Source: Pseudomonas xionganensis (GTDB lineage Bacteria; Pseudomonadota; Gammaproteobacteria; Pseudomonadales; Pseudomonadaceae). From it: DNA of 64,000 nucleotides. Each line of letters starts with the position of its first letter. Position 1 is the first letter of the stretch. Position numbers and translations under genes: made by a program. The notes beneath the pieces are model-generated. The model was given only the letters and a program-made list of their open reading frames with translations, had not been told where the DNA came from and did no database searches. The stretch lies in contig NZ_WKJZ01000001.1 of assembly GCF_009763245.1 (NCBI RefSeq), positions 946,455-1,010,454 on the forward strand, written 5' to 3'. Positions 1-64,000 of the stretch are shown here, in pieces.

Positions 1-1
1 C

Positions 2-517
2 CTGCATGAGCAGTTGCAGGAGCAGGCCTTGTGCGATCCCCTGACCGGACTTTATAACCGCCGCTACCTGGATGAATTCTTTAGCCGCGAGGTGGCCCGT
101 GCCCAGCGCGAACAGGTGCCCATCGCCCTGGCCCTGATCGATCTGGATCACTTCAAGCAGCTCAATGATGAACACGGTCACCTGGAAGGCGACGATGTGC
201 TCAAGGGCGTGGCCCAGCACCTGCTGGACAACCTGCGCACCTCGGATGCCGTGTTCCGTATCGGCGGCGAGGAATTTCTGCTGATCCTGCCCGGCGCCGA
301 CGCCGCCGAGGCGCGAGCGCGTCTGCAGACCATCTGCCGCAGTCTGGCCGAGCAGCCGCTGCCTACCCGGGGCGGTGCGCGTTATGTCACCTTGTCGGCC
401 GGCCTGGCCTTGTGGCCCTATCAGGGCGTCGAACTGGATCGTCTGCTGCAGATTGCCGATAGCGCGCTTTATCGGGCCAAGGACGAAGGGCGTAACCGTA
501 TCTGTGGTCTGACCTGA
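2..517 (+). CDS. Diguanylate cyclase, C-terminal GGDEF domain (partial, 5' end outside window)
   Basis: The reading frame is open to the left edge, so only the C-terminal part is seen. It holds nearly a whole GGDEF domain: the N-terminal [10 protein letters not shown] motif, the metal-binding D-x-D-x-F-K stretch, an intact GGEEF active site and, five residues before it, an RTSD sequence matching the inhibitory I-site RxxD. It is therefore expected to make cyclic di-GMP from two GTP and to be product-inhibited. The sensory N-terminus, which would say what it responds to, is missing. The TGA stop is followed by a short gap before fbp, which has its own start. Confidence 0.93.
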   Translation: MHEQLQEQALCDPLTGLYNRRYLDEFFSREVARAQREQVPIALALIDLDHFKQLNDEHGHLEGDDVLKGVAQHLLDNLRTSDAVFRIGGEEFLLILPGADAAEARARLQTICRSLAEQPLPTRGGARYVTLSAGLALWPYQGVELDRLLQIADSALYRAKDEGRNRICGLT

Positions 518-604
518 AGCGCCTCCGCCTATCCGCGGCTAAGGCGTTCTGCGGCATAACGGGTTAAACTGCGCGCGATTTTCTCTTCCTGCCCGGAGCC
601 GTCC

Positions 605-1612
605 ATGTCCCGCGTTACCCTCAGTCGCTACCTGATCGAACAGACCCGCAGCCACAACACCCCGGCCGATTTGCGCTTTTTGATCGAAGTGGTGGCCCGT
701 GCCTGCAAGGCGATCAGTCATCAGGTATCCAAGGGCGCCCTGGGCGGCGTGCTCGGCAGCCTGGACAGCGAGAACGTGCAGGGTGAGGTGCAGAAGAAGC
801 TCGACGTACTGTCCAACGAGATCCTCCTGGAAGCCAACGAGTGGGGCGGCCACCTGGCCGGCATGGCCTCCGAGGAAATGGACAACGCCTACCAGATTCC
901 CGGTCAGTACCCCAAGGGTGCCTACCTGCTGGTGTTCGACCCGCTGGACGGCTCCAGCAATATCGACGTCAACGTCTCGGTCGGCACCATCTTCTCGGTG
1001 CTGCGCTGCCCGGATCGCAATGGTGAAACCGGTGACCTGGGCGAAGAGGCCTTCCTGCAGCCGGGTACCGAACAGGTCGCCGCTGGCTACGCCATCTACG
1101 GCCCGCAGACCATGCTGATGCTGACTCTGGGCCAGGGCGTGATCGGCTTTACCCTGGATCGCGAGCTGGGCTCCTTTGTCATGACCCATGACAATATCCG
1201 CGTGCCGGAGGCGACCAAGGAATTCGCCATCAACATGTCCAACCAGCGCCACTGGGAAGCGCCGGTGCAACGCTATGTGTCCGAGTTGCTGGCCGGCGAA
1301 ACCGGGCCGCTGGGCAAGAACTACAACATGCGCTGGATCGCCTCCATGGTCGCCGACGTGCACCGCATCCTCACCCGTGGCGGCATCTTCATGTATCCGC
1401 GCGATGCCCGCGAGCCGGACAAGGCTGGCAAGCTGCGCCTGATGTACGAGGCCAACCCGATGTCGATGATCATCGAGCAGGCCGGCGGCGTGGCCACCAA
1501 TGGCGTGCAGCGCATTCTCGATATCCAGCCCGAGTCCCTGCACCAGCGTGTGCCGGTGTTCCTGGGTTCCAAGGAAGAAGTGCTGCGCATCACCGCCTAC
1601 CACCGGAGCTGA
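605..1612 (+). CDS. fbp: Fructose-1,6-bisphosphatase, class I
   Basis: The 335-residue product matches the usual length of class I FBPases. It removes the 1-phosphate of fructose 1,6-bisphosphate, the irreversible step of gluconeogenesis in the cytosol. Visible signatures are the metal-binding [13 protein letters not shown] segment around residue 112 and the [19 protein letters not shown] sugar-phosphate segment with the following [12 protein letters not shown] around residue 285. The ATG follows a purine-rich stretch. The next gene starts three bases after the stop, so co-transcription is likely. Confidence 0.97.
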
Positions 1613-1615
1613 GCC

Positions 1616-2215
1616 ATGCAGCCCTGGCAGCCGTTGCTCGACTGGTGGTTCGGCCCCGAGACTGCGGCCGCCGAGGTGGCCGCGGCGCGCCATGGCCTGT
1701 GGTTCGGCAAGCGCGACAGCCAGGATCGTGAGGCCCGCGAGCGGTTCGCGCCGCTGGTGGAGCAGGCCCTGGCCGGTCAGCTGCCCAGCTGGCAGACCGA
1801 GGCGGAGGGCTGGCTGGGGCATATCCTGCTGCTCGACCAGCTGCCGCGCATGATCTTTCGCGACACACCGCGAGCCTTTGCCGGCGATGCCCGGGCGCAG
1901 GTGCTGGTGCAGCAGGGCCTGGCCCAGGGCTGGGAGCGGCAGCTGGCGCCGATCCAGCAGGTGTTCGTCTATCTGGTGCTGGAACATGCCGAAGACCTGG
2001 CCCTACAGGATCAGGCCGTGGCCCGTTTCGAGCAGCTGCTGGCCCAGGCCGATGCCGGCGAGCGTGAGCTGTTCGCCGGCTTTCTCGACTACGCCGAGCA
2101 GCATCAGCGGGTGATCGCCCGCTTTGCGCGCTTTCCCCACCGCAACCTTATTCTTGGCCGCGAGTCTACGGACGAGGAGTTGCAGTTTCTGCAACAGCCC
2201 GGCTCGCGGTTCTGA
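1616..2215 (+). CDS. DUF924 family protein
   Basis: This 199-residue soluble helical protein has the start WWFGP, the central LGHILLLDQLPRMIFRDTPRAFA segment and the later FVYLVLEHAED and RFPHRN motifs that define the DUF924 family (a TPR-like helical fold). Its biochemical role is unknown. It begins three bases after fbp on the same strand and is probably co-transcribed with it; such linkage is no proof of shared function. Confidence 0.85.
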   Translation: MQPWQPLLDWWFGPETAAAEVAAARHGLWFGKRDSQDREARERFAPLVEQALAGQLPSWQTEAEGWLGHILLLDQLPRMIFRDTPRAFAGDARAQVLVQQGLAQGWERQLAPIQQVFVYLVLEHAEDLALQDQAVARFEQLLAQADAGERELFAGFLDYAEQHQRVIARFARFPHRNLILGRESTDEELQFLQQPGSRF

Positions 2216-2280
2216 TTCGTCGCGCACAGGCCGTCAGCCTGTGCCAAGCTGATCGTCACATCCCTGTGAGGAGTTTTCTA

Positions 2281-2535
2281 ATGTCCCTGCGCACCCCTGC
2301 TCTGTTGTTGTGCTGCCTGGCGCTGGTCGCCTGCAGCAAGGTCAACCAGGAGAACTATTCCAAGCTCAAGCCCGGCATGACCAAGACCGAAGTGGAGGGG
2401 CTGCTGGGCGGCCCGACCGAGTGCGCCGGCGCCTTGGGCATGTCCAGTTGCACCTGGGGCGACGAGCAGCGCTTTATAAGCGTGCAGTACGCCGGCGACA
2501 AGGTGCTGATGTTTTCCGGTAAAGGGCTCAAGTAA
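2281..2535 (+). CDS. Small lipoprotein, DUF3862/BamE-like fold
   Basis: I chose the ATG at 2281, preceded by GAGG, over an in-frame GTG at 2266. The 84-residue product has a short signal peptide with lipobox LVAC (lipidated Cys18). The mature part KLKPGMTKTEVEGLLGGP is the helix-turn pattern of DUF3862 and SmpA/BamE-like domains, with later paired cysteines. It is predicted to sit on an envelope membrane facing the periplasm. It overlaps the lipocalin gene downstream by one base (TAATG), so the two are translationally coupled. Confidence 0.85.
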   Translation: MSLRTPALLLCCLALVACSKVNQENYSKLKPGMTKTEVEGLLGGPTECAGALGMSSCTWGDEQRFISVQYAGDKVLMFSGKGLK

Positions 2536-3098
2536 TGCGTCGGCTGGCAATGTTGGCCGTGGTGTCGGTGCTGGTTGGCTGCGCCAACTCCGGCACGGGG
2601 GTGGTGCCGCCGAAAACCGTGGAACAGGTCGATCTGCAGCGTTACCAGGGCACCTGGTACGAGCTGGCGCGGCTGCCGATGTTCTTCCAGCGGCACTGCG
2701 CCCAGTCCGAGGCACTTTATGAGCTGCAGGACGGCGGCACTATTGGCGTGACCAACCGCTGCCGCACCTTTGACGGTGAGATGCAGCAGGTGCAGGGCCA
2801 GGCCGTGGCCCAGGTGCCTGGGCAGACCAGCAAGCTGTGGGTGCGCTTCGACAACTGGGTCAGCCGTCTGCTGCCTGACCTGACCCGCGGCGAATACTGG
2901 GTGCTCTACCTGGATGAGGGCTATCAGCATGCCCTGGTCGGCCACCCCAATCGCGATTACCTGTGGCTGCTGGCGCGTACCCCTGAGGTATCGACCGAAA
3001 TGCGTGAGCGCCTGCTGCAGGAGGCTGGCAATCGGGGTTACGACACCGGGAAGCTGATCTGGCGCCGCAGCGATGCCGAGATGGCCCTGCCACGCTAA
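2535..3098 (+). CDS. blc: Lipocalin family lipoprotein (Blc-like)
   Basis: This 187-residue lipoprotein has lipobox LVGC (Cys16) and the lipocalin signature YQGTWYELARLP around residue 35, followed by the beta-barrel pattern and the YWVLYLDEGYQHALVGHPNRDYLWLLAR segment typical of bacterial Blc. Blc proteins are outer-membrane lipocalins that bind fatty acids or lysophospholipids. The start overlaps the stop of the upstream lipoprotein gene. Its stop lies only six bases from the stop of the convergent DUF2141 gene, with no evident terminator between. Confidence 0.9.
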   Translation: MRRLAMLAVVSVLVGCANSGTGVVPPKTVEQVDLQRYQGTWYELARLPMFFQRHCAQSEALYELQDGGTIGVTNRCRTFDGEMQQVQGQAVAQVPGQTSKLWVRFDNWVSRLLPDLTRGEYWVLYLDEGYQHALVGHPNRDYLWLLARTPEVSTEMRERLLQEAGNRGYDTGKLIWRRSDAEMALPR

Positions 3099-3104
3099 TG
3101 TGCT

Positions 3105-3551
3105 TCAGCGTTTGGCCTTGGGGCTCTGCAGACGGATCGTCAGCCGGGTATCGCCCTCGCCATGGACGAAACTGGCCTGCTCCGGTTTTGGCTTGCCGTT
3201 GAGCAGTGGCGGGTTGCCGGAGAAACCCACCGGCTCCAGCGGTATGCCCCGCGGGCTGTGATCGAGCTGGCCATTGCCGTTCAGGTCCTGAAACAACTGG
3301 ATGGCATAGCGCCCCGCTGGCAGCTCGCTAAAGCGGGCCTGGCCATCGTGGCTCAGGCGCTGTTGCAGAGGCAGCTGCGGCCAGCGCTGCGACTCACCCG
3401 GCGCCAGTGCGAGAAACAGCGGGGCGCCTTCCTGCCATTGTTCAACCTGCACCAGGATATCGCCGGCGTAAGCGGAGGAAGCGAGCAATAGCAGGCCAAG
3501 CCCGGTCTGGTAGCCGACCTTCTTTACGGTTTGAAGAATTCTCTGTGGCAT
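3105..3551 (-). CDS. DUF2141 family secreted protein
   Basis: The open frame extends further upstream, but the ATG at 3551 gives a normal signal peptide (GLGLLLLASSAYA) and a 148-residue product. The mature part ends with the family pattern RYAIQLFQDLNGNGQLD, then GIPLEPVGFSGNP, characteristic of DUF2141, a periplasmic beta-sandwich family of unknown function. It is divergent from the DarA-like gene with only 32 bases between the start codons, so its promoter must lie within or beyond that gene start. A role connected with the neighbouring lipid cluster is possible but unproven. Confidence 0.8.
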   Translation of the reverse strand: MPQRILQTVKKVGYQTGLGLLLLASSAYAGDILVQVEQWQEGAPLFLALAPGESQRWPQLPLQQRLSHDGQARFSELPAGRYAIQLFQDLNGNGQLDHSPRGIPLEPVGFSGNPPLLNGKPKPEQASFVHGEGDTRLTIRLQSPKAKR

Positions 3552-3554
3552 AAT
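3549..3554 (+). promoter_or_regulatory. Possible extended -10 element for the darA-like operon
   Basis: TGGCATAAT reads as an extended -10 box (CATAAT at 3549-3554) about 30 bases before the darA-like ATG. No good -35 is visible. The box overlaps the start codon of the divergent DUF2141 gene, so transcription of the two genes would interfere. Confidence 0.3.
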
Positions 3555-3583
3555 CCGGGCATTTTGCAGGGAATTGGCAGGCG

Positions 3584-4501
3584 ATGCGTCGGGTTTTGAT
3601 CGTTCATTTTTCGCAAACCGGCCAGCTAGACAGGCTGGCGCAGTCCGTTTGCGGGCCGTTGCAGCAGCACGGCGATACCCAGCTGGATTATCTGCAGCTG
3701 CAGCCGGTGCAACCTTACCCCTTTCCCTGGCCCTTTCTCGATTTTTTCCGCATTTTCCCGGAAACCGTGCTGATGCGCCCGCAACCGCTGCGGCCGCTGG
3801 CGGTGGATGCCAGTACCCGCTATGACCTGGTGATCCTCGCCTATCAGGTGTGGTTTCTTTCGCCGTCGCAGCCGATGACTGCCTTTCTTGCTTCACCCGA
3901 GGCGGCGCACCTACTCAAGGGCACCCCGGTGGTGACCCTGATCGGCTGCCGCAATATGTGGCTGATGGCCCAGGAGAAGGTCAAGGCGCGCCTCGACCAG
4001 CTGGGCGCGCGCCTGGTGGACAATATCGCCCTGACCGATGCCTGCGGCACGGCGGCGAGCTTTCTGGCCACGCCGCTATGGCTGTTTACCGGCCGGCAGA
4101 AGCCCTACAGCTGGGTGCCTCGCGCCGGTATAGACGAGGCCGAGATTGCCGCCGCCAGCCGCTTCGGTGAGGCCATGGCGCAGCGCCTGACCGCCGATGA
4201 TCAACCGATCGAGCAGCCCATGTTGACCGGCCTTGGTGCGGTGCGCATCGATGAAAAGCTGATCGCCAGCGAGAAGGTCGGCAACCGCAGTTTCCAGCTC
4301 TGGAGCCGCCTGCTGGCTGCCCTAGGCCCGCAGCAAAGCCGTCGCCGCGCCGCCGGCCTGGTGATCTATATCCTGTTTCTGCTGTGCCTGATCGTCACCG
4401 TGGTGCCGCTCAGTGCTTTGGTGAAAAAACTGTTGGCGCCGCTGACCAAGGCGCGCACTGAACGTGAAAAGGCCTACTTCGCCGGCCCGTCCGGCGAGTG
4501 A
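3584..4501 (+). CDS. DarA-like flavodoxin-fold protein (dialkylresorcinol aromatase family)
   Basis: The 305-residue protein begins with a beta strand and the flavodoxin phosphate loop VLIVHFSQTGQ (residues 4-14), then an LVILAYQVWFL strand, as in FMN-binding flavodoxin-like enzymes. Its overall pattern and its partner fit DarA, which converts the cyclohexanedione made by DarB to the aromatic dialkylresorcinol. A C-terminal hydrophobic helix (about residues 255-280) followed by basic residues suggests membrane attachment. It is the first gene of a four-gene plus-strand operon. What it does here is inferred from family and neighbours; the exact substrate is unknown. Confidence 0.75.
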   Translation: MRRVLIVHFSQTGQLDRLAQSVCGPLQQHGDTQLDYLQLQPVQPYPFPWPFLDFFRIFPETVLMRPQPLRPLAVDASTRYDLVILAYQVWFLSPSQPMTAFLASPEAAHLLKGTPVVTLIGCRNMWLMAQEKVKARLDQLGARLVDNIALTDACGTAASFLATPLWLFTGRQKPYSWVPRAGIDEAEIAAASRFGEAMAQRLTADDQPIEQPMLTGLGAVRIDEKLIASEKVGNRSFQLWSRLLAALGPQQSRRRAAGLVIYILFLLCLIVTVVPLSALVKKLLAPLTKARTEREKAYFAGPSGE

Positions 4502-4520
4502 AGTGACCCGAGGAAGTCCC

Positions 4521-5687
4521 GTGGTACAACCCGTATTTATCAATCGCATCAGCGCCTTTCTGCCCCATGCGCCGGTCGACAACGAGCAGATGGAAGCGCG
4601 CCTGGGCCTGGTCGGCGGCAAGCCGTCGCGGGCGCGCAAGCTGATCCTGCGCAGCAATGGCATCCAGCAGCGCCACTATGTGATCGACCCGCAGACCGGT
4701 GAGCCGAGCATGAACAATGCGCAGATCAGCGCTGCGGCGATTCGTGGTCTGCTTGGCGGCGATGTCCAGCTGGATGACCTCGACTGCCTGGTGGCCAGCA
4801 GCGCCTCGCCGGATCAGGTCATGCCCGGTCACGCGGTGATGGTGCAGGGCGAGCTGGGCAATCCGCCCGCCGAGGTGGTGAGCACCGCCGGCATCTGCCT
4901 GTGCGGCATGACCGCGCTGAAATACGCCTGGATGAGCGTGGCCAGTGGCGAGAGCCGCAATGCGGTGGCCTGTGGCTCGGAGGTGGCCTCGACCCTGATG
5001 CAGGCGCGCAATTTCGAGGGCGAATATGAAAGCCGCCTGGCCGAGCTGGAAAACCACCCGGAAATCGCCTTCGAGAAGGACTTTCTGCGCTGGATGCTCT
5101 CCGATGGGGCCGGCGCCGTGCTGCTGCAGGGTCAGCCGAACCGCACAGGTTTGAGCCTGCGTGTCGACTGGATCGACATCTTCTCCTTCGCCGACCAGAT
5201 GCCGCCGTGCATGTACGCCGGCGCCGAGATGGTCGATGGCCAGTTGCAGGGCTGGAGCCGTTACGACGGCGCCGAACGCAATCGTCGCTCGCTGATGGCG
5301 ATCAAGCAGGACGTCAAACTGCTCAACGACAATATCGTCAAGTACACGGTGGAAGAGACGCTCAGGCGCATTATGGCGCGGCGTGAACTGCGTGCTGAGC
5401 AGTTCGATTATTTCCTCCCACACTACAGCTCGGAGTTCTTCCGCGAACGCCTGGCCGTGGGGCTGGCCAACGTGAACCTGGCGATCCCGCAGGAGCGCTG
5501 GTTTACCAACCTGACTCGCAAGGGCAATACCGGCGCGGCGTCGATCTTTATCATGCTCGAAGAACTGTTCAACTCCGGCCGGCTGCGCAGCGGCCAGCGC
5601 CTGCTCTGCTATGTGCCGGAAAGCGGGCGTTTCTCCAGCGCCTTTATGCAGCTGACCGTGGTTGGCCAGGAGGATGACAACACATGA
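4521..5687 (+). CDS. DarB-like 3-oxoacyl-ACP synthase III (StlD/DarB family ketosynthase)
   Basis: I chose the GTG at 4521 because GAGGAAG lies just upstream; an in-frame GTG at 4464 would overlap darA and add an unlikely tail. The 388-residue product has a KAS III thiolase fold: a cysteine in AGICLCGM (Cys126 or Cys128), a histidine in LPHYSSEF and an asparagine in KGNTGAAS. Enzymes of this family condense two beta-ketoacyl units by Claisen and Michael reactions into a cyclohexanedione, the precursor of dialkylresorcinols. It overlaps the next gene by four bases. Confidence 0.8.
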   Translation: MVQPVFINRISAFLPHAPVDNEQMEARLGLVGGKPSRARKLILRSNGIQQRHYVIDPQTGEPSMNNAQISAAAIRGLLGGDVQLDDLDCLVASSASPDQVMPGHAVMVQGELGNPPAEVVSTAGICLCGMTALKYAWMSVASGESRNAVACGSEVASTLMQARNFEGEYESRLAELENHPEIAFEKDFLRWMLSDGAGAVLLQGQPNRTGLSLRVDWIDIFSFADQMPPCMYAGAEMVDGQLQGWSRYDGAERNRRSLMAIKQDVKLLNDNIVKYTVEETLRRIMARRELRAEQFDYFLPHYSSEFFRERLAVGLANVNLAIPQERWFTNLTRKGNTGAASIFIMLEELFNSGRLRSGQRLLCYVPESGRFSSAFMQLTVVGQEDDNT

Positions 5688-6091
5688 AGCTCGATGAAGT
5701 CCCCCAGGATCACAGCTCCACCTACGGCGGGCACCGCAAACTGGTCTATGCGGTGGATGCCAGCGGTCATTATCAGGGCGCCCAGAGCGATGGCTGGGAG
5801 CCGGAAGCCTTTGCCACCCAGCTGGCCGTAGCCGAACTGCAGGAGCAGGAAGCCGAAGCCGAAGCGGCCTGGCAGCGCGGCGAGCTGTCGCCGCTCAAAT
5901 GCCTGATGTACCGCTACCGCCTGGATGAGCCGGCGCTGGCGCAGATCACCGGGCTGTGGCAGTGGCGCATTCGCCGGCACTTTCGCCTGACTATTTATAA
6001 GAAGCTGTCGGCGGCCATTCTGGCCCGTTATGCCGAGGCCTTTGGCCTGCCCGTTGCACAGTTGATCGCTTACCAGAAGGACATGGCATGA
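5684..6091 (+). CDS. Conserved-looking small protein of unknown function in the DAR-like operon
   Basis: I do not recognise this 135-residue protein. It overlaps DarB by ATGA and the BtrH-like gene by ATGA, so it is firmly part of the operon. The middle is a glutamate/alanine-rich helix (about residues 45-66). The C-terminal third (LKCLMYRYRLDEPALAQITGLW... to the end) alternates short helices and basic residues in a way that resembles a helix-turn-helix, with WQWRIRRHFR as a basic stretch. There is no signal peptide, membrane segment or catalytic motif. It could be a regulator or a small scaffold for the condensing enzymes. Confidence 0.7.
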   Translation: MKLDEVPQDHSSTYGGHRKLVYAVDASGHYQGAQSDGWEPEAFATQLAVAELQEQEAEAEAAWQRGELSPLKCLMYRYRLDEPALAQITGLWQWRIRRHFRLTIYKKLSAAILARYAEAFGLPVAQLIAYQKDMA

Positions 6092-7095
6092 GCAGTTTCC
6101 AGCAGCCCTTTCAGCATCAGCAGAGTGCCCATTGCGAAAGCGGGGTGATGGCCAGCCTGCTGACCCACGCCGGCCTGCCGATGAGCGAGCCGATGGCCTT
6201 TGGCCTGGCCTCGGGGCTGGCCTTTGCCTACCTGCCGATCGTCAAGCTCAGCGGTATGCCCCTGATCGCCTACCGCATGCCGCCCAAGCACCTGATCAAG
6301 ACCCTGAGCAAACGCCTCGGTGCGAAGCTGCATACCCGCACCTTCGGCGATCCCGAGCAGGGCCGTCGTGAGCTGGATGCGGCGTTGGACAGCGGTCGCC
6401 TGGCTGGGCTGCAGAGTTCGGTGTTCTGGCTGCCGTACTTTCCGCCGGAGATGCGTTTTCACTTCAATGCGCACAACCTGCTGGCCTATGGCCGCGAGGG
6501 CAATGAATACCTGATCAGCGATCCGGTGTTCGAAGAACCGGTGCGCTGCGCCGCCGAAGACTTGCAGAAGGCGCGTTTTGCCAAGGGAGCCCTGGCCGCC
6601 AAGGGCCTGATGTACTGGCTGGAGGACGTGCCCCTGGAGCAGGACTGGAACAAGCTGATTCGCCAGAGCGTGCTGTCCACCACACGGATTATCGATGGTA
6701 TGCCGCTGCCCTGGATCGGCATTCGCGGCATTCAGCATCTGGCGGGGCAGATCGAACGACTCGACCCGACCCAGGCCAAGTACAACCGCCTGTACCTGAC
6801 CCATATCGTGCGTATGCAGGAAGAGATCGGCACCGGCGGCGCGGGTTTCCGCTTTATGTACGCGAGCTTCCTGCAGGAGGCGGGCGAGAAGCTCGGCGAT
6901 CGCAACCTGCAGGAGGCTTCGGTGCAACTCACGGCCATCGGCGACAACTGGCGCCAGTTTGCCTCGGCCTGCGTGCGCGCCAGTCGCAACAAGGGTGAGA
7001 CGCCAAACTTTGCGCCTATCGCCGAAAGCCTGCGCGGCATTGCCCTGCAGGAGCGCGCGCTGATGAAGGAACTGGCGGCTTGGAGCAAGCGGTAG
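6088..7095 (+). CDS. BtrH N-terminal domain protein, putative acyl-ACP-dependent acyltransferase
   Basis: This 335-residue protein opens with a papain-like active-site segment HCESG (Cys16), has a histidine in AHNLLAYG (His129) and an aspartate in LISDPV (Asp145): the Cys-His-Asp arrangement of C39-like folds and BtrH-type enzymes. BtrH in butirosin synthesis moves an acyl group from an acyl carrier protein to an amino-sugar acceptor. A C-terminal DUF4872-type helical region follows. By analogy it may transfer an acyl chain from the cluster ACP to a resorcinol hydroxyl; the acceptor is a guess. Its TAG stop falls inside a repeat arm shared with the convergent gene. Confidence 0.72.
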   Translation: MSSFQQPFQHQQSAHCESGVMASLLTHAGLPMSEPMAFGLASGLAFAYLPIVKLSGMPLIAYRMPPKHLIKTLSKRLGAKLHTRTFGDPEQGRRELDAALDSGRLAGLQSSVFWLPYFPPEMRFHFNAHNLLAYGREGNEYLISDPVFEEPVRCAAEDLQKARFAKGALAAKGLMYWLEDVPLEQDWNKLIRQSVLSTTRIIDGMPLPWIGIRGIQHLAGQIERLDPTQAKYNRLYLTHIVRMQEEIGTGGAGFRFMYASFLQEAGEKLGDRNLQEASVQLTAIGDNWRQFASACVRASRNKGETPNFAPIAESLRGIALQERALMKELAAWSKR

Positions 7096-7164
7096 GGTGG
7101 ATCGCGCTTTATTGATCCACCGATCAACGCCCCCGGTGGATGAAAACGGCGTCATCCACCCTAC
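7092..7164. repeat. Paired-hairpin repeat between convergent operons
   Basis: The outer arms GTAGGGTGGAT (7092-7102) and ATCCACCCTAC (7154-7164) are exact inverted repeats. Inside are two hairpins, GGTGGATC...GATCCACC at 7096-7121 and GGTGGAT...ATCCACC at 7135-7160. Both flanking genes end with TAG codons that lie within the arms. The sequence family is the short intergenic TAGGGTGGAT-type repeat common in Pseudomonas genomes, and it probably serves as a two-way transcription end. Confidence 0.8.
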
Positions 7165-7718
7165 AGCTTGATTCGCTGTACCTCGGTGCCTGCGCTCAGT
7201 TCGCTAAAGCTGTTGGCATAGGCGCCGGTTATCGCGCCCTCCAGCAGCACCGCCTGCACCGAAAAATCCCCGCGCTCATCGCAAACCAGCAACAGCGCCT
7301 GCTCGATCAGGCCGTCGCGCAGATCCAGATTGGCCAGGGCCTGCAATTGCGGCCAGACCTGCTGCCCTGCACCGATAAACAGATTCGGCCCGTCGATGCC
7401 CAGTTGCTGAGCGATATAAAAGCCTGCGGCATTGCTGACGCTATTCACAAACTCGAAGGGTTTGGGCTGTTTGTGCTGCACGCACACCGCCTCCAACAGC
7501 GCGCCCATGGTGGCCCGTGCCGGGTGGGCAGAGGCCAGATACAGGCCGCAGTGGCTGCGCACTTTTGCTTTCAAGGGCGCAGCCGCCAGCAGGCATTGCA
7601 GGATCAGGCGGTCGATGCGCCGCGGCGGGTTATCCAGCCACTGGCTTAGAGCCGTTTTTAAGTCTTTATCGCTGATGCTGGCCAGGCCGTGGACTTCACT
7701 GGCGGCAATTACCGTCAT
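7161..7718 (-). CDS. Ketosynthase-like protein, chain-length-factor type (Ketoacyl-synt_2)
   Basis: The 185-residue product resembles only the N-terminal half of a ketosynthase: NSVSNAAGFYIAQQLGIDGPN is the diagnostic stretch of the short beta-ketoacyl synthase-like family. The Cys-His-His catalytic set is absent, so it should not condense on its own. In APE systems a comparable protein (ApeC) pairs with the ketosynthase ApeO as a chain-length factor. The four-base ATGA overlap with the upstream ketosynthase supports such a pair. It is the last gene of the minus-strand operon. Confidence 0.75.
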   Translation of the reverse strand: MTVIAASEVHGLASISDKDLKTALSQWLDNPPRRIDRLILQCLLAAAPLKAKVRSHCGLYLASAHPARATMGALLEAVCVQHKQPKPFEFVNSVSNAAGFYIAQQLGIDGPNLFIGAGQQVWPQLQALANLDLRDGLIEQALLLVCDERGDFSVQAVLLEGAITGAYANSFSELSAGTEVQRIKL

Positions 7719-8833
7719 GCGCTGTCTCCCTGGGCGCAGCCCTGCAAAATAAGACTGGCATTATTGCCGCCAAAACCAAAGAAGTTGGCCAGCAGCAGGC
7801 TATCGGCCGCCAGCCTCTGCAGTTCGGCGCTAAAGGGTAGCAGGGCCTCGCTGGCGTAGCTCACGCCGGGCAACGGGCCCAGTTGCAGGGCCTTGAGCAG
7901 CAGCAGGCTTTCACTCAGGCCGCAGGCGCCCAGGGTGTGGCCGAGCCAGGGTTTGAGCAGGCTCAGGGCGGGCATCTGCTCGCCATACAGCAGGCGCATA
8001 CCGTTGCTTTCGGCTTCATCGTTGGCGCTGGTGGCGGTGCCGTGCAGTTTCACCAAGTCGATCTGTTCGGCGCTGCAGCCGGCGCTTTTCAGCGCCTGTC
8101 GCATCACCCAGTGGATATGGCTGCCATCTTCGCGGGTGGTGGTCAGGCTGCTGGTGTCGCAGGCGCTAAAGCCGCCGAGCAGGCGCGCCAGTGGAGCGTC
8201 CCCTGCTTCGCGGCCGAGCAGCACGGCGGCATAGGCCTCGCCCAGGAGCAGGCCATCACGTTCGGGGTGGAAGGGCCGGTACTGGCCGCTTGGGCTGGTC
8301 AACATCAGCGCGCCGAAACCCTGCATGGCGATGGCGCTGGGCGTTTCGAAACTCAACACCAGGGCGCGGGCGTACTGATCGGAATTGATCAGTCGGGCGC
8401 CGTACAGCAGGCCATTGGCGGCGCTGGTGCAGGCGGTGTTCAGGGTGAAGGCGGCGGCAAAACCCCAGCGCTGGCACAGTTGGCTGGCCAGCAGGTCGAG
8501 GGACGTCGAATCGCCCGGGGCAAAGCCCTGCTGCGTGCGGGTCAGGGCTTCCAGTTCACTGATATCCAGGCTGGTGCTGGCGACGATCAGCAGGCAGTCA
8601 TCGAGTGCCTGGGGTTGCGGGCCGAGAACGGCGGCAAGGCAGCGATCCAGGCGCTCGTCCAGGCTGCCGGCAGGGCCGGTGGCGTTCAGGTAGCGGCGCG
8701 GCTCCTGCACTTCATGCAACTTGAACACGTCGCCCTGGGGCTGCTGGCCGGCCAGCAGGTTGCTGGCGGCTTCCTCCAGGCTGGCGCCAAGGGCGCAGTC
8801 CAGGGCGCTGCGCTGCAGATACACCGGGGTCAC
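7715..8833 (-). CDS. Beta-ketoacyl-ACP synthase (FabF/ApeO-like)
   Basis: The catalytic triad is intact: cysteine in NTACTSAANG, histidine in KLHGTATSANDE and histidine in LGHTLGACGLSES, with a final NFFGFGGNNASL. The frame opens at 8917, but the first 28 codons look non-coding and contain a hairpin. The GTG at 8833 follows GGAGG at ideal distance and begins the conserved VYLQ strand, so I place the start there (372 residues). It should extend ACP-bound chains with the ACP encoded upstream and the CLF-like protein downstream. Confidence 0.85.
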   Translation of the reverse strand: MTPVYLQRSALDCALGASLEEAASNLLAGQQPQGDVFKLHEVQEPRRYLNATGPAGSLDERLDRCLAAVLGPQPQALDDCLLIVASTSLDISELEALTRTQQGFAPGDSTSLDLLASQLCQRWGFAAAFTLNTACTSAANGLLYGARLINSDQYARALVLSFETPSAIAMQGFGALMLTSPSGQYRPFHPERDGLLLGEAYAAVLLGREAGDAPLARLLGGFSACDTSSLTTTREDGSHIHWVMRQALKSAGCSAEQIDLVKLHGTATSANDEAESNGMRLLYGEQMPALSLLKPWLGHTLGACGLSESLLLLKALQLGPLPGVSYASEALLPFSAELQRLAADSLLLANFFGFGGNNASLILQGCAQGDSA

Positions 8834-8844
8834 TGCTGCTGCCT

Positions 8845-8875
8845 CCGAAGCGTTTCGTTGGCGGCTGCGCTTCGG
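8845..8875 (-). repeat. Hairpin between ACP and ketosynthase genes
   Basis: An exact 8-bp inverted repeat (CCGAAGCG at 8845-8852, CGCTTCGG at 8868-8875) with a 15-base loop lies directly upstream of the ribosome binding site of the ketosynthase. It may stabilise or process the mRNA between the ACP and KS genes. Confidence 0.5.
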
Positions 8876-8906
8876 CCAAGCGGCGTTGAAAGCGGGCTCA
8901 AAATGC

Positions 8907-9239
8907 TCATTTAGCATCCGTAAACTGCGCTTTCTCGCCCGCTTTCGCCTTGCCTGGCTCTAGCTCGCCGGCCACCGAGCCGCTTCGGATATAGGCGGCA
9001 ATGCTGGCGATCGTGGCGAGGATACGTCGGCCGTCCTTGGCGCCTTCAATGCGCACGCCGTAGTGCTGCTGCAGGGCCAGGGACACCTGCAGGGCATCCA
9101 GGCTGTCCATGGCGATACGGCTCTTGCCGCCGAACAGTGGCTCGTCGTCGCTGATGCTTTGCCAGTCGATATCGTCTTCCTTGTCGCACTCGCGGATCAG
9201 CAGTTGCTTGAGTTGTTCTTCTAGTAATGGGTGGTCCAT
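8907..9239 (-). CDS. Acyl carrier protein
   Basis: The 110-residue protein has the ACP four-helix pattern with the phosphopantetheine attachment serine in AMDSLDALQ. The loop before it is longer than usual (PLFGGKSRIAMDSL), as in ACPs of APE and flexirubin-like clusters. The C-terminal tail after the last helix is basic and glutamate-rich and looks disordered. The start overlaps the end of the permease gene by 19 bases. It is the likely carrier for chains handled by the KS, dehydratase, DarB-like and BtrH-like enzymes of this island. Confidence 0.85.
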   Translation of the reverse strand: MDHPLLEEQLKQLLIRECDKEDDIDWQSISDDEPLFGGKSRIAMDSLDALQVSLALQQHYGVRIEGAKDGRRILATIASIAAYIRSGSVAGELEPGKAKAGEKAQFTDAK

Positions 9240-10405
9240 TGGCTTTGCTGTACTCGTCGGGTGAACAGAAACAGCCCCGCAACGCCGCAGATTGCAGCAA
9301 ACAGCAGCAGGCGCGCGCAGTAGGGGGCGATGTCGGCCAGTGAGCCGTGGCCCACCAGCAGGCTGAGAAAGGCGTCCAGCGCCCAGCTCATGGGGGAGAT
9401 TTCCGCAAGTCCGGCCATGGCCGCCGGCATCACGCTTTTGGGCACCATGATCCCGCCGATGGCGGCCAGCAGGATATTGATGCCGCCGCCCAGCAGCAAC
9501 GCCTGTTCGCTGCTGCGGGCCAATGCGGCCAGCAGCAGACCCAGGCTGCAGGTGGCCAGGGCGATACTGAGTGCCAGCAGTGGATAGGCGGCTGCGCTGC
9601 CGGGCAGGCTGAGCGCCGGCAGGCCCAGTAGCGGCAGGCCATGGAGGCCGATACTCAGCAGCAACACAAATTGCAGCAGGTTGATCGCCAGGTAGGGCAG
9701 CAGCTTGCTTAGCACCAGAGTGCCGAGGTTCAGGCCCAGGCAGCGCAGACGCAGCAGCGCGCCGCTCTGTTGCTCGCGCTGAAAACCACCGGCCATGGGC
9801 AGCACGACGAAGAACATGCCGAAAATCAGCCAGGCCGGCACGCTCAGCTGGCTGGCATTGGCCCGGCCACTGAGGTCGCCGCTGGCCAGTTGTTCCTGTT
9901 CGTCGATGTGGCTTTGGGTGCGCTGCTGCACCAGTTGCAGGCGCTCGCCGCGGCTGAGTTCGGCATCGACCACGCCGCTGTCCTCCAGATAGGCCAGCAG
10001 CCGGGTCTGCGCCAGGGCGATGCTCACGGCGCTGTGCAGGCGCTGGCGCGAGAGTTTGTCGAACTGTGCCGGGAAGCTCAGGCTCGGCCCCTGGTGTGGG
10101 CTGTCCAGCAGCGTGGCGGCAAAGTCGGCGGGCAGACGCACCCGGGCCAGGCGTTCGTCGCTGTCTGCGAGCAGCTGGCTGCCTGGCAGTTGCGCCTGCA
10201 GGGCGGCGTGGAAGAACTGGCTGGCATCGTCCTGCGGCGCCTCGATAATCAGGCGCAGGGCCGGCGGCTTGTCCTGCATATAGCTGGACATGGCCCCGGC
10301 CATCAGCAGCAGAAACAGGGTCGGCATGATAAACAGCACGGCCAGGGCATGGGGGTCGCGCAGCAGCAACAGCACTTCCTTGCGCACCAGCGCCCAGAGC
10401 CTCAT
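9221..10405 (-). CDS. ABC-2 type exporter permease
   Basis: The ATG at 10405 overlaps the ATPase stop (ATGA) and gives a 394-residue product; the open frame upstream is a shadow of the ATPase gene. Topology is typical of ABC-2 permeases with a large extracytoplasmic loop: one N-terminal membrane helix (LFIMPTLFLLLMAGAM), about 180 soluble residues, then five membrane helices. It pairs with the adjacent ATPase. In this context the cargo is probably the lipid or resorcinol product; the sequence itself does not show the substrate. Confidence 0.88.
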   Translation of the reverse strand: MRLWALVRKEVLLLLRDPHALAVLFIMPTLFLLLMAGAMSSYMQDKPPALRLIIEAPQDDASQFFHAALQAQLPGSQLLADSDERLARVRLPADFAATLLDSPHQGPSLSFPAQFDKLSRQRLHSAVSIALAQTRLLAYLEDSGVVDAELSRGERLQLVQQRTQSHIDEQEQLASGDLSGRANASQLSVPAWLIFGMFFVVLPMAGGFQREQQSGALLRLRCLGLNLGTLVLSKLLPYLAINLLQFVLLLSIGLHGLPLLGLPALSLPGSAAAYPLLALSIALATCSLGLLLAALARSSEQALLLGGGINILLAAIGGIMVPKSVMPAAMAGLAEISPMSWALDAFLSLLVGHGSLADIAPYCARLLLFAAICGVAGLFLFTRRVQQSQWTTHY

Positions 10406-11286
10406 AGCCGGCCTCCGTTCAGACGCAGGTAGAGCTGCTCCAGGGACGGTCGGCCGAAGCGCAGCAGGTTGGGCAGGCCATCCTGGGCGGTGACAAATTT
10501 CGTGATGGCCAGCAACTGCTGGCCATTCAGGGTGGCAATACGCAGGCCCTTGGGCAGTGTTTCCGCGCTCAGTTGCAGGCGTGCAAGCAGTTCGCCCAGG
10601 CCGGCGGGCGGGGCATCCGGCCATTCCAGCAGCAGGCCATGGTCGTCGCCGAGCAGCTGGCGCTTGTCCAGATCCAGGCGCACCTGGCCCTCGTGCAGCA
10701 GCAGAATGCGCTGCGCCACCCGCTCCACTTCTTCCAGGTAATGGCTGGTGTAGATCACCGCCTTACCCTCGGCGCTCAGCTGCTCGACCGCGACCAGTAG
10801 CTGCTGGCGGCTGGCGGCATCGACGCCCACGGTGGCTTCATCGAACAGGTAGAGATCGGCCGGCTGCAGCAGGCCGATGGCAAAATTCAGCCGCCGTTGT
10901 TCGCCGCCGGAGAGTCGTTCGCTGCGCCGCGTCAGCTTGTCCGCCAGGGCGCAAGTCTCGATGCACTGTTGCAGTCGCTGGCGCCGCTCGGCGCCGCGCA
11001 GGCGATAGAGGTCGGCAAACAGCTCAAGGTTCTCGCCCACCTTGAGCCTGGCATAGAAGGCCATCTGCTGTGGCACCAGCCCCAGGCGCAGATGGCTATC
11101 CTTCCGGATCTCGCCCTGCTGCAGGGGCAGTACGCCACTGAGCAGCGATAGCAGGGTGGTCTTGCCGGCACCATTGCTGCCCAGCAGGCCCAGGCATTCG
11201 CCGGCCTGCAGCTGCAGGTTGATACCCTGCAGGGCGGCGCGGGTGCTGCCTGGGTACTGGTGACTGACCTGGCTGAGCTCAAGCAT
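10402..11286 (-). CDS. ABC transporter ATP-binding protein
   Basis: The 294-residue ATPase has Walker A GSNGAGKTT (about residue 36), signature RLSGGEQRRLNFA and Walker B LYLFDEATVGVD, then the H-loop in IYTSHYLEEVE. It belongs to the drug/lipid exporter type that partners with ABC-2 permeases. It overlaps the dehydratase gene by eight bases and the permease by four, inside a compact six-gene operon. Confidence 0.93.
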   Translation of the reverse strand: MLELSQVSHQYPGSTRAALQGINLQLQAGECLGLLGSNGAGKTTLLSLLSGVLPLQQGEIRKDSHLRLGLVPQQMAFYARLKVGENLELFADLYRLRGAERRQRLQQCIETCALADKLTRRSERLSGGEQRRLNFAIGLLQPADLYLFDEATVGVDAASRQQLLVAVEQLSAEGKAVIYTSHYLEEVERVAQRILLLHEGQVRLDLDKRQLLGDDHGLLLEWPDAPPAGLGELLARLQLSAETLPKGLRIATLNGQQLLAITKFVTAQDGLPNLLRFGRPSLEQLYLRLNGGRL

Positions 11287-11686
11287 GGATCAGCACCAGC
11301 AACAGCTTGCCGTCCAGCAGCAGCTGTTCTTCGCTGTGGATGCAAAAGGCATAGAGGGCGCCGGCTGGGCTCAGGGCCTCCTGGGTGGCGCTGACCTGCA
11401 GGGCGCCGCTGCGCCGGGTTGGCTCATGGTGCAGCTGCAGCTGGGAGAGTTTGCCCACCAGGGCCATTTCAATGGCACTGCTGTCGCCATATAGGGCACC
11501 ATGCGCGGCGCATAATTGCGCGGCCGCCTCGAACAGCAGGCAGGGCGAGGCAGCGCTGCCAAAGGCATCCAGGTAGTGCCAGTCGGTGAGGCCCTGGATG
11601 CTCAGTGGATCGTGCGCCAGCAGGCCATCCAGCCAGAGGGCCGGGCCTTGATGGGGCAGCAGGCTGTGCAGTTGAGTGCGGTCCAT
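11279..11686 (-). CDS. Hotdog-fold 3-hydroxyacyl-ACP dehydratase-like protein (FabZ/ApeI-like)
   Basis: The 135-residue product starts with LLPHQGPALWLDGLLAHDP, the FabA/FabZ pattern with its catalytic-type histidine, followed by FGSAASPCLLFEAAAQLCAAHGA, the central hotdog helix. It would remove water from 3-hydroxyacyl-ACP or act as a related thioester enzyme. It is the first gene of the minus operon; the roughly 100 bases upstream to the divergent methyltransferase gene should carry the operon promoter, though I see no clear motif. Confidence 0.78.
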   Translation of the reverse strand: MDRTQLHSLLPHQGPALWLDGLLAHDPLSIQGLTDWHYLDAFGSAASPCLLFEAAAQLCAAHGALYGDSSAIEMALVGKLSQLQLHHEPTRRSGALQVSATQEALSPAGALYAFCIHSEEQLLLDGKLLLVLIHA

Positions 11687-11785
11687 TGCGGGCGGCCGGA
11701 ATAAACAGGCCGGCAGTGTAACAGAGGGCTACAGCTCAGGCAGCGCTTGGCTTTGCCGGATTGGTGAATGAAACAGGAGAGCGTG

Positions 11786-12340
11786 ATGGCGTGGTGGCAG
11801 GCAGGGCTGTTTGGCCTGGGGACATGGGTTCTGCTGGCGTTGTCCTGGCGTGCGCTGGGGCGGCCACAGTCCCACGGTTTCTATCGCTTTTTTGCCTGGG
11901 AGGCGATTCTCGCCCTGTTGGTACTCAATGGCCCGCTGTGGTTTGTGGACCGTTTCGCGCCGCACCAGCTGGCCTCCTGGGCGCTGTTGTTCGCTTCCCT
12001 GCTGGTGCTGTTCCCCGGGGTGTATCAGCTGCAGCGCATGGGGCGTGCGGATGGGCAGCGTCAGGACGCCGAACTGTTCGCCTTCGAGCGTACCTCGCAG
12101 CTGGTGACCACTGGCATCTATCGCTATATCCGCCACCCGCTGTACGCCTCGTTGCTGCTGCTGGCCTGGGGCCTGGCCTGCAAGCAGCCGGGCATGCTGA
12201 GCTGGGCCCTGGCGCTGCTGGCCAGCCTGATGCTGTGGCTGACTGCCCGCTGTGACGAGGCCGAATGCCTGGCCTATTTCGGTGAGGCCTATCGGGACTA
12301 TATGGGGCGCAGCCGGATGTTTATTCCCTGGGTGTTCTGA
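11786..12340 (+). CDS. Isoprenylcysteine carboxyl methyltransferase-like membrane protein
   Basis: The ATG at 11786 has CAGGAGA five bases upstream; an earlier in-frame ATG at 11768 overlaps that site and is less likely. The 184-residue product has several membrane helices and ends with the ICMT/PEMT motif LVTTGIYRYIRHPLYASLLLLAWG, then an acidic DEAECLAYFGEAYRDYM segment that binds S-adenosylmethionine in this superfamily. The substrate is unknown. Its stop is three bases from the convergent lipoprotein gene. Confidence 0.82.
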   Translation: MAWWQAGLFGLGTWVLLALSWRALGRPQSHGFYRFFAWEAILALLVLNGPLWFVDRFAPHQLASWALLFASLLVLFPGVYQLQRMGRADGQRQDAELFAFERTSQLVTTGIYRYIRHPLYASLLLLAWGLACKQPGMLSWALALLASLMLWLTARCDEAECLAYFGEAYRDYMGRSRMFIPWVF

Positions 12341-12343
12341 TCG

Positions 12344-12775
12344 CTACTGCCAGCTGAGCCGCGCCAGTTTCCATTCTTCACCTTCCCGCCACCACTCCAT
12401 CTCAACGGTGAAGTGGCGGGCGCTGTCGGGAATCAGGCCTTCGGCACCGATCAGGGCGACCTGGGCCTCGGTATGGCCCTTCTCGCTATAGGTTTCATTC
12501 AGGTAGCTGGCCTTGCTCAGAGCCAGCACCTCGACCTTCTTGTGCCGCAGAAACATCAGCAGCATGGTGCGCTGAGCCCATTCGCGGTCGAATTGCTGCT
12601 GGGCGCGGAACTGCGGGTGCAGCTGTTCCAGCACCGAGTTGCTGCGCTTGGCCTGGAGGTTGTCCTGCAGTTCTTGCACGGCGGCCTCCAGGGCGGCCAG
12701 GGGTTCGTCCTTGGCACCACAGCCAGCGAGCAGGGCCAGCAGCAGGAAAAGCAGGGGAAATAAGCGCTGTGGCAT
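12344..12775 (-). CDS. Hypothetical lipoprotein
   Basis: With the ATG at 12775 (CAGGAG six bases upstream) the product is 143 residues with a signal peptide and lipobox LAGC (Cys19). The mature part starts with a coiled-coil-like helix (LAALEAAVQELQDNLQ), then an FRAQQQFDREWAQRTMLLMFLRHK segment and a C-terminal beta region rich in tryptophan. It is probably a periplasm-facing lipoprotein. I recognise no named family with certainty. Confidence 0.8.
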   Translation of the reverse strand: MPQRLFPLLFLLLALLAGCGAKDEPLAALEAAVQELQDNLQAKRSNSVLEQLHPQFRAQQQFDREWAQRTMLLMFLRHKKVEVLALSKASYLNETYSEKGHTEAQVALIGAEGLIPDSARHFTVEMEWWREGEEWKLARLSWQ

Positions 12776-12873
12776 GCCGAACTCCTGTTTCATGGTTATG
12801 ATGCCGGGCAGAGCATCTTAGTGGCCGCCCCTTCCCTGCGGGTCAAGCCTAGGCCTAAATCCAGGAGCCTGTC

Positions 12874-13845
12874 ATGCATAGCCTGTATCCGGAGATCAAA
12901 CCCTACGCCCGTCACGAGATGGCGGTGCAGGAACCGCACGTGCTCTACGTGGACGAAAGCGGATCGCCAGATGGCTTGCCGGTGGTGTTTATCCATGGCG
13001 GCCCGGGCGCCGGTTGCGACGCCGCCAGCCGCCGCTATTTCGATCCCAATCTGTATCGCATCGTCACCTTCGACCAGCGTGGCTGCGGGCGCTCCACGCC
13101 CCATGCCAGCCTGGAACACAACACCACCCAGGCGCTGATCGCCGATATGGAACAGATCCGCGAACAGCTGGGCATTGACAAGTGGGTGCTGTTCGGCGGC
13201 AGCTGGGGCTCGACCCTGGCCCTGGCCTATGCCCAGGCCCATCCGCAGCGGGTGCATGGTTTGATCCTGCGCGGCATCTTCCTGTGCCGCCCCGAGGAGT
13301 TCCACTGGTTCTATCAGGAGGGCGCCAGCCGCCTGTTCCCCGATTACTGGGAGGACTACCTGGCGCCGATTCCGCCCGAGGAGCGTGGTGGGCTGATGCA
13401 GGCCTTCTACAAGCGCCTGACCGGGCCCGACCAGATCGCCCAGATGCATGCGGCCAAGGCCTGGTCCACCTGGGAAGGGCGCACCGCCACCCTGCGCCCC
13501 AATCCGCAGGTAGTGGACCGTTTCAGCGACAGCCACCGGGCCCTGTCGATTGCCCGTATCGAGTGCCACTACTTCGTCAACAATGCCTTCCTGGAGCCCA
13601 ACCAGTTGCTCCGTGATATGCCGAAGATTGCCCACCTGCCGGGGGTGATCGTGCATGGCCGCTACGACGTGATCTGCCCGCTGGACAACGCCTGGGCGTT
13701 GCATCAGGCCTGGCCCAACAGCGAGCTGCAGATTATTCGCGATGCCGGCCATTCGGCAGCGGAAACGGGCATCACCGATGCCCTGGTGCGGGCCGCCGAC
13801 GAGCTGGCCCATCGTCTGCTCAACCTGAGTCCGGACGAAGCATGA
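12874..13845 (+). CDS. pip: Proline iminopeptidase
   Basis: The 323-residue alpha/beta hydrolase has the oxyanion motif HGGPGAGC, the DQRGCGRS segment and the nucleophile elbow GGSWGS, with later acid and base in GRYDVICP and DAGHS. All are signatures of peptidase family S33 prolyl aminopeptidases, which release N-terminal proline from peptides in the cytosol. The length fits the family. It overlaps dtd by four bases. Confidence 0.94.
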
Positions 13846-14279
13846 AGGCACTGATTCAACGGGTGCGCAGCGCCCGGGTGGAAGTGGCGGGTGAGGTGGT
13901 CGGCGCCATCGACCAGGGCCTGCTGGCGCTGGTGGGTGTCGAGCCCCAGGACACGCCTGCCAGCGTCGCCAGGATGCTGCAGCGGCTGCTCAAGTACCGG
14001 GTATTCAGTGATGCCGAGGGCAAGATGAACCTGTCCCTGAGCGATGTGCAGGGCGGGCTGCTGCTGGTCTCCCAGTTCACCCTGGCCGCCGATACCAAGA
14101 GCGGTCTGCGTCCGAGCTTTTCCACCGCCGCACCGCCAGCCCTGGGCGCGGAGCTGTTCGAACTGCTGGTCAGCCAGGCGCGCGACGCTCACCCGCAGGT
14201 GGCCACTGGCCGCTTTGGCGCCGATATGCAGGTGCATCTGATCAATGACGGCCCGGTGACCTTTCTCCTAGAGGTCTGA
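13842..14279 (+). CDS. dtd: D-aminoacyl-tRNA deacylase
   Basis: The 145-residue protein begins [21 protein letters not shown] and carries the DTD active-site patterns SQFTLAADT (with the conserved SQFTL) and the late [11 protein letters not shown] (the Gly-cisPro-like GPVT motif). It hydrolyses D-amino acids wrongly attached to tRNA. It is co-transcribed with pip. Its last 12 bases overlap the 3' end of the convergent diguanylate cyclase gene. Confidence 0.96.
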
Positions 14280-16064
14280 GGCCTCTGCGTCCAGGCGAAT
14301 GGCGCGGACCCGGTTACGCCCGGTCTCTTTGGCCTTGTACAGCTGCTGGTCGGCCTGCTCGATCAGGGCCTGGGGGTTCAGGCCTGCGGCATTGCCCTGC
14401 CAGCTGGCGATGCCGACGCTGATGCGTACCGGCACCGCTGCGCCGTCCACGCGAAAATCCAGGGCCTGCACCGCCAGGCGTACCTGCTCCAGCACCTGGG
14501 CGGCGCCCTCGGGCTGGCTCAGGGGCAGGAGCAGGGCAAATTCCTCGCCGCCATAGCGCGCCAGCAGGTCATCCGGGCGCTGCTGCGCCGGGCGCAGGGC
14601 GGCGGCGACCTGCTGCAGGCAGGCGTCGCCGACCAGATGGCCGTAGCGGTCGTTGAAGGACTTGAAGTGGTCGATATCCAGCAGCGCCAGGCTCAGCCAG
14701 GAGCCTTCGCGGCTGGCCCGGTTCAGGGCCTTGACCAGCATTTCGTCGAAATGGCGGCGGTTGTACAGGCCGGTCAGCTGGTCGGTGATGGCCCGCTCGG
14801 CCAGGCCGACATTGACCCGCTGCAGCTCGGCCAGGGCCTGATTCAGGGCTCGGGTTTTCTCCTCGACTTCCTGTTGCAGGCGCTGGTTGGCTTCCTGTTT
14901 GAGGCTGATCAGCTCGGCGGCGATCTGCGCCCGCTCGCGCTGCAGGTCGTTCATTCGCGCGCCGAGGACGAAGGACAACAGCACCGCCTCGATGGACAGG
15001 CCGATAAGCTGGCCGTAGGTGCTCAGCCAGCTCATCGGCAGCAGGCCCACCAGATTCAGGTTGAGCACCAGTGTGCCGAGGATCAGCAGGCCCCAGGCCA
15101 GGCTGTAAAAACGCAGATAGACCCGCGCCTGGCGGGCGTAGAGCAGGGCCATCAGTACCGGCACCACAGCGCCGAAACAGGCCACCGGCATGGCGCTCCA
15201 CAGCAGCGGCTGCGACCAGGGCGTGGCCAGCAGCGCGACATACAGGCTGAGAACGGCGAACAGGGCGCGATACCAGCGCCAGTGGCCTGGGTGCAATTCG
15301 GGGATCTGCAGCAGGCGGGCGGCGAACATATTGCCCAGCAGAAAGGCCAGCCCGGCGCTGAAGACGAAGGCGCGGCCATGCTCGCTTTCACCCAGGTAGG
15401 GCACCAGCAGGCCGAAACGAATTGCCTCGAAGCTATACACCGCCAGCTGGAACAGCACATACCAGAGAAATTCGGCGCCGCGGGTGGCCAGCCACAGCAG
15501 CAGGTTGAACAGGATCACCGCCAGGCCCAGGCCGAAGAAGGCGCCCAGCCACAGGTTGGTCTGCTCGCGCCAGCCCTGTAGCTCGGCTTCGGGCAGCAGG
15601 CGCAGGGGCACCAGGGAAATGTCCGGGTATTGCACGGCGATCAGCAGCTCGACCGCACCACTGCCGGGGGGCAGGGCAAAGGTCGGGTAACGCTGGCGCT
15701 CCAGGCGGGGTAGGGGCTGAAACTGTTCGCCCTGGCGCAACCAGGCCTGGATCTGGCCCATCTGCGGCCATTCGCTAAGCAGTCGCCAGTCGACCTCAGT
15801 GCTTAACTGCAAGGGCACCCGTAGCCATAGCTGACGGGTTTCGCCGATCAGGTGCAGGGTCCGGCCGGACCAGGGCTGCCAGGCATGCCCGGGCAGCTGC
15901 TGAGGATCGGACAGGGGCTGATCGACAAAGAGAAAGTCGCTGTTGACCGGCACCGTCAGGCTGGAAGCTGAGCGCGACAGATCCAGCGGCGCGGCCAGGG
16001 CCGAGGCGCAGAGCAGAAATAGCAGCCACAGGCTGCGCGGCAGAAAGGCGACGAGTTTGGGCAT
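14268..16064 (-). CDS. 7TM-DISM sensor diguanylate cyclase
   Basis: The ATG at 16064 leads directly into a signal peptide ([13 protein letters not shown]); a TTG at 16091 is the alternative. The 598-residue protein has a periplasmic 7TMR-DISMED2 domain (about 30-170), seven membrane helices of the 7TMR-DISM type (about 175-370), a coiled coil with [20 protein letters not shown], and a C-terminal GGDEF domain with GGEEF and an RPDD I-site five residues earlier. It should sense a periplasmic ligand, often a carbohydrate-like compound, and make cyclic di-GMP. Confidence 0.92.
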
Positions 16065-16197
16065 TTTTATTATTCGTCTGTTGGCCGCCAACAGCGCTGC
16101 GGGTATCGCAACAGGTGCAGCCTGTTCTGCAGCCTAGCAGGGCTGCGCCGGGCAGGCGAGGGGTTGCATGGTGCGGTGCACCCTGCTGGGGGAAATC

Positions 16198-16905
16198 CTA
16201 GAACAGCCGCGCCAGCAGGGCGGTGACTGCCGTTTCCACCCGCAGAATGCGCGCGCCCAGCTGCACCGGTTGCAGGCCGGCTTCGGCAAGCTTTTCCACC
16301 TCATAGGGAATCCAGCCGCCTTCCGGGCCGATGGCCAGGGTCACCGCCTGCTCCACTACGCGGGGGCAGGATGGATAGTCGCCAGGGTGGCCGACCAGCC
16401 CCAGGGTGCCGGCAGCTAGCGCGGGCAGGCGGTCTTCGACAAAGGGCTTGAAGCGCTTTTCGATAATGACTTCCGGCAGCACCGTATCGCGGGCCTGTTC
16501 CAGGCCAAGGATCAGCTGTTCGCGAATGGCTTCAGGCGTGAGGAAAGGCGTCTGCCAGAAGCTTTTTTCCACCCGGTAACTGTTCAGCAGAATCAGCCGC
16601 TGCACGCCCATGCTGCTGACGGTTTGCAGCACCCGCTTGAGCATCTTCGGGCGGGGCAGGGCCAGTAGCAGGGTCAGGGGCAGTTTGGCCGGTGGCGCCT
16701 GATCCAGGCTGATGCTCAGCTCGGCCTGCTCGGTGTCCAGCTGCAGGACCTGACCGCTGCCCATCAGGCCATTCAGGCGGCCGACCCGCAGACTGTCGCC
16801 AGGCGCCACCTGCTGCACCTCCAGCATATGCTTGAGGCGTCGGCCGCTCAGGCGGACCCGATCCTCGGCGATAAAGTCGCCGTCTTCCAGCAGCAGCAGG
16901 TTCAT
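16198..16905 (-). CDS. rsmE: 16S rRNA (uracil-1498-N3) methyltransferase
   Basis: The 235-residue protein has an N-terminal PUA-like domain and the C-terminal trefoil-knot SAM site: [14 protein letters not shown] and [19 protein letters not shown]. RsmE methylates U1498 of 16S rRNA using S-adenosylmethionine. Its ATG overlaps the tatC stop by four bases, so it is at the end of the his-tat-rsmE transcript. This gene neighbourhood is also seen in other pseudomonads. Confidence 0.95.
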
Positions 16906-17693
16906 GGCTGGGCGGCGGGCGGTTGGTCGTCGGATTCGCCGGCCTCGTCCTGCTCATGCTCGTCGCGGCGTTTGACCAGGCTTCCAAACAGCAGGCCGGC
17001 CTCGAACAGCAGCCACATGGGTACGGCCAGCAGGGTTTGCGAGAACACGTCCGGCGGGGTCAGCACCATGCCCACGGCGAAGCAGCCGACGATCACATAG
17101 GGGCGGCCCTTGCGCAGCGCCTCGACACTGACGATGCCGGCCCAGATCAGCAGGAAGGTGGCCACCGGAATCTCGAAGGCCACGCCGAAGGCGAAGAACA
17201 GGGTGAGGACAAAGTCCAGGTACTGGCCGATATCGGTCATCATCGCCACCCCTTCCGGGGTCACGCTGGCGAAGAAGCCGAACATGATCGGGAACACCAC
17301 AAAGTAGGCGAAGGCCATGCCGGCGTAGAACAGCAGGATGCTGGAAATCAGCAGGGGAATGGCGATGCGCTTCTCGTGCTTGTACAGCCCCGGTGCGATA
17401 AAACCCCAGACCTGATGCAGGATGATCGGCATGGACAGGAACAGGGCGACCATCAGGGTCAGCTTGAACGGGGTGAGGAAGGGCGACGCCACGCCGGTGG
17501 CGATCATCGTCGCGCCTTCCGGCAGGTAGGCGCGCAGCGGGGCGGCTACCAGGGCGTAGATGTCCTGGGAGAAGTAGAACAGCCCGGCAAACAGCAGAAA
17601 GACCGCACAGACGCTGCGCAGCAGGCGCGTGCGCAACTCGGTCAGGTGGGAAACCAGGGGCATTTCCTGGTCACTGTCGGGGCGTGGGCTCAT
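16902..17693 (-). CDS. tatC: Twin-arginine translocase subunit TatC
   Basis: The 263-residue protein has six membrane helices and the TatC N-terminal segment [17 protein letters not shown], which forms part of the twin-arginine signal binding site, plus the FWAFIAPGLY-like stretch (here [15 protein letters not shown]). TatC recognises folded, twin-arginine-tagged proteins at the inner membrane. The acidic, glutamine-rich C-terminal tail after the last helix is common in Pseudomonas. It overlaps tatB by four bases. Confidence 0.97.
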
Positions 17694-18025
17694 GGCTGCG
17701 GGTTTTTATCCGGGCTGGCGGAGGCGCTGTTGTTGGTGTTCGCGGACGGTGTGCTCGGCTCGGGTTCCACCAGGCTGCTGACGCTCTGTTGCATGGCCTT
17801 CATCTCGCGTTCCAGTTCGAGAATCTGCTCGTTGTGCAGTTGGCGGCGGATTTCATCGGCGCCGATTTCGCGCTCGACCTCGGCCTTGATCGCGCTGAAG
17901 CTGCGTTTCAGCCGGCCGATCCACAGGCTGGCGGTGCGCACCGCGCCGGGCAGCCGTTCCGGCCCCAGCACCACCAGGGCTACCAGGGCGATCAGCAGCA
18001 GTTCGCTAAAGCCGATATCGAACAT
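17690..18025 (-). CDS. tatB: Twin-arginine translocase subunit TatB
   Basis: The 111-residue protein has one N-terminal membrane helix ([21 protein letters not shown]) followed by an amphipathic helix and a charged, disordered tail, as in TatB. The GPERLP turn separates TatB from TatA. It forms the receptor complex with TatC. It lies three bases downstream of tatA. Confidence 0.95.
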
Positions 18026-18028
18026 GGC

Positions 18029-18259
18029 TTAGTCTTTTTTCGCCGGCTCTTCGACCTTGCGCGCCTGGGCGTCGATGGTCTGGCCCTTGGGCTCGTCCAC
18101 CGCCGGCTTGTCGTCTTCATTGCCCATGGATTTGCGGAAGCCCTTGATCGCGTCGCCCAGATCCGAGCCCAGGCCCTTGAGGCGCTTGGTGCCGAACAGC
18201 ATGACCACGATCAGCAGGATGATCAGGAGTTGCCAGATGCTAATGCCACCGAATCCCAT
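18029..18259 (-). CDS. tatA: Twin-arginine translocase subunit TatA
   Basis: The 76-residue protein begins [33 protein letters not shown] in pattern: a short membrane helix, the FGTKRL hinge and an amphipathic helix ([11 protein letters not shown]), exactly as in TatA, the pore-forming subunit. The acidic and lysine-rich tail is variable. It is the first tat gene, 27 bases downstream of hisE. Confidence 0.96.
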
Positions 18260-18286
18260 AGTGCGTACTCCGTAGTAATAGATTGA

Positions 18287-18634
18287 TCAGTTTTGCGAGC
18301 GTGCGGCTTTTTCTGCGTGCCCGGATAAGCCGAAACGGCGATCCAGTTCGTCCAGCACCGCCTGGGGATGCTGGCCGAGGGCAGCGAGCATGACCAGGCT
18401 GTGGAACCACAGGTCGGCGGTTTCATAGATCACATCGCTGCAATCACCGCTGACGGCGGCATCCTTGGCAGCGAGGATGGTTTCCACCGATTCCTCGCCG
18501 ACCTTTTCCAGAATCTTGTTCAGGCCCTTGTGGTACAGGCTGGCCACGTAGGAGCTGTCGGCCTCGGCGCCTTTGCGCGATTCCAGTACTTCGGCCAGGC
18601 GGCTCAGGGTGTCGGTCATGGCCGTGTCACTCAT
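18287..18634 (-). CDS. hisE: Phosphoribosyl-ATP pyrophosphatase
   Basis: The 115-residue product has the all-alpha NTP pyrophosphatase pattern of His[23 protein letters not shown] with metal-binding glutamates, then [18 protein letters not shown]. It cleaves pyrophosphate from phosphoribosyl-ATP, the second step of histidine synthesis. The ATG at 18634 overlaps the hisI stop; an internal ATG at 18619 begins the version seen in related species and is equally possible. Confidence 0.95.
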
Positions 18635-19028
18635 GGTTGTGTCCCGGGTTGTAGATGGCGTGGGGGTCTTTCAGCACGGCATCGACGGTCTTCCAGGCGC
18701 CGTTGTCGAATACCCGATAGAAGCAACTTTCGCGCCCGGTATGGCAGGCGATGCCGCCCAATTGCTCGACCAGCAGGATGATCACGTCCGCATCGCAGTC
18801 CAGGCGCAGCTCGTGCAGCTTCTGCACATAGCCGGATTCCTCGCCCTTGCGCCACAGCTTGCCGCGTGAGCGCGACCAGTAGATGGCGCGCTGCTCGGCG
18901 GCGGTCAGGGCCAGGGCTTCACGGTTCATCCAGGCCATCATCAGCACGCGGCCGGTCTTGTGGTCTTGGGCGATGGCCGGCACCAGGCCGTCCGCGTTCC
19001 AGTTGATTTCGTCGAGCCAGTCAGTCAT
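18627..19028 (-). CDS. hisI: Phosphoribosyl-AMP cyclohydrolase
   Basis: The 133-residue protein shows the HisI motifs: [14 protein letters not shown], the [17 protein letters not shown] segment, the zinc and magnesium ligands in [13 protein letters not shown] and the [11 protein letters not shown] ending. It opens the purine ring of phosphoribosyl-AMP in histidine synthesis. It is monofunctional, with hisE as a separate overlapping gene just downstream. Confidence 0.96.
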
Positions 19029-19095
19029 TGCTCTATCCGCCCATCTCGGGCTGCTTGATTGATAAACCTAGTGTGCCAGTGCGCGCCCGGTGTGG

Positions 19096-20682
19096 CTATC
19101 GGCGCAGCACCAGGTAGACGCCGCCGGCCAGCATCAGCCAGGCCGGCCAGGTGGCCAGGGTCAGCAGCAGGCCCTGGCTGGCGGCGCCACCAATCAGGGC
19201 GGCTCCGAGCAGGCGTGCCGGCCATTGATGGCTGGCCGCAGGTGCTGCCTGAATCGCGGCCGGTTGGTTAAGGCGTTCCAGGGCATCACGGGCGATCTGC
19301 GACAGATGTGGCACCTGCTCGGCCTGCAGCTGCAGGTTGCGCAGCAGGTGCAGGGGGCTGACCCGTTCACGCATCCAGCGTTCGAGGAAGGGCTGGGCGG
19401 TGCTCCACAGGTCCAGGTCCGGGTACAGCTGGCGGCCCAGGCCTTCGATATTCAGCAGGGTCTTCTGCAGCAGCACCAGCTGTGGCTGCACTTCCATATT
19501 GAAGCGCCGCGCGGTCTGGAACAGGCGCAGCAGCAGCTGGCCGAAGGAAATGTCCTTCAGCGGCTTTTCGAAGATCGGCTCGCACACGGTGCGGATCGCC
19601 GCCTCGAAATCATTGACCTTGGTGTCGGCCGGCACCCAGCCCGAGTCGATATGCAGCTGCGCCACGCGGCGGTAGTCGCGCTTGAAGAAGGCGATCAGGT
19701 TGCGCGCCAGGTAGTCCTGATCCTCGGGGGTGAGGCTGCCGATAATGCCGCAGTCGATGGCGATGTACTGCGGGTTCCAGGGCGTGCGAGTGCTGACGAA
19801 GATATTGCCGGGGTGCATGTCGGCGTGGAAGAAGCTGTCGCGGAACACCTGGGTGAAGAAAATCTCCACGCCGCGCTCGGCGAGTAGCTTCATATCGGTG
19901 CGCTGGTCGGCCAGGGTGGCCAGGTCGGTGACCTGGATGCCGTAGATGCGCTCCATCACCAGCACCTTGGGCCGGCACAGATCCCAGTACACCTGGGGCA
20001 CATAGAGCAGCTCGGAGCCTTCGAAGTTGCGCCGCAGCTGGCTGGCGTTGGCCGCCTCGCGCAGTAGGTCGAGTTCGTCGAAGATGGTCTTCTCGTAATC
20101 GCTGACCACCTCCACCGGACGCAGGCGGCGAGCGTCCGGTGAGGCCTTCTCGGCCAGGCGGGCGAGCAGGAACAGCCAGGCCATGTCCTGTTCGATCACA
20201 GGCGCCAGGCCCGGGCGGATCACCTTGACCACCACCTCTTCACCACTGTTCAGCTGCGCGGCGTGGACTTGGGCCACCGAAGCCGAGGCCAGGGGCTGGG
20301 CGTCGAAGCGGGCAAACACCTCGCTGACACGGGCGCCCAACTGGCTTTCGATCAGGGCCTGGGCCTTGGCCGGATCAAAGGGCGGCACCTGGTCCTGCAG
20401 CTTGGCCAGCTCATCGGCAATATCCGGCGGCAGCAGGTCGCGGCGGGTGGAGAGCAACTGGCCGAACTTGATAAAGATCGGCCCCAGTTCTTCCAGGGCC
20501 AGGCGCAGGCGTGCGCCTCGGGAAAGATTCAGCGTGCGCCTTGGCAGCCAGCGCCAGGGCAGCAGGGCACTGAGTACGTGCAGCCAGACAGGCACCGGCA
20601 GGGCCAGGAGCAGGTCGTCCAGTTGATAGCGGATAACCACGCGTTTAATACGGAACAGGCGGCGAACGGCAAGCAGTTTCAT
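19096..20682 (-). CDS. ubiB: Ubiquinone biosynthesis kinase-like protein UbiB
   Basis: The 528-residue protein is an atypical ABC1/ADCK kinase: the family KxGQ motif is visible as [16 protein letters not shown], followed by the alanine-rich nucleotide loop ASASVAQVH, the invariant lysine in VVVKVIRPG, the HADMHPGN catalytic loop and a DCG metal site. Two hydrophobic segments at the C-terminus anchor it in the inner membrane. UbiB is needed for coenzyme Q synthesis, acting as an ATPase that helps the membrane-associated Ubi enzymes. It overlaps ubiJ by four bases. Confidence 0.97.
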
Positions 20683-21296
20683 GCGCTGGGCTTATGCAGT
20701 TGGGCGAGGCGCTCGATGCGCGCGTCGAGACGGTCGAGGTCGAGCTTGAGGCGATCCAGTTCGGCGAAGCGGCTGTCGGCTTCGCGCTGGCCCACCAGGC
20801 TGCGGGATTCTTCGCTGAGGTAGTCGGCCAGATTAAGCCGCAGACTATCGAGTGCCTGGGCGCTCCAGCTTACTCGGCTGCGCAGATGGCCACTAAGCAG
20901 CTGGCTGCCTACCGGGCCGAGCCAGCGCGACAGTTCGTATTCCCAGTCCAGCTCCAGATCCTGGAGGATGGCGGCAAGTTCCATCAGGGCGGCGCTGTCA
21001 CCGTCCAGCTCCACTTCGGGGCTGTGCAGGATGCGGGTTTTGTCCTGGCTGCTGGCCAGGCGCAACAGGCTGGCAGCGGGGGCGCGCAGGCGGCAGTCGG
21101 CTGCACCGGCCCATTGCGACGCCAGTTGCAGGCCGCTGTTGCTGGGCAGGATAAACAGCTGCAGATTGGGCGCGCTGCATTCAACGGCAATGACCTTGCC
21201 GCTCAGACGCGCCAGGCGTGGCAGTGCGGTGCTGTCCATGGCCAGCACGCGGTTGAGGCCGAGCTCGACCCCGGCATACAGCCCGGTGAGTAACAT
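20679..21296 (-). CDS. ubiJ: Ubiquinone biosynthesis accessory factor UbiJ (SCP2 domain)
   Basis: The 205-residue protein has an N-terminal SCP2-like lipid-binding domain (residues about 15-115) and ends in a heptad-like coiled coil ([22 protein letters not shown]). Position between ubiE and ubiB, with one- and four-base overlaps, is the standard UbiJ location. UbiJ with UbiK scaffolds the soluble Ubi complex and binds the isoprenoid intermediates. Confidence 0.93.
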
Positions 21297-22066
21297 CAGG
21301 GTTTGATGCCGCGGTGCAGGGCGACGATGCCGCCAGTCATGTTGTGGTAGGTGACACGCTCGAATCCGGCCTCGACCATCATCGCCTTGAGGGTCTCCTG
21401 GTTTGGATGCATGCGGATCGACTCGGCCAGGTAGCGGTAGCTGTCGGCGTCATTGGTGATCAGCTTGCCGGCCAGGGGCATAAAGCGGAACGAGTAGGCA
21501 TCGTAGAATTTCGACAGCAGCTCGTTGGAGGGCTTGGAGAACTCCAGTACCAGCAGGCGGCCGCCGGGCTTGAGCACGCGCAGCATGGAACGCAGGGCGT
21601 CTTCCTTGTGGGTGACGTTGCGCAGGCCGAAGGCAATGGTGACCACGTCGAAATGGTTGTCGGGGAAGGGCAGCTTCTCGGCATCGGCCTGAACGAAACT
21701 GACATTGCCGGCCACGCCCTTGTCCAGCAGGCGGTCACGGCCGACGCGCAGCATCGACTCGTTGATATCGGCCAAGACCACTTCACCGCTCGGGCCGACC
21801 AGAGTCGAGAACTTGCGGGTCAGGTCGCCCGTGCCGCCGGCGATATCCAGCACCCGGTTGCCGGGGCGTACACCGGACAGTTCGATGGTGAAGCGCTTCC
21901 ACAGGCGGTGCATGCCACCGGACAGCACGTCGTTCATCAGGTCGTACTTGGCCGCTACCGAATGGAAAACCTCGGCGACTTTCTCCGCCTTCTGGCTTTC
22001 CGGCACGCTCTGGAAACCGAAGTGGGTGGTGGGTTCGCTGTCGTTGCTCTTGCGCGGGTCGTTCAT
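21296..22066 (-). CDS. ubiE: Ubiquinone/menaquinone C-methyltransferase UbiE
   Basis: Starting at the ATG at 22066 (residues MNDPRKSND, as in relatives) the product is 256 residues. It has the UbiE signatures [18 protein letters not shown] and the SAM-binding [15 protein letters not shown], with [15 protein letters not shown] later. It adds the C-methyl group to the demethylated benzoquinol and naphthoquinol precursors. First gene of the ubiE-ubiJ-ubiB operon. Confidence 0.97.
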
Positions 22067-22240
22067 CGTGCCCTGTCCCATATACCGAGAGGCGAAATCA
22101 AAGTGGCGGCCATTCTAAACCGAAATGCAGTCCTAGGCTTCAAACCGCACGCTTGGCGTAAAAGTGCGAGGGCTTTATGGGGCGGCTGCTTGCTATAGTC
22201 TCGCGACCTAAGGTCGCAGTTAATTGGCGAGGAGAAGGCC

Positions 22241-22519
22241 ATGGCCAGAATCAAAGTTGAACGTTCCCATAACCTTGGCCGTGAGGCTGCGCGGGAAAAG
22301 GCCGAGCAGCTGGCCGAGCGCCTGGCCCGGGAATACGACGTGCGCTATCGCTGGAATGGCGACTGCCTGGAGTTCAAGCGCAGCGGTGCCGATGGGCGCA
22401 TCGATGTGGCCGAGGACTCCGTGAAGGTGCAGCTCAATCTGGGCCTGTTGCTGTCGGCCATGAGCGGCAGCATCAAGCGCGAAATCGAGGACGTGCTGGA
22501 TAAGAATCTCAAGGCTTGA
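22241..22519 (+). CDS. Polyhydroxyalkanoic acid system family protein
   Basis: The 92-residue protein begins MARIKVERSHNLGREAAREKAEQLAERL and matches the PHA-system family typically located beside phasin genes in pseudomonads. It is a small alpha/beta protein with a two-strand pattern (VRYRWNGDCLEFKRSG) and no signal peptide. The precise role is unknown; the genomic link to PHA granules is the main evidence. It has a good GAGGAGA-type site upstream and is followed by the repeat array and a hairpin terminator. Confidence 0.88.
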   Translation: MARIKVERSHNLGREAAREKAEQLAERLAREYDVRYRWNGDCLEFKRSGADGRIDVAEDSVKVQLNLGLLLSAMSGSIKREIEDVLDKNLKA

Positions 22520-22559
22520 GGTTTTGCGTCGGCGCTTGAGGGTGAGGTGATCTGCTTTT

Positions 22560-22621
22560 GTAGAGTGCGCCATGCGCACCAAAAGCCTGGGACCGTCCCT
22601 GGTGCGCATGGCGCACCCTAC
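22560..22621. repeat. Long inverted repeat, GTAGGGTGCGCCATGCGCACC type
   Basis: Arms of 21 bases at 22560-22580 and 22601-22621 are inverted copies with a single mismatch, around a 20-base loop. This is a dispersed intergenic palindrome seen in many Pseudomonas genomes. It lies just after the PHA-system gene and before the 75-bp tandem array. Confidence 0.8.
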
Positions 22622-22625
22622 CCAG

Positions 22626-22890
22626 CGTTGCTGTGCAACGTTGGAAATGGCTCCAGGCAGTTTTTGATGGTCTGCCATCCCTGGAGACCACCCTGTGGGC
22701 CGTTGCTGCGCAACGTTGGAAATGGCTCCAGGCAGTTTTTGATGGTCTGCCATCCCTGGCGACCACCCTGCGGGCCGTTGCTGCGCAACGTTGGAAATTG
22801 TTCCATGCAGTTTTTGATGGCTTGCCATCCCTGGCAGCCACCCTTCGGGCCGTTGCTGCGCAACGTTAAAAACTGCTCCAAGCAGTTTTT
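22626..22890 (+). repeat. 75-bp tandem repeat, three full units plus a partial fourth
   Basis: Units start at 22626, 22701, 22776 and 22851, exactly 75 bases apart. Each begins with the hairpin CGTTGC-TGC-GCAACG (TGT in the first), then a GGCTCCAGGCAGTTTTT-like stretch, a second hairpin GATGG-TCTG-CCATC and a CCCTGG end that pairs with CCAGG upstream. The fourth unit is shortened and its second half is a perfect terminator hairpin. Because 75 is a multiple of three, open frames run through it on both strands, but these lack starts with binding sites and are not believed to be genes. Together with the palindrome at 22560 this fills the 470-base gap between the PHA-system gene and phaI. Confidence 0.9.
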
Positions 22891-22891
22891 T
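22868..22891 (+). terminator. Rho-independent terminator upstream of phaI
   Basis: A 10-bp stem (AAAAACTGCT at 22868-22877, AGCAGTTTTT at 22881-22890) closes a three-base CCA loop and ends in a run of six T. It likely ends transcription coming from the PHA-system gene and the repeat array, isolating the phaI promoter. Confidence 0.75.
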
Positions 22892-22898
22892 CTTACGC

Positions 22899-22916
22899 TT
22901 AGTATGTGGTTTCTAA
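22899..22916. promoter_or_regulatory. Candidate PhaD operator upstream of phaI
   Basis: The 18-base element TTAGTA-N6-TTCTAA is an imperfect copy (one mismatch) of the palindrome TTAGAA-N6-TTCTAA found upstream of phaC1. It lies 74 bases before the phaI ATG. PhaD, the TetR-type regulator encoded in the same locus, is known in P. putida to act at both the phaC1 and phaI promoters, so a shared palindrome is what one expects. Confidence 0.55.
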
Positions 22917-22989
22917 TTTTCCTCGGTACCGTGCACTCAAGCCTGCATTCCGTGGGCGTTTCCTCGAAACATTAAGAGTGAGGTGCACC

Positions 22990-23424
22990 ATGTCCAAAGT
23001 TGCCAAGAAAGTAGAAGCCGAAGAAAGCGTTACCGTGCTGAGCGACGTTAAAGTCTACGCTCGCAAGATCTGGCTGGCTGGCCTGGGTGCCTACGCCAAG
23101 GCCGGTCAGGAAGGCGCTGAGTATTTCAAAGAGCTGGTCAAGAGCGGCGAAGGCGTCGAGAAGCAGGGCAAGAAGCTGGTCAACGAACAGGTTGAAGCGG
23201 CCAACACCCAGATCGAAAGCGTCAAGAGCACTGTGACCACCAACGTCAACAGCGTTAAAGGCAAGGTTGAAGTGCAGCTCGACAAGATCGAGAAGGCTTT
23301 CGACACCCGTGTTGCCAGCGCCCTGAACCGCATTGGTATCCCGTCCAAGCAGGACATCGAAGTTCTGTCTGCTAAGCTGGATGAGCTGAGCGCGTTGCTT
23401 GAGCAAGTCGCGAAGACCAAGTAA
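22990..23424 (+). CDS. phaI: Phasin PhaI
   Basis: The ATG at 22990 gives a 144-residue product; the frame is open upstream but without a suitable start. It is a helical amphipathic protein with the phasin segment YARKIWLAGLGAYAKAGQEG near residue 22 and a long coiled coil of lysine, glutamate and valine to the end. PhaI coats medium-chain-length PHA granules. It shares the N-terminal phasin domain with PhaF, 11 bases downstream, and the two form one operon facing phaD. Confidence 0.93.
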   Translation: MSKVAKKVEAEESVTVLSDVKVYARKIWLAGLGAYAKAGQEGAEYFKELVKSGEGVEKQGKKLVNEQVEAANTQIESVKSTVTTNVNSVKGKVEVQLDKIEKAFDTRVASALNRIGIPSKQDIEVLSAKLDELSALLEQVAKTK

Positions 23425-23435
23425 AGGAGAGCGGG

Positions 23436-24164
23436 ATGGCTGTCAAAAAGAAAACTGAAAAACAGTCCAGTTCCTGGATCGGCGAAGTCGAGAAGTATTC
23501 GCGTCAGATCTGGCTGGCCGGGCTGGGTGCCTATTCCAAGGTCAGCAAGGACGGCAACAAGCTGTTCGATACGCTGGTCAAGGATGGCGAAAAAGCTGAA
23601 AAACTGGCCAAGACCGAAGTCGACAAGCAGGTTGGCGCGGTAAAGACCACCGTCACTACCAAGGTGGATACCGCCAAGTCGAAAGTCGACGAAGTCAAGG
23701 ACAAGGCGCTGGGCAAGTGGAGCGAGCTGGAAGAAGCCTTCGATAAGCGTTTGAACAATGCCATCTCGCGTCTCGGCGTGCCGAGCCGCAATGAAGTAAA
23801 GGCACTCAACGCCAAGGTCGAAAGCCTGACCAAGCAGATCGAACAGCTCACCGGTGTATCGGTGAAGTCGGTCAAGCCCGCAGCCAAGAAGGTGGCGGCC
23901 AAGCCTGCAGCCAAACCCGCGGCCAAGCCGGCGGCAAAAGCAGCAGCCAAGCCGGCCGCCAAGCCCGCCGCAAAACCTGCGGCCAAGGCAGCAGCCAAGC
24001 CAGCGGCCAAACCCGCTGCCAAGCCGGCCGCCAAGCCAGCTGCGAAGGCCGCGGCCAAGCCTGCAGTAGCGGCCAAGCCGGCTGCCCCTGCAGCCGCTGC
24101 GCCAGCACCTGCGGCCTCGGCTGCGCCAGCCGCGGCACCTGCTGCACCTGCCAGCCAGTCGTAA
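23436..24164 (+). CDS. phaF: Phasin PhaF with histone-like C-terminal tail
   Basis: The 242-residue protein has an N-terminal phasin domain (YSRQIWLAGLGAYSKVSKDG, then coiled coil to about residue 140) and a C-terminal half built of AAKP repeats, with lysines spaced by alanine and proline as in histone H1. In P. putida PhaF this tail binds DNA and links granules to the nucleoid so that they are shared at division. The last part (about 30 residues) is alanine/proline without lysine. A strong terminator follows the stop. Confidence 0.95.
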   Translation: MAVKKKTEKQSSSWIGEVEKYSRQIWLAGLGAYSKVSKDGNKLFDTLVKDGEKAEKLAKTEVDKQVGAVKTTVTTKVDTAKSKVDEVKDKALGKWSELEEAFDKRLNNAISRLGVPSRNEVKALNAKVESLTKQIEQLTGVSVKSVKPAAKKVAAKPAAKPAAKPAAKAAAKPAAKPAAKPAAKAAAKPAAKPAAKPAAKPAAKAAAKPAVAAKPAAPAAAAPAPAASAAPAAAPAAPASQS

Positions 24165-24182
24165 GACGGTTGGCCGTTCAAA

Positions 24183-24212
24183 CAAAACGCCCGGCATCAG
24201 CCGGGCGTTTTG
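24183..24212. terminator. Bidirectional terminator between phaF and phaD
   Basis: A perfect 13-bp stem (24183-24195 and 24200-24212) rich in GC with A and T ends closes an ATCA loop. It lies 18 bases after phaF and 20 bases after the end of the convergent phaD gene, so it can end both transcripts. Confidence 0.88.
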
Positions 24213-24232
24213 CGTTGTGAACCAGTAACGAC

Positions 24233-24847
24233 TCAGTCTTCCAGATAACGCTGAGCCAGGTGTTCGGCGGCGAAGCGCGCCTCGTTGGCCAGGTGTGGCG
24301 CGGCCAGCATCATCACCTGATAGACCACCAGGCGGCTTTCGCCTTCACGGCCCATGATGCGCTGGTAGTCCAGGGAGAACAGCAGGGTCAGGGTGATCTG
24401 CTCCACCAGCTGGCCCAGGGCCTGGGTATCGCTCTGCAGCAGGCCATCGGCCTGCAGGCGGGCCAGCAGTTCGGCCAGGGCGCGCTTGAGGCTATTCAGC
24501 CACTGGCGTATGCCACGCTCCAGCTTGGGCACCCGGCTGGCCAGGTTGGACAGGTCCTGGAACAGAAAGCGGTAGTGGGCCAGGCGCTCGACGATCAGGT
24601 GCAGAAACAGCCAGTAGTCCTCGACATCCAGCTGCACGTCTTCGGGGGGCGCCAGCAGTGGAGCCAGCTCGGCCTGGAAGCGTTCAAACAGGCCGAGGAT
24701 CAGTGGCTCCTTGCCGTGGAAGTGGTAGTACAGATTGCCCGGGCTGATGCCCAGTTCGTTGGCGATTTCCAGGGTGGAGACATTGGGCTCGCCCTTCTGG
24801 TTAAACAGCTGCAGGGCGCATTCGAGGATTCGGTCGCGGGTCTTCAT
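24233..24847 (-). CDS. phaD: TetR-family regulator PhaD
   Basis: The 204-residue protein has an N-terminal TetR helix-turn-helix (RILECALQLFNQKGEPNVSTLEIANELGISPGNLYYHFHGKEPL) and a helical ligand pocket domain. It sits at the end of phaC1-phaZ-phaC2-phaD as usual. In P. putida PhaD activates the phaC1 and phaI promoters, with a fatty-acid-derived metabolite as likely signal. The candidate operator palindromes are at 29712 and 22899. Confidence 0.94.
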   Translation of the reverse strand: MKTRDRILECALQLFNQKGEPNVSTLEIANELGISPGNLYYHFHGKEPLILGLFERFQAELAPLLAPPEDVQLDVEDYWLFLHLIVERLAHYRFLFQDLSNLASRVPKLERGIRQWLNSLKRALAELLARLQADGLLQSDTQALGQLVEQITLTLLFSLDYQRIMGREGESRLVVYQVMMLAAPHLANEARFAAEHLAQRYLED

Positions 24848-24904
24848 GGATTCTTCTTGGTGGCCGCGGGGAAGGCCCGGTTGCCTTTGGCGCCCGGGCG
24901 GTGC

Positions 24905-26581
24905 TTAGCGTACATGCACATAGGTGCCGGGAGCGGCCTCCATGGCCGGGTAGTTCTGATTGCCCAGGGCCGGCAGGGTTTCACGGGTTTCCCCGGAGTG
25001 GGCCTGCAGCCATTCCAGCCATTGCGGCCACCAGCTGCCCTGGCTGCGTGCGGCTTCGTGGTACCAGGCCCGTGGATCGCCCGTGAGATTCTCGGCTTCC
25101 TGGTAGGTGGCCTTGGGATTGCCGGGCGGGTTGAGAATGCTCTGGATATGGCCGCTGTTGGACAGGATAAAGCGGCGCTTGCCGCCTAGCAGCAGGGTCG
25201 AGCGATAGACCGCGTCCCAGGGGGTGATGTGGTCGTTGATCCCGGCCACGCTGAAGCTGTCCACCGTGACCTTCTTCAGGTCGACCGGGGTGCCACAGAC
25301 TTCCAGGCCCTGGGCGCGACTCAGTGGGTTGTATTTGAAAAAGTCCAGCAGGTCGCCGTGCAGGGCGGCCGGCAGACGGGTGTTGTCGTTGTTCCAGTAG
25401 AGGATGTCGAAGGCCGGCGGCTGTTTGCCCAACAGGTAGTTGTTGATCCAGTAGTTCCATACCAGGTCGTTGGGGCGCATCCAGGCGAACACCCGGGCCA
25501 TGTCGCGGCCATTGAGCACGCCTTGCTGATAGGAGCGGCGTTTGGCCGCTTCCAGGGTCTGTTCGTCGGCAAACAGCATGGCCGGGCTGTCGATCTGGCT
25601 GTCCAGCAGGCTCACCAGGTAGGTGGCGCTGGCCACCTTGCGCAGCTGGCGCTTGGCCTGCAGATGACCCTGCAGGGCGGCGATGGTCAGACCGCCGGCA
25701 CAGGCGCCAAGCAGGTTGACGTCCTTGCTGGCGGTGATGGCCCGGCATACATCCATTGCTTCTTCCGCAGCCTGTACATAGCTGGACAGGCCCCATTCGC
25801 GGTGCCGCGGATCAGGGTTGCGCCAGCTGATCACGAAGACCTGCAGGCCGTTTTTCAGGGCGTACTGGACAAAGCTCTTTTCGCTGGAGAGATCGAAGAT
25901 GTAGTACTTGTTGATCTGCGGCGGCACGATCAGGAGCGGCTTGGCGTACTGCTTCTCGCTCATGGGCTTGTACTGGATCAGCTCCAGCATGTCGTTGCGA
26001 AACACCACGGCGCCGGCTGTGGTGGCCAGATTGCGGCCGACCTCGAAGGCCTTCTTGCTGACCTGGCTGGGCATGCCGTCGTTATTGATCAGGTCATCGA
26101 GCAGGTGGCTCAGGCCCTTGAGCAGGCTGCTGCCGCCGGTGTTGAACAGCTCCTTGATCACCAGTGGGTTGAGCGGGGTATTGGAGGGCGCCAGGGCATC
26201 GCCCAGCTGGCTGAGGACGAAGCGGGCGCGGGCGCGGTCGTCGTGATCCAGGTTGCTCTCTTCGATCCAGCGATTGAGTTGCTGCTGGCAAGCCAGATAG
26301 CCCTGCAGGCTGCGCCGGTAGAAGGGATTGTGCTGCCAGGTCGGATCGTTGAAGCGGGGGTCTTGAACGGGGGCGTTATAGGGCGTGTCGCCGAGCAGGA
26401 TGCGGCCCAGTTGACCGCCCAGGGCCAGGGCATGGCGAGCGCTGTGTACCGGTTGCCTGAGGCCCTGCAGGGCCAGGCTGCGCAGGGTGGAAAACAGATC
26501 CCGGCCACGCAGGCCGACAATGGCATTCTGCGCATTCATCGGGCTTTTGCTGCGGGGCAGGGCGGCTGGCTGGTCTCGCAT
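24905..26581 (-). CDS. phaC2: Class II PHA synthase PhaC2
   Basis: The start at 26581 (MRDQPAALPRSKSPMN) is chosen by comparison with the family; the frame is open further upstream without support. The 558-residue product has an N-terminal domain and a C-terminal alpha/beta hydrolase core with the lipase-like box GACAGG (catalytic cysteine), an aspartate in AGINDHITPWD and a histidine in SNSGHIQSILNPPG. It polymerises medium-chain (R)-3-hydroxyacyl-CoA at the granule surface. It follows phaZ after about 200 bases and precedes phaD. Confidence 0.96.
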   Translation of the reverse strand: MRDQPAALPRSKSPMNAQNAIVGLRGRDLFSTLRSLALQGLRQPVHSARHALALGGQLGRILLGDTPYNAPVQDPRFNDPTWQHNPFYRRSLQGYLACQQQLNRWIEESNLDHDDRARARFVLSQLGDALAPSNTPLNPLVIKELFNTGGSSLLKGLSHLLDDLINNDGMPSQVSKKAFEVGRNLATTAGAVVFRNDMLELIQYKPMSEKQYAKPLLIVPPQINKYYIFDLSSEKSFVQYALKNGLQVFVISWRNPDPRHREWGLSSYVQAAEEAMDVCRAITASKDVNLLGACAGGLTIAALQGHLQAKRQLRKVASATYLVSLLDSQIDSPAMLFADEQTLEAAKRRSYQQGVLNGRDMARVFAWMRPNDLVWNYWINNYLLGKQPPAFDILYWNNDNTRLPAALHGDLLDFFKYNPLSRAQGLEVCGTPVDLKKVTVDSFSVAGINDHITPWDAVYRSTLLLGGKRRFILSNSGHIQSILNPPGNPKATYQEAENLTGDPRAWYHEAARSQGSWWPQWLEWLQAHSGETRETLPALGNQNYPAMEAAPGTYVHVR

Positions 26582-26779
26582 TGGGCAACACTCCGTCGTC
26601 AAACCATGAGAGTTCAAGGTCGAGCAATAAGCAGCAAGGCTTATACCAATACAGGTCGCGACGCATTCCAAAGCGCCGCGCGGCGAAGTACAGGTAATAG
26701 CCTGTGCCCTGAGTGGGGTCAAGCAGCGATTGCCCGCACCTTAGTGGTGCCGCACGTCAAGTGGTGTTGGTGCGCCGTT

Positions 26780-27637
26780 TCAATGGCTGCGGGCGCTGGT
26801 GGGGTGGGGGTGCATCACCGCGCGCTGACGCTCCTCTTCGAGGAATTTCATGATGATCGGCGCCACGGCTTCGGCACGGGTCACCAGAAACAGGTGGCCA
26901 TCGTCGATCACATGCAGCTCGGAGTTGGGGATACGCCAGGCCAGCAGGCGCATATTCACCAGCGGGATCAGCGGATCGTCATCGCCGGCCATCACCAGGG
27001 TGGGTTGGCGGATCTTGTGCAGCCAATGGATGCTGGTCCAGCCGAGGCCAGCAAACAGCTGCCAGTAGTAGCCCATCTTGCCGCCCGAACGCACCTTGCT
27101 GGCATGGGCCAGGGCCAGCTTGGGGTCGCGGCGAAAGGCGCCGCCATAGATTTCCGGAGCGATCTGCACGCCGTAGGACGGTTGCACATAGCGCCGCGGG
27201 CTGGCCATGCACCAGAGCACCTTGGGCTTGCCGGGGATCATCACCGCGCCGGCCGAGGTGGCAGCGAGGATCAGCTTCTTGCAGCGCTCCGGGTAGTCAT
27301 GGGCAAACTGCTGGGCCAGGGCGCCGCCCCAGGACACGCCGATGGCGTTGACCTGGCCGTAGTCCAGGTAGTCGAGCATGCGCGCGGCCAGTTTGGCCAG
27401 GCCCGGGAAGCGATAGGGTGTAGCCGGGGTGGACGAGCCGCCCACGCCGGGCACGTCGAAGGCGATCACCTCCAGATCCGGGTCGAGGGCGCGGACAAAG
27501 GGCATCACCAGTTCGAGGTTGGCGCCGATGCCATTGAAGATCAGCAGCGGCGTCAGTTTGCCGTTGCCCGGGCGAACGGCGGTTCGCAAGGTCTGGCCGT
27601 CCAGTTCGATGGTGCGGAATACGAAAGGTAGCGACAT
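26780..27637 (-). CDS. phaZ: Intracellular mcl-PHA depolymerase PhaZ
   Basis: From the ATG at 27637 (MSLPFVFRTIELDGQ) the product is 285 residues, the normal length. It is an alpha/beta hydrolase with nucleophile elbow GVSWGG (catalytic serine), the FDVPGVGGSS strand and a late histidine in DDGHLFLVT. It degrades stored PHA from within the cell. It lies between the two synthase genes, as in other mcl-PHA producers. Confidence 0.95.
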   Translation of the reverse strand: MSLPFVFRTIELDGQTLRTAVRPGNGKLTPLLIFNGIGANLELVMPFVRALDPDLEVIAFDVPGVGGSSTPATPYRFPGLAKLAARMLDYLDYGQVNAIGVSWGGALAQQFAHDYPERCKKLILAATSAGAVMIPGKPKVLWCMASPRRYVQPSYGVQIAPEIYGGAFRRDPKLALAHASKVRSGGKMGYYWQLFAGLGWTSIHWLHKIRQPTLVMAGDDDPLIPLVNMRLLAWRIPNSELHVIDDGHLFLVTRAEAVAPIIMKFLEEERQRAVMHPHPTSARSH

Positions 27638-27796
27638 GCGCAAAGGCCCTATCAAATAAATCACTGGGGCGGACCTTCCCGGTCTTTCCCAGAACCGCCA
27701 GGGCAAAGCCTGGTTCGCCAGCTCCGACCATTCAGCGGCCGGGCTGGCGAGCGACACCTCCGGTGTCGCGGGCAGTGTTGCGCAATGCGCAGTGAA

Positions 27797-29476
27797 TCAG
27801 CGTTCGTGAACGTAGGTACCCGGTGCGGCTTCGCCCGCAGCATATTTCTTGTTGCCCAGGCTGGTGGGCGCCTTCTTCTGCGCGCCGGAGCGCTCGGCCA
27901 GCCAGGTTTGCCAGTTCAGCCACCAGGAATCGGCATGCTTGGTCGAGCTGGCCTGCCATTCCTTCGGATCGGCCGGCAGCTCGGTGTTGGTCATGTAGCG
28001 TGCCTTGGGATTGCCCGGCGGGTTGAGAATGCTCTGGATATGGCCGCTGTTGGACAGCACGAAATCCACCTTGCCGCCGAACAGCTTGGCCGACTTGTAG
28101 CAGGACTCCCACGGGGTGATGTGGTCGGTTGTGCCGGCCACGCAGTACAGGTCACAGGTCACCTGCTTGAGGTCGATCGGCGTGCCGCAGACTTCCAGGG
28201 CACCGGGACGGATCAGCGGGTTGGACTTGAACATCTCGATAAACTCGCCGTGCAGGGCAGCCGGCAGGCGGGTGGTGTCGTTGTTCCAGTAGAGGATATC
28301 GAACACCGGCGGCTCGTTGCCCAGCAGGTAGTTGTTGACCCAGTAGTTCCAGATCAGATCGTTCGGGCGCATCCAGGCGAAGACCTTGGCCATGTCGCTG
28401 CCTTCCAGCACGCCGGCCTGGTAGGAACGGCGCTTGGCGATCTCCAGGCTCTTCTCGTCGGCGAACAGGGCGACATCGGTCTCCAGGCGGTTATCCAGCA
28501 CGCTGACCAGCAGGGTCAGGGCGTTCACCTTGTGTTGGCCGAGCGCGGCATAGTGACCCAGCAGCGAGGTGGTGGTCAGGCCGCCGGAGCAGGCGCCGAG
28601 CATGTTGACGTCCTTGCTGCCGGTCACTGCGGTAACCACGTCGATGGCTTCTTTCAGCGCCTCGATATAGGTCGAGAGGCCCCACTCGCGGTGGGCCTTG
28701 GTCGGGTTGCGCCAGCTGACCACGAAGGTCTGGATGCCATTGCGCAGGAGGAAACGCGCCACGCTCTTTTCCGGCGAGAGGTCGAAGACATAGAACTTGT
28801 TGATCTGCGGTGGCACCACCAGCAGTGGCCGCTCCAGCACCTGTTCGGTCATGGGGCGGTACTGGATCAACTCCAGCAGGTCATTACGGAAGATCACCGC
28901 GCCTTCGGTGGTCGCCAGGTTCTTGCCTACTTCAAAGGCATTCATATTGACCTGGCTGGGCATGCCGCCATTGTTGACGATGTCCTTGGCCAGGTGCGAC
29001 AGGCCGTCGAGCAGGCTCTTGCCGCCGGTTTCGAAGAAGCGCTTGACCGCTGCCGGGTTGGCCATGCTGTTGGTCGGGGCCATGGCTTCGGTCATCAGGT
29101 TGATGACGAAATGGCCACGGCTGACGTCCTGCTCGGGCAGGTTGCTGTGCTCGATCCAGTCGTGCAGTTCCTTGCGCCAGGCCAGGTAGGTCTGCAGGTA
29201 ACGCTTGTACAGCGGGTTCTGGCTCCAGGCCGGATCGCTGAAGCGGCGATCGCCCTCGGAGGGGGTCAGTTCGGACTGGCCGAGCAGTACGTTTTTCAGC
29301 TCCATGCCGAAGTGGGCAACGTGCTTGGCGCTATGGAAGGGTTGTTTGATGGCCTGCTTCAGCACCGTACGGGCCGAGGACAGCAAATCCTTACCGCGGA
29401 TGCCGATCACCGGATTGAGGCCGAGGGTGTTCTCGGAGGCCTGGTGCTTCAGGTCATCGTTATTCTTGTCAGTCAT
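27797..29476 (-). CDS. phaC1: Class II PHA synthase PhaC1
   Basis: The 559-residue synthase starts MTDKNNDDLKHQASENTLGLNPVIGIRGKDLL and has the cysteine nucleophile in GACSGG, an aspartate in AGTTDHITPWE and a histidine in SNSGHIQSILNPPG. It is the first gene of the phaC1-phaZ-phaC2-phaD cluster. Two regulatory signals are visible: an AAGAATAA motif at codons 4-6, fitting Crc/Hfq translational control, and a palindrome about 240 bases upstream that fits PhaD. PhaC1 and PhaC2 are paralogues with clear similarity through the whole catalytic domain. Confidence 0.97.
   Translation of the reverse strand: MTDKNNDDLKHQASENTLGLNPVIGIRGKDLLSSARTVLKQAIKQPFHSAKHVAHFGMELKNVLLGQSELTPSEGDRRFSDPAWSQNPLYKRYLQTYLAWRKELHDWIEHSNLPEQDVSRGHFVINLMTEAMAPTNSMANPAAVKRFFETGGKSLLDGLSHLAKDIVNNGGMPSQVNMNAFEVGKNLATTEGAVIFRNDLLELIQYRPMTEQVLERPLLVVPPQINKFYVFDLSPEKSVARFLLRNGIQTFVVSWRNPTKAHREWGLSTYIEALKEAIDVVTAVTGSKDVNMLGACSGGLTTTSLLGHYAALGQHKVNALTLLVSVLDNRLETDVALFADEKSLEIAKRRSYQAGVLEGSDMAKVFAWMRPNDLIWNYWVNNYLLGNEPPVFDILYWNNDTTRLPAALHGEFIEMFKSNPLIRPGALEVCGTPIDLKQVTCDLYCVAGTTDHITPWESCYKSAKLFGGKVDFVLSNSGHIQSILNPPGNPKARYMTNTELPADPKEWQASSTKHADSWWLNWQTWLAERSGAQKKAPTSLGNKKYAAGEAAPGTYVHER
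29460..29467 (-). promoter_or_regulatory. Crc/Hfq catabolite-repression motif in phaC1 mRNA
   Basis: The transcript reads AAGAATAA at nucleotides 10-17 of the phaC1 coding sequence, an exact match to the AANAANAA motif bound by Hfq with Crc in pseudomonads. Crc is known to repress phaC1 translation in P. putida, so the site predicts carbon-source control of PHA synthesis here. Confidence 0.6.
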
Positions 29477-29587
29477 CTACAACGCTCCATTGTCCTGAGA
29501 CGAAATACCGGCGTACTGCTGTGCACGGCGACACAGGGCGAAGGGCCAGGTATTGCCCGGGTTGCCGAGGGCGGATGGGCTCCGCAC

Positions 29588-29624
29588 GTTTTCTTGCCAC
29601 AGGATTGAACCCAAGCAAGAAAAC
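29588..29624. repeat. 10-bp inverted repeat in the phaC1 upstream region
   Basis: GTTTTCTTGC (29588-29597) and GCAAGAAAAC (29615-29624) are exact inverted copies separated by 17 bases. It lies 112-148 bases upstream of the phaC1 start and may be a regulator site or a leader hairpin. With the palindrome at 29712 it is the main content of the 397-base gap between phaC1 and the DUF971 gene; I see no open frame of merit there. Confidence 0.55.
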
Positions 29625-29711
29625 TTCCAGATCCTTGGTTACCCGAGTTTGTGAATTTGTGCAAGCTGGTCGCGATATCGACCGAATGCAGCGGCAGTAT
29701 GCCGATAAGGA

Positions 29712-29729
29712 TTAGAAAATGCGTTCTAA
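29712..29729. promoter_or_regulatory. Candidate PhaD operator upstream of phaC1
   Basis: TTAGAA-AATGCG-TTCTAA is a perfect palindrome of two 6-base half sites with a 6-base spacer, about 236 bases upstream of the phaC1 start codon. A one-mismatch copy occurs upstream of phaI. The symmetry suits a TetR-family dimer such as PhaD. Direct binding is inferred. Confidence 0.6.
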
Positions 29730-29873
29730 CCCACGGGAGCTGGCGCTGTAGAGGGCTTGCTTGGGTGCGGTGGATTGTCGCGCCGGATCAGGGAATTACT
29801 GAGTGCATCAGGCGCCGAACGGTCAGCGGGTGGTTGGTCGGCCAGCGGCGTGGCCGGTGGTTTTCAGCTTCTG

Positions 29874-30245
29874 TCAGAGCAGCAGTTTGACCACCGACTC
29901 GTCGGGGTCGCGCGATTGCCCGGCGGCGGCCAGGGCGGCTAAGTAGTCTGCCCACAGGCTGTCCTGCTGAGTGGCCAGTTGGTGGAGGTAGTCCCAGCTA
30001 TACAGGCCGCTGTCGTGGCCATCGTCGAAGACCAGCTTGAGGGCGTAGTTGCCGGCGGGTTCGACCTTGAGCAGGCCGACATGCAGTTTGCCGCTTTGCA
30101 GCACCGGTTTACCGTGGCCGCGCACTTCGGCCGAGGGTGAGTGTACGCGCAGGTACTCGGCGCTGAGGCTATAACTCTGCTCGCCGTAGCGCAGCTCCAG
30201 GGTCCTGGAGGCCTTGTGCAGTTTGATGGCGGAGGGGATGGGCAT
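29874..30245 (-). CDS. DUF971 protein (gamma-butyrobetaine hydroxylase-like N-terminal domain)
   Basis: The 123-residue protein has the DUF971 pattern: IKLHKASRTLELRYGEQSYSLSAEYLRVHSPSAEVRGHG, then VGLLKVEPAGNYALKLVFDDGHDSGLYSWDYL. This small domain occurs as the N-terminus of gamma-butyrobetaine hydroxylases and as a stand-alone protein of unknown role in proteobacteria. It lies 48 bases downstream of hslU on the same strand and may share its transcript. Confidence 0.9.
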   Translation of the reverse strand: MPIPSAIKLHKASRTLELRYGEQSYSLSAEYLRVHSPSAEVRGHGKPVLQSGKLHVGLLKVEPAGNYALKLVFDDGHDSGLYSWDYLHQLATQQDSLWADYLAALAAAGQSRDPDESVVKLLL

Positions 30246-30293
30246 CGGCGGCTCCAGCAGCGCAGCCCGGAGAGTATCCGGGCTGCGGGCGGT

Positions 30294-31634
30294 TTACAGA
30301 ATATAGCGCGACAGGTCTTCGTCCTGGGCCAGTTCGCCGAGGTGGCTGTTGACGTAGGCGGCGTCGATCACGATGGGCGTGCCGTTCTGCTGGCCGGCCA
30401 GATCACCGGCGCTGAAGGAGACTTCCTCCAGCAGGCGCTCAAGCAGGGTGTGCAGGCGCCGCGCGCCGATGTTCTCGGTCTTCTCGTTGACCTGCCAGGC
30501 GATCTCGGCGATGCGCTTGATGCCCTCGGCGGCGAATTCGATCTTCAGCCCTTCGGTCTCCAGCAGGGCAGCGTACTGCTCGGTCAGGGAGGCGTGGGGT
30601 TCGCTGAGAATGCGCTCGAAGTCCTCGGGCGACAGGGCCTTGAGCTCGACGCGAATCGGCAGACGGCCCTGCAGTTCGGGCACCAGATCGCTTGGCTTGC
30701 TCAGGTGGAAGGCGCCGGAGGCGATAAACAGGATATGGTCGGTCTTGACCATGCCCAGCTTGGTATTGACCGTGCAGCCTTCGATCAGCGGCAGCAGGTC
30801 GCGTTGCACGCCCTCGCGGGAGACGTCGGCGCCGCCGACATTGCCGCGCTTGGCCACCTTGTCGATCTCGTCGATAAACACGATGCCGTTCTGCTCCACC
30901 GCTTCCAGGGCCTTGGCCTTGAGTTCGTCCTCGTTGACCAGGCGCGCGGCTTCCTCGTCGCGGATCATCTTGAGGGCGTCGGCCACCTTGAGCTTGCGGC
31001 TCTTCTTCTTGCCCTTGCCCATGCTGGAGAACAGGTTCTGCAGCTGGTTGGTCATCTCTTCCATGCCCGGCGGGGTCATGATCTCGACGCCCATTGGGGC
31101 TTCGGCCACTTCGATGTCGATTTCCTTGTCGTCCAGCTGGCCTTCGCGCAGGCGCTTGCGGAACAGCTGGCGGGTGTTGGAGTCGCTGCTGGGGGCCGGG
31201 TCTTCGTTGAAACCGGCGCGCGGTGGTGGCAGCAAGGCGTCGAGGATGCGCTCCTCGGCGGCGTCTTCGGCGCGGTGGCGAACCTTGATGATCTCCTGCT
31301 CGCGCAGCATCTTGATCGCGGCATCAGCCAGGTCACGGATGATCGACTCGACGTCACGGCCGACATAGCCGACCTCGGTGAACTTGGTGGCTTCCACTTT
31401 AAGGAATGGGGCGTTGGCGAGTTTCGCCAGGCGCCGGGCGATTTCGGTCTTGCCGACGCCGGTGGGGCCGATCATCAGGATGTTCTTCGGCGTGACTTCC
31501 TGGCGCAGCTCGGCCGGCAGCTGCATGCGCCGCCAGCGGTTGCGCAGGGCGATGGCCACGGCGCGCTTGGCGTCGTCCTGGCCGATGATATGGCGGTTGA
31601 GTTCGGAAACGATCTCGCGGGGTGTCATGGACAT
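30294..31634 (-). CDS. hslU: ATP-dependent protease ATPase subunit HslU
   Basis: From the ATG at 31634 ([26 protein letters not shown]) the product is 446 residues. It has Walker A GPTGVGKT, Walker [10 protein letters not shown], the GYVGRD pore-loop motif and the C-terminal tail EDLSRYIL that docks into HslV. It unfolds substrates for the HslV protease. It follows hslV by 28 bases. Confidence 0.98.
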
Positions 31635-31662
31635 GCGGGCTTGCTCCAGCGGAAAACCGCGC

Positions 31663-32193
31663 TTACTCAGCGCAGTCTTGCTCTTCGATGGTGAGATTCT
31701 GATTGGTGAAGACACAGATGGAGCCGGCAATGTTCAGCGCGGTTTCGGTGATTTCACGGGCGCTCAAATCGGTTTTCTGCAGCATGGCCATGGCCGCGGC
31801 CTGGGCGAAACCGCCGCCGGAGCCCATGGCGATCAGGCCGTGTTCGGGTTCGACCACATCACCGTTGCCGGTGATGATCAAGGAGGCGTCCTTGTTGGCC
31901 ACCGCCAGCATGGCTTCCAGGCGGCTCAGCGAGCGGTCGGTGCGCCAGTCCTTGGCCAGTTCGACAGCGGCGCGCACCAGATGGCCCTGATGCTTCTCCA
32001 GCTGGCCTTCGAAACGTTCGAACAGGGTAAAGGCATCGGCGGTGGCGCCGGCGAAGCCGGCCAGTACCTGGCCGTGGTAAAGGCGCCGCACCTTTTTGGC
32101 GTTGCCTTTCATCACGGTGTTGCCGAGGGATACCTGGCCGTCGCCGCCCATGACGACTTTGCCGTTGCGGCGCACTGAAACGATGGTGGTCAA
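31663..32193 (-). CDS. hslV: ATP-dependent protease peptidase subunit HslV (TTG start)
   Basis: The family sequence begins [19 protein letters not shown] after the initiator, and the only codon at that place is TTG at 32193, with GGAGA eight bases upstream. This gives 176 residues, the normal length. Removal of the initiator exposes the catalytic N-terminal threonine. HslV is a proteasome-like threonine protease that works with HslU. A heat-shock-like promoter lies 47-75 bases upstream. Confidence 0.96.
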
Positions 32194-32239
32194 GGGGAGA
32201 GTCTCCACGCAGCGGGGCGAAAGTGCCCAATGCCGAATG

Positions 32240-32268
32240 AAGTGGGGGCAGCGGTGGCCCGCTTCAAG
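32240..32268 (-). promoter_or_regulatory. Sigma-32-like heat-shock promoter of hslVU
   Basis: Reading the minus strand, CTTGAA (32268-32263) and CCCCACTT (32247-32240) are separated by 15 bases, close to the sigma-32 consensus CTTGAA and CCCCATNT. hslVU is a classic member of the heat-shock regulon, so the position supports it. Confidence 0.6.
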
Positions 32269-32333
32269 TGCCGGGGGCGGGCTGACCGACAAAATGTCTT
32301 CAGGCCGCGCCCCGGGGCCAGAGCGTGCCGGGC

Positions 32334-32999
32334 TTAACGGGCCGGACGCTGCTGTAACAGCAGATTGCTAAAGCCGTTGGCCGCGAGGCTTTTCTGCGCC
32401 TGGCCGAGTTGCTCGCGGGTGGCATAAGGGCCGATCAGCACCCGGTGCCAGGTTTCCTCGCGTACCTTGCCGGCCTCCACCTGCACGTCCTGGCCGAGCA
32501 GGATGATGCGCGCGCGCAGGCTGTCGGCGTCTTCCTTGCGGCGGAAGGAGCCGGCCTGGAGGTAGAACTGGGTGCTGGCGGGCGCCTGGGCGATCACCGG
32601 CGGTGGTGGTGGTGTCTCACCCCGCAGCGCCGCTTCGGCGCGTGCGGCGTCGATTTTTGCAGCCTCTTCGGCACTGACCGGTTTGGGCGCAGGTGCCGGC
32701 GCTGGCTCGATGGCCTTGGGCGGCAATTGCACTTCCGATTCCGGCAGCAGGGTGTAGAAGTCGTACTTGGGCTTGATCGGCTCCGGCTGGCTCGGTTTGG
32801 CCGGCTGAGTGGGGCGCGCCTGCTCGGCCTTGTTGCGTTTGATCTCGTCGCGACCGGGTTCCAGGCTGAACAGGAACACCATAAAACCGCCGACCACCAG
32901 GCCGCAGACCAGCCAGAACCAGCCCGGCACCGGCTTCTTGGCCGGTGCCTGATAGCGGCTGGCGCCGCGTTTCGGGGCGGGTTTCTTGCGCGCTGCCAC
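32334..32999 (-). CDS. SPOR domain protein (FtsN-like)
   Basis: The 221-residue protein has a basic cytoplasmic N-terminus, one membrane helix (about 26-48, [20 protein letters not shown]), a proline-rich periplasmic linker and a C-terminal SPOR domain ([25 protein letters not shown]... to the end). SPOR domains bind denuded septal peptidoglycan, and this topology is like FtsN. It starts with GTG directly after the argS TAA stop, and it is located between argS and hslV as in other pseudomonads. Confidence 0.9.
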
Positions 33000-34739
33000 T
33001 TACATGCGCTCCAGGGTGTCCAGGCCGAGCAGCTGCAGGCCCTGCTGCAGGGTGCGTCCGGTCAGGGCGGCCAGGCGCAGACGGCTGTTCTGCACGGCTG
33101 CATCTTCGCTGCTGAGAATCGGGCAATGCTCATAGAAGCTGGAGAACAGCCCGGCCAGGTCGTACAGGTAGGCGCACAGCAGGTGCGGCTCGCCCTTGTC
33201 GGCCACGCTGTTGAGCACTTCGGCAAACTGTGCCAGCTTGCCGGCCAGGTCGATTTCCTGGGGCGCCTGCAGGTTGATCTGGCCTTCGACCTGCTCGAAA
33301 CCCTGACCCAGTTTGCGGAAGATGCTGGCCACGCGGGTGTAGGCGTACAGCAGGTAAGGGGCGGTGTTGCCTTCGAAGCTGAGCATCAGTTCGAAGTTGA
33401 AGCGGTAGTCGCTGGTGCGGTGCTTGGACAGGTCGGCGTACTTCACCGCACCGATGCCCACGGCGCGGGCAATAGTGCGCAGTTCGTCCTCGGCCAGGTC
33501 CGGGTTCTTCTCCTTGACCAGGCTGTAGGCGCGTTCCTCGGCCTCATCCAGCAGCTCGATCAGTTTGACCGTGCCGCCGTCGCGGGTCTTGAACGGGCGG
33601 CCGTCGGCGCCGTTCATGGTGCCGAAGCCCATATGCTCCAGTTGCATGCTTTCATGCACGAAGCCGGCGCGGCGCGCCACCTCGAAGGCCATCTGGAAGT
33701 GCAGGGCCTGGCGCTGGTCGACGAAGTACAGGGCGCGGTCGGCCTTGAGCACCTGGCTGCGGTAACGCATGGCGGCCAGGTCGGTGGTGGCGTAGAGATA
33801 GCCGCCGCCGGCTTTCTGCACGATCACCGGCAGCGGGTTGCCTTCGGCGTTCTTGTAGTCGTCGAGAAACACGCACTGGGCGCCGTTGTCCTCGGTCAGC
33901 AGGCCCTTGGCCCGCAGGGCTTCGATAATGCCCGGCAGCTCGTCGTTGTAGGCGCTCTCGCCCTTGACGTCGGCCATGCCCAGCTTCACCCCCAGGCGGT
34001 CGTAGGCTTTCTGGCAGTGGGACAGGGAAATATCGTTGAAACGGTGCCACAGGCGCATGCACTCGGCTTCCCCGGCCTGCAGCTGGACCACCAGCTGGCG
34101 GGCGCGTTCGGCAAACTCGGGCGAATCGTCGAAGCGCTTCTTGGCTGCGCGGTAGAAGCTTTCCAGGTCAGCCAGCTCGCTTTCCGCCGCCTCCGGATTC
34201 TCCTCCATAAAGGCCAGTAGCATGCCGAACTGGGTGCCCCAGTCGCCCACATGGTTCTGCCGGATCACCCGGTCACCGAGAAACTCCAGCACCCGCGCCA
34301 CGGCATCGCCGATGATGGTGGAGCGCAGGTGGCCGACGTGCATTTCCTTGGCCAGGTTGGGCGAAGACAGGTCGATCACCACGGTCTGCGCGCTGCCGGC
34401 CTTGCGCGCGCCCAGTTGTGGGTCGGCCAGGGCCGCTTCCAGGCGCTGGGCCAGGGCATCGCTGTTCTGGAAGAAGTTGAGAAAGCCGGGGCCGGCGATT
34501 TCCACCTTGCTCACCTGGCTGTCGGCGGGCAGGGCGGCGATCAGCTTTTCCGCCAGATCGCGGGGCTTAAGCCCGGCCGGCTTGGCCAGCATCATGGCGA
34601 TATTGCTGGCGAAGTCGCCGTGGCTCTTGTCCTTGGTGTTCTCCACCTGAATGGCCGGGGCCAGGCCCTCGGGCAGCACGCCTTCGGCGATGAGGCGGGT
34701 CAGGGCTTGCTGGATCAGGTGGCGAATAGTGTCTTTCAT
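33000..34739 (-). CDS. argS: Arginyl-tRNA synthetase
   Basis: The 579-residue class I synthetase has an N-terminal Add-1 domain, the HIGH-like [13 protein letters not shown] in the motif [12 protein letters not shown], and a C-terminal DALR anticodon-binding domain ([15 protein letters not shown], then [17 protein letters not shown]). It charges tRNA-Arg. The length is close to that of other Pseudomonas ArgS proteins. It is followed at once by the SPOR gene. Confidence 0.98.
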
Positions 34740-34820
34740 GGTCTCTCGGGTCGCCCGTGGGCTCTGGTCGAAAACTGCGCATTATAGAAGCAGCCATAAG
34801 CGGCAGGCCATAACTTGTAG

Positions 34821-34847
34821 GGCGGACATGCCGCAGGCTTGTCCGCC
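34821..34847. repeat. Short intergenic palindrome
   Basis: GGCGGACA (34821-34828) and TGTCCGCC (34840-34847) form a perfect 8-bp stem around an 11-base loop, preceded by TTGTAG. It resembles dispersed GTAGGGCGGACA-type repeats of pseudomonads and may serve as the terminator of priA, whose stop lies 31 bases away. Confidence 0.6.
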
Positions 34848-34877
34848 ACAGCGACGCCGTGTCCACATGTTGGTCGC

Positions 34878-37097
34878 TTAGAACAGATCAATCGGGTCCA
34901 CATCCAGCGACCAGCGCACTGCGCGGCCGCTGGGCATCTGCTCCAGGCTCTGGGTCCAGCGGCTGAGCAGGCGATGCAGGGGCGCGCGGGCATTGGCCTG
35001 CACCAGCAGTTGGGCCCGGTAGCGCCCGGCGCGGCGTTCCATGGGCGCCGGTACCGGGCCGAGCAATTCGATACCGCCAAGCCCCAACTCTTCCAGCAAC
35101 AGTTCCGCCTCGCCGCAGGCCTGGTCGAGAAAGGCTTCAGCCTGCCCCGGTTTATGTGCTTCGGCGCGCAGCAGGGCGAGGTGACAGAAGGGCGGCAGGC
35201 CGGCGCTGCGTCGCTCGCTCAGGGCCTGCTCGGCAAAGGCGAAGTAGCCTTGTTCGGTCAGTTGCACCAATAAAGGATGGTCGGCCAGGTGGCTCTGGAT
35301 AATCACGCGGCCCGGTTCTTCGGCCCGTCCGGCGCGGCCGGCGACCTGGACGATCAGTTGGGCCATGCGCTCGCTGGCGCGAAAGTCGGCGGAAAACAGC
35401 CCGCCATCGGCATCCAGAATCGCCACCAGGGTCACGCGGGGGAAGTGATGACCCTTGGCCAACATCTGGGTGCCGACCAGGATGCACGGCTCGCCGCGCT
35501 GCACCCGGTTGAACAGGCTGGTCATGGCCTCCTTGCGCGAGGTGCTGTCACGGTCCACGCGCAGCACGGGGACATCGGGGAAGAGAATTTCCAGGCGTTC
35601 TTCAGCGCGCTCGGTGCCGGCACCAACCGGGCGTAGGTCGACGTTGTTACATTTCGGGCAGTTGCTCGGCTGGCGTTCGACGTGGCCGCAATGGTGGCAG
35701 CGCAGCTCGCGTGAGCGCTGGTGCACGGTCATCCTCGCGTCACAACGCGGGCATTCCGATAGCCAGCCGCAGTCGTGACAGAGCAGGGTCGGGGCGAAAC
35801 CGCGTCGGTTGAGAAACACCAGCACCTGCTGGCCGGCTTGCAAAGTCTGGGCGATGGCCTGCTGCATGGGCCCTGAGATGCCGGAATCCAGCGGTCGGCT
35901 TTTTACATCCAGGCGTAGAAAGCGCGGCTGCTTGGCGCCGCCGGCCCGTTCGCGCAGCTGCAGCAGGGTGTAGCGGCCATTGTGGGCGTTGTGCAGGCTC
36001 TCCAGCGAGGGCGTGGCCGAGCCCAGCACGATCGGAATATTTTCCTGATGGGCACGTACCACCGCCAGGTCGCGGGCGTGGTAGCGCAGGCCTTCCTGCT
36101 GTTTATAGGAGGCGTCGTGCTCCTCGTCGATGATGATCAGCCCCGGCCGCTGCATCGGGGTGAACAGTGCCGAGCGGGTGCCGATGATGATATCGGCCTC
36201 GCCATCGCGGGCGGCCAGCCAGGCGTCCAGGCGTTCGCGGTCATTCACCGCCGAATGCAGCAGGGCGATGCGCGCGTTGAAGCGCTGCTCGAAACGCACC
36301 AGGGTCTGCGGGCCGAGATTGATCTCCGGGATCAGCACCAGGGCCTGCTTGCCGGCCTCCAGGGTTTCGCGGATCAGTTGCAGGTAGACCTCGGTCTTGC
36401 CGCTGCCGGTGACCCCAGCCAGGAGAAAGGCGTTGAACTGGCCTGCGCCTGCGCGGATGGCCTCGCTGGCGGCGCGCTGTTCGGCATTCAGTGGCAGTTC
36501 CGGCTGGGCCAGCCAGCTGGCGTGGCGCTCCCGTGGTGCATGGCGGCGCACCTCGATCTGCGCCAGGCCTTTTTCCAGCAGCAGGTCGAGGCTGTCCTTG
36601 TTCAGTTGCAGGGTGCTGAGCAGGCTGTGGGCGATGCCGTGGGGATGTTGGGCGAGCACTTTCAGCGCCTCGCGCTGGCGCGGCGCGCGGCTCAGGCGCG
36701 GGTCATCGAGCTGGGCGCCGGGGACGGCCGACCAGAAGCGCTCCTGGCGCACTTCCGCCGGTTCACCCTGACGCAGCAGCACCGGCAGCGCCCAGCTCAG
36801 GGTATCGCCGAGGCTGTGCTGGTAATACTGCGCGGTCCACAGGCACAGCTTGAACAGCGCAGGCGGCAGGGGCGACTGGGCGTCCAGCAGCTGCAGGGCT
36901 GGCTTGAGCTTGTCCGCCGGTACCTCGCTGTGCTCGGTTACTTCGATCAGAATACCGATCAACTCGCGCCGGCCAAAGGGCACTCGCAGGCGCATGCCCG
37001 GCTGCAGGGCACTACGCGGCACACCGGGCGGGGCGCGGTAGTCGAACAGGCGGCGCAGTGGCGAGGGCAGGGCGAGGCGCAGAATGGCGTCGGGCAC
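34878..37097 (-). CDS. priA: Primosomal protein N' (replication restart helicase PriA)
   Basis: The 739-residue protein has a 3' binding domain, Walker A in LAGVTGSGKTEVYLQ, a DEEHD box, and the zinc-binding cysteine cluster (CHDCGWLSECPRCD and CHHCGHVERQPSNCPKC), all of PriA. It recognises stalled forks and loads the replicative helicase. It starts with GTG at 37097 and diverges from rpmE across a 165-base gap. Confidence 0.97.
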   Translation of the reverse strand: MPDAILRLALPSPLRRLFDYRAPPGVPRSALQPGMRLRVPFGRRELIGILIEVTEHSEVPADKLKPALQLLDAQSPLPPALFKLCLWTAQYYQHSLGDTLSWALPVLLRQGEPAEVRQERFWSAVPGAQLDDPRLSRAPRQREALKVLAQHPHGIAHSLLSTLQLNKDSLDLLLEKGLAQIEVRRHAPRERHASWLAQPELPLNAEQRAASEAIRAGAGQFNAFLLAGVTGSGKTEVYLQLIRETLEAGKQALVLIPEINLGPQTLVRFEQRFNARIALLHSAVNDRERLDAWLAARDGEADIIIGTRSALFTPMQRPGLIIIDEEHDASYKQQEGLRYHARDLAVVRAHQENIPIVLGSATPSLESLHNAHNGRYTLLQLRERAGGAKQPRFLRLDVKSRPLDSGISGPMQQAIAQTLQAGQQVLVFLNRRGFAPTLLCHDCGWLSECPRCDARMTVHQRSRELRCHHCGHVERQPSNCPKCNNVDLRPVGAGTERAEERLEILFPDVPVLRVDRDSTSRKEAMTSLFNRVQRGEPCILVGTQMLAKGHHFPRVTLVAILDADGGLFSADFRASERMAQLIVQVAGRAGRAEEPGRVIIQSHLADHPLLVQLTEQGYFAFAEQALSERRSAGLPPFCHLALLRAEAHKPGQAEAFLDQACGEAELLLEELGLGGIELLGPVPAPMERRAGRYRAQLLVQANARAPLHRLLSRWTQSLEQMPSGRAVRWSLDVDPIDLF

Positions 37098-37165
37098 GCG
37101 AGGGGCTCCTGATTGCAGGGCGCGATAGTAGCACGCACCACGCGACGGCCGGCGCAGTGCGTGGC

Positions 37166-37193
37166 TTGCATCGGATCAGGGGTCTGGTATGAT
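37166..37193 (+). promoter_or_regulatory. Sigma-70-type promoter of rpmE
   Basis: TTGCAT (37166-37171) and TATGAT (37188-37193) are 16 bases apart, with a TGG extension before the -10. It would start transcription near 37200 and leave a leader of about 60 bases before rpmE. Confidence 0.55.
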
Positions 37194-37262
37194 CCGCGGC
37201 CTATTTCCGTGCGGTACCTGACGTTGGGTCGGGTGGCGGCACACACTACCGAGGAATACACC

Positions 37263-37478
37263 ATGAAAGCCGATATCCACCCGACTTACGAAGCAATCAC
37301 CGCTACCTGCAGCTGTGGCAACGTGATCGAAACTCGCTCCACCCTGGGCAAGCCGCTGGCCCTGGACGTGTGCAACGAGTGCCACCCGTTCTACACCGGT
37401 AAGCAGAAGATGCTGGATACCGGCGGCCGTGTTGACCGCTTCAAGCAGCGTTTCGGCATGTTCGGCGCCAAGCAGTAA
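37263..37478 (+). CDS. rpmE: 50S ribosomal protein L31, zinc-binding form
   Basis: The 71-residue protein starts [21 protein letters not shown] and keeps the four zinc ligands Cys16, Cys18, Cys37 and Cys40 (CNEC). It is therefore the C+ type L31, which is replaced by a cysteine-free paralogue under zinc shortage in many bacteria; no such paralogue is in this window. A GAGGAA site lies before the ATG. Confidence 0.98.
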
Positions 37479-37504
37479 GCTGGCGTTCAGCAACGGAAAC
37501 CCCG

Positions 37505-38305
37505 ATGGGTTATCCCGAGCGACTGAAAAAGGCGTCCCTGGTGGGCGCCTTTTTCGTTTCCGTCTTTTCGCTGGGCACCGCCCAGGCCTTGTGCCCGGCG
37601 CTCGGCGGCTTGCCTGCGCAGCAGGTGCAGCGGGTGGTGGATGGCGACACCCTGCGCCTGGTCGATGGCCGCAGCGTGCGCCTGATCGGCCTCAATGCGC
37701 CGGAGTTGGGCCGTGACGGCAAGCCCGCCGAACCCTTTGCCCAGGCCGCGCGCCAACGCCTGCAGGCACTGGTTGCCGCCTCTGGAGAACGCGTGCAATT
37801 GCGCCTTGGGGAGCAGCGCCGGGATCGTTACGGCCGCACCCTGGCCCATGCCTATGATCGCCAGGGGCGTAATCTGGAAGCGCAGTTGCTGGCCGAGGGC
37901 CTCGGCATGTTCGTGGCTATCGCCCCCAATGTGGCCCTGGCCGACTGCCATCGCGGCGCCGAAGCCCAGGCCCGGCGCGGGCGGCTCGGGCTTTGGCGGC
38001 AGGCGCAGGTCGTGCAGGCCGGTCAGTTGCAGCGCGGAGGCTTTGCCCTGGTGCGAGGCGAGGTGCAACGGGTTGAGCGCAACCGGGGCGGCCTCTGGCT
38101 GGAAATGCAGGGCTCGCTGGTGCTGCAGGTGCCTTCACGCGCGTTGGCTGAGTTTGATCTGGCGCAGCTGCAGGCTTTGACCGGGCGGCAGCTGGAGGTG
38201 CGTGGCTGGGTGGTGGATCGCTCGCGCCGCAGCAGCCAGCGCCCTGGCCAGGCGCGCTGGCTGCTGCCGCTGACCCATCCCAGCATGCTGGAGATGTTGC
38301 CATGA
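37505..38305 (+). CDS. Thermonuclease-family (SNase-like) secreted nuclease
   Basis: The 266-residue protein has a signal peptide (LVGAFFVSVFSLGTAQA) and an SNase domain: VVDGDTLRLVDGRSVRLIGLNAPE, then RDRYGRTLAHAYDRQGRNLEAQLLAEGLG with conserved arginine and glutamate positions. A second region of about 90 residues follows, OB-like. It would cut nucleic acids in the periplasm or outside. The signal-peptide codons coincide with a terminator hairpin of rpmE. It overlaps the next gene by four bases. Confidence 0.88.
   Translation: MGYPERLKKASLVGAFFVSVFSLGTAQALCPALGGLPAQQVQRVVDGDTLRLVDGRSVRLIGLNAPELGRDGKPAEPFAQAARQRLQALVAASGERVQLRLGEQRRDRYGRTLAHAYDRQGRNLEAQLLAEGLGMFVAIAPNVALADCHRGAEAQARRGRLGLWRQAQVVQAGQLQRGGFALVRGEVQRVERNRGGLWLEMQGSLVLQVPSRALAEFDLAQLQALTGRQLEVRGWVVDRSRRSSQRPGQARWLLPLTHPSMLEMLP
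37526..37554 (+). terminator. Terminator-like hairpin inside the nuclease gene start
   Basis: AAAAAGGCG (37526-37534) pairs with CGCCTTTTT (37546-37554) and ends in five T. It lies 48 bases after the rpmE stop, hence is probably its terminator, but it falls inside codons 8-17 of the nuclease gene. Transcription of the nuclease and protease genes must read through it or start elsewhere. Confidence 0.65.
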
Positions 38306-39735
38306 AGTGGCTTCTGCTCGCTCTGGTGCTGATATCGCTGGCAGGCTGTGCACTAAACCCGGCCACCGGGCGCAATGATTTCGTGCTGATGAGTGAGCGC
38401 CAGGAGCTTGAGCTAGGGCGCCGCTATAACCAGGAAATCCTCAAGCAGAACCCGCTTTATAGCGATGCAGGCTTGCAGGCCTATGTGCAGCAGGTCGGCG
38501 AGCGGGTGGCGCGGCATAGCCATCGCAACCAGCTGATCTATGAGTTTCGTGTGGTGGACAGCCCGGATATCAACGCCTTCGCCTTGCCCGGCGGCTATAT
38601 CTATATCCACCGCGGACTGCTGGCCTATCTCAACTCCGAGGCCGAGCTGGCCGCCGTGCTGGGCCATGAGGTGGGGCATGTCACCGCCCGCCACAGCGTG
38701 CAGCAGCAGAGCCAGGCCAGCGCCTGGAATATCCTCGGGCAGGCCGTGGCCATTGGTACCGGGGTCGGTGCCGCCGGTGATCTGACCAATGTACTGGGCG
38801 GTGCGGTGGTACGCGGTTATGGCCGTGATATGGAGCTTGAAGCCGATGGTCTGGGTGCTCAATACCTGGCCCGCAGCGGCTATGACCCGCAGGCCATGAT
38901 CGAAGTGGTCAAGGTGCTGAAGAATCAGGAAGTGTTCGCCCGGGATCAGGCGGCCAGGCGCGGTGAGGCACAAGCGGCGGGCGGTTACCACGGTCTGTTC
39001 GATACCCATCCGGACAATGATCGTCGTCTGCAGCAGGTGATCGGGCCTGCGCAGGCGCTGGTCGGCGGGCAGCAGGAGGTCAATCGCGAGGCGTTTCTGC
39101 GCCAGCTCGATGGTCTGCCCTTCGGGGATTCGGCCGAAACCGGCGTTCGTCGTGGTCGGCATTTCTACCATGGCCCCCTGGGCTTTGCCCTGAGCTATCC
39201 CGAAGGCTGGGGGCTGGTTAATCGGCCGGATGTACTGGTCGGTCACAGCGCCGATCAGCAGGCCTTTATTGCCATGACCCTGGAAGACAATCCCCAGGGT
39301 CTGACACCGGCCGAACTCCTGCGTCAGCGGGTGGGTGGCCGGCGTCTGCTGGCGGGGCAAGATCTGCAGCTAAAAGGCCTGCAGGGCCATACCGCTGTCT
39401 TGCCAGGTAGCGCAGCCAAGCGTCTGGCCCTTATCCAGCTAGGTGGGCAGAGCTATCTGTTTGTCGCCACGGTGCGTGGTCGGGCCTCTCTTGAGGTCGA
39501 AGACCGACATTTCCTGCAGGTAATCCGAAGCTTCCGCCCACTGTCTGCCAGGGAGCGACAAGAGGCCGAGCCGCTGCGTATCCGTCTGCATCGGTTCAAG
39601 GCTGGTGAAAGCCTGGCAGGGCTGGCGCGCCGCAGCCGCTTGCCGGATGGCGCCCTGGCTACCTTGCGTCTGCTTAATGGCCTGTATCCGCATGGCGAAC
39701 CCAGGCCTGGCGACTGGATCAAGTTGGTGCGCTAA
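38302..39735 (+). CDS. M48-family metalloprotease lipoprotein
   Basis: The 477-residue protein has lipobox LAGC (Cys16), zinc motif HEVGH (122-126) in AAVLGHEVGHVTARHS, and the third ligand region MELEADGLGAQYLARSGYDP. It resembles periplasmic M48 proteases such as BepA and LoiP that handle misassembled outer-membrane proteins. The C-terminal 60 residues (FKAGESLAGLARRSRL... DWIKLVR) look like a LysM-type peptidoglycan-binding domain, in place of TPRs. It is coupled to the nuclease gene. Confidence 0.92.
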   Translation: MKWLLLALVLISLAGCALNPATGRNDFVLMSERQELELGRRYNQEILKQNPLYSDAGLQAYVQQVGERVARHSHRNQLIYEFRVVDSPDINAFALPGGYIYIHRGLLAYLNSEAELAAVLGHEVGHVTARHSVQQQSQASAWNILGQAVAIGTGVGAAGDLTNVLGGAVVRGYGRDMELEADGLGAQYLARSGYDPQAMIEVVKVLKNQEVFARDQAARRGEAQAAGGYHGLFDTHPDNDRRLQQVIGPAQALVGGQQEVNREAFLRQLDGLPFGDSAETGVRRGRHFYHGPLGFALSYPEGWGLVNRPDVLVGHSADQQAFIAMTLEDNPQGLTPAELLRQRVGGRRLLAGQDLQLKGLQGHTAVLPGSAAKRLALIQLGGQSYLFVATVRGRASLEVEDRHFLQVIRSFRPLSARERQEAEPLRIRLHRFKAGESLAGLARRSRLPDGALATLRLLNGLYPHGEPRPGDWIKLVR

Positions 39736-39976
39736 GGCCCCGTACGAGCGAGTACCGTAGTCCTGTATTTCTGCTGTTTTCGCGTGATTTACAGGTTTTT
39801 TGACTGAAAAGTCCTGGCAAATAAGCCTGATTTTCTGTCCTGTCGAATTTGTGATGGCTCCGTCCGGGCCTGCGGGCTGTTTGTCCGGGGCGGTGGCAGC
39901 GGTCTTGTGCGGGGGCGGGCAACTTGCGTATCCTCGGCCGCCTGCCTGTTCAACAGCCCAAAGCGGAAATGCCACT

Positions 39977-41245
39977 ATGTCTGATTTGAAAACCGCCGCT
40001 CTCGAATATCACGCCAATCCCCGCCCGGGTAAGCTGAGCGTCGAGTTGACCAAACCCACCGCCACTGCCCGTGATCTGTCCCTGGCCTACAGCCCAGGTG
40101 TGGCCGAGCCTGTGCGTGAAATCGCCCGCGATCCCGAGCTGGCTTACCGCTATACCGGTAAGGGCAACCTGGTGGCTGTGATTTCCGATGGCACCGCGAT
40201 CCTCGGCCTCGGCGACCTCGGTCCGCTGGCTTCCAAGCCGGTGATGGAAGGCAAGGGTGTGCTGTTCAAGCGCTTTGCCGGTATCGACGTGTTTGATATC
40301 GAAGTCGAGGCCGAGAGCCCGCAGGCCTTTATCGATACCGTGCGCCGCATCTCCATTACCTTCGGCGGAATCAACCTGGAAGACATCAAGGCGCCCGAGT
40401 GCTTTGAGATCGAACGCACGCTGATCGAACAGTGCGACATTCCAGTATTCCACGATGACCAGCACGGCACCGCGATTGTGACTGCCGCCGGCATGCTCAA
40501 CGCCCTGGAGATCGCAGGCAAGACTCTGCCGGAAGCCAAGATCGTCTGCCTGGGCGCCGGCGCCGCCGCCATTTCCTGCATGAAGCTGCTGGTGAGCATG
40601 GGGGCCAAGGTCGAGAATATCTTTATGCTCGACCGCAAGGGCGTGATCCATGCGGGGCGTGATGACCTGAACCAGTACAAGGCGGTCTTCGCCAGCGAAA
40701 CGCCCAAGCGCACCCTCAAGGATGCCCTGGATGGCGCCGATGTGTTCGTCGGCCTGTCGGGCGCCAACCTGCTGAGCCAGGATGACCTGAAGCTGATGGC
40801 GCCGAACCCGATCATCTTTGCCTGCTCCAATCCGGATCCGGAAATCAAGCCAGAACTGGCCCGCGAAGCCCGCCCTGATGTGATCATGGCCACCGGTCGT
40901 TCCGACTACCCGAACCAGGTCAATAACGTACTCGGTTTCCCCTTCATCTTCCGTGGTGCCCTGGACGTTCGCGCCACCCGTATCAACGAAGAGATGAAGA
41001 TCGCTGCGGCCCTGGCCCTGCGTGACCTGGCCAAGCTGCCGGTACCCCAGGAAGTATGTGACGCCTACGGTGGCATCGCCCTGGAGTTTGGTCGTGAGTA
41101 CATCATTCCCAAGCCGATGGACCCGCGCCTGATCACCCTGGTGTGCGACGCCGTGGCCAAGGCCGCCATCGAGAGCGGCGTGGCAACCCTGCCTTATCCG
41201 AAGCACTATCCGCTGCAGTCGGTGGATGACGTGTTTAACGGCTAA
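39977..41245 (+). CDS. maeB: Malic enzyme, short (422-residue) form
   Basis: The ATG at 39977 is chosen because the family begins MSDLKTAALEYH; the open frame from 39800 has no support. The protein has the malic-enzyme motifs SLAYSPGVAEP, GLGDLGPLASKPVMEGK, FHDDQHGTAIV and the NADP site CLGAGAAAISCM. It makes pyruvate and NADPH from malate. It lacks the phosphotransacetylase-like C-terminal domain of the long MaeB of E. coli. A strong terminator follows. Confidence 0.93.
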   Translation: MSDLKTAALEYHANPRPGKLSVELTKPTATARDLSLAYSPGVAEPVREIARDPELAYRYTGKGNLVAVISDGTAILGLGDLGPLASKPVMEGKGVLFKRFAGIDVFDIEVEAESPQAFIDTVRRISITFGGINLEDIKAPECFEIERTLIEQCDIPVFHDDQHGTAIVTAAGMLNALEIAGKTLPEAKIVCLGAGAAAISCMKLLVSMGAKVENIFMLDRKGVIHAGRDDLNQYKAVFASETPKRTLKDALDGADVFVGLSGANLLSQDDLKLMAPNPIIFACSNPDPEIKPELAREARPDVIMATGRSDYPNQVNNVLGFPFIFRGALDVRATRINEEMKIAAALALRDLAKLPVPQEVCDAYGGIALEFGREYIIPKPMDPRLITLVCDAVAKAAIESGVATLPYPKHYPLQSVDDVFNG

Positions 41246-41260
41246 GGCTTTGCCTGAATA

Positions 41261-41290
41261 ACAAAAAACCCGCTACGGCGGGTTTTTTGT
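41261..41290. terminator. Terminator between maeB and ponA
   Basis: A perfect 13-bp stem (41261-41273, 41278-41290) with a four-base TACG loop has A-rich and T-rich ends on either side. It lies 15 bases after maeB and about 40 before the ponA stop, and it can serve both converging genes. Confidence 0.92.
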
Positions 41291-41331
41291 TGGCTGCTTG
41301 CGGCTGGATATCGGCAGTCGCCAGTCATGCA

Positions 41332-43722
41332 TTAGAACAGATCAAATGGCGCGACTTCGTCTGCAGGCAGGGGGCTGCCCGGTATGCTCATGCCGGGTTC
41401 CAGTTCGCTCATGGGCGGTGGGGCATCTTCGCTTTTGAACAGCTCATAGTATGCATCCGGCGTGCCGGGGCTGGCCAGGCGGCCGCTATAGGGGTCGATG
41501 CGCAGGGTCAGCAGCCCCTCCGGTTCTGGCGGCAGGTGGCTGGGCTTGTCCTTGAGGGCTTCGGCCATATAGCTCATCCAGATTGGCAGGGCTACGGTAC
41601 CGCCGTATTCGTTACGGCCCAGGCTTTCCGGCTGATCGAAACCGGCCCAGACGGCCGTTACATAGTCGGCGTTATAGCCGGAGAACCAGCTGTCCTTGGA
41701 GTCGTTGGTAGTCCCCGTCTTGCCCGCCAGGTCATCGCGTCCCAGGGCCATGGCGCGACGGCCAGTGCCGCGCTTGATCACGTCCTGCAGCATGCTGGTC
41801 ATGATGTAGGCGGTGCGCTCATCGATAATGCGTTCTGCGACCACGGGCTCGACGGCCGGTGCGCTGGCATCAGGCTGGGGGGCTGCAGGTTTGATGCGCG
41901 ATGGGATAGTCGCGGGGTTGGCGACAAAAAGCGCCTCGCCGTCACGGTTTTCGATGCGTTCGATAAGGTAGGCGGGAGTCCGGTAGCCGCCATTGGCAAA
42001 TGCGCTCCAGCCGTTGGCCACTTCCAGAGGCGTCAGGTTCGCCGTACCCAGGGCAATGGATAGGTTGGGTGGCAGGTCGTCCTTGTTGAAGCCGAACTGA
42101 GTGATGTAATCGCGCGCATAGTCGACACCGATGGCCTGGAGTACGCGGATGGACACCAGGTTACGCGACTTGTAGAGGGCCTCGCGCAGGCGAATGGGGC
42201 CAAGGAAGGTGTTGTTGTCGTTCTTTGGGCGCCACTCCTGATCCTGATATTCGTCGACAAACACAATGGGGGCGTCATTGACCAGGGTGGCGGCGGTATA
42301 GCCACTGTCGAGGGCCGCGCTATAGATAAAGGGCTTGAAGCTGGAGCCTGGCTGGCGTTTGGCCTGGGCTGCGCGGTTGTAGTTGCTTTGTTCGAAAGAG
42401 AAACCGCCTACTAGGGCGCGAATGGCCCCATTGCTCGGGTCCAGTGATACCAGCGCGCTCTGCGCTGCCGGTACCTGCAGGAAGCGCCAGCTGCCATCAT
42501 CCTGGGGCATCACGCGTATTACATCACCGAGCTTGACCACGTCGGCCGGTTTTTGCGGGCGTGGTCCCTGGCTGTTGGTGCTCAGGAAAGGGCGCGCCCA
42601 CTTCATGCTGTCCCATGCCACGCTGTGTTCTTCGCCGTTGCGCAGGGTGACCAGAATGCCGCTGTTTTCTACGCTGCTGACTACGGCCGGTTCCAATCCG
42701 CCGATGGGGCGAATCTTGCGCAGCTCGTCGAGCCAGGTCGGCCGGGCATCGCCGAGGCGTGCCTCGGGGCCGCGATAGCCGTGGCGCTGGTCGTAACTGA
42801 TCAGGCCTTCGCGCAGGGCGATGTTGGCGGCGTTCTGCAGGTGGCTGGGAACCGTAGTGGTGACATTAAAACCCTCGGTGTAGGCGTCGCTGCCATACAG
42901 GCCGACCATTTCGGCTCTGGCCATTTCGGCAACATAAGGGGCGCTGACCTCTGGGCTGGGAACGTGATAACTGGCATTGATCGGCTCGGCCAAAGCTTGT
43001 TCATAGCGCTCGCGATCAATGCGGCCCAGGTTGAACATGCGGCCTAGAATCCAGTCACGGCGCTCCAAGGCGCGGGTCGGGTTGACCAGAGGGTTGAAGC
43101 GTGAGGGTGCTTTCGGCAGGCCTGCAATCATGGCCATTTGCGCTAGGCTGATTTCTTGCATGGGTTTGCCATAGTAAACATGCGAGGCGGCTTCAATGCC
43201 GTAGGCGCGGTTACCCAGATAGATCTTGTTGACGTAGAGCTCAAGGATCTCGTCCTTGTTCAGCTCGCGTTCAATCTGCAGGGCCAGGAGGATTTCATTG
43301 ATCTTGCGCGAGAAGCTGCGTTCGCTGGTGAGAAAGAAGTTCTTCGCCACCTGCATGGTGATGGTACTGCCGCCGGTTTGGATTTGCCCGCTTTTCAATA
43401 ATTGTGTTGCAGCGCGCACCAGGCTGGTGAAATCGACGCCATGATGATTGGCAAAGTTGTCGTCCTCTGCCGCCAGCAAGGCGTTGATGAAATCCTTGGG
43501 GATGTCGGCAAAGGCAATGGGTGAACGGCGCATTTCGCCGAATTCGGCGATCAGTTTGGCGTCGTTGCTGTAGACCCGCAGGGGGATCTGCAGCTGAATG
43601 CTGCGCAGCGATTCGACGGATGGCAGGCTGGGGCTAAGATAAAGAAAGGCGCCACTGAAACTGAGTAACAGACCACAAAAGGCGGCAAGGCATGACCAGC
43701 TTAAAAAACGCAGAAGACGCAT
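41332..43722 (-). CDS. ponA: Penicillin-binding protein 1A
   Basis: The 796-residue protein begins MRLLRFLSWSC at the ATG at 43722 (a TTG lies one codon earlier). After an N-terminal membrane anchor it has a glycosyltransferase domain (AEDDNFANHHGVDFTSL, GGSTITMQVAKNFFLTSERS) and, after an inserted OB-like region, a transpeptidase domain with the SxxK motif in QPGSSFKPF and KTGTT. It makes and cross-links peptidoglycan. It is divergent from pilM, as in P. aeruginosa. Confidence 0.97.
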   Translation of the reverse strand: MRLLRFLSWSCLAAFCGLLLSFSGAFLYLSPSLPSVESLRSIQLQIPLRVYSNDAKLIAEFGEMRRSPIAFADIPKDFINALLAAEDDNFANHHGVDFTSLVRAATQLLKSGQIQTGGSTITMQVAKNFFLTSERSFSRKINEILLALQIERELNKDEILELYVNKIYLGNRAYGIEAASHVYYGKPMQEISLAQMAMIAGLPKAPSRFNPLVNPTRALERRDWILGRMFNLGRIDRERYEQALAEPINASYHVPSPEVSAPYVAEMARAEMVGLYGSDAYTEGFNVTTTVPSHLQNAANIALREGLISYDQRHGYRGPEARLGDARPTWLDELRKIRPIGGLEPAVVSSVENSGILVTLRNGEEHSVAWDSMKWARPFLSTNSQGPRPQKPADVVKLGDVIRVMPQDDGSWRFLQVPAAQSALVSLDPSNGAIRALVGGFSFEQSNYNRAAQAKRQPGSSFKPFIYSAALDSGYTAATLVNDAPIVFVDEYQDQEWRPKNDNNTFLGPIRLREALYKSRNLVSIRVLQAIGVDYARDYITQFGFNKDDLPPNLSIALGTANLTPLEVANGWSAFANGGYRTPAYLIERIENRDGEALFVANPATIPSRIKPAAPQPDASAPAVEPVVAERIIDERTAYIMTSMLQDVIKRGTGRRAMALGRDDLAGKTGTTNDSKDSWFSGYNADYVTAVWAGFDQPESLGRNEYGGTVALPIWMSYMAEALKDKPSHLPPEPEGLLTLRIDPYSGRLASPGTPDAYYELFKSEDAPPPMSELEPGMSIPGSPLPADEVAPFDLF

Positions 43723-43795
43723 CAAGGTTTTCGGATTTCCAAGTAGAAAGAATGAGTTAAGTCAAAGCCAAGGCGAAAAGGGTAAAACTGTTCAC

Positions 43796-43801
43796 ATTAT
43801 A
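43796..43801 (-). promoter_or_regulatory. -10 box for ponA in the ponA-pilM intergenic region
   Basis: On the minus strand a consensus TATAAT lies about 75 bases upstream of the ponA ATG. The -35 region is poor. The 182-base gap between ponA and pilM is AT-rich and should also hold the pilM promoter, but I see no convincing pair there. Confidence 0.4.
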
Positions 43802-43880
43802 AGCGGTTTTTTTGCGGGGTAGCCATTTGCGCTTCTGTCAAGACTGTTATTTAATGTGAAAAAACATAAATAGTCCGTAA

Positions 43881-44971
<1,091 letters not shown>

Positions 44972-44972
<1 letters not shown>

Positions 44973-45544
44973 TGGCGCGGATCAACTTACTTCCATGGCG
45001 TGAGCAACTGCGCGAAGAGCGCAAGCAGCGGTTTTTGGTGTCCTTGGCGGGTGTGCTTATTGCTGCAGCGGGCGCGGTATTTCTGGGTGATCAGTACCTG
45101 AGCAATGCCATTGAGCGTCAGGATGCGCGCAACCAGTTTATTCGCAAGGAAATTGCAGTTCTTGATGCGCGTATCAAGGAGATCAGTGAGCTGAAAAAGC
45201 GCCGTGAGCAACTGCTGGAGCGGATGAAGATCATTCAGGATCTGCAGGGTAATCGGCCGATCATTGGTCGGGTTTTTGATCAGCTGGTCAGAACCTTGCC
45301 GGATGGTGTCTTTTTCACGCGATTGAAAAAGACGGACAAGAACATTGCCATCGTCGGAGCAGCTGAGTCGAATAATCGCGTATCTGCCTTGATGCGCAAT
45401 CTGGATGGTTCCGAATGGCTGACTTCGCCCAATCTGACCGAGGTGAAGTCGGTGACGGCAGGGGCGGTGGATCAAGCGAATGTATTCCAGCTCAGCGTGC
45501 AGCAGACGCAGCCCAAGCAGGATGAGGGGGAGGCGAAAAAATGA
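44972..45544 (+). CDS. pilN: Type IV pilus assembly protein PilN
   Basis: The 190-residue protein begins MARINLLPWREQLREERKQRF, the conserved cytoplasmic INLLPWR motif that binds PilM, followed by one membrane helix (about 24-40), a coiled coil and a periplasmic ferredoxin-like domain. It forms a heterodimer with PilO. It overlaps pilO by four bases. Confidence 0.97.
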
Positions 45545-46167
45545 GCCTGAATGACTCGCTGAAAAGCCTGCAGGAAATTGATTTCAACGATATTGACTTC
45601 AATAACATCGGCTCGTGGCCTGGTGCGGTAAAGGTTATTGCCGGTACGTTATTGCTCGTTGTGGTTCTCGCGCTTGGCTATAACTTCCATCTCAAGGATT
45701 TGCAGGCTGAGTTGGAGCGCAAGCAGGGAGAGGAAGTCACGCTAAAGGGGCAGTTCTCCAAGAAGGCATTCGAGGCCGCCAACCTGGAAGCCTATAAAGA
45801 GCAGATGCAGGAAATGGAATTGTCCTTTGGTGCGCTGCTTAAGCAGCTGCCAAGTGACACCGAGGTGCCGGGGTTGCTTGAGGATATTACTCGTACCGGT
45901 CTGGGGAGCGGGCTGGAGTTTGAAGAAATCAAATTGCTGCCGGAGGCTGCCCAGCAATTCTATATCGAGCTGCCAATCCAAATTAAAGTGGTTGGGGCCT
46001 ATCACGACTTGGCCACGTTCGTGAGTGGTGTGGCCAGTTTGCCGCGTATTGTGACGCTGCATGATTTTGAGCTGGTTCCCGCTAAAGGGGGCGAGGGATC
46101 TTCGACTTTGCAGATGAGCATTTTGGCGAAGACTTATCGTTATAACGATAAAGGAGAGCAGCCATGA
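45541..46167 (+). CDS. pilO: Type IV pilus assembly protein PilO
   Basis: The 208-residue protein has a membrane helix (VIAGTLLLVVVLALGYNF), a coiled coil (LQAELERKQGEEVTLKGQF) and a ferredoxin-like periplasmic domain with YHDLATFVSGVASLPRIVTL. It pairs with PilN in the inner-membrane alignment complex. It overlaps pilN and pilP by four bases each. Confidence 0.96.
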   Translation: MSLNDSLKSLQEIDFNDIDFNNIGSWPGAVKVIAGTLLLVVVLALGYNFHLKDLQAELERKQGEEVTLKGQFSKKAFEAANLEAYKEQMQEMELSFGALLKQLPSDTEVPGLLEDITRTGLGSGLEFEEIKLLPEAAQQFYIELPIQIKVVGAYHDLATFVSGVASLPRIVTLHDFELVPAKGGEGSSTLQMSILAKTYRYNDKGEQP

Positions 46168-46691
46168 AGTGCTCCCGTTTAATAACGGTATTGTTGGCTG
46201 GCAGCCTGCTTGGTGGGTGTGGTGAAAGCGGTGATTTCGCTGACCTGCGAGCCTATATGGATGAGGTTCGCGCCAAGCCTAAAGGTTCGATTGAGCCTTT
46301 GCCGAAGTTTCAGCCGTACGAAAGCTTCACCTATATGGCCGCATCCATGCGTAGTCCGTTCCAGCCCCCGGTCAAGGTGGATATGGCCAGTCGTGAGAAG
46401 GGCTCGAAAGATGTGAAGCCGGATGAGTCGCGTGTTCGCCAGTATCTGGAAGACTTCAATATCGAGGTGTTTCAGATGGTTGGCACCCTTTCAAACCAAG
46501 GCGGTGTATTCGCTCTGGTCAGTGGTGCTGGGGGGGTTCACCGGGTGAAGGTGGGCGATTATCTGGGGCGCAACCACGGGCGCATCGTTTCGATCGAAGA
46601 ATCAAGCGTTGAGGTAATCGAAATCGTTCCGGATGGCGAAGGTGGATGGCTGGAGCGGCCGCGCAGTATCTCTCTGAAGGAGCGCTCTTAA
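46164..46691 (+). CDS. pilP: Type IV pilus lipoprotein PilP
   Basis: The 175-residue lipoprotein has lipobox LGGC (Cys19), a proline-rich linker and a C-terminal beta domain (QMVGTLSNQGGVFALVSGAGGVHRVKVGDYLG). PilP connects PilN/PilO to the secretin PilQ across the periplasm. It precedes pilQ by 13 bases. Confidence 0.96.
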   Translation: MKCSRLITVLLAGSLLGGCGESGDFADLRAYMDEVRAKPKGSIEPLPKFQPYESFTYMAASMRSPFQPPVKVDMASREKGSKDVKPDESRVRQYLEDFNIEVFQMVGTLSNQGGVFALVSGAGGVHRVKVGDYLGRNHGRIVSIEESSVEVIEIVPDGEGGWLERPRSISLKERS

Positions 46692-46704
46692 GAGCGGAGT
46701 GAAT

Positions 46705-48843
46705 ATGAAAAAGAATAATCGGACTGCCCAGCGAAATCCTATGATGACTATCTCGCGTTCGCGCTTTGCGCTCTCTGTGTTGGCTTTCTTGGTCTCTCCC
46801 GCGCTACTGGCTGCGAATCTGCAGACTCTGGATGTCGCGTCGTTACCCGGTGACAGGGTCGAGCTCAAGCTGTCATTTGACGAGCCCGTAACTGCTCCCC
46901 GCGGCTATACCATTGAGCAGCCTGCTCGTATCGCGCTGGACTTGCCTGGGGTTTCCAGTAAGTTGGCCAGCAAGAATCATGACCTGGGTGTAGGCAATGC
47001 GCGCAGTGTGACGGTAGTCGAGGCGAAGGACCGCACTCGTTTGATCGTCAACTTGACCACCTTGGCTCCCTACAGCACTCGTGTTGAGGGTAACAATCTG
47101 TATGTGGTGGTGGGTGGTTCCGCGGGCGGCGCTACTGCCTCTCCAGCTCCCGCTGCTACCCCTGCTGTTGCTGCTCCCGCCAAGGCTTACGGTCAGCCCA
47201 GTCGGGCGATCAGCAATATCGACTTCCAGCGTGGGGAGCAGGGCGAAGGTAATGTCGTGATCTCCCTTTCCGATGCTTCGGTCAGTCCGGATATTCAGGA
47301 TCAGGGTGGCAAGATCCGTCTTGATTTTGCCAAGACCCAGTTGCCTGAGTCGCTGCGTGTGCGCCTTGATGTTAAAGACTTCGCTACTCCAGTGCAGTTT
47401 GTCAGCGCTACTGGTTCAGGTGATAAGGCCAGCATAGTGATCGAGCCTACTGGCTTTTACGATTACCTGGCTTATCAGACGGATAACAAGCTTACGCTGA
47501 GCATCAAGCCGCTCACTGAAGATGATGTTGAAAAGCGCAAGGCTGAGCGTTTTGCCTACAGCGGGGAAAAGCTGTCCCTGAATTTCCAGGATATCGATGT
47601 GCGTTCGGTTCTGCAGCTGATCGCAGATTTTACCGACCTCAATCTTGTGGCCAGTGACACTGTGCGCGGCAATATCACTTTGCGTTTGCAGAATGTGCCA
47701 TGGGACCAGGCCCTGGATCTGGTGCTGAAGACCAAGGGCCTGGACAAGCGCAAGGTGGGTAACGTGTTGCTGGTTGCTCCTGCCGATGAGATTGCAGCCC
47801 GCGAGCGCCAGGAGCTGGAGTCGCAAAAGCAGATTGCTGAACTTGCCCCTCTGCGTCGTGAATTGATTCAGGTCAACTATGCCAAGGCCGCCGATATGGC
47901 CAAGTTGTTCCAGTCGGTTACCAGTGCCGACGGCACGTCGGATGACCGTGGTTCCATTACGGTTGACGATCGAACCAACAGCATCATTGCTTATCAGACC
48001 CAGGAACGCCTGGACGAGTTGCGGCGTATTGTTGCGCAGCTTGACGTTGCAGTTAGGCAGGTCATGATTGAAGCCCGCATTGTTGAGGCTAATGTCGACT
48101 ACGACAAGGCACTTGGCGTTCGCTGGGGGGGGAACTTCTGGACTGGCGACAAATGGAATGCGTGGGGTAAGGATGGTGACTTGGGTGTGGATGACTCATT
48201 ACCTGGGCAGGTTGGGCGTTTTCCTGGTGTGAGGGAAGTACCGGTCAATACACCTTTTGTTGACTTAGGGGCGGCAGGTGCAACAACAGGAATTGGCATT
48301 GGTTTTGTCACAAACAATACAATGCTTGACCTGCAGTTGAGTGCGATGGAAAAAACTGGCAATGGCGAGATTATCTCTCAGCCAAAAGTTGTCACCTCAG
48401 ATAAAGAGACCGCCAAAATTCTGAAAGGGGCAAAGATTCCGTACCCAGAGGCCTCTTCAAGCGGTGCGGCTACTACTGCTTTTGCAGATGCAAACCTGTC
48501 TTTGGAAGTGACACCGCAGATCACGCCTGACAATCGTGTGATCATTGAAGTGAAGGTCAATAAAGATGCTGCTGACTTCTCTAATCAGGTGAATGGGACG
48601 CCTTCTATCTTGACCAACGAGGTCAATGCCAAAGTACTGGTAAATGATGGTGAAACTATCGTGATCGGCGGTGTATTCAGCAATACCCAGTCTAAGGCCG
48701 TTGATAAGGTTCCTTTCTTAGGAGATGTTCCCTTTGTTGGTCGGTTGTTCCGTCGTGACGTTGTGCGAGATGCTAAGTCCGAGCTGCTGATCTTCCTCAC
48801 TCCGCGCATCATGAATAACCAGGCGATCGCGGTGAGTCGTTGA
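46705..48843 (+). CDS. pilQ: Type IV pilus secretin PilQ
   Basis: The ATG at 46705 has GGAG five bases upstream; a GTG two codons earlier is less likely. The 712-residue precursor has a signal peptide ending around SPALLA, two AMIN peptidoglycan-binding domains (about 40-140 and 165-270), secretin N0 and N1 domains and a C-terminal secretin domain with VPFLGDVPFVGRLFR. It forms the outer-membrane pore for the pilus. From about 48120 to 48800 the codon use turns visibly more AT-rich than in the first half. Confidence 0.97.
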   Translation: MKKNNRTAQRNPMMTISRSRFALSVLAFLVSPALLAANLQTLDVASLPGDRVELKLSFDEPVTAPRGYTIEQPARIALDLPGVSSKLASKNHDLGVGNARSVTVVEAKDRTRLIVNLTTLAPYSTRVEGNNLYVVVGGSAGGATASPAPAATPAVAAPAKAYGQPSRAISNIDFQRGEQGEGNVVISLSDASVSPDIQDQGGKIRLDFAKTQLPESLRVRLDVKDFATPVQFVSATGSGDKASIVIEPTGFYDYLAYQTDNKLTLSIKPLTEDDVEKRKAERFAYSGEKLSLNFQDIDVRSVLQLIADFTDLNLVASDTVRGNITLRLQNVPWDQALDLVLKTKGLDKRKVGNVLLVAPADEIAARERQELESQKQIAELAPLRRELIQVNYAKAADMAKLFQSVTSADGTSDDRGSITVDDRTNSIIAYQTQERLDELRRIVAQLDVAVRQVMIEARIVEANVDYDKALGVRWGGNFWTGDKWNAWGKDGDLGVDDSLPGQVGRFPGVREVPVNTPFVDLGAAGATTGIGIGFVTNNTMLDLQLSAMEKTGNGEIISQPKVVTSDKETAKILKGAKIPYPEASSSGAATTAFADANLSLEVTPQITPDNRVIIEVKVNKDAADFSNQVNGTPSILTNEVNAKVLVNDGETIVIGGVFSNTQSKAVDKVPFLGDVPFVGRLFRRDVVRDAKSELLIFLTPRIMNNQAIAVSR

Positions 48844-48847
48844 TTAA

Positions 48848-49366
48848 GTGACCAGTGTGATTCTTGTGGGCCCGATGGGTGCTGGTAAAAGCACCATCGG
48901 GCGTCTTCTTGCTAAAGAACTGCGTTTGCCCTTCAAGGACTCCGATAAGGAAATTGAGGCGCGTACGGGCGCTGATATCCCTTGGATATTTGATGTCGAG
49001 GGGGAGCAGGGTTTTCGTGAGCGCGAGCAGGCGGTTATTGCTGAGCTTTGCGATCAGGGCGATATGGTCCTGGCCACTGGTGGTGGTGTTGTCATGCGGC
49101 CGGAAAACCGCGCGGCACTCAGATCTGGCGGTTGCGTAGTGTATTTGCATGCCTCGGTTGAACAGCAAATACATCGTACAGCAAAGGATCGTAACAGGCC
49201 GCTGCTGCGTACGACTGACCCGGCCAAGGTGCTGGCTGATTTATTGGCTTTGCGTGACCCTCTGTATCGTGAAGTGGCGGATGTCATAGTGGAAACCGAT
49301 GAGCGCCCTCCACGTATGGTGGTGCAGCAGATCATTGAGCGCATTCAGGCGCTTTCCACCCGTTAA
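48848..49366 (+). CDS. aroK: Shikimate kinase I
   Basis: The 172-residue kinase starts with GTG at 48848, five bases after pilQ. Walker A is [15 protein letters not shown]; shikimate-binding residues are in [13 protein letters not shown] and [13 protein letters not shown]. It phosphorylates shikimate in chorismate synthesis. Position between pilQ and aroB is standard for Pseudomonas. Confidence 0.97.
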
Positions 49367-49416
49367 AGCGTGGTGTGATCTGCGCTATCCTAGAGCCCTT
49401 TTCAGCAGGGGGCTCC

Positions 49417-50520
49417 ATGCAAACTCTTCATGTCGACCTGGGTGAGCGCAGTTATCCCATCTATATCGGTTCAGGCCTTCTGGGGCGTGCGGATCTATTG
49501 ACTCCGCATATCGTCGGGCGGCAGGTGGCGATTGTCACCAATGAAACCGTTGCCCCCCTGTATCTGAGCCAGCTTGAGGCGGCCTTGCAAGGCTATGAGC
49601 TGACATCGGTCGTTTTGCCCGATGGTGAGGCGTTCAAGAACTGGGAAACCCTGCAGTTGATTTTCGATGGGCTGCTTGGTGCGCGGCATGATCGCCGCAC
49701 CACTGTTGTCGCCCTGGGTGGGGGGGTGATCGGTGACATGGCTGGCTTTGCTGCAGCCTGTTATCAGCGTGGGGTGAATTTTATTCAGATTCCTACCACT
49801 TTGCTGTCTCAGGTCGACTCCTCTGTTGGTGGCAAGACGGGCATCAACCATCCACTTGGCAAAAACATGGTGGGGGCTTTCTATCAGCCGCAGGCCGTGC
49901 TGATCGACACTTCGACATTGAATACCCTGCCTGCGCGCGAGCTGTCCGCCGGTCTGGCGGAGGTTATCAAGTATGGGCTTATCTGCGATGAGCCCTTCCT
50001 GGCTTGGCTGGAAGGGCATATGCAGGCCCTGCTTGACCTGGACTCTCAGGCGCTGACAGCGGCTATTGCGCGTTCCTGTGCGGCCAAGGCGCGAGTGGTG
50101 AGTGCTGATGAGCGCGAGTCCGGGATACGGGCCACGCTTAACCTGGGGCATACCTTCGGCCATGCCATTGAGACTGAGCAGGGTTATGGCGTGTGGCTGC
50201 ATGGCGAGGCCGTGGCGGCGGGTACGGTCATGGCGCTGGAGATGTCACATCGCTTGGGCTGGATTTCCGCGTCCGAGCGCGATCGTGCGGTGCGTCTGTT
50301 TTTAGCTGCCGGCCTGCCGGTGGTGCCGCCTGCTGAGATGTCAGCCAATGACTTTTTGCAGCATATGGCTGTCGATAAGAAAGTCCTCGATGGCCAGCTG
50401 CGTTTGGTCTTGCTGCGTCAGTTGGGCGAAGCCGTGGTGACCGCTGACTTTGCCCCCGAGATCCTGAATGCCACGCTGAACGCAGATTATGCCGCGCAGC
50501 TGGAACGGCTTGTTAATTGA
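49417..50520 (+). CDS. aroB: 3-dehydroquinate synthase
   Basis: The start at 49417 ([18 protein letters not shown]) is taken from the family. The 367-residue enzyme has the NAD-binding [16 protein letters not shown], the [28 protein letters not shown] segment and zinc ligands including the histidines in [11 protein letters not shown]. It converts DAHP to dehydroquinate, the second shikimate step. Confidence 0.97.
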
Positions 50521-50530
50521 TGAGTGATCT

Positions 50531-52096
50531 ATGACCAGTTTGCATGCCGATGAGGCCTATTTAGAGTTTTACGGCTTCAGCCATGACCCCTTCGCCGCAC
50601 GCGTGCCGGGCTTCAAGTTTTTCCCGGCCCAGCGCAAGCCCGTGCTGGGGCAGTTACATCACCTGGCGCGCTACAGCCAGCTGTTGCTGGTGGTCAGTGC
50701 GCCGCAAGGGGCTGGCAAGACCCTCTTGCGGCAGGCGCTGGTGGCCAGTAGCAACAAGCAGGCGGTGCATGCGCTGGTCATTTCGGCGCGAGGGGCTGCC
50801 GATGAATACGGCCTGTTGCGTCAGGTTGCGCAGGGCGTGCAGATCGAGGGTGGCGACCTGCATGCCATCATGGCCCAGATCGCTCAGTTGTCGATGACGG
50901 GCCAAGAAGTCTATCTGCTGGTTGATGATGCTGAATTGCTGAGCGATGAGGCTATCAATGCCCTGTTGCTATTGGCGACCGGTAATGCCGATGGTCGTGC
51001 CCATGTTTTCCTGTTTGCCGGGCCCGAGCTATTGCCGCGTCTGGATGAGCTGGCGCGGGGGGATGAGTGTTTTCATGTCATCGAGCTGCAGCCGTATGAG
51101 CTTGAGGAAACGCGTGAATACCTGGGGCAGCGTCTGGAAGGGGCAGGGCAGGGGCTGGAGTTACTTGGCGAGGAGCAGATCGAGGCTATTCACGAGCGCT
51201 CTGGTGGTTGGCCTGGAGCGATCAATCAGGTGGCGCGCGAGGTATTGGGCGAGGCCATGCTGGCGCAGCGTGCCAGGGCCGGGCGTGCTGGTGGAGGGCT
51301 GAAACTGCCCGGCAAGCATATGTTGGCCTCGGCCGTGGTGGTGCTGGGTGTGGTGGCGGCCTTTTTTATGCAGGGCCAGCCGGGGTCGTCGACTTCTGAT
51401 CCGGCGCTTGCGGTGTTGCCATTGGAGGCGCCGGCTGCAGAGCCTGTCGAGGTGCCAGTTGCGCCTGCGGTCGAGTTTGCCGGTAATGCCAAGCCGGTGC
51501 CTCTGCCATTGGTAGGGGAGGCGCAGCCGGTGATGCGTGAGCCTCTGGCCCTGGCAGCCGGTGGTGCTGATGAGCAGCTTGCCGAGGTTGCCCCGCTTGC
51601 GGGGGGCACTGCACCAGAGCCCGTGCAGCCTGTGGCGCCAGTTGCTGCGCCTGTCGCCGCTCCGGTTGTAGCGGCGCCCGCGCCCTTAGTTGCCACCGCT
51701 CCGGTCAAGGTGGCGCCTGCGGTCGTTGCACCGGCCAAGCCTGCCCCTGCTTCTCCTGCTCCTGCTCCTGCTCCAGTGGTCACGCCCAAGGCCGTGCCTG
51801 CTCCTGCTGTTGCCAGTGGGGGCAATTGGTATGCCGCGCAGGCAGGTTCGCGCTATACGCTGCAGATACTTGGCACCCGTTCGGAATCCAGTGCCCGGGC
51901 TTTTGTCCGTGAGCAGGGCAGCGAGTACCACTATTTCAAGAAGCAGCATCAGGGCCAGCCACTGTATGTGGTGACCTACGGCAGCTTTGCTACCCGCGAC
52001 CAGGCCCAGGCTGCCCTCAGGCGGCTGCCGGCCAAGGTACAGGCGGGTAAGCCCTGGCCGCGGACTCTGGCCAGTATTCAGCAGGAAATGCTGTAA
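50531..52096 (+). CDS. AAA ATPase with SPOR domain (DamX-like)
   Basis: The 521-residue protein has an N-terminal ExeA-like ATPase with Walker A SAPQGAGKTLLRQ (about 57-69) and Walker B YLLVDDAELL. A membrane helix near residue 265 (ASAVVVLGVVAAFFMQG) leads to a long alanine/proline/valine-rich linker and a C-terminal SPOR domain (YTLQILGTRSESSARAFVREQG). This order matches DamX-type cell-division proteins that bind septal peptidoglycan. It is 10 bases downstream of aroB, as in relatives. Confidence 0.92.
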   Translation: MTSLHADEAYLEFYGFSHDPFAARVPGFKFFPAQRKPVLGQLHHLARYSQLLLVVSAPQGAGKTLLRQALVASSNKQAVHALVISARGAADEYGLLRQVAQGVQIEGGDLHAIMAQIAQLSMTGQEVYLLVDDAELLSDEAINALLLLATGNADGRAHVFLFAGPELLPRLDELARGDECFHVIELQPYELEETREYLGQRLEGAGQGLELLGEEQIEAIHERSGGWPGAINQVAREVLGEAMLAQRARAGRAGGGLKLPGKHMLASAVVVLGVVAAFFMQGQPGSSTSDPALAVLPLEAPAAEPVEVPVAPAVEFAGNAKPVPLPLVGEAQPVMREPLALAAGGADEQLAEVAPLAGGTAPEPVQPVAPVAAPVAAPVVAAPAPLVATAPVKVAPAVVAPAKPAPASPAPAPAPVVTPKAVPAPAVASGGNWYAAQAGSRYTLQILGTRSESSARAFVREQGSEYHYFKKQHQGQPLYVVTYGSFATRDQAQAALRRLPAKVQAGKPWPRTLASIQQEML

Positions 52097-52185
52097 CAGT
52101 GGGTGACTGGCGGGTCGATAGCACGACCTGCTAGTCCCTTCCTTCGCTTTAGCGACATTGCCTTTCGTTTTTTCGACGCTTGGAT

Positions 52186-52214
52186 TTGTGGCGGCCTGGG
52201 TCGGTATGTACAAT
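52186..52214 (+). promoter_or_regulatory. Sigma-70-type promoter of gltB
   Basis: TTGTGG (52186-52191) and TACAAT (52209-52214) have a 17-base spacer. The predicted leader to the gltB ATG is about 105 bases and includes AT-rich sequence. The remaining 229-base gap shows no gene. Confidence 0.55.
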
Positions 52215-52325
52215 ACCCTCCCTTTCGCCTGCGCAAAGCTGGGGCCTAGTCCTGCGCGCTCGCTAAGTAAATGAATTAGAAAGTAATTTGCCTGATGTTT
52301 AGGCAGCCTGGTGAGAGTCTCCCTT

Positions 52326-55300
52326 ATGAAAGCAGGTTTGTACCGTCCTGATGAGTTCAAGGATAACTGCGGCTTCGGCTTGATTGCCCACATGCAAGGT
52401 GAAGCGAGTCATCATCTGCTGCAGACCGCCATTGAGGCGCTGACCTGCATGACCCACCGTGGCGGGATCAACGCCGACGGCAAGACCGGTGACGGTTGCG
52501 GTCTGCTGATTCAGAAACCTGACCTGTTCCTGCGTGCCGTGGCCCAGGAAAGCTTCGGCGTTGCCCTGCCGGCGCAATACGCCGTGGGCATGGTGTTCTT
52601 CAATCAGGACCCGGTGAAAGCCGAGGCCGCTCGCGAGAACATGAACCGCGAGATTCTGGCCGCCGGCCTGCAGCTGATCGGCTGGCGCAAGGTGCCGATC
52701 GACACCGGCGTGCTCGGTCAGCTGGCTCTGCAGCGCCTGCCGATCATCGAGCAGGTGTTCGTTGGCGGTGAAGGCCTCTCCGATCAGGAGTTCGCCATCA
52801 AGCTGTTCAGCGCCCGTCGCCGTTCCTCGGTGGCCAATGCCGCCGACAGCGATCACTACATCTGCAGCTTCTCGCACAAGACCATCATCTATAAGGGCCT
52901 GATGATGCCCGCCGATCTGCAGCAGTTCTACCCGGACCTGGGTGATGAGCGCCTGCAGACCGCCATTTGCGTGTTCCACCAGCGCTTCTCCACCAACACC
53001 CTGCCGAAGTGGCCACTGGCGCAGCCGTTCCGCTTCCTGGCGCACAACGGTGAAATCAACACCATCACCGGCAACCGCAACTGGGCCCAGGCGCGGCGCC
53101 TGAAGTTTGCCAACGACCTGATTCCCGATCTGGAAGAGCTGGGCCCGCTGGTCAACCGCGTCGGCTCCGACTCCTCCAGCATGGACAACATGCTTGAGCT
53201 GATGGTCACCGGTGGCATCGACCTGTTCCGCGGCGTGCGCATGATCATTCCGCCAGCCTGGCAGAACGTCGAGACCATGGACGCCGACCTGCGCGCGTTC
53301 TACGAATACAACTCCATGCATATGGAACCCTGGGATGGCCCGGCCGGCGTGGTGATGACCGATGGTCGCTATGCGGTCTGTCTGCTCGACCGCAACGGCC
53401 TGCGTCCGGCACGTTGGGTGACCACCAAGAATGGCTATATCACCCTGGCGTCGGAAATCGGCGTGTGGGATTACCAGCCCGAGGACGTCATCGCCAAGGG
53501 CCGTGTGGGTCCGGGGCAGATCCTCGCCGTGGACACCGAGACCGGCCAGGTGCTCGACACCGATGCCGTGGACAATCGCCTGAAGTCGCGTCACCCTTAC
53601 AAGCAGTGGCTGCGCAAGAATGCCCTGCGCATCCAGGCCACCCTGGAAGACCGCGACCATGGTTCGGCGTTCTATGACGTCGACCAGCTCAAGCAGTACA
53701 TGAAGATGTTCCAGGTCACCTTCGAGGAGCGTGACCAGGTGCTGCGTCCGCTCGGTGAGCAGGGCCAGGAAGCGGTTGGTTCCATGGGTGACGACACGCC
53801 GATGGCCGTGCTCAGCCAGCGCGTGCGCTCGCCCTACGACTACTTCCGTCAGCAGTTCGCCCAGGTGACCAATCCGCCGATCGACCCGCTGCGCGAAGCC
53901 ATCGTCATGTCCCTGGAAATCTGCCTCGGTGCCGAGCGCAATATCTTCCAGGAGTCGCCGGAGCACGCCACCCGCATCATCCTCAGCAGTCCGGTGATCT
54001 CCCCGGCCAAGTGGCGTTCGCTGATGAACCTCGATCGCCCGGGCTTCGAGCGCCAGCTGATCGACATGAACTATGACGAGTCGATCGGTCTGGAAGCCGC
54101 CGTGCGCAATATGGCCGATCAGGCTGAAGAAGCGGTGCGCGCCGGCAAGTCGCTGCTGGTGCTCTCCGACCGGCATATCGCCCCGGGCAAGCTGCCGGCC
54201 CATGCCGCGCTGGTGACCGGTGCGGTGCACCATCGCCTGACCGAGAAGGGGCTGCGTTGCGACTGCAATATCCTGGTGGAAACCGCCACCGCCCGCGACC
54301 CGCATCATTATGCGGTGCTGCTCGGCTTCGGCGCCTCGGCGGTCTATCCGTTCCTGGCCTACGAAGTACTGGGCGACCTGATCCGCACCGGCGAAGTGCT
54401 GGGCGATCTGTATGAGGTGTTCAAGTACTACCGCAAGGGTATCGCCAAGGGCCTGTTGAAGATCCTGTCCAAGATGGGCATCTCCACCGTCGCCTCCTAC
54501 CGTGGCGCCCAGCTGTTCGAGGCGGTCGGTCTGGCCGACGAAGTGACCGAACTGTGCTTCCGTGGTGTGGCCAGCCGCATCAAGGGCGCGCGTTTCGTCG
54601 ATATCGAGGCCGAGCAGAAGCTGCTGGCCTTCGAGGCCTGGAACAACCGCAAGGCCATCCAGCAGGGCGGCCTGCTCAAGTTCGTCTACGGCGGCGAGTA
54701 CCACGCCTACAACCCGGATGTGGTCAACACCCTGCAGGCTGCCGTGCAGCAAGGTAGCTACGAGAAGTACAAGGAATACAGCGCCCTGGTCGATACCCGC
54801 CCGGTGTCGATGCTGCGCGACCTGCTGCAGCTGAAGCTGGCTGAGCAGCCGCTGGCGCTGGATCAGGTCGAGCCGATGGGCGAGATCCTCAAGCGCTTCG
54901 ACTCCGCCGGCATCTCCCTCGGCGCCCTGTCGCCGGAAGCCCACGAGGCCATCGCCGAGGCGATGAACCGTCTGGGCGCGCGCTCCAACTCCGGTGAGGG
55001 CGGTGAAGACCCGGCCCGTTACGGCACCATGCGCAGCTCGAAGATCAAGCAGGTGGCTACCGGCCGCTTTGGTGTGACCCCCGAGTACCTGGTCAACGCC
55101 GAAGTGCTGCAGATCAAGGTGGCCCAAGGCGCCAAGCCCGGCGAGGGCGGCCAGCTGCCGGGCGGCAAGGTCAACGGTCTGATCGCCAAGCTGCGTTATG
55201 CAGTGCCGGGCGTGACCCTGATTTCGCCACCGCCGCACCACGACATCTATTCCATCGAAGACCTGGCGCAGCTGATCTATGACCTCAAGCAGGTCAACCC

Positions 55301-56774
55301 GGCCGCCCTGGTGTCGGTCAAACTGGTGGCCGAGGCCGGTGTCGGCACCATCGCCGCCGGTGTGGCCAAGGCCTATGCCGACCTGATCACCATCTCCGGC
55401 TACGATGGCGGCACCGGAGCATCGCCCTTGACCTCGATCAAGTACGCCGGCGCACCGTGGGAGCTGGGCCTGGCCGAAACCCACCAGACCCTGCGCGGCA
55501 ATGACCTGCGCGGCAAGGTGCGGGTGCAGACCGACGGCGGCCTGAAAACCGGCCTGGATGTGGTCAAGGCCGCCATCCTCGGCGCCGAGAGCTTCGGCTT
55601 CGGCACCGCGCCGATGATCGCCCTGGGCTGCAAATACCTGCGCATCTGCCACCTGAACAACTGCGCCACCGGCGTGGCCACGCAGAACGACAAGCTGCGC
55701 AAGGATCACTTTATCGGCACTGTCGAGATGGTGATGAACTTCTTCACCTATGTCGCCGAGGAAACCCGCGAGTGGCTGGCCAAGCTGGGCGTTAGTAGTC
55801 TGGAAGAGTTGATCGGGCGTACCGACCTGCTCGACATCCTGCCCGGTGAAACCGACAAGCAGCAGCACCTGGATCTGACTCCGCTACTGGGCAGCGACCA
55901 TATCCCGGCGGACAAGCCGCAGTTTTGCCTGGTGGAGAAGAACCCACCGTTCGACCAGGGTCTGCTGGCCGAGAAGATGGTGGAGATGGCCAAGCCGGCC
56001 ATCGCTGCAGCCAGCGGTGGCGAGTTCGAACTGGATATCTGCAACTGCGACCGCTCCATCGGTGCCCGCGTGTCCGGCGAAATCGCCCGGGTACATGGCA
56101 ACCAGGGCATGGCCAAGGCGCCGCTGACCTTCCGCTTCAAGGGCACTGCCGGGCAGAGCTTCGGCGTGTGGAACGCCGGAGGTCTGAACCTGTACCTGGA
56201 AGGCGACGCCAACGACTACGTGGGCAAGGGCATGACCGGCGGCAAGCTGATCATCACCCCGCCCAAGGGCAGCCCGTTCAAGACCCAGGACAGCGCCATC
56301 ATCGGCAACACCTGCCTGTACGGCGCCACTGGCGGCAAGCTGTTCGCCGCCGGCACCGCAGGTGAGCGTTTCGCCGTGCGCAACTCCGGCGCTCACGCCG
56401 TGGTGGAAGGCACTGGCGACCACTGCTGCGAGTACATGACCGGCGGCTTCGTCTGCGTACTGGGCAAGACCGGCTACAACTTCGGTTCCGGCATGACCGG
56501 CGGTTTCGCCTACGTGCTGGACCTGGATAACAGCTTCTATGATCGGGTCAACCACGAACTGGTGGAGATCCAGCGGATCAACAACGAAGCGATGGAGGCC
56601 TACCGCAACCATCTGCACAACGTGCTCGCCGAGTACGTGGCGGAGACGGCCAGCGAGTGGGGCAGCCATCTGCTGGAGAACCTGGACGACTACCTGCGCA
56701 AGTTCTGGCTGGTCAAGCCCAAGGCCGCCAGCTTGAAGTCGCTGCTGTCCAGCACCCGGGCCAACCCGCAATAA
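52326..56774 (+). CDS. gltB: Glutamate synthase [NADPH] large subunit
   Basis: The ATG at 52326 gives 1482 residues, the usual length. Cys15 in [11 protein letters not shown] is the N-terminal glutaminase nucleophile exposed after propeptide removal. The central FMN barrel follows with [18 protein letters not shown], and a 3Fe-4S site in [18 protein letters not shown]. The C-terminal GXGXG beta-helix domain closes the protein. It makes two glutamates from glutamine and 2-oxoglutarate with GltD. Confidence 0.98.
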
Positions 56775-56844
56775 AGCCGCTGTGCGGCAAGCCCGAGCGC
56801 CAGGCGCCGGGCTTGCCGAAACCCCAGATTGTCTTGCCGCCTGA

Positions 56845-58299
<1,455 letters not shown>

Positions 58300-58342
58300 G
58301 CTACTGCGGGCTTCGCGCGCCATGCTGCGTTGCCCCTTGTGA

Positions 58343-58358
58343 CCCACATGGATGTGGG
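58343..58358. repeat. Small palindrome downstream of gltD
   Basis: CCCACAT (58343-58349) and ATGTGGG (58352-58358) form a 7-bp stem with a two-base loop within the 231-base gap between gltD and hemE. The surrounding text looks like a dispersed intergenic repeat rather than coding sequence. Confidence 0.4.
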
Positions 58359-58454
58359 GAATGCGGTTGGCCCGCAGGAGCGGGCATCGCACTGACCTCC
58401 GCTCGTTACGCTTAGCAATTAGGTATTTGCCCGAGACAAATCGTCGCGATGGAC

Positions 58455-58482
58455 AAAAGGCACGGCACTCGCCGTGCCTTTT
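58455..58482 (+). terminator. Rho-independent terminator of gltD
   Basis: A perfect 12-bp stem (58455-58466, 58471-58482) with loop ACTC is followed by TGTTTT. It lies 155 bases after gltD and just before hemE, so hemE needs its own promoter in the short stretch after it. Confidence 0.85.
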
Positions 58483-58530
58483 GTTTTGCGGTCTGCGAAA
58501 ATGCCCGCACTTTTTTTGTTGGATGCTGCC

Positions 58531-59598
58531 ATGACCGCCCTGAAGAACGATCGCTTCCTTCGCGCCCTGCTCAAGCAACCCGTTGATGTCACCCCGGTGT
58601 GGATGATGCGTCAGGCTGGTCGGTATCTGCCTGAGTACCGCGCGACCCGGGCCAAGGCCGGTGATTTTGTCAGCCTGATGAAGAACCCCGAGCTGGCTTG
58701 CGAGGTCACCATCCAGCCCCTGGATCGCTACCCGCAGATCGACGCCGCGATTCTGTTCTCCGATATCCTGACCATCCCCGATGCCATGGGTCAGGGCCTG
58801 TACTTCGAGACTGGCGAAGGCCCGCGCTTCAAGAAGGTGATCAGCAGCATGGCCGATATCGAGGCCCTGCCGATTCCCGATGCGGAGCAGGACCTGGGCT
58901 ATGTGATGGACGCGGTGCGCACCATCCGCCGCGAGCTGAACGGCCGTGTGCCGCTGATCGGCTTTACCGGCAGCCCCTGGACCCTGGCCACCTATATGGT
59001 CGAAGGCGGCTCCAGCAAGGATTTCCGCAAGTCCAAGGCCATGCTCTACGACAACCCCCAGGCCATGCACGCGCTGCTGGATAAACTGGCGCGGTCGATC
59101 ACCGCCTACCTCAATGGCCAGATCAAGGCAGGCGCCCAGGCGGTGCAGATCTTCGACTCCTGGGGCGGGGCGCTGTCGGCGGCGGCTTACCAGGAGTTCT
59201 CCCTGCGCTATATGCAGCAGATCATTGACGGCCTGATCCGCGAACACGACGGACGTCGCGTGCCGGTGATTCTGTTTACCAAGGGTGGTGGCCTGTGGCT
59301 GGAATCCATGGCTGACAGCGGCGCCGAAGCCCTGGGCCTGGACTGGACCTGCGATATCGGCAGTGCCCGCGCCCGTGTCGGCGCCAAGGTGGCGCTGCAG
59401 GGCAATATGGACCCGAGCGTGCTGTACGCCAACCCGGCGGCGATACGCGCCGAGGTAGGACGTATCCTGGCGGCCTATGGCCAGGGCAGTGGCCATGTCT
59501 TCAACCTTGGCCACGGCATCACCCCAGAAGTGAACCCGGAGCATGCTCGCGCCTTCTTCGAGGCGGTGCATGAGCTGTCGGCGCAGTACCACAACTAG
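58531..59598 (+). CDS. hemE: Uroporphyrinogen decarboxylase
   Basis: The 355-residue enzyme carries both family signatures: [16 protein letters not shown] near the start and [17 protein letters not shown] about residue 150. It removes four carboxyl groups from uroporphyrinogen III to make coproporphyrinogen III. The ATG at 58531 is chosen by family comparison. It is followed by a long repeat palindrome. Confidence 0.98.
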
Positions 59599-59609
59599 TC
59601 GGCGAAGCT

Positions 59610-59663
59610 GTAGGAGCGGGCCATGCCCGCGAAAGCGCTATCGCGGGCATGGCCCGCTCCTAC
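59610..59663. repeat. REP-type palindrome (GTAGGAGCGGGC family)
   Basis: Two arms of 23 bases (59610-59632, 59641-59663) are perfect inverted copies with an 8-base loop. This GTAGGAGCGGGC...GCCCGCTCCTAC element is the best known dispersed intergenic repeat of Pseudomonas genomes. It lies between the converging hemE and cytochrome c genes. Confidence 0.92.
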
Positions 59664-59680
59664 GGGAAGAAACATAAAAC

Positions 59681-59702
59681 AAAGGCCGCTAATGCGGCCT
59701 TT
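59681..59702 (-). terminator. Terminator of the cytochrome c transcript
   Basis: AAAGGCCGC and GCGGCCTTT form a 9-bp stem with a four-base loop. On the minus strand it is followed by TGTTTTATG, giving a better T-run than on the plus strand, so it mainly serves the minus-strand genes whose last stop is at 59721. Confidence 0.75.
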
Positions 59703-59720
59703 GCGTTGTCTACGTATTGC

Positions 59721-60050
59721 TCAGGGCTTGCGCAAGTCGCGCACGGCCTTGACCAGCGCCTGCTGCTCGGCCTCGCTGAGCTTGCCCGCGTAGGCGGGCA
59801 TGGCGCCCGGGCCCTTGGCAATGGCGTCGAGGATATCGCGGTCGCTGTTGCTGTCCTGCCACTTGGCCTTGCTCAGATTCTGCGCGAAGTACAGCCAGCC
59901 GCGCAGGGTATTGGCGCGGCCATCGCTGCCATGGCATTTGCCACAGTGCTGACGATACAGCTGGGCACCGTCAGGCTCGGCCATGGCCGGCAGGCTGTTG
60001 CTCAGGCCGAGAAGGCCCAGCAGCAGGGCCAGGGCCGGCTTATTTGACAT
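59721..60050 (-). CDS. Small periplasmic cytochrome c
   Basis: The 109-residue protein has a signal peptide ending PAMA and one heme-binding CGKCH (Cys36, Cys39, His40), with a possible methionine ligand in GAMPAY. The size and layout are of class I cytochromes of the c5/cbb3-III type. Partner unknown. It overlaps the upstream secreted-protein gene by 11 bases. Confidence 0.88.
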   Translation of the reverse strand: MSNKPALALLLGLLGLSNSLPAMAEPDGAQLYRQHCGKCHGSDGRANTLRGWLYFAQNLSKAKWQDSNSDRDILDAIAKGPGAMPAYAGKLSEAEQQALVKAVRDLRKP

Positions 60051-60483
60051 TGGCCAGGCTGCCTTTGAGGGCCACGCCTGCCATCACTGCGCCGGCATGG
60101 CATTCGTACTTCTGGCTGTCCTTGTACTCGACATGCTTGTAGTTGCTGGCGATATCCACCACTGCATTGGCGCCGGCGGCCTTGGCAGCCTTCTGCAGGT
60201 GGATCAGAGCCGATTGCAGGGCCCAGCTGCAGGCGGCTTCGTCAGTCTTGTTGAAGGCGTTGGTCTTCTTGCTGGTGGTCACCCCGGCGCGTACCACGCT
60301 CACCTTGCCGGCCGGCTTGTTGCCTGCCAGGTAGAACTTCACGCTGCCGTCGAGGCGCCCGGCGTTCAGGGCTTCCTGCATCGCTGTGTCGAACGGCAGA
60401 AAGTGGGTGGTGTCGCGGGCCTGGCTGACCGCCGGCAACAGGCTGAAGCAGGCGGCGGCAAGGATCCAGTGCTTGGCTTTCAT
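60040..60483 (-). CDS. Small secreted protein, RcsF/YbjQ-like pattern
   Basis: The 147-residue protein has a signal peptide (AACFSLLPAVSQA) and a mature domain with two cysteines (Cys in AACSWALQ and in YECHAGAV). The run ALIHLQKAAKAAGANAVVDI followed by a beta strand and CHAGAVMAGVAL recalls the helix-strand core of RcsF and YbjQ-like domains. Similar proteins are sometimes labelled excinuclease ATPase subunit, for which there is no support: no Walker motif is present. Function unknown. Confidence 0.72.
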   Translation of the reverse strand: MKAKHWILAAACFSLLPAVSQARDTTHFLPFDTAMQEALNAGRLDGSVKFYLAGNKPAGKVSVVRAGVTTSKKTNAFNKTDEAACSWALQSALIHLQKAAKAAGANAVVDIASNYKHVEYKDSQKYECHAGAVMAGVALKGSLANVK

Positions 60484-60555
60484 GGGGTGACTCCTTTCTT
60501 GTGGGTTTTCAGGTCAGGGTGTTGCGCAAAAAAGTCAGTGTAATCCAGCTCGCGC

Positions 60556-61791
60556 TCAAGCCCAGCGCTTGAAGATCAGCGAAGTATTGACTCCACCAAA
60601 GGCAAAGTTGTTGTTCATCACATACTCATGCTGCATCGCCCGGAACTCGCCGCGCAGGTAGTCCAGCTCGCCGCAGGCCGGGTCGATCTCGTCCAGGTTC
60701 AGGGTCGGCACATAACGGTCTGAATTCATCATTTCGATACTGAACCAGGACTCCAGCGCGCCGCAGGCTCCCAGGGTGTGGCCCAGGTAGCTTTTCTGCG
60801 AGCTGATCGGCATCTGGCTGCCGAACAGTTCCTGGGTAGCCAGGGTCTCGGCCACGTCGCCCTGCTCGGTGGCGGTGCCGTGGCCGTTGACATAGCCGAT
60901 GGCGGCGGGCGCCAGGCCGGCATCCTGCAGCGCCAGCTCCATGGCCCCGCGCATGGTCGCCTGCACCGGCTTGGTCGCGTGCTGGCCATCGGCGTTGCAG
61001 CCAAAACCGACGATCTCGGCGTGGATGGTGGCGCCCCGGGCCAGGGCGTGTTCCAGCTCTTCGAGCACCAGGATGCCGGCCCCTTCGCCGATCACCAGGC
61101 CGTCGCGGCCGCTGTCATAGGGACGCGGCGAGCTGTGCGGGGCGTCGTTCTTCAGGCTGGTGGCGTACAGCGCATCGAAGACCATGGCCTCGGTGGGGCA
61201 GAGTTCCTCGGCGCCACCGGCCAGCATCATCGGCAGGCGGCCGAACTTGATCGCTTCATAGGCATAGCCGATGCCCTGGCTGCCGCTGGTGCAGGCGCTG
61301 GAGGTGGGGATCAGGCGGCCCTTGAGGCCGAAGAAGATGCTGATATTGGCCGCCGTGGTGTGCGGCATCATGCGGATATAGGAGTTGGCGTTGAGGCCGT
61401 CCGCCACGGAATTGAGCAGCATATTGCCGAAGGCCTTGATCTCGTCGGTGCTGCCGGTGGAGGAACCGCAGGCCACGCCCATGCGCCCGTCCTGGATGCG
61501 TTCGTCGCCGAGCAGGCCGGCGTGCTCCAGGGCGCGTTCGGCGGCATACACGGCCAGCTTGGAGACGCGGCCCATGCTGCGGGTCTGCTTGCGGTTCCAG
61601 TGTTTGGGCTGGACGAAGTCGTCCACCGGACCGCCGAGGCGGGTGTTCAGCTCGCTGAACCTGTCCCACTCGTGCATATAGCGGATGCCGCTCTTGCCGG
61701 CCTTGAAGGCCGCCGCAATGGTCGGCCAGTCGCTGCCCAGCGAGGTCACCCCGGCCATGCCGGTGACTACAACCCGTTTGCATCCGTTCAT
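60556..61791 (-). CDS. apeR: Beta-ketoacyl-ACP synthase, ApeR-like
   Basis: The 411-residue ketosynthase starts at the ATG at 61791, overlapping the apeQ stop as TGATG. The catalytic set is complete: cysteine in SSACTSGSQG, histidine in VNGHGTATEQGD and histidine in YLGHTLGACGALES. The order KS, dehydratase, reductase, KS in this minus-strand operon is that of apeO-apeP-apeQ-apeR in aryl polyene clusters. ApeR starts or supports the chain extension in APE synthesis. It is the last gene of the cluster. Confidence 0.85.
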   Translation of the reverse strand: MNGCKRVVVTGMAGVTSLGSDWPTIAAAFKAGKSGIRYMHEWDRFSELNTRLGGPVDDFVQPKHWNRKQTRSMGRVSKLAVYAAERALEHAGLLGDERIQDGRMGVACGSSTGSTDEIKAFGNMLLNSVADGLNANSYIRMMPHTTAANISIFFGLKGRLIPTSSACTSGSQGIGYAYEAIKFGRLPMMLAGGAEELCPTEAMVFDALYATSLKNDAPHSSPRPYDSGRDGLVIGEGAGILVLEELEHALARGATIHAEIVGFGCNADGQHATKPVQATMRGAMELALQDAGLAPAAIGYVNGHGTATEQGDVAETLATQELFGSQMPISSQKSYLGHTLGACGALESWFSIEMMNSDRYVPTLNLDEIDPACGELDYLRGEFRAMQHEYVMNNNFAFGGVNTSLIFKRWA

Positions 61792-62519
61792 CAGCACAGC
61801 CCACCGTTTACTGCGAGGACCTGGCGGGTGATATAGGCCGCCTCCTCGCTCATCAGAAAATTCACCGCGCCGGCCACCTCTTCCGGGGTGCCCATGCGCG
61901 CAGCCGGAACCATCTTGAGGATGTCCTCGATGGGCACATCGGCATCGAGGATCTCGGTATCGATCAGCCCCGGGGCCACGCAGTTGACCGTGATCTTGCG
62001 CTTGCCCAGCTCGATGGCCAGGGCTTTGGCCGCGCCGATAATGCCGGCCTTGGAGGCGCTGTAGTTGACCTGGCCACGGTTGCCGATCAGCCCGGACACC
62101 GAAGTGATGCAGACGATGCGCCCGGCCTTGCGGCGGCGGATCATGGGCATGGTCAGCGGATGCAGCACATTGTAGAAGCCGTCCAGATTGGTGCGTAGCA
62201 CGCTGTCCCAGTCATCCTCGGACAGTGCCGGGAAGGCGCCGTCGCGGGTCAACCCTGCATTACAGACGACCCCATAATAGGCGCCATGTTGCTCCACATC
62301 GGTCTCCAGCGCCGCGCGGCAGGCCACGCGGTCGGACACATCGAATTGCAGGATGCGCGCCTGTTGGCCCAGCTCAAGAATCTGCGCCTGCACCGCTTCG
62401 GCTTCCTCGCGGCGGGCGCGGCAGTGCAGCACGATGTCATAGCCGCTCTTGGCCAGACGCAGGGCAATGGCGCGGCCGATACCACGGCTGGAACCGGTGA
62501 CCAGAATGGTTTCGCTCAT
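61791..62519 (-). CDS. apeQ: 3-ketoacyl-ACP reductase, ApeQ-like (FabG family)
   Basis: The ATG at 62519 (ATGA overlap with apeP) gives a 242-residue short-chain dehydrogenase: TGSSRGIGRAIAL nucleotide motif, NAG in VCNAGLTRDGAF, catalytic serine in CITSVSGLIG and YSASK. It reduces the ketoacyl-ACP intermediates with NADPH. The long open frame upstream is a shadow of apeP. Confidence 0.88.
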   Translation of the reverse strand: MSETILVTGSSRGIGRAIALRLAKSGYDIVLHCRARREEAEAVQAQILELGQQARILQFDVSDRVACRAALETDVEQHGAYYGVVCNAGLTRDGAFPALSEDDWDSVLRTNLDGFYNVLHPLTMPMIRRRKAGRIVCITSVSGLIGNRGQVNYSASKAGIIGAAKALAIELGKRKITVNCVAPGLIDTEILDADVPIEDILKMVPAARMGTPEEVAGAVNFLMSEEAAYITRQVLAVNGGLC

Positions 62520-62980
62520 AAAGGCTGTTCCTGAAAGTCTTCCTGAAGATAGCTGGCCACCTGGGGTGGACGGAATACGTTGAGACGGGCCATGGCCTCG
62601 ATGCCCGGGCCGCGCAGCTGGCACTCGAACACGCCCATGCCGTTGTCGTCCTGCAGCGAGCGGGTCGCATGAATATGCAGCTCGGCGCCCAAGGGGAAGC
62701 GCTCGACATTGCACTCATATTTGCGCGTACCGAGGAGAAAGCCCAGCTCCACCGGCGCACCGGCCAGGCGTGCCTGGTAGCCGGCGTAGGCGGCGATGCT
62801 CTGGGCCATCAGCTCGATGCCGACCCAGGCCGGCAGGCTGCCATCGGCCTGGCTAAACAGGCCGCCAGCGCGGACAGTGAGCTGGGTTTCGATATCCTCG
62901 TCGCCGCAGCGCAGCAGCCGGTCGATCAGGATCATATCGGCGGCGTGGGGGATCAGCTCGGCGATCGGCCACTGGCTCAT
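62516..62980 (-). CDS. apeP: Hotdog 3-hydroxyacyl-ACP dehydratase, ApeP-like
   Basis: The 154-residue product begins with IPHAADMILIDRLLRCGDED, the FabA/FabZ-type segment, and WVGIELMAQSIAAYAGYQARLAG, the hotdog central helix. It would remove water from the hydroxyacyl-ACP so that a conjugated polyene forms. It overlaps both neighbours by four bases. Confidence 0.85.
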   Translation of the reverse strand: MSQWPIAELIPHAADMILIDRLLRCGDEDIETQLTVRAGGLFSQADGSLPAWVGIELMAQSIAAYAGYQARLAGAPVELGFLLGTRKYECNVERFPLGAELHIHATRSLQDDNGMGVFECQLRGPGIEAMARLNVFRPPQVASYLQEDFQEQPL

Positions 62981-64000
62981 GGCGCGTCCCCCAGCAGCAG
63001 GCTGATATTGTTGCCGCCAAAGGCAAAGGAGTTGCTCATCAGACGGCGCGGGTGCTTAGTGCTCAGTTGCGTGCCGGTATTGACCAGATTCAGTGTCGGC
63101 AAAGCCGGGTCGGCCTGACCATCCCACAGGTGTGGCGGTAGGCAATGCTCCGGGTTGTATGGGCTCAGGGTCAGCCAGCAGAAGGCCGCTTCCAGGGCAC
63201 CGGCCGCGCCCAGGGTGTGGCCGACCATGGCCTTGCTGGAGGAGCAGGGCACCCCGTTGGGGAATATGGCCTGCACGGCATGGCTTTCCATGGCGTCGTT
63301 ATGCAGGGTGGCGGTGCCATGCAGGTTCAGGTAATCGACCTGCTCGGCGCTGATCCCGGCCGCAGTCAGGGCTTTTTCCATGGCCGCCTGGGCACCAAGG
63401 CCATCGGGCTGCGGCGCGGAGATATGGTGGGCGTCGCAGCTGGCGCCGCCGCCCAGCAGGCTGATCGGCTCGCTGCCGGGCAGCGCTTCCTTGCTCATCA
63501 GAAACAGCGCCGCGCCTTCACCGATATTGATGCCCTGGCGGTTGGCCGAGAAGGGCTGGCAAGGTTCGGCCGAAACGGCCTCCAGGGCGGAAAACCCATT
63601 GAGGGTCAGGCGGCACAGGCTGTCCACGCCGCCACAGAGTACCGCATCGCAAAGCCCCAGATTGATCAGGCGCTGGGCACTAAGCAGGGCCCGCGCCCCG
63701 GATGTGCAGGCGGTGGAGATCACGTAGCTGGGGCCGCCCAATCCCAGCCAGTCGCTGAGAAAGGCGGCCGGCGCCGTCAGCTCCTGCTGGGCATAGTCAT
63801 AGCTGGCCGGCAGCTCGCCGTGCTGCTGGTGCTGGGCAATGCCCTGGCTGGCTTCTTCGATGCCCGAGGTGCTGGTGCCGAGAATCACGCCGATGCGCCC
63901 GGCACCGAACTGGGCGATGGCGGCGCGGATCTCGCTTTCGATTTCCAGGGCAGCGGCCAGCAGCAGCTGGTTATTGCGGCTGGCTGGATGGCCGGGCAAG
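62977..64000 (-). CDS. apeO: Beta-ketoacyl-ACP synthase, ApeO-like (partial, 5' end outside window)
   Basis: The reading frame runs off the right edge; about 50-60 N-terminal residues are probably missing. The cysteine in STACTSGARALL, histidine in NLHGTATLHNDAMES and histidine in VGHTLGAAGALEA are present, with NSFAFGGNNISL at the end. With a chain-length factor (ApeC) ApeO extends the polyene. The first visible residues match the ...PASRNNQLLLAA region of ApeO proteins. Confidence 0.85.
   Translation of the reverse strand, partial: LPGHPASRNNQLLLAAALEIESEIRAAIAQFGAGRIGVILGTSTSGIEEASQGIAQHQQHGELPASYDYAQQELTAPAAFLSDWLGLGGPSYVISTACTSGARALLSAQRLINLGLCDAVLCGGVDSLCRLTLNGFSALEAVSAEPCQPFSANRQGINIGEGAALFLMSKEALPGSEPISLLGGGASCDAHHISAPQPDGLGAQAAMEKALTAAGISAEQVDYLNLHGTATLHNDAMESHAVQAIFPNGVPCSSSKAMVGHTLGAAGALEAAFCWLTLSPYNPEHCLPPHLWDGQADPALPTLNLVNTGTQLSTKHPRRLMSNSFAFGGNNISLLLGDAP

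Follow-up and report, generated by a model that had tools for sequence, protein, structure and literature searches.

A dialkylresorcinol gene module in Pseudomonas xionganensis, probably the partner of an aryl polyene cluster in an ester pigment pathway

The DNA analysed here (the window) is a stretch of 64,000 nt from Pseudomonas xionganensis (GCF_009763245.1, NZ_WKJZ01000001.1, positions 946,455-1,010,454 of the forward strand). Near its start two operons converge, and their ten ORFs (3584-11686) proved to have the coordinates and strands given in the initial annotation (Table 1). Rfam and tRNA scans gave no match at this dialkylresorcinol (DAR) locus.

Table 1. Genes and other features of the DAR locus and of the part of the aryl polyene (APE) cluster inside the window (positions are those of the window)
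Feature	Position	Strand	Evidence
DUF2141 protein, 148 aa	3105..3551	-	PF09912 65.9 bits (cut-off 24.4)
darA-like, DAR aromatase/condensing partner, 305 aa	3584..4501	+	Synteny with DarB; position in Azoarcus Table 1
darB-like StlD/DarB ketosynthase (DAR cyclase)	4464..5687	+	NF005293 591 bits (cut-off 450)
DarG family protein, 135 aa	5684..6091	+	NF053536 171 bits (cut-off 70)
DarH, putative BtrH-like papain-fold carrier-protein acyltransferase	6088..7095	+	NF053550 477 bits (cut-off 300); PF14399 and PF16169
Inverted repeat between operons, likely two-way terminator	7092..7164	.	Fold z -6.2
Small CLF-like/partial ketosynthase protein, 185 aa	7161..7718	-	Positional equivalent of Azoarcus darK
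Ketosynthase	7715..8917	-	PF02801/PF00109; positional equivalent of Azoarcus darJ
Acyl carrier protein, DSL motif (Ser46)	8907..9239	-	PF00550 20.4 bits, just below cut-off 20.8
ABC-2 type permease	9221..10405 (longest ORF to 10624)	-	PF01061, PF12698
ABC transporter ATPase	10402..11286	-	PF00005 95.8 bits
Predicted hotdog-type dehydratase, 135 aa	11279..11686	-	Invariant H12, E53 in 16 rows
ICMT/PEMT-like membrane methyltransferase, candidate tailoring enzyme	11768..12340	+	PF04191 34.5 bits (cut-off 25), PF04140 25.8 bits (cut-off 24)
ApeR-like ketosynthase, first APE gene	60556..61797	-	NF006587 729 bits (cut-off 470)
ApeQ-like ketoreductase	61791..62519 (longest ORF to 62714)	-	TIGR01831 388 bits (cut-off 338.85)
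ApeP-like dehydratase	62516..62980	-	PF22817 ApeP 67.2 bits (cut-off 27)
ApeO-like ketosynthase, cut by window end	62977..64000	-	NF006618 531 bits (cut-off 407)

No Pfam or NCBIfam model matched the DarA-like protein, so its name rests on its position and on Table 1 of the Azoarcus study (PMC3949708). The start of the DarB-like ketosynthase is uncertain, its family match beginning only at residue 24; against the curated exception model resorcinol_DarB (NF053539) it scored 479 bits, below the cut-off of 550, and it therefore lies outside that narrow model. Its C122, H297 and N332 (numbered from VFINRIS) occur in at least 95% of 80 rows (rows of no more than 70% of the query length were removed before conserved residues were counted). 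Synteny was followed in the best 80 of 310 DarH loci with gene detection by tblastn (E<=1e-5); darA was found with DarB in 79 of these 80, a conserved synteny that supports the DarA label. The DAR-type identity proposed earlier is supported. The DarG ORF is joined to its neighbours by ATGA overlaps on both sides. A sequence search of solved structures returned no useful match for DarG, and the C-terminal part of its predicted model (pLDDT 78) has a Cro/C1-type helix-turn-helix fold (3kxa: VIA Z 9.4, rmsd 3.6, 92 aligned residues; many helix-turn-helix repressors come next), which hints that DarG may be a helix-turn-helix accessory protein or regulator.

In the minus-strand operon, Pfam recognised both the permease and the ATPase, which agrees with the dedicated exporter suggested before. 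The first conserved position of the permease is residue 82 of the long ORF, and its start is probably at 10405 rather than 10624, with a 4-base overlap with the ATPase gene. The ketosynthase is 35% identical over 258 columns to the ApeO-like ketosynthase of the same genome, and its best sequence match in the PDB is 6qsp, which we take to be the Xenorhabdus ApeO:ApeC ketosynthase; C163, H292, K322 and H327 are present in at least 95% of 76 rows, as are D45, S46 and L47 of the acyl carrier protein (71 rows). For the small CLF-like protein, neither a Pfam/NCBIfam family nor a sequence search of solved structures gave a useful match, and Pfam gave none to PF13723 (Ketoacyl-synt_2) at a limit of E 10, where HMMER filters drop weak ones; the chain-length-factor label is a weak one, as its hhalign match to the APE chain-length factor has a probability of 16%. 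The dehydratase likewise matched no Pfam or NCBIfam model and nothing useful among solved structures by sequence, and its profile aligns weakly with ApeP (probability 2%). There is no ketoreductase among the ORFs of this operon.

All ten genes were detected in 53 of the best 80 DarH loci, the check that the initial annotation had called for, and nine (all but the dehydratase) in 65/80. The dehydratase itself is present in 53/80 and an ATPase match in 76/80, though unrelated ABC ATPases may account for a few of these. Real as the ten genes are, the set extends beyond them, as the genes on either side travel along: DUF2141 in 66 and the ICMT-like gene in 51 of the best 80 of 310 loci. The DUF2141 gene is divergent from darA, with start codons 32 bases apart, and its product has an apparent Sec signal peptide and a conserved D-x-N-x-N-G-x-L-D loop (read by eye). 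Among 298 genomes of the genus, it occurs in 22/22 with DarH over the cut-off vs 0/276 others. The ICMT-like gene sits between DAR and APE genes in loci L030 and L034. Both genes appear, from their sequences and distribution, to be overlooked partners of the DAR set; a search of the open-licence PMC literature, where absence is weak evidence, found no paper on DUF2141 together with resorcinol.

A complete APE cluster (C1:1,007,010-1,024,040) begins about 49 kb downstream of the DAR genes and runs past the window end to genome position 1,024,040 (L028 1011-18041). The family match of its ApeQ-like protein starts at residue 66 of the long ORF. The cluster also holds MMPL-like and LolA-like proteins and an ammonia-lyase; no XanB2-type chorismatase, as expected for arcuflavin proper, is named among the NCBIfam matches listed for 16 of its 18 listed genes. 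This genome has both the DAR genes and the whole APE cluster but does not join them, and the two probably function as a hybrid cluster, though a split one.

The distribution of these genes ties DAR to APE. Among 369 genomes drawn from across the class (ApeO marker positive at E<=1e-60), all 21 with DarB over the cut-off, the window genome included, were ApeO-positive, vs 80/369 overall (hypergeometric 1e-15, shared ancestry not corrected). In the genus draw, ApeO over the cut-off was found in all 22 DarH genomes vs 235/298 overall (P 0.004, uncorrected), a weak co-occurrence because APE is common in the genus. In these 22 genomes DarH and ApeO are about 9 kb apart in 7, 55-60 kb in 6, more than 900 kb in 2, and on different contigs in 7; the ApeQ-like gene is about 9 kb from DarH in loci L070-L072 and L075-L077. 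At least two APE genes share the locus (about 20 kb) in 31 of the best 80 of 310 public DarH loci (ApeQ-like matches below 55% identity and all LolA matches left out), and in two Neisseria loci (L143, L152) darA, darB, darG and darH lie inside the APE genes. The gap of 49 kb in the window genome, and of more than 900 kb in two relatives, was counted against the pigment reading.

DarH is not singled out by these data. Three genomes of the class draw (G553, G530, G436) and one of the same genus (G018) have DarA, DarB and APE but no DarH and, in the stretch read, no DarG, and DAR with APE therefore need not mean coupling by DarH. Among 30 DarB-matching genomes, ApeO was positive in 17/17 with DarH vs 5/13 without, a Fisher comparison that was set aside as confounded: in the 3.3-19 kb of sequence read around their DarB-like genes, all eight ApeO-negative genomes lack DarA. 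These DarB-like proteins are 34-41% identical and probably not DAR enzymes. Within this set every genome with DarB over the cut-off is ApeO-positive, and so is G018, whether DarH is present or not. An ApeQ-like ketoreductase marker for APE was dropped, as all 30 genomes matched it at E 1e-30; ordinary FabG presumably explains the weaker matches.

Among the closest described systems is the dar cluster of Azoarcus sp. BH72 (PMC3949708), which by comparison of gene lists has the same kinds of genes and, inside each half, the same gene order: darA, darB, small gene, BtrH-like gene, ABC ATPase, permease, ACP, ketosynthase and small protein. The DAR of Azoarcus was found only as part of arcuflavin, for which an ester bond to an aryl polyene acid was proposed, and its polyene clusters lie elsewhere in the genome (PMC3949708), as they do here. 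The names differ: darG/darH of that paper are a toxin-antitoxin pair, and the NCBIfam DarG and DarH of the window correspond by position to its darD and darE. The halves converge in the window, where dehydratase, DUF2141 and ICMT are added. In Azoarcus the toxin-antitoxin pair lies inside, and there is a chorismatase (ArcB) for the starter (PMC3949708); the APE cluster here has an ammonia-lyase. In Pseudomonas, hybrid APE-DAR or aryl polyene-resorcinol clusters have been reported (PMC8704066), and PMC10165715 reports hybrid APE-DAR clusters in silico, P. chaetocerotis and Pseudomonas sp. 8O carrying its type V1. The latter (L110) carries DUF2141, darA, darB, darG, darH, CLF, KS, ACP, permease, ATPase, DH, ICMT, apeR, apeQ, apeP and apeO, all within 21 kb, unlike the window genome with its split of 49 kb. 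Flexirubin clusters of Bacteroidetes also yield a DAR ester of an aryl polyene and contain DarG-type and LolA2-type genes; the flexirubin-specific models all scored below cut-off here (DarG 122/170, FlxA 304/700, FlxB 269/340, LolA2 41/125 bits).

From the co-occurrence and the shared loci, we read the locus, with considerable confidence, as the DAR module of an APE-DAR ester pigment. Most likely, what the two gene sets produce and export is the oily resorcinol end of a membrane pigment with a protective role, the coloured half of which would come from the APE cluster. The ketosynthase, CLF-like protein, ACP and dehydratase of the minus operon may make specific beta-keto or enoyl chains or pass them on. 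DarB would join and cyclise two acyl thioesters and DarA would aromatise the ring to a 2,5-dialkylresorcinol, as is established for the DarAB family; the APE cluster, to judge by its gene content, would supply a carrier-bound aryl polyene acid. Cys16 of DarH might then take over the aryl polyene acyl group, with which DarH would esterify a phenolic hydroxyl of the resorcinol, as fold, triad and co-occurrence suggest. The ester could be moved to the outer membrane by the ABC-2 transporter together with two kinds of protein from the APE cluster (MMPL-like and LolA-like) and DUF2141 as a secreted component. The ICMT-like enzyme may O-methylate one aromatic hydroxyl. Linking a resorcinol to an aryl polyene might bring two protective groups together, in line with the proposal made for arcuflavin (PMC3949708).

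The part proposed for DarH in this scheme follows from its predicted fold, its triad and its co-occurrence with APE. The earlier call of a BtrH-like acyltransferase is upheld by the DarH family model and by the BtrH_N domain PF14399 (165 bits, cut-off 29.7), and the Cys-His-Asp triad C16-H129-D145 is invariant in 28/28 rows. A sequence search of solved structures gave designed coiled coils or one weak match only, whereas the predicted model matches AziU3 (VIA Z 24.4), CtaG (22.8) and CcbD (19.4) over about 290-310 residues at 11-15% identity, the next fold being far lower (Z 12.7). The C11A, H128A and D144N entries of CtaG parallel C16, H129 and D145 of DarH. CtaG (closthioamide) is proposed to transfer a carrier-bound acyl group to an acceptor; CcbD, of the celesticetin pathway, has a similar role, and AziU3 belongs to the azinomycin pathway. 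The acceptors of all three are amines or carrier-bound peptides, in contrast to the phenol proposed for DarH. The invariant triad and the fold of the model therefore make DarH the best candidate for the enzyme that forms the ester between the pigment halves. We give an even chance to the fuller proposal that DarH esterifies the phenol as a papain-fold carrier-protein acyltransferase in APE-DAR pigments and that the secreted and strictly co-inherited DUF2141 protein serves the pigment as its own partner in the envelope. The complete DAR module would then comprise twelve genes, two of which (DUF2141, ICMT) are named in no described cluster that we found.

The ester could also be made by another acyltransferase of the APE cluster, with DarH editing or priming the ACP, a variant compatible with the pigment reading that we regard as rather unlikely. 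The APE cluster does hold two further acyltransferase-like proteins (PF03279 42.2 bits, cut-off 22.3; TIGR00530 50.7 bits, below the cut-off of 102.95), and the four genomes with DarAB and APE that lack DarH are in its favour; however, such acyltransferases are also contained in E. coli-type APE clusters without DAR, and CtaG, with its proposed acyl transfer, is among the closest solved folds of DarH.

The initial annotation had seen in the locus a self-contained lipid factory, in which DarH would add a fatty acyl group from the minus operon to the resorcinol, the ABC transporter would export the lipid and the APE cluster would be unrelated. The cluster has its own ACP, ketosynthase and putative dehydratase, and the CLF-like gene is kept in 22/22 genus genomes with DarH over the cut-off, even where unlinked (G013), but this picture is not supported with a full APE cluster starting at 60556, DAR and APE genes that go tightly together across families, often side by side, a matching Azoarcus gene set proposed to yield an APE ester (PMC3949708) and a minus operon that lacks a ketoreductase; we consider it improbable, and the APE-DAR reading, if true, corrects it. 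Most improbable is a free dialkylresorcinol acting as an antibiotic or signal like the 2-hexyl-5-propylresorcinol of P. chlororaphis, with DarG/DarH and the transporter for resistance or regulation: the HPR type (see also PMC6403133) shares the DarA-DarB pair with the window but is not known to include DarH, and the G018 locus, which we take to be of this type, has such a pair, but that pair is divergent (DarB 54%, DarA 45%), no DarG, DarH, CLF-like protein or DUF2141 accompanies it, and the window DarB is below the resorcinol_DarB cut-off.

That the gene set is little described, as first stated, holds for the chemistry but not for the genes, in view of the matching list in Azoarcus (PMC3949708) and the Pseudomonas hybrids (PMC10165715, PMC8704066). 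The pigment type is already known; what this analysis adds, from sequences and models, is DarH as the probable joining enzyme, the DUF2141 and ICMT partners and the fold of DarG.

The shared repeat noted at the tail-to-tail junction folds as a strong hairpin (-43.1 kcal/mol), but it belongs to a repeat dispersed through the genome, where its 11-base arm was counted 87 times in forward and 93 times in reverse orientation, vs 0 for a reversed-pattern control, and with these 180 occurrences a cluster-specific signal was ruled out.

In the ORF reading of the window, all ten ORFs of the dialkylresorcinol (DAR) locus were present as the initial annotation had described them, with ATGA-type overlaps joining the darB-like, DarG and DarH genes (the last three of the plus operon). 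That observation was sound and its interpretation as a lipid factory with its own exporter was right in part, but the link to an aryl polyene (APE) cluster had been missed. Curated models supported DarB, DarG and DarH, and Pfam supported the transporter and the ketosynthase; the darA-like, dehydratase and chain-length-factor (CLF)-like proteins had no match in the Pfam and NCBIfam model searches, and the roles of the latter two are putative, based on position and weak profiles. The inverted repeat at the junction of the operons (GTAGGGTGGAT arms) is a dispersed element whose arm has 87 copies in the forward and 93 in the reverse orientation across the genome; one of these lies inside the APE cluster (C1:1019755, in genome contig coordinates).

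Features of the window and of the continuation of the APE cluster
Feature	Coordinates	Strand	Content
Lipocalin	2535-3098		Blc-like
DUF2141 gene	3105-3551	-	
Plus operon	3584-7095	+	darA-like, darB-like, DarG family, DarH family (in order)
Inverted repeat	7092-7164		
Minus operon	7161-11686	-	putative dehydratase, ABC ATPase, ABC permease, ACP, ketosynthase, small CLF-like protein (in order)
ICMT-like gene	11768-12340	+	
Polyhydroxyalkanoate operon (by eye)	24905-29476		two synthases flanking a depolymerase-like hydrolase
asponA antisense RNA (Rfam)	43453-43746		
APE cluster	60556-64000, continuing to C1:1,024,040		two ketosynthases, ketoreductase, ApeP dehydratase, lipoprotein-like ORF, flavin enzyme; RND/MMPL-like transporter, LolA-like protein, thioesterase, ammonia-lyase, two acyltransferase-like proteins; glycosyltransferase, AMP-ligase fused to dehydratase-like domain, membrane protein; two ACP-like proteins, Ketoacyl-synt_2 chain-length factor

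According to the part of PMC3949708 consulted, free DAR was undetectable in Azoarcus and DAR was found only within arcuflavin, a predicted ester of DAR with an aryl polyene acid; polyene genes were therefore sought in the genome. The APE cluster is complete when its continuation past the window end is included (several of its gene names come from matches below the curated cut-off or from sequence reading), and the DAR and APE genes of this genome are split, not adjoining, a point that weighs against their coupling.

DarH scored over its cut-off in 22 of the 298 genus genomes (with a weak match in one more, G096), and an ApeO-type ketosynthase, the APE marker, was over cut-off in all 22 compared with 235 of 298 overall, kinship being ignored. 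The distance between the two genes was about 9 kb in seven of these genomes, 55-60 kb in six and more than 900 kb in two, and in seven they lay on different contigs. Likewise, in the class draw DarB was over cut-off in 21 of 369 genomes (window genome included), and all 21 were ApeO-positive (E<=1e-60), compared with 80 of 369 overall, again ignoring kinship. Among public DarH loci (best 80 of 310; kinship ignored), 31 of 80 had two or more APE genes in the sequence fetched, and a lack of APE genes at a locus has little meaning, because the stretches did not exceed 21 kb and were sometimes cut short by a contig end. Loci with APE genes include those of P. chengduensis, P. alcaliphila, P. straminea and Pseudomonas sp. 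8O, and also of Thiopseudomonas, Rheinheimera, Catenovulum, Gilvimarinus, Neisseria, Conservatibacter and Aggregatibacter. Four genomes (G553, G530, G436 and G018) have DarA, DarB and APE genes without DarH, so the association is one of DAR with APE and does not single out DarH. A Fisher test of DarH against APE was set aside as confounded.

The minus operon belongs together with the plus operon: the CLF-like protein occurs in 22/22 genus genomes with DarH over cut-off and was not found in G018 or G096 in the genus search; its gene is kept even where it is remote from darH, at a distance of about 870 kb on one contig in G013 and on a different contig in G054. Two further genes accompany the locus. 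The DUF2141 gene and darA are divergent (start codons 32 bases apart), and the DUF2141 protein appears to carry a signal peptide; the 22 genus genomes with DarH over cut-off all have a homologue (E<=1e-6), and the 276 others have none. Among the best 80 of 310 DarH loci, DUF2141 lies near darA in 66, including Pseudoalteromonas, Catenovulum and Gilvimarinus, in which the window's fbp-side neighbours are missing, and an ICMT/PEMT-like methyltransferase lies near the DAR set in 51. At the loci L030 and L034 the methyltransferase gene stands between the DAR and APE genes. SrsB of Streptomyces is an ICMT-like enzyme that methylates alkylresorcinols. The lipocalin gene adjoins the DUF2141 gene (PRK10477, 115 bits, under its cut-off of 267) and recurs in 30 of the same 80 loci, mostly with the common fbp-side neighbourhood.

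The candidate for the enzyme coupling APE and DAR is DarH. BtrH_N is described as a papain-like domain near the C39 and C70 peptidases, and BtrH as an ACP:aminoglycoside acyltransferase (PMC10318531, in the part consulted). In DarH, C16, H129 and D145 are invariant (28/28 alignment rows), and its AlphaFold2 model (pLDDT 84, pTM 0.85) resembles AziU3 (Z 24.4, rmsd 4.5), CtaG (Z 22.8, rmsd 3.6) and CcbD (Z 19.4, rmsd 4.5) over about 290-310 residues, the next fold reaching only Z 12.7. The PDB variants of CtaG (C11A, H128A and D144N) concern residues in the same order and with similar spacing, and the proposed role of CtaG is to transfer 4-hydroxybenzoate from a carrier protein to a peptide that is itself carrier-bound (PMC6772006, consulted in part). 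By analogy, DarH would take an acyl group from a carrier and hand it to an acceptor, the activity that the APE-DAR ester step requires, although fold likeness is no proof of function. DarH as a BtrH-related acyltransferase is already in NCBIfam; the triad and the fold evidence are new here.

For DarG (mean pLDDT 78; blocks of residues 41-130 average 73-96), residues 63-135 model as a Cro/C1-type helix-turn-helix (best Z 9.4 to 3kxa, rmsd 3.6, 92 aligned). Foldseek gave weak E-values (the best being 7.6e-03), and enzymes such as HppE also carry this kind of fold, so DNA binding is no more than possible. DarG and DarH are jointly present in 18 of the 21 DarB-over-cut-off class genomes; in G553, G530 and G436 DarH was not found genome-wide, nor DarG in the 4.1 kb read. 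At L160 and L162 (G511 and G684, of different families) DarG/DarH lie on the strand opposite to darAB, and the pair may therefore move as a unit.

By gene list alone, the Azoarcus BH72 dar cluster has matching genes in the same order in each half (PMC3949708, consulted in part). In the consulted part of PMC10165715, Pseudomonadaceae have hybrid APE-DAR clusters of three types, of which one occurs in P. chaetocerotis and Pseudomonas sp. 8O, and the hybrids are said to need chemical characterisation still. Two other sources, also consulted in part, describe aryl polyene-resorcinol hybrids in an antiSMASH survey (PMC8704066) and an arylpolyene and resorcinol cluster in P. seleniipraecipitans (PMC12239753). 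In Pseudomonas sp. 8O (L110) the window's gene set lies all in one stretch. P. peli DSM 17833 (L083), a harmless relative, also has the set intact. Flexirubin-specific models were all below cut-off on the DAR and APE proteins, so by those models the system is not a flexirubin one. What the analysis adds is the DAR-APE cluster link, the candidate coupling enzyme DarH, and the DUF2141 and ICMT partners.

Two loci titled P. viridiflava (L088 and L089) carry the DAR set in a neighbourhood resembling that of P. turukhanskensis (L087); their species labels may be doubtful. Elsewhere in the window, the asponA RNA (152 bits over a cut-off of 113) adjoins an ORF whose sequence looks like that of a penicillin-binding protein.
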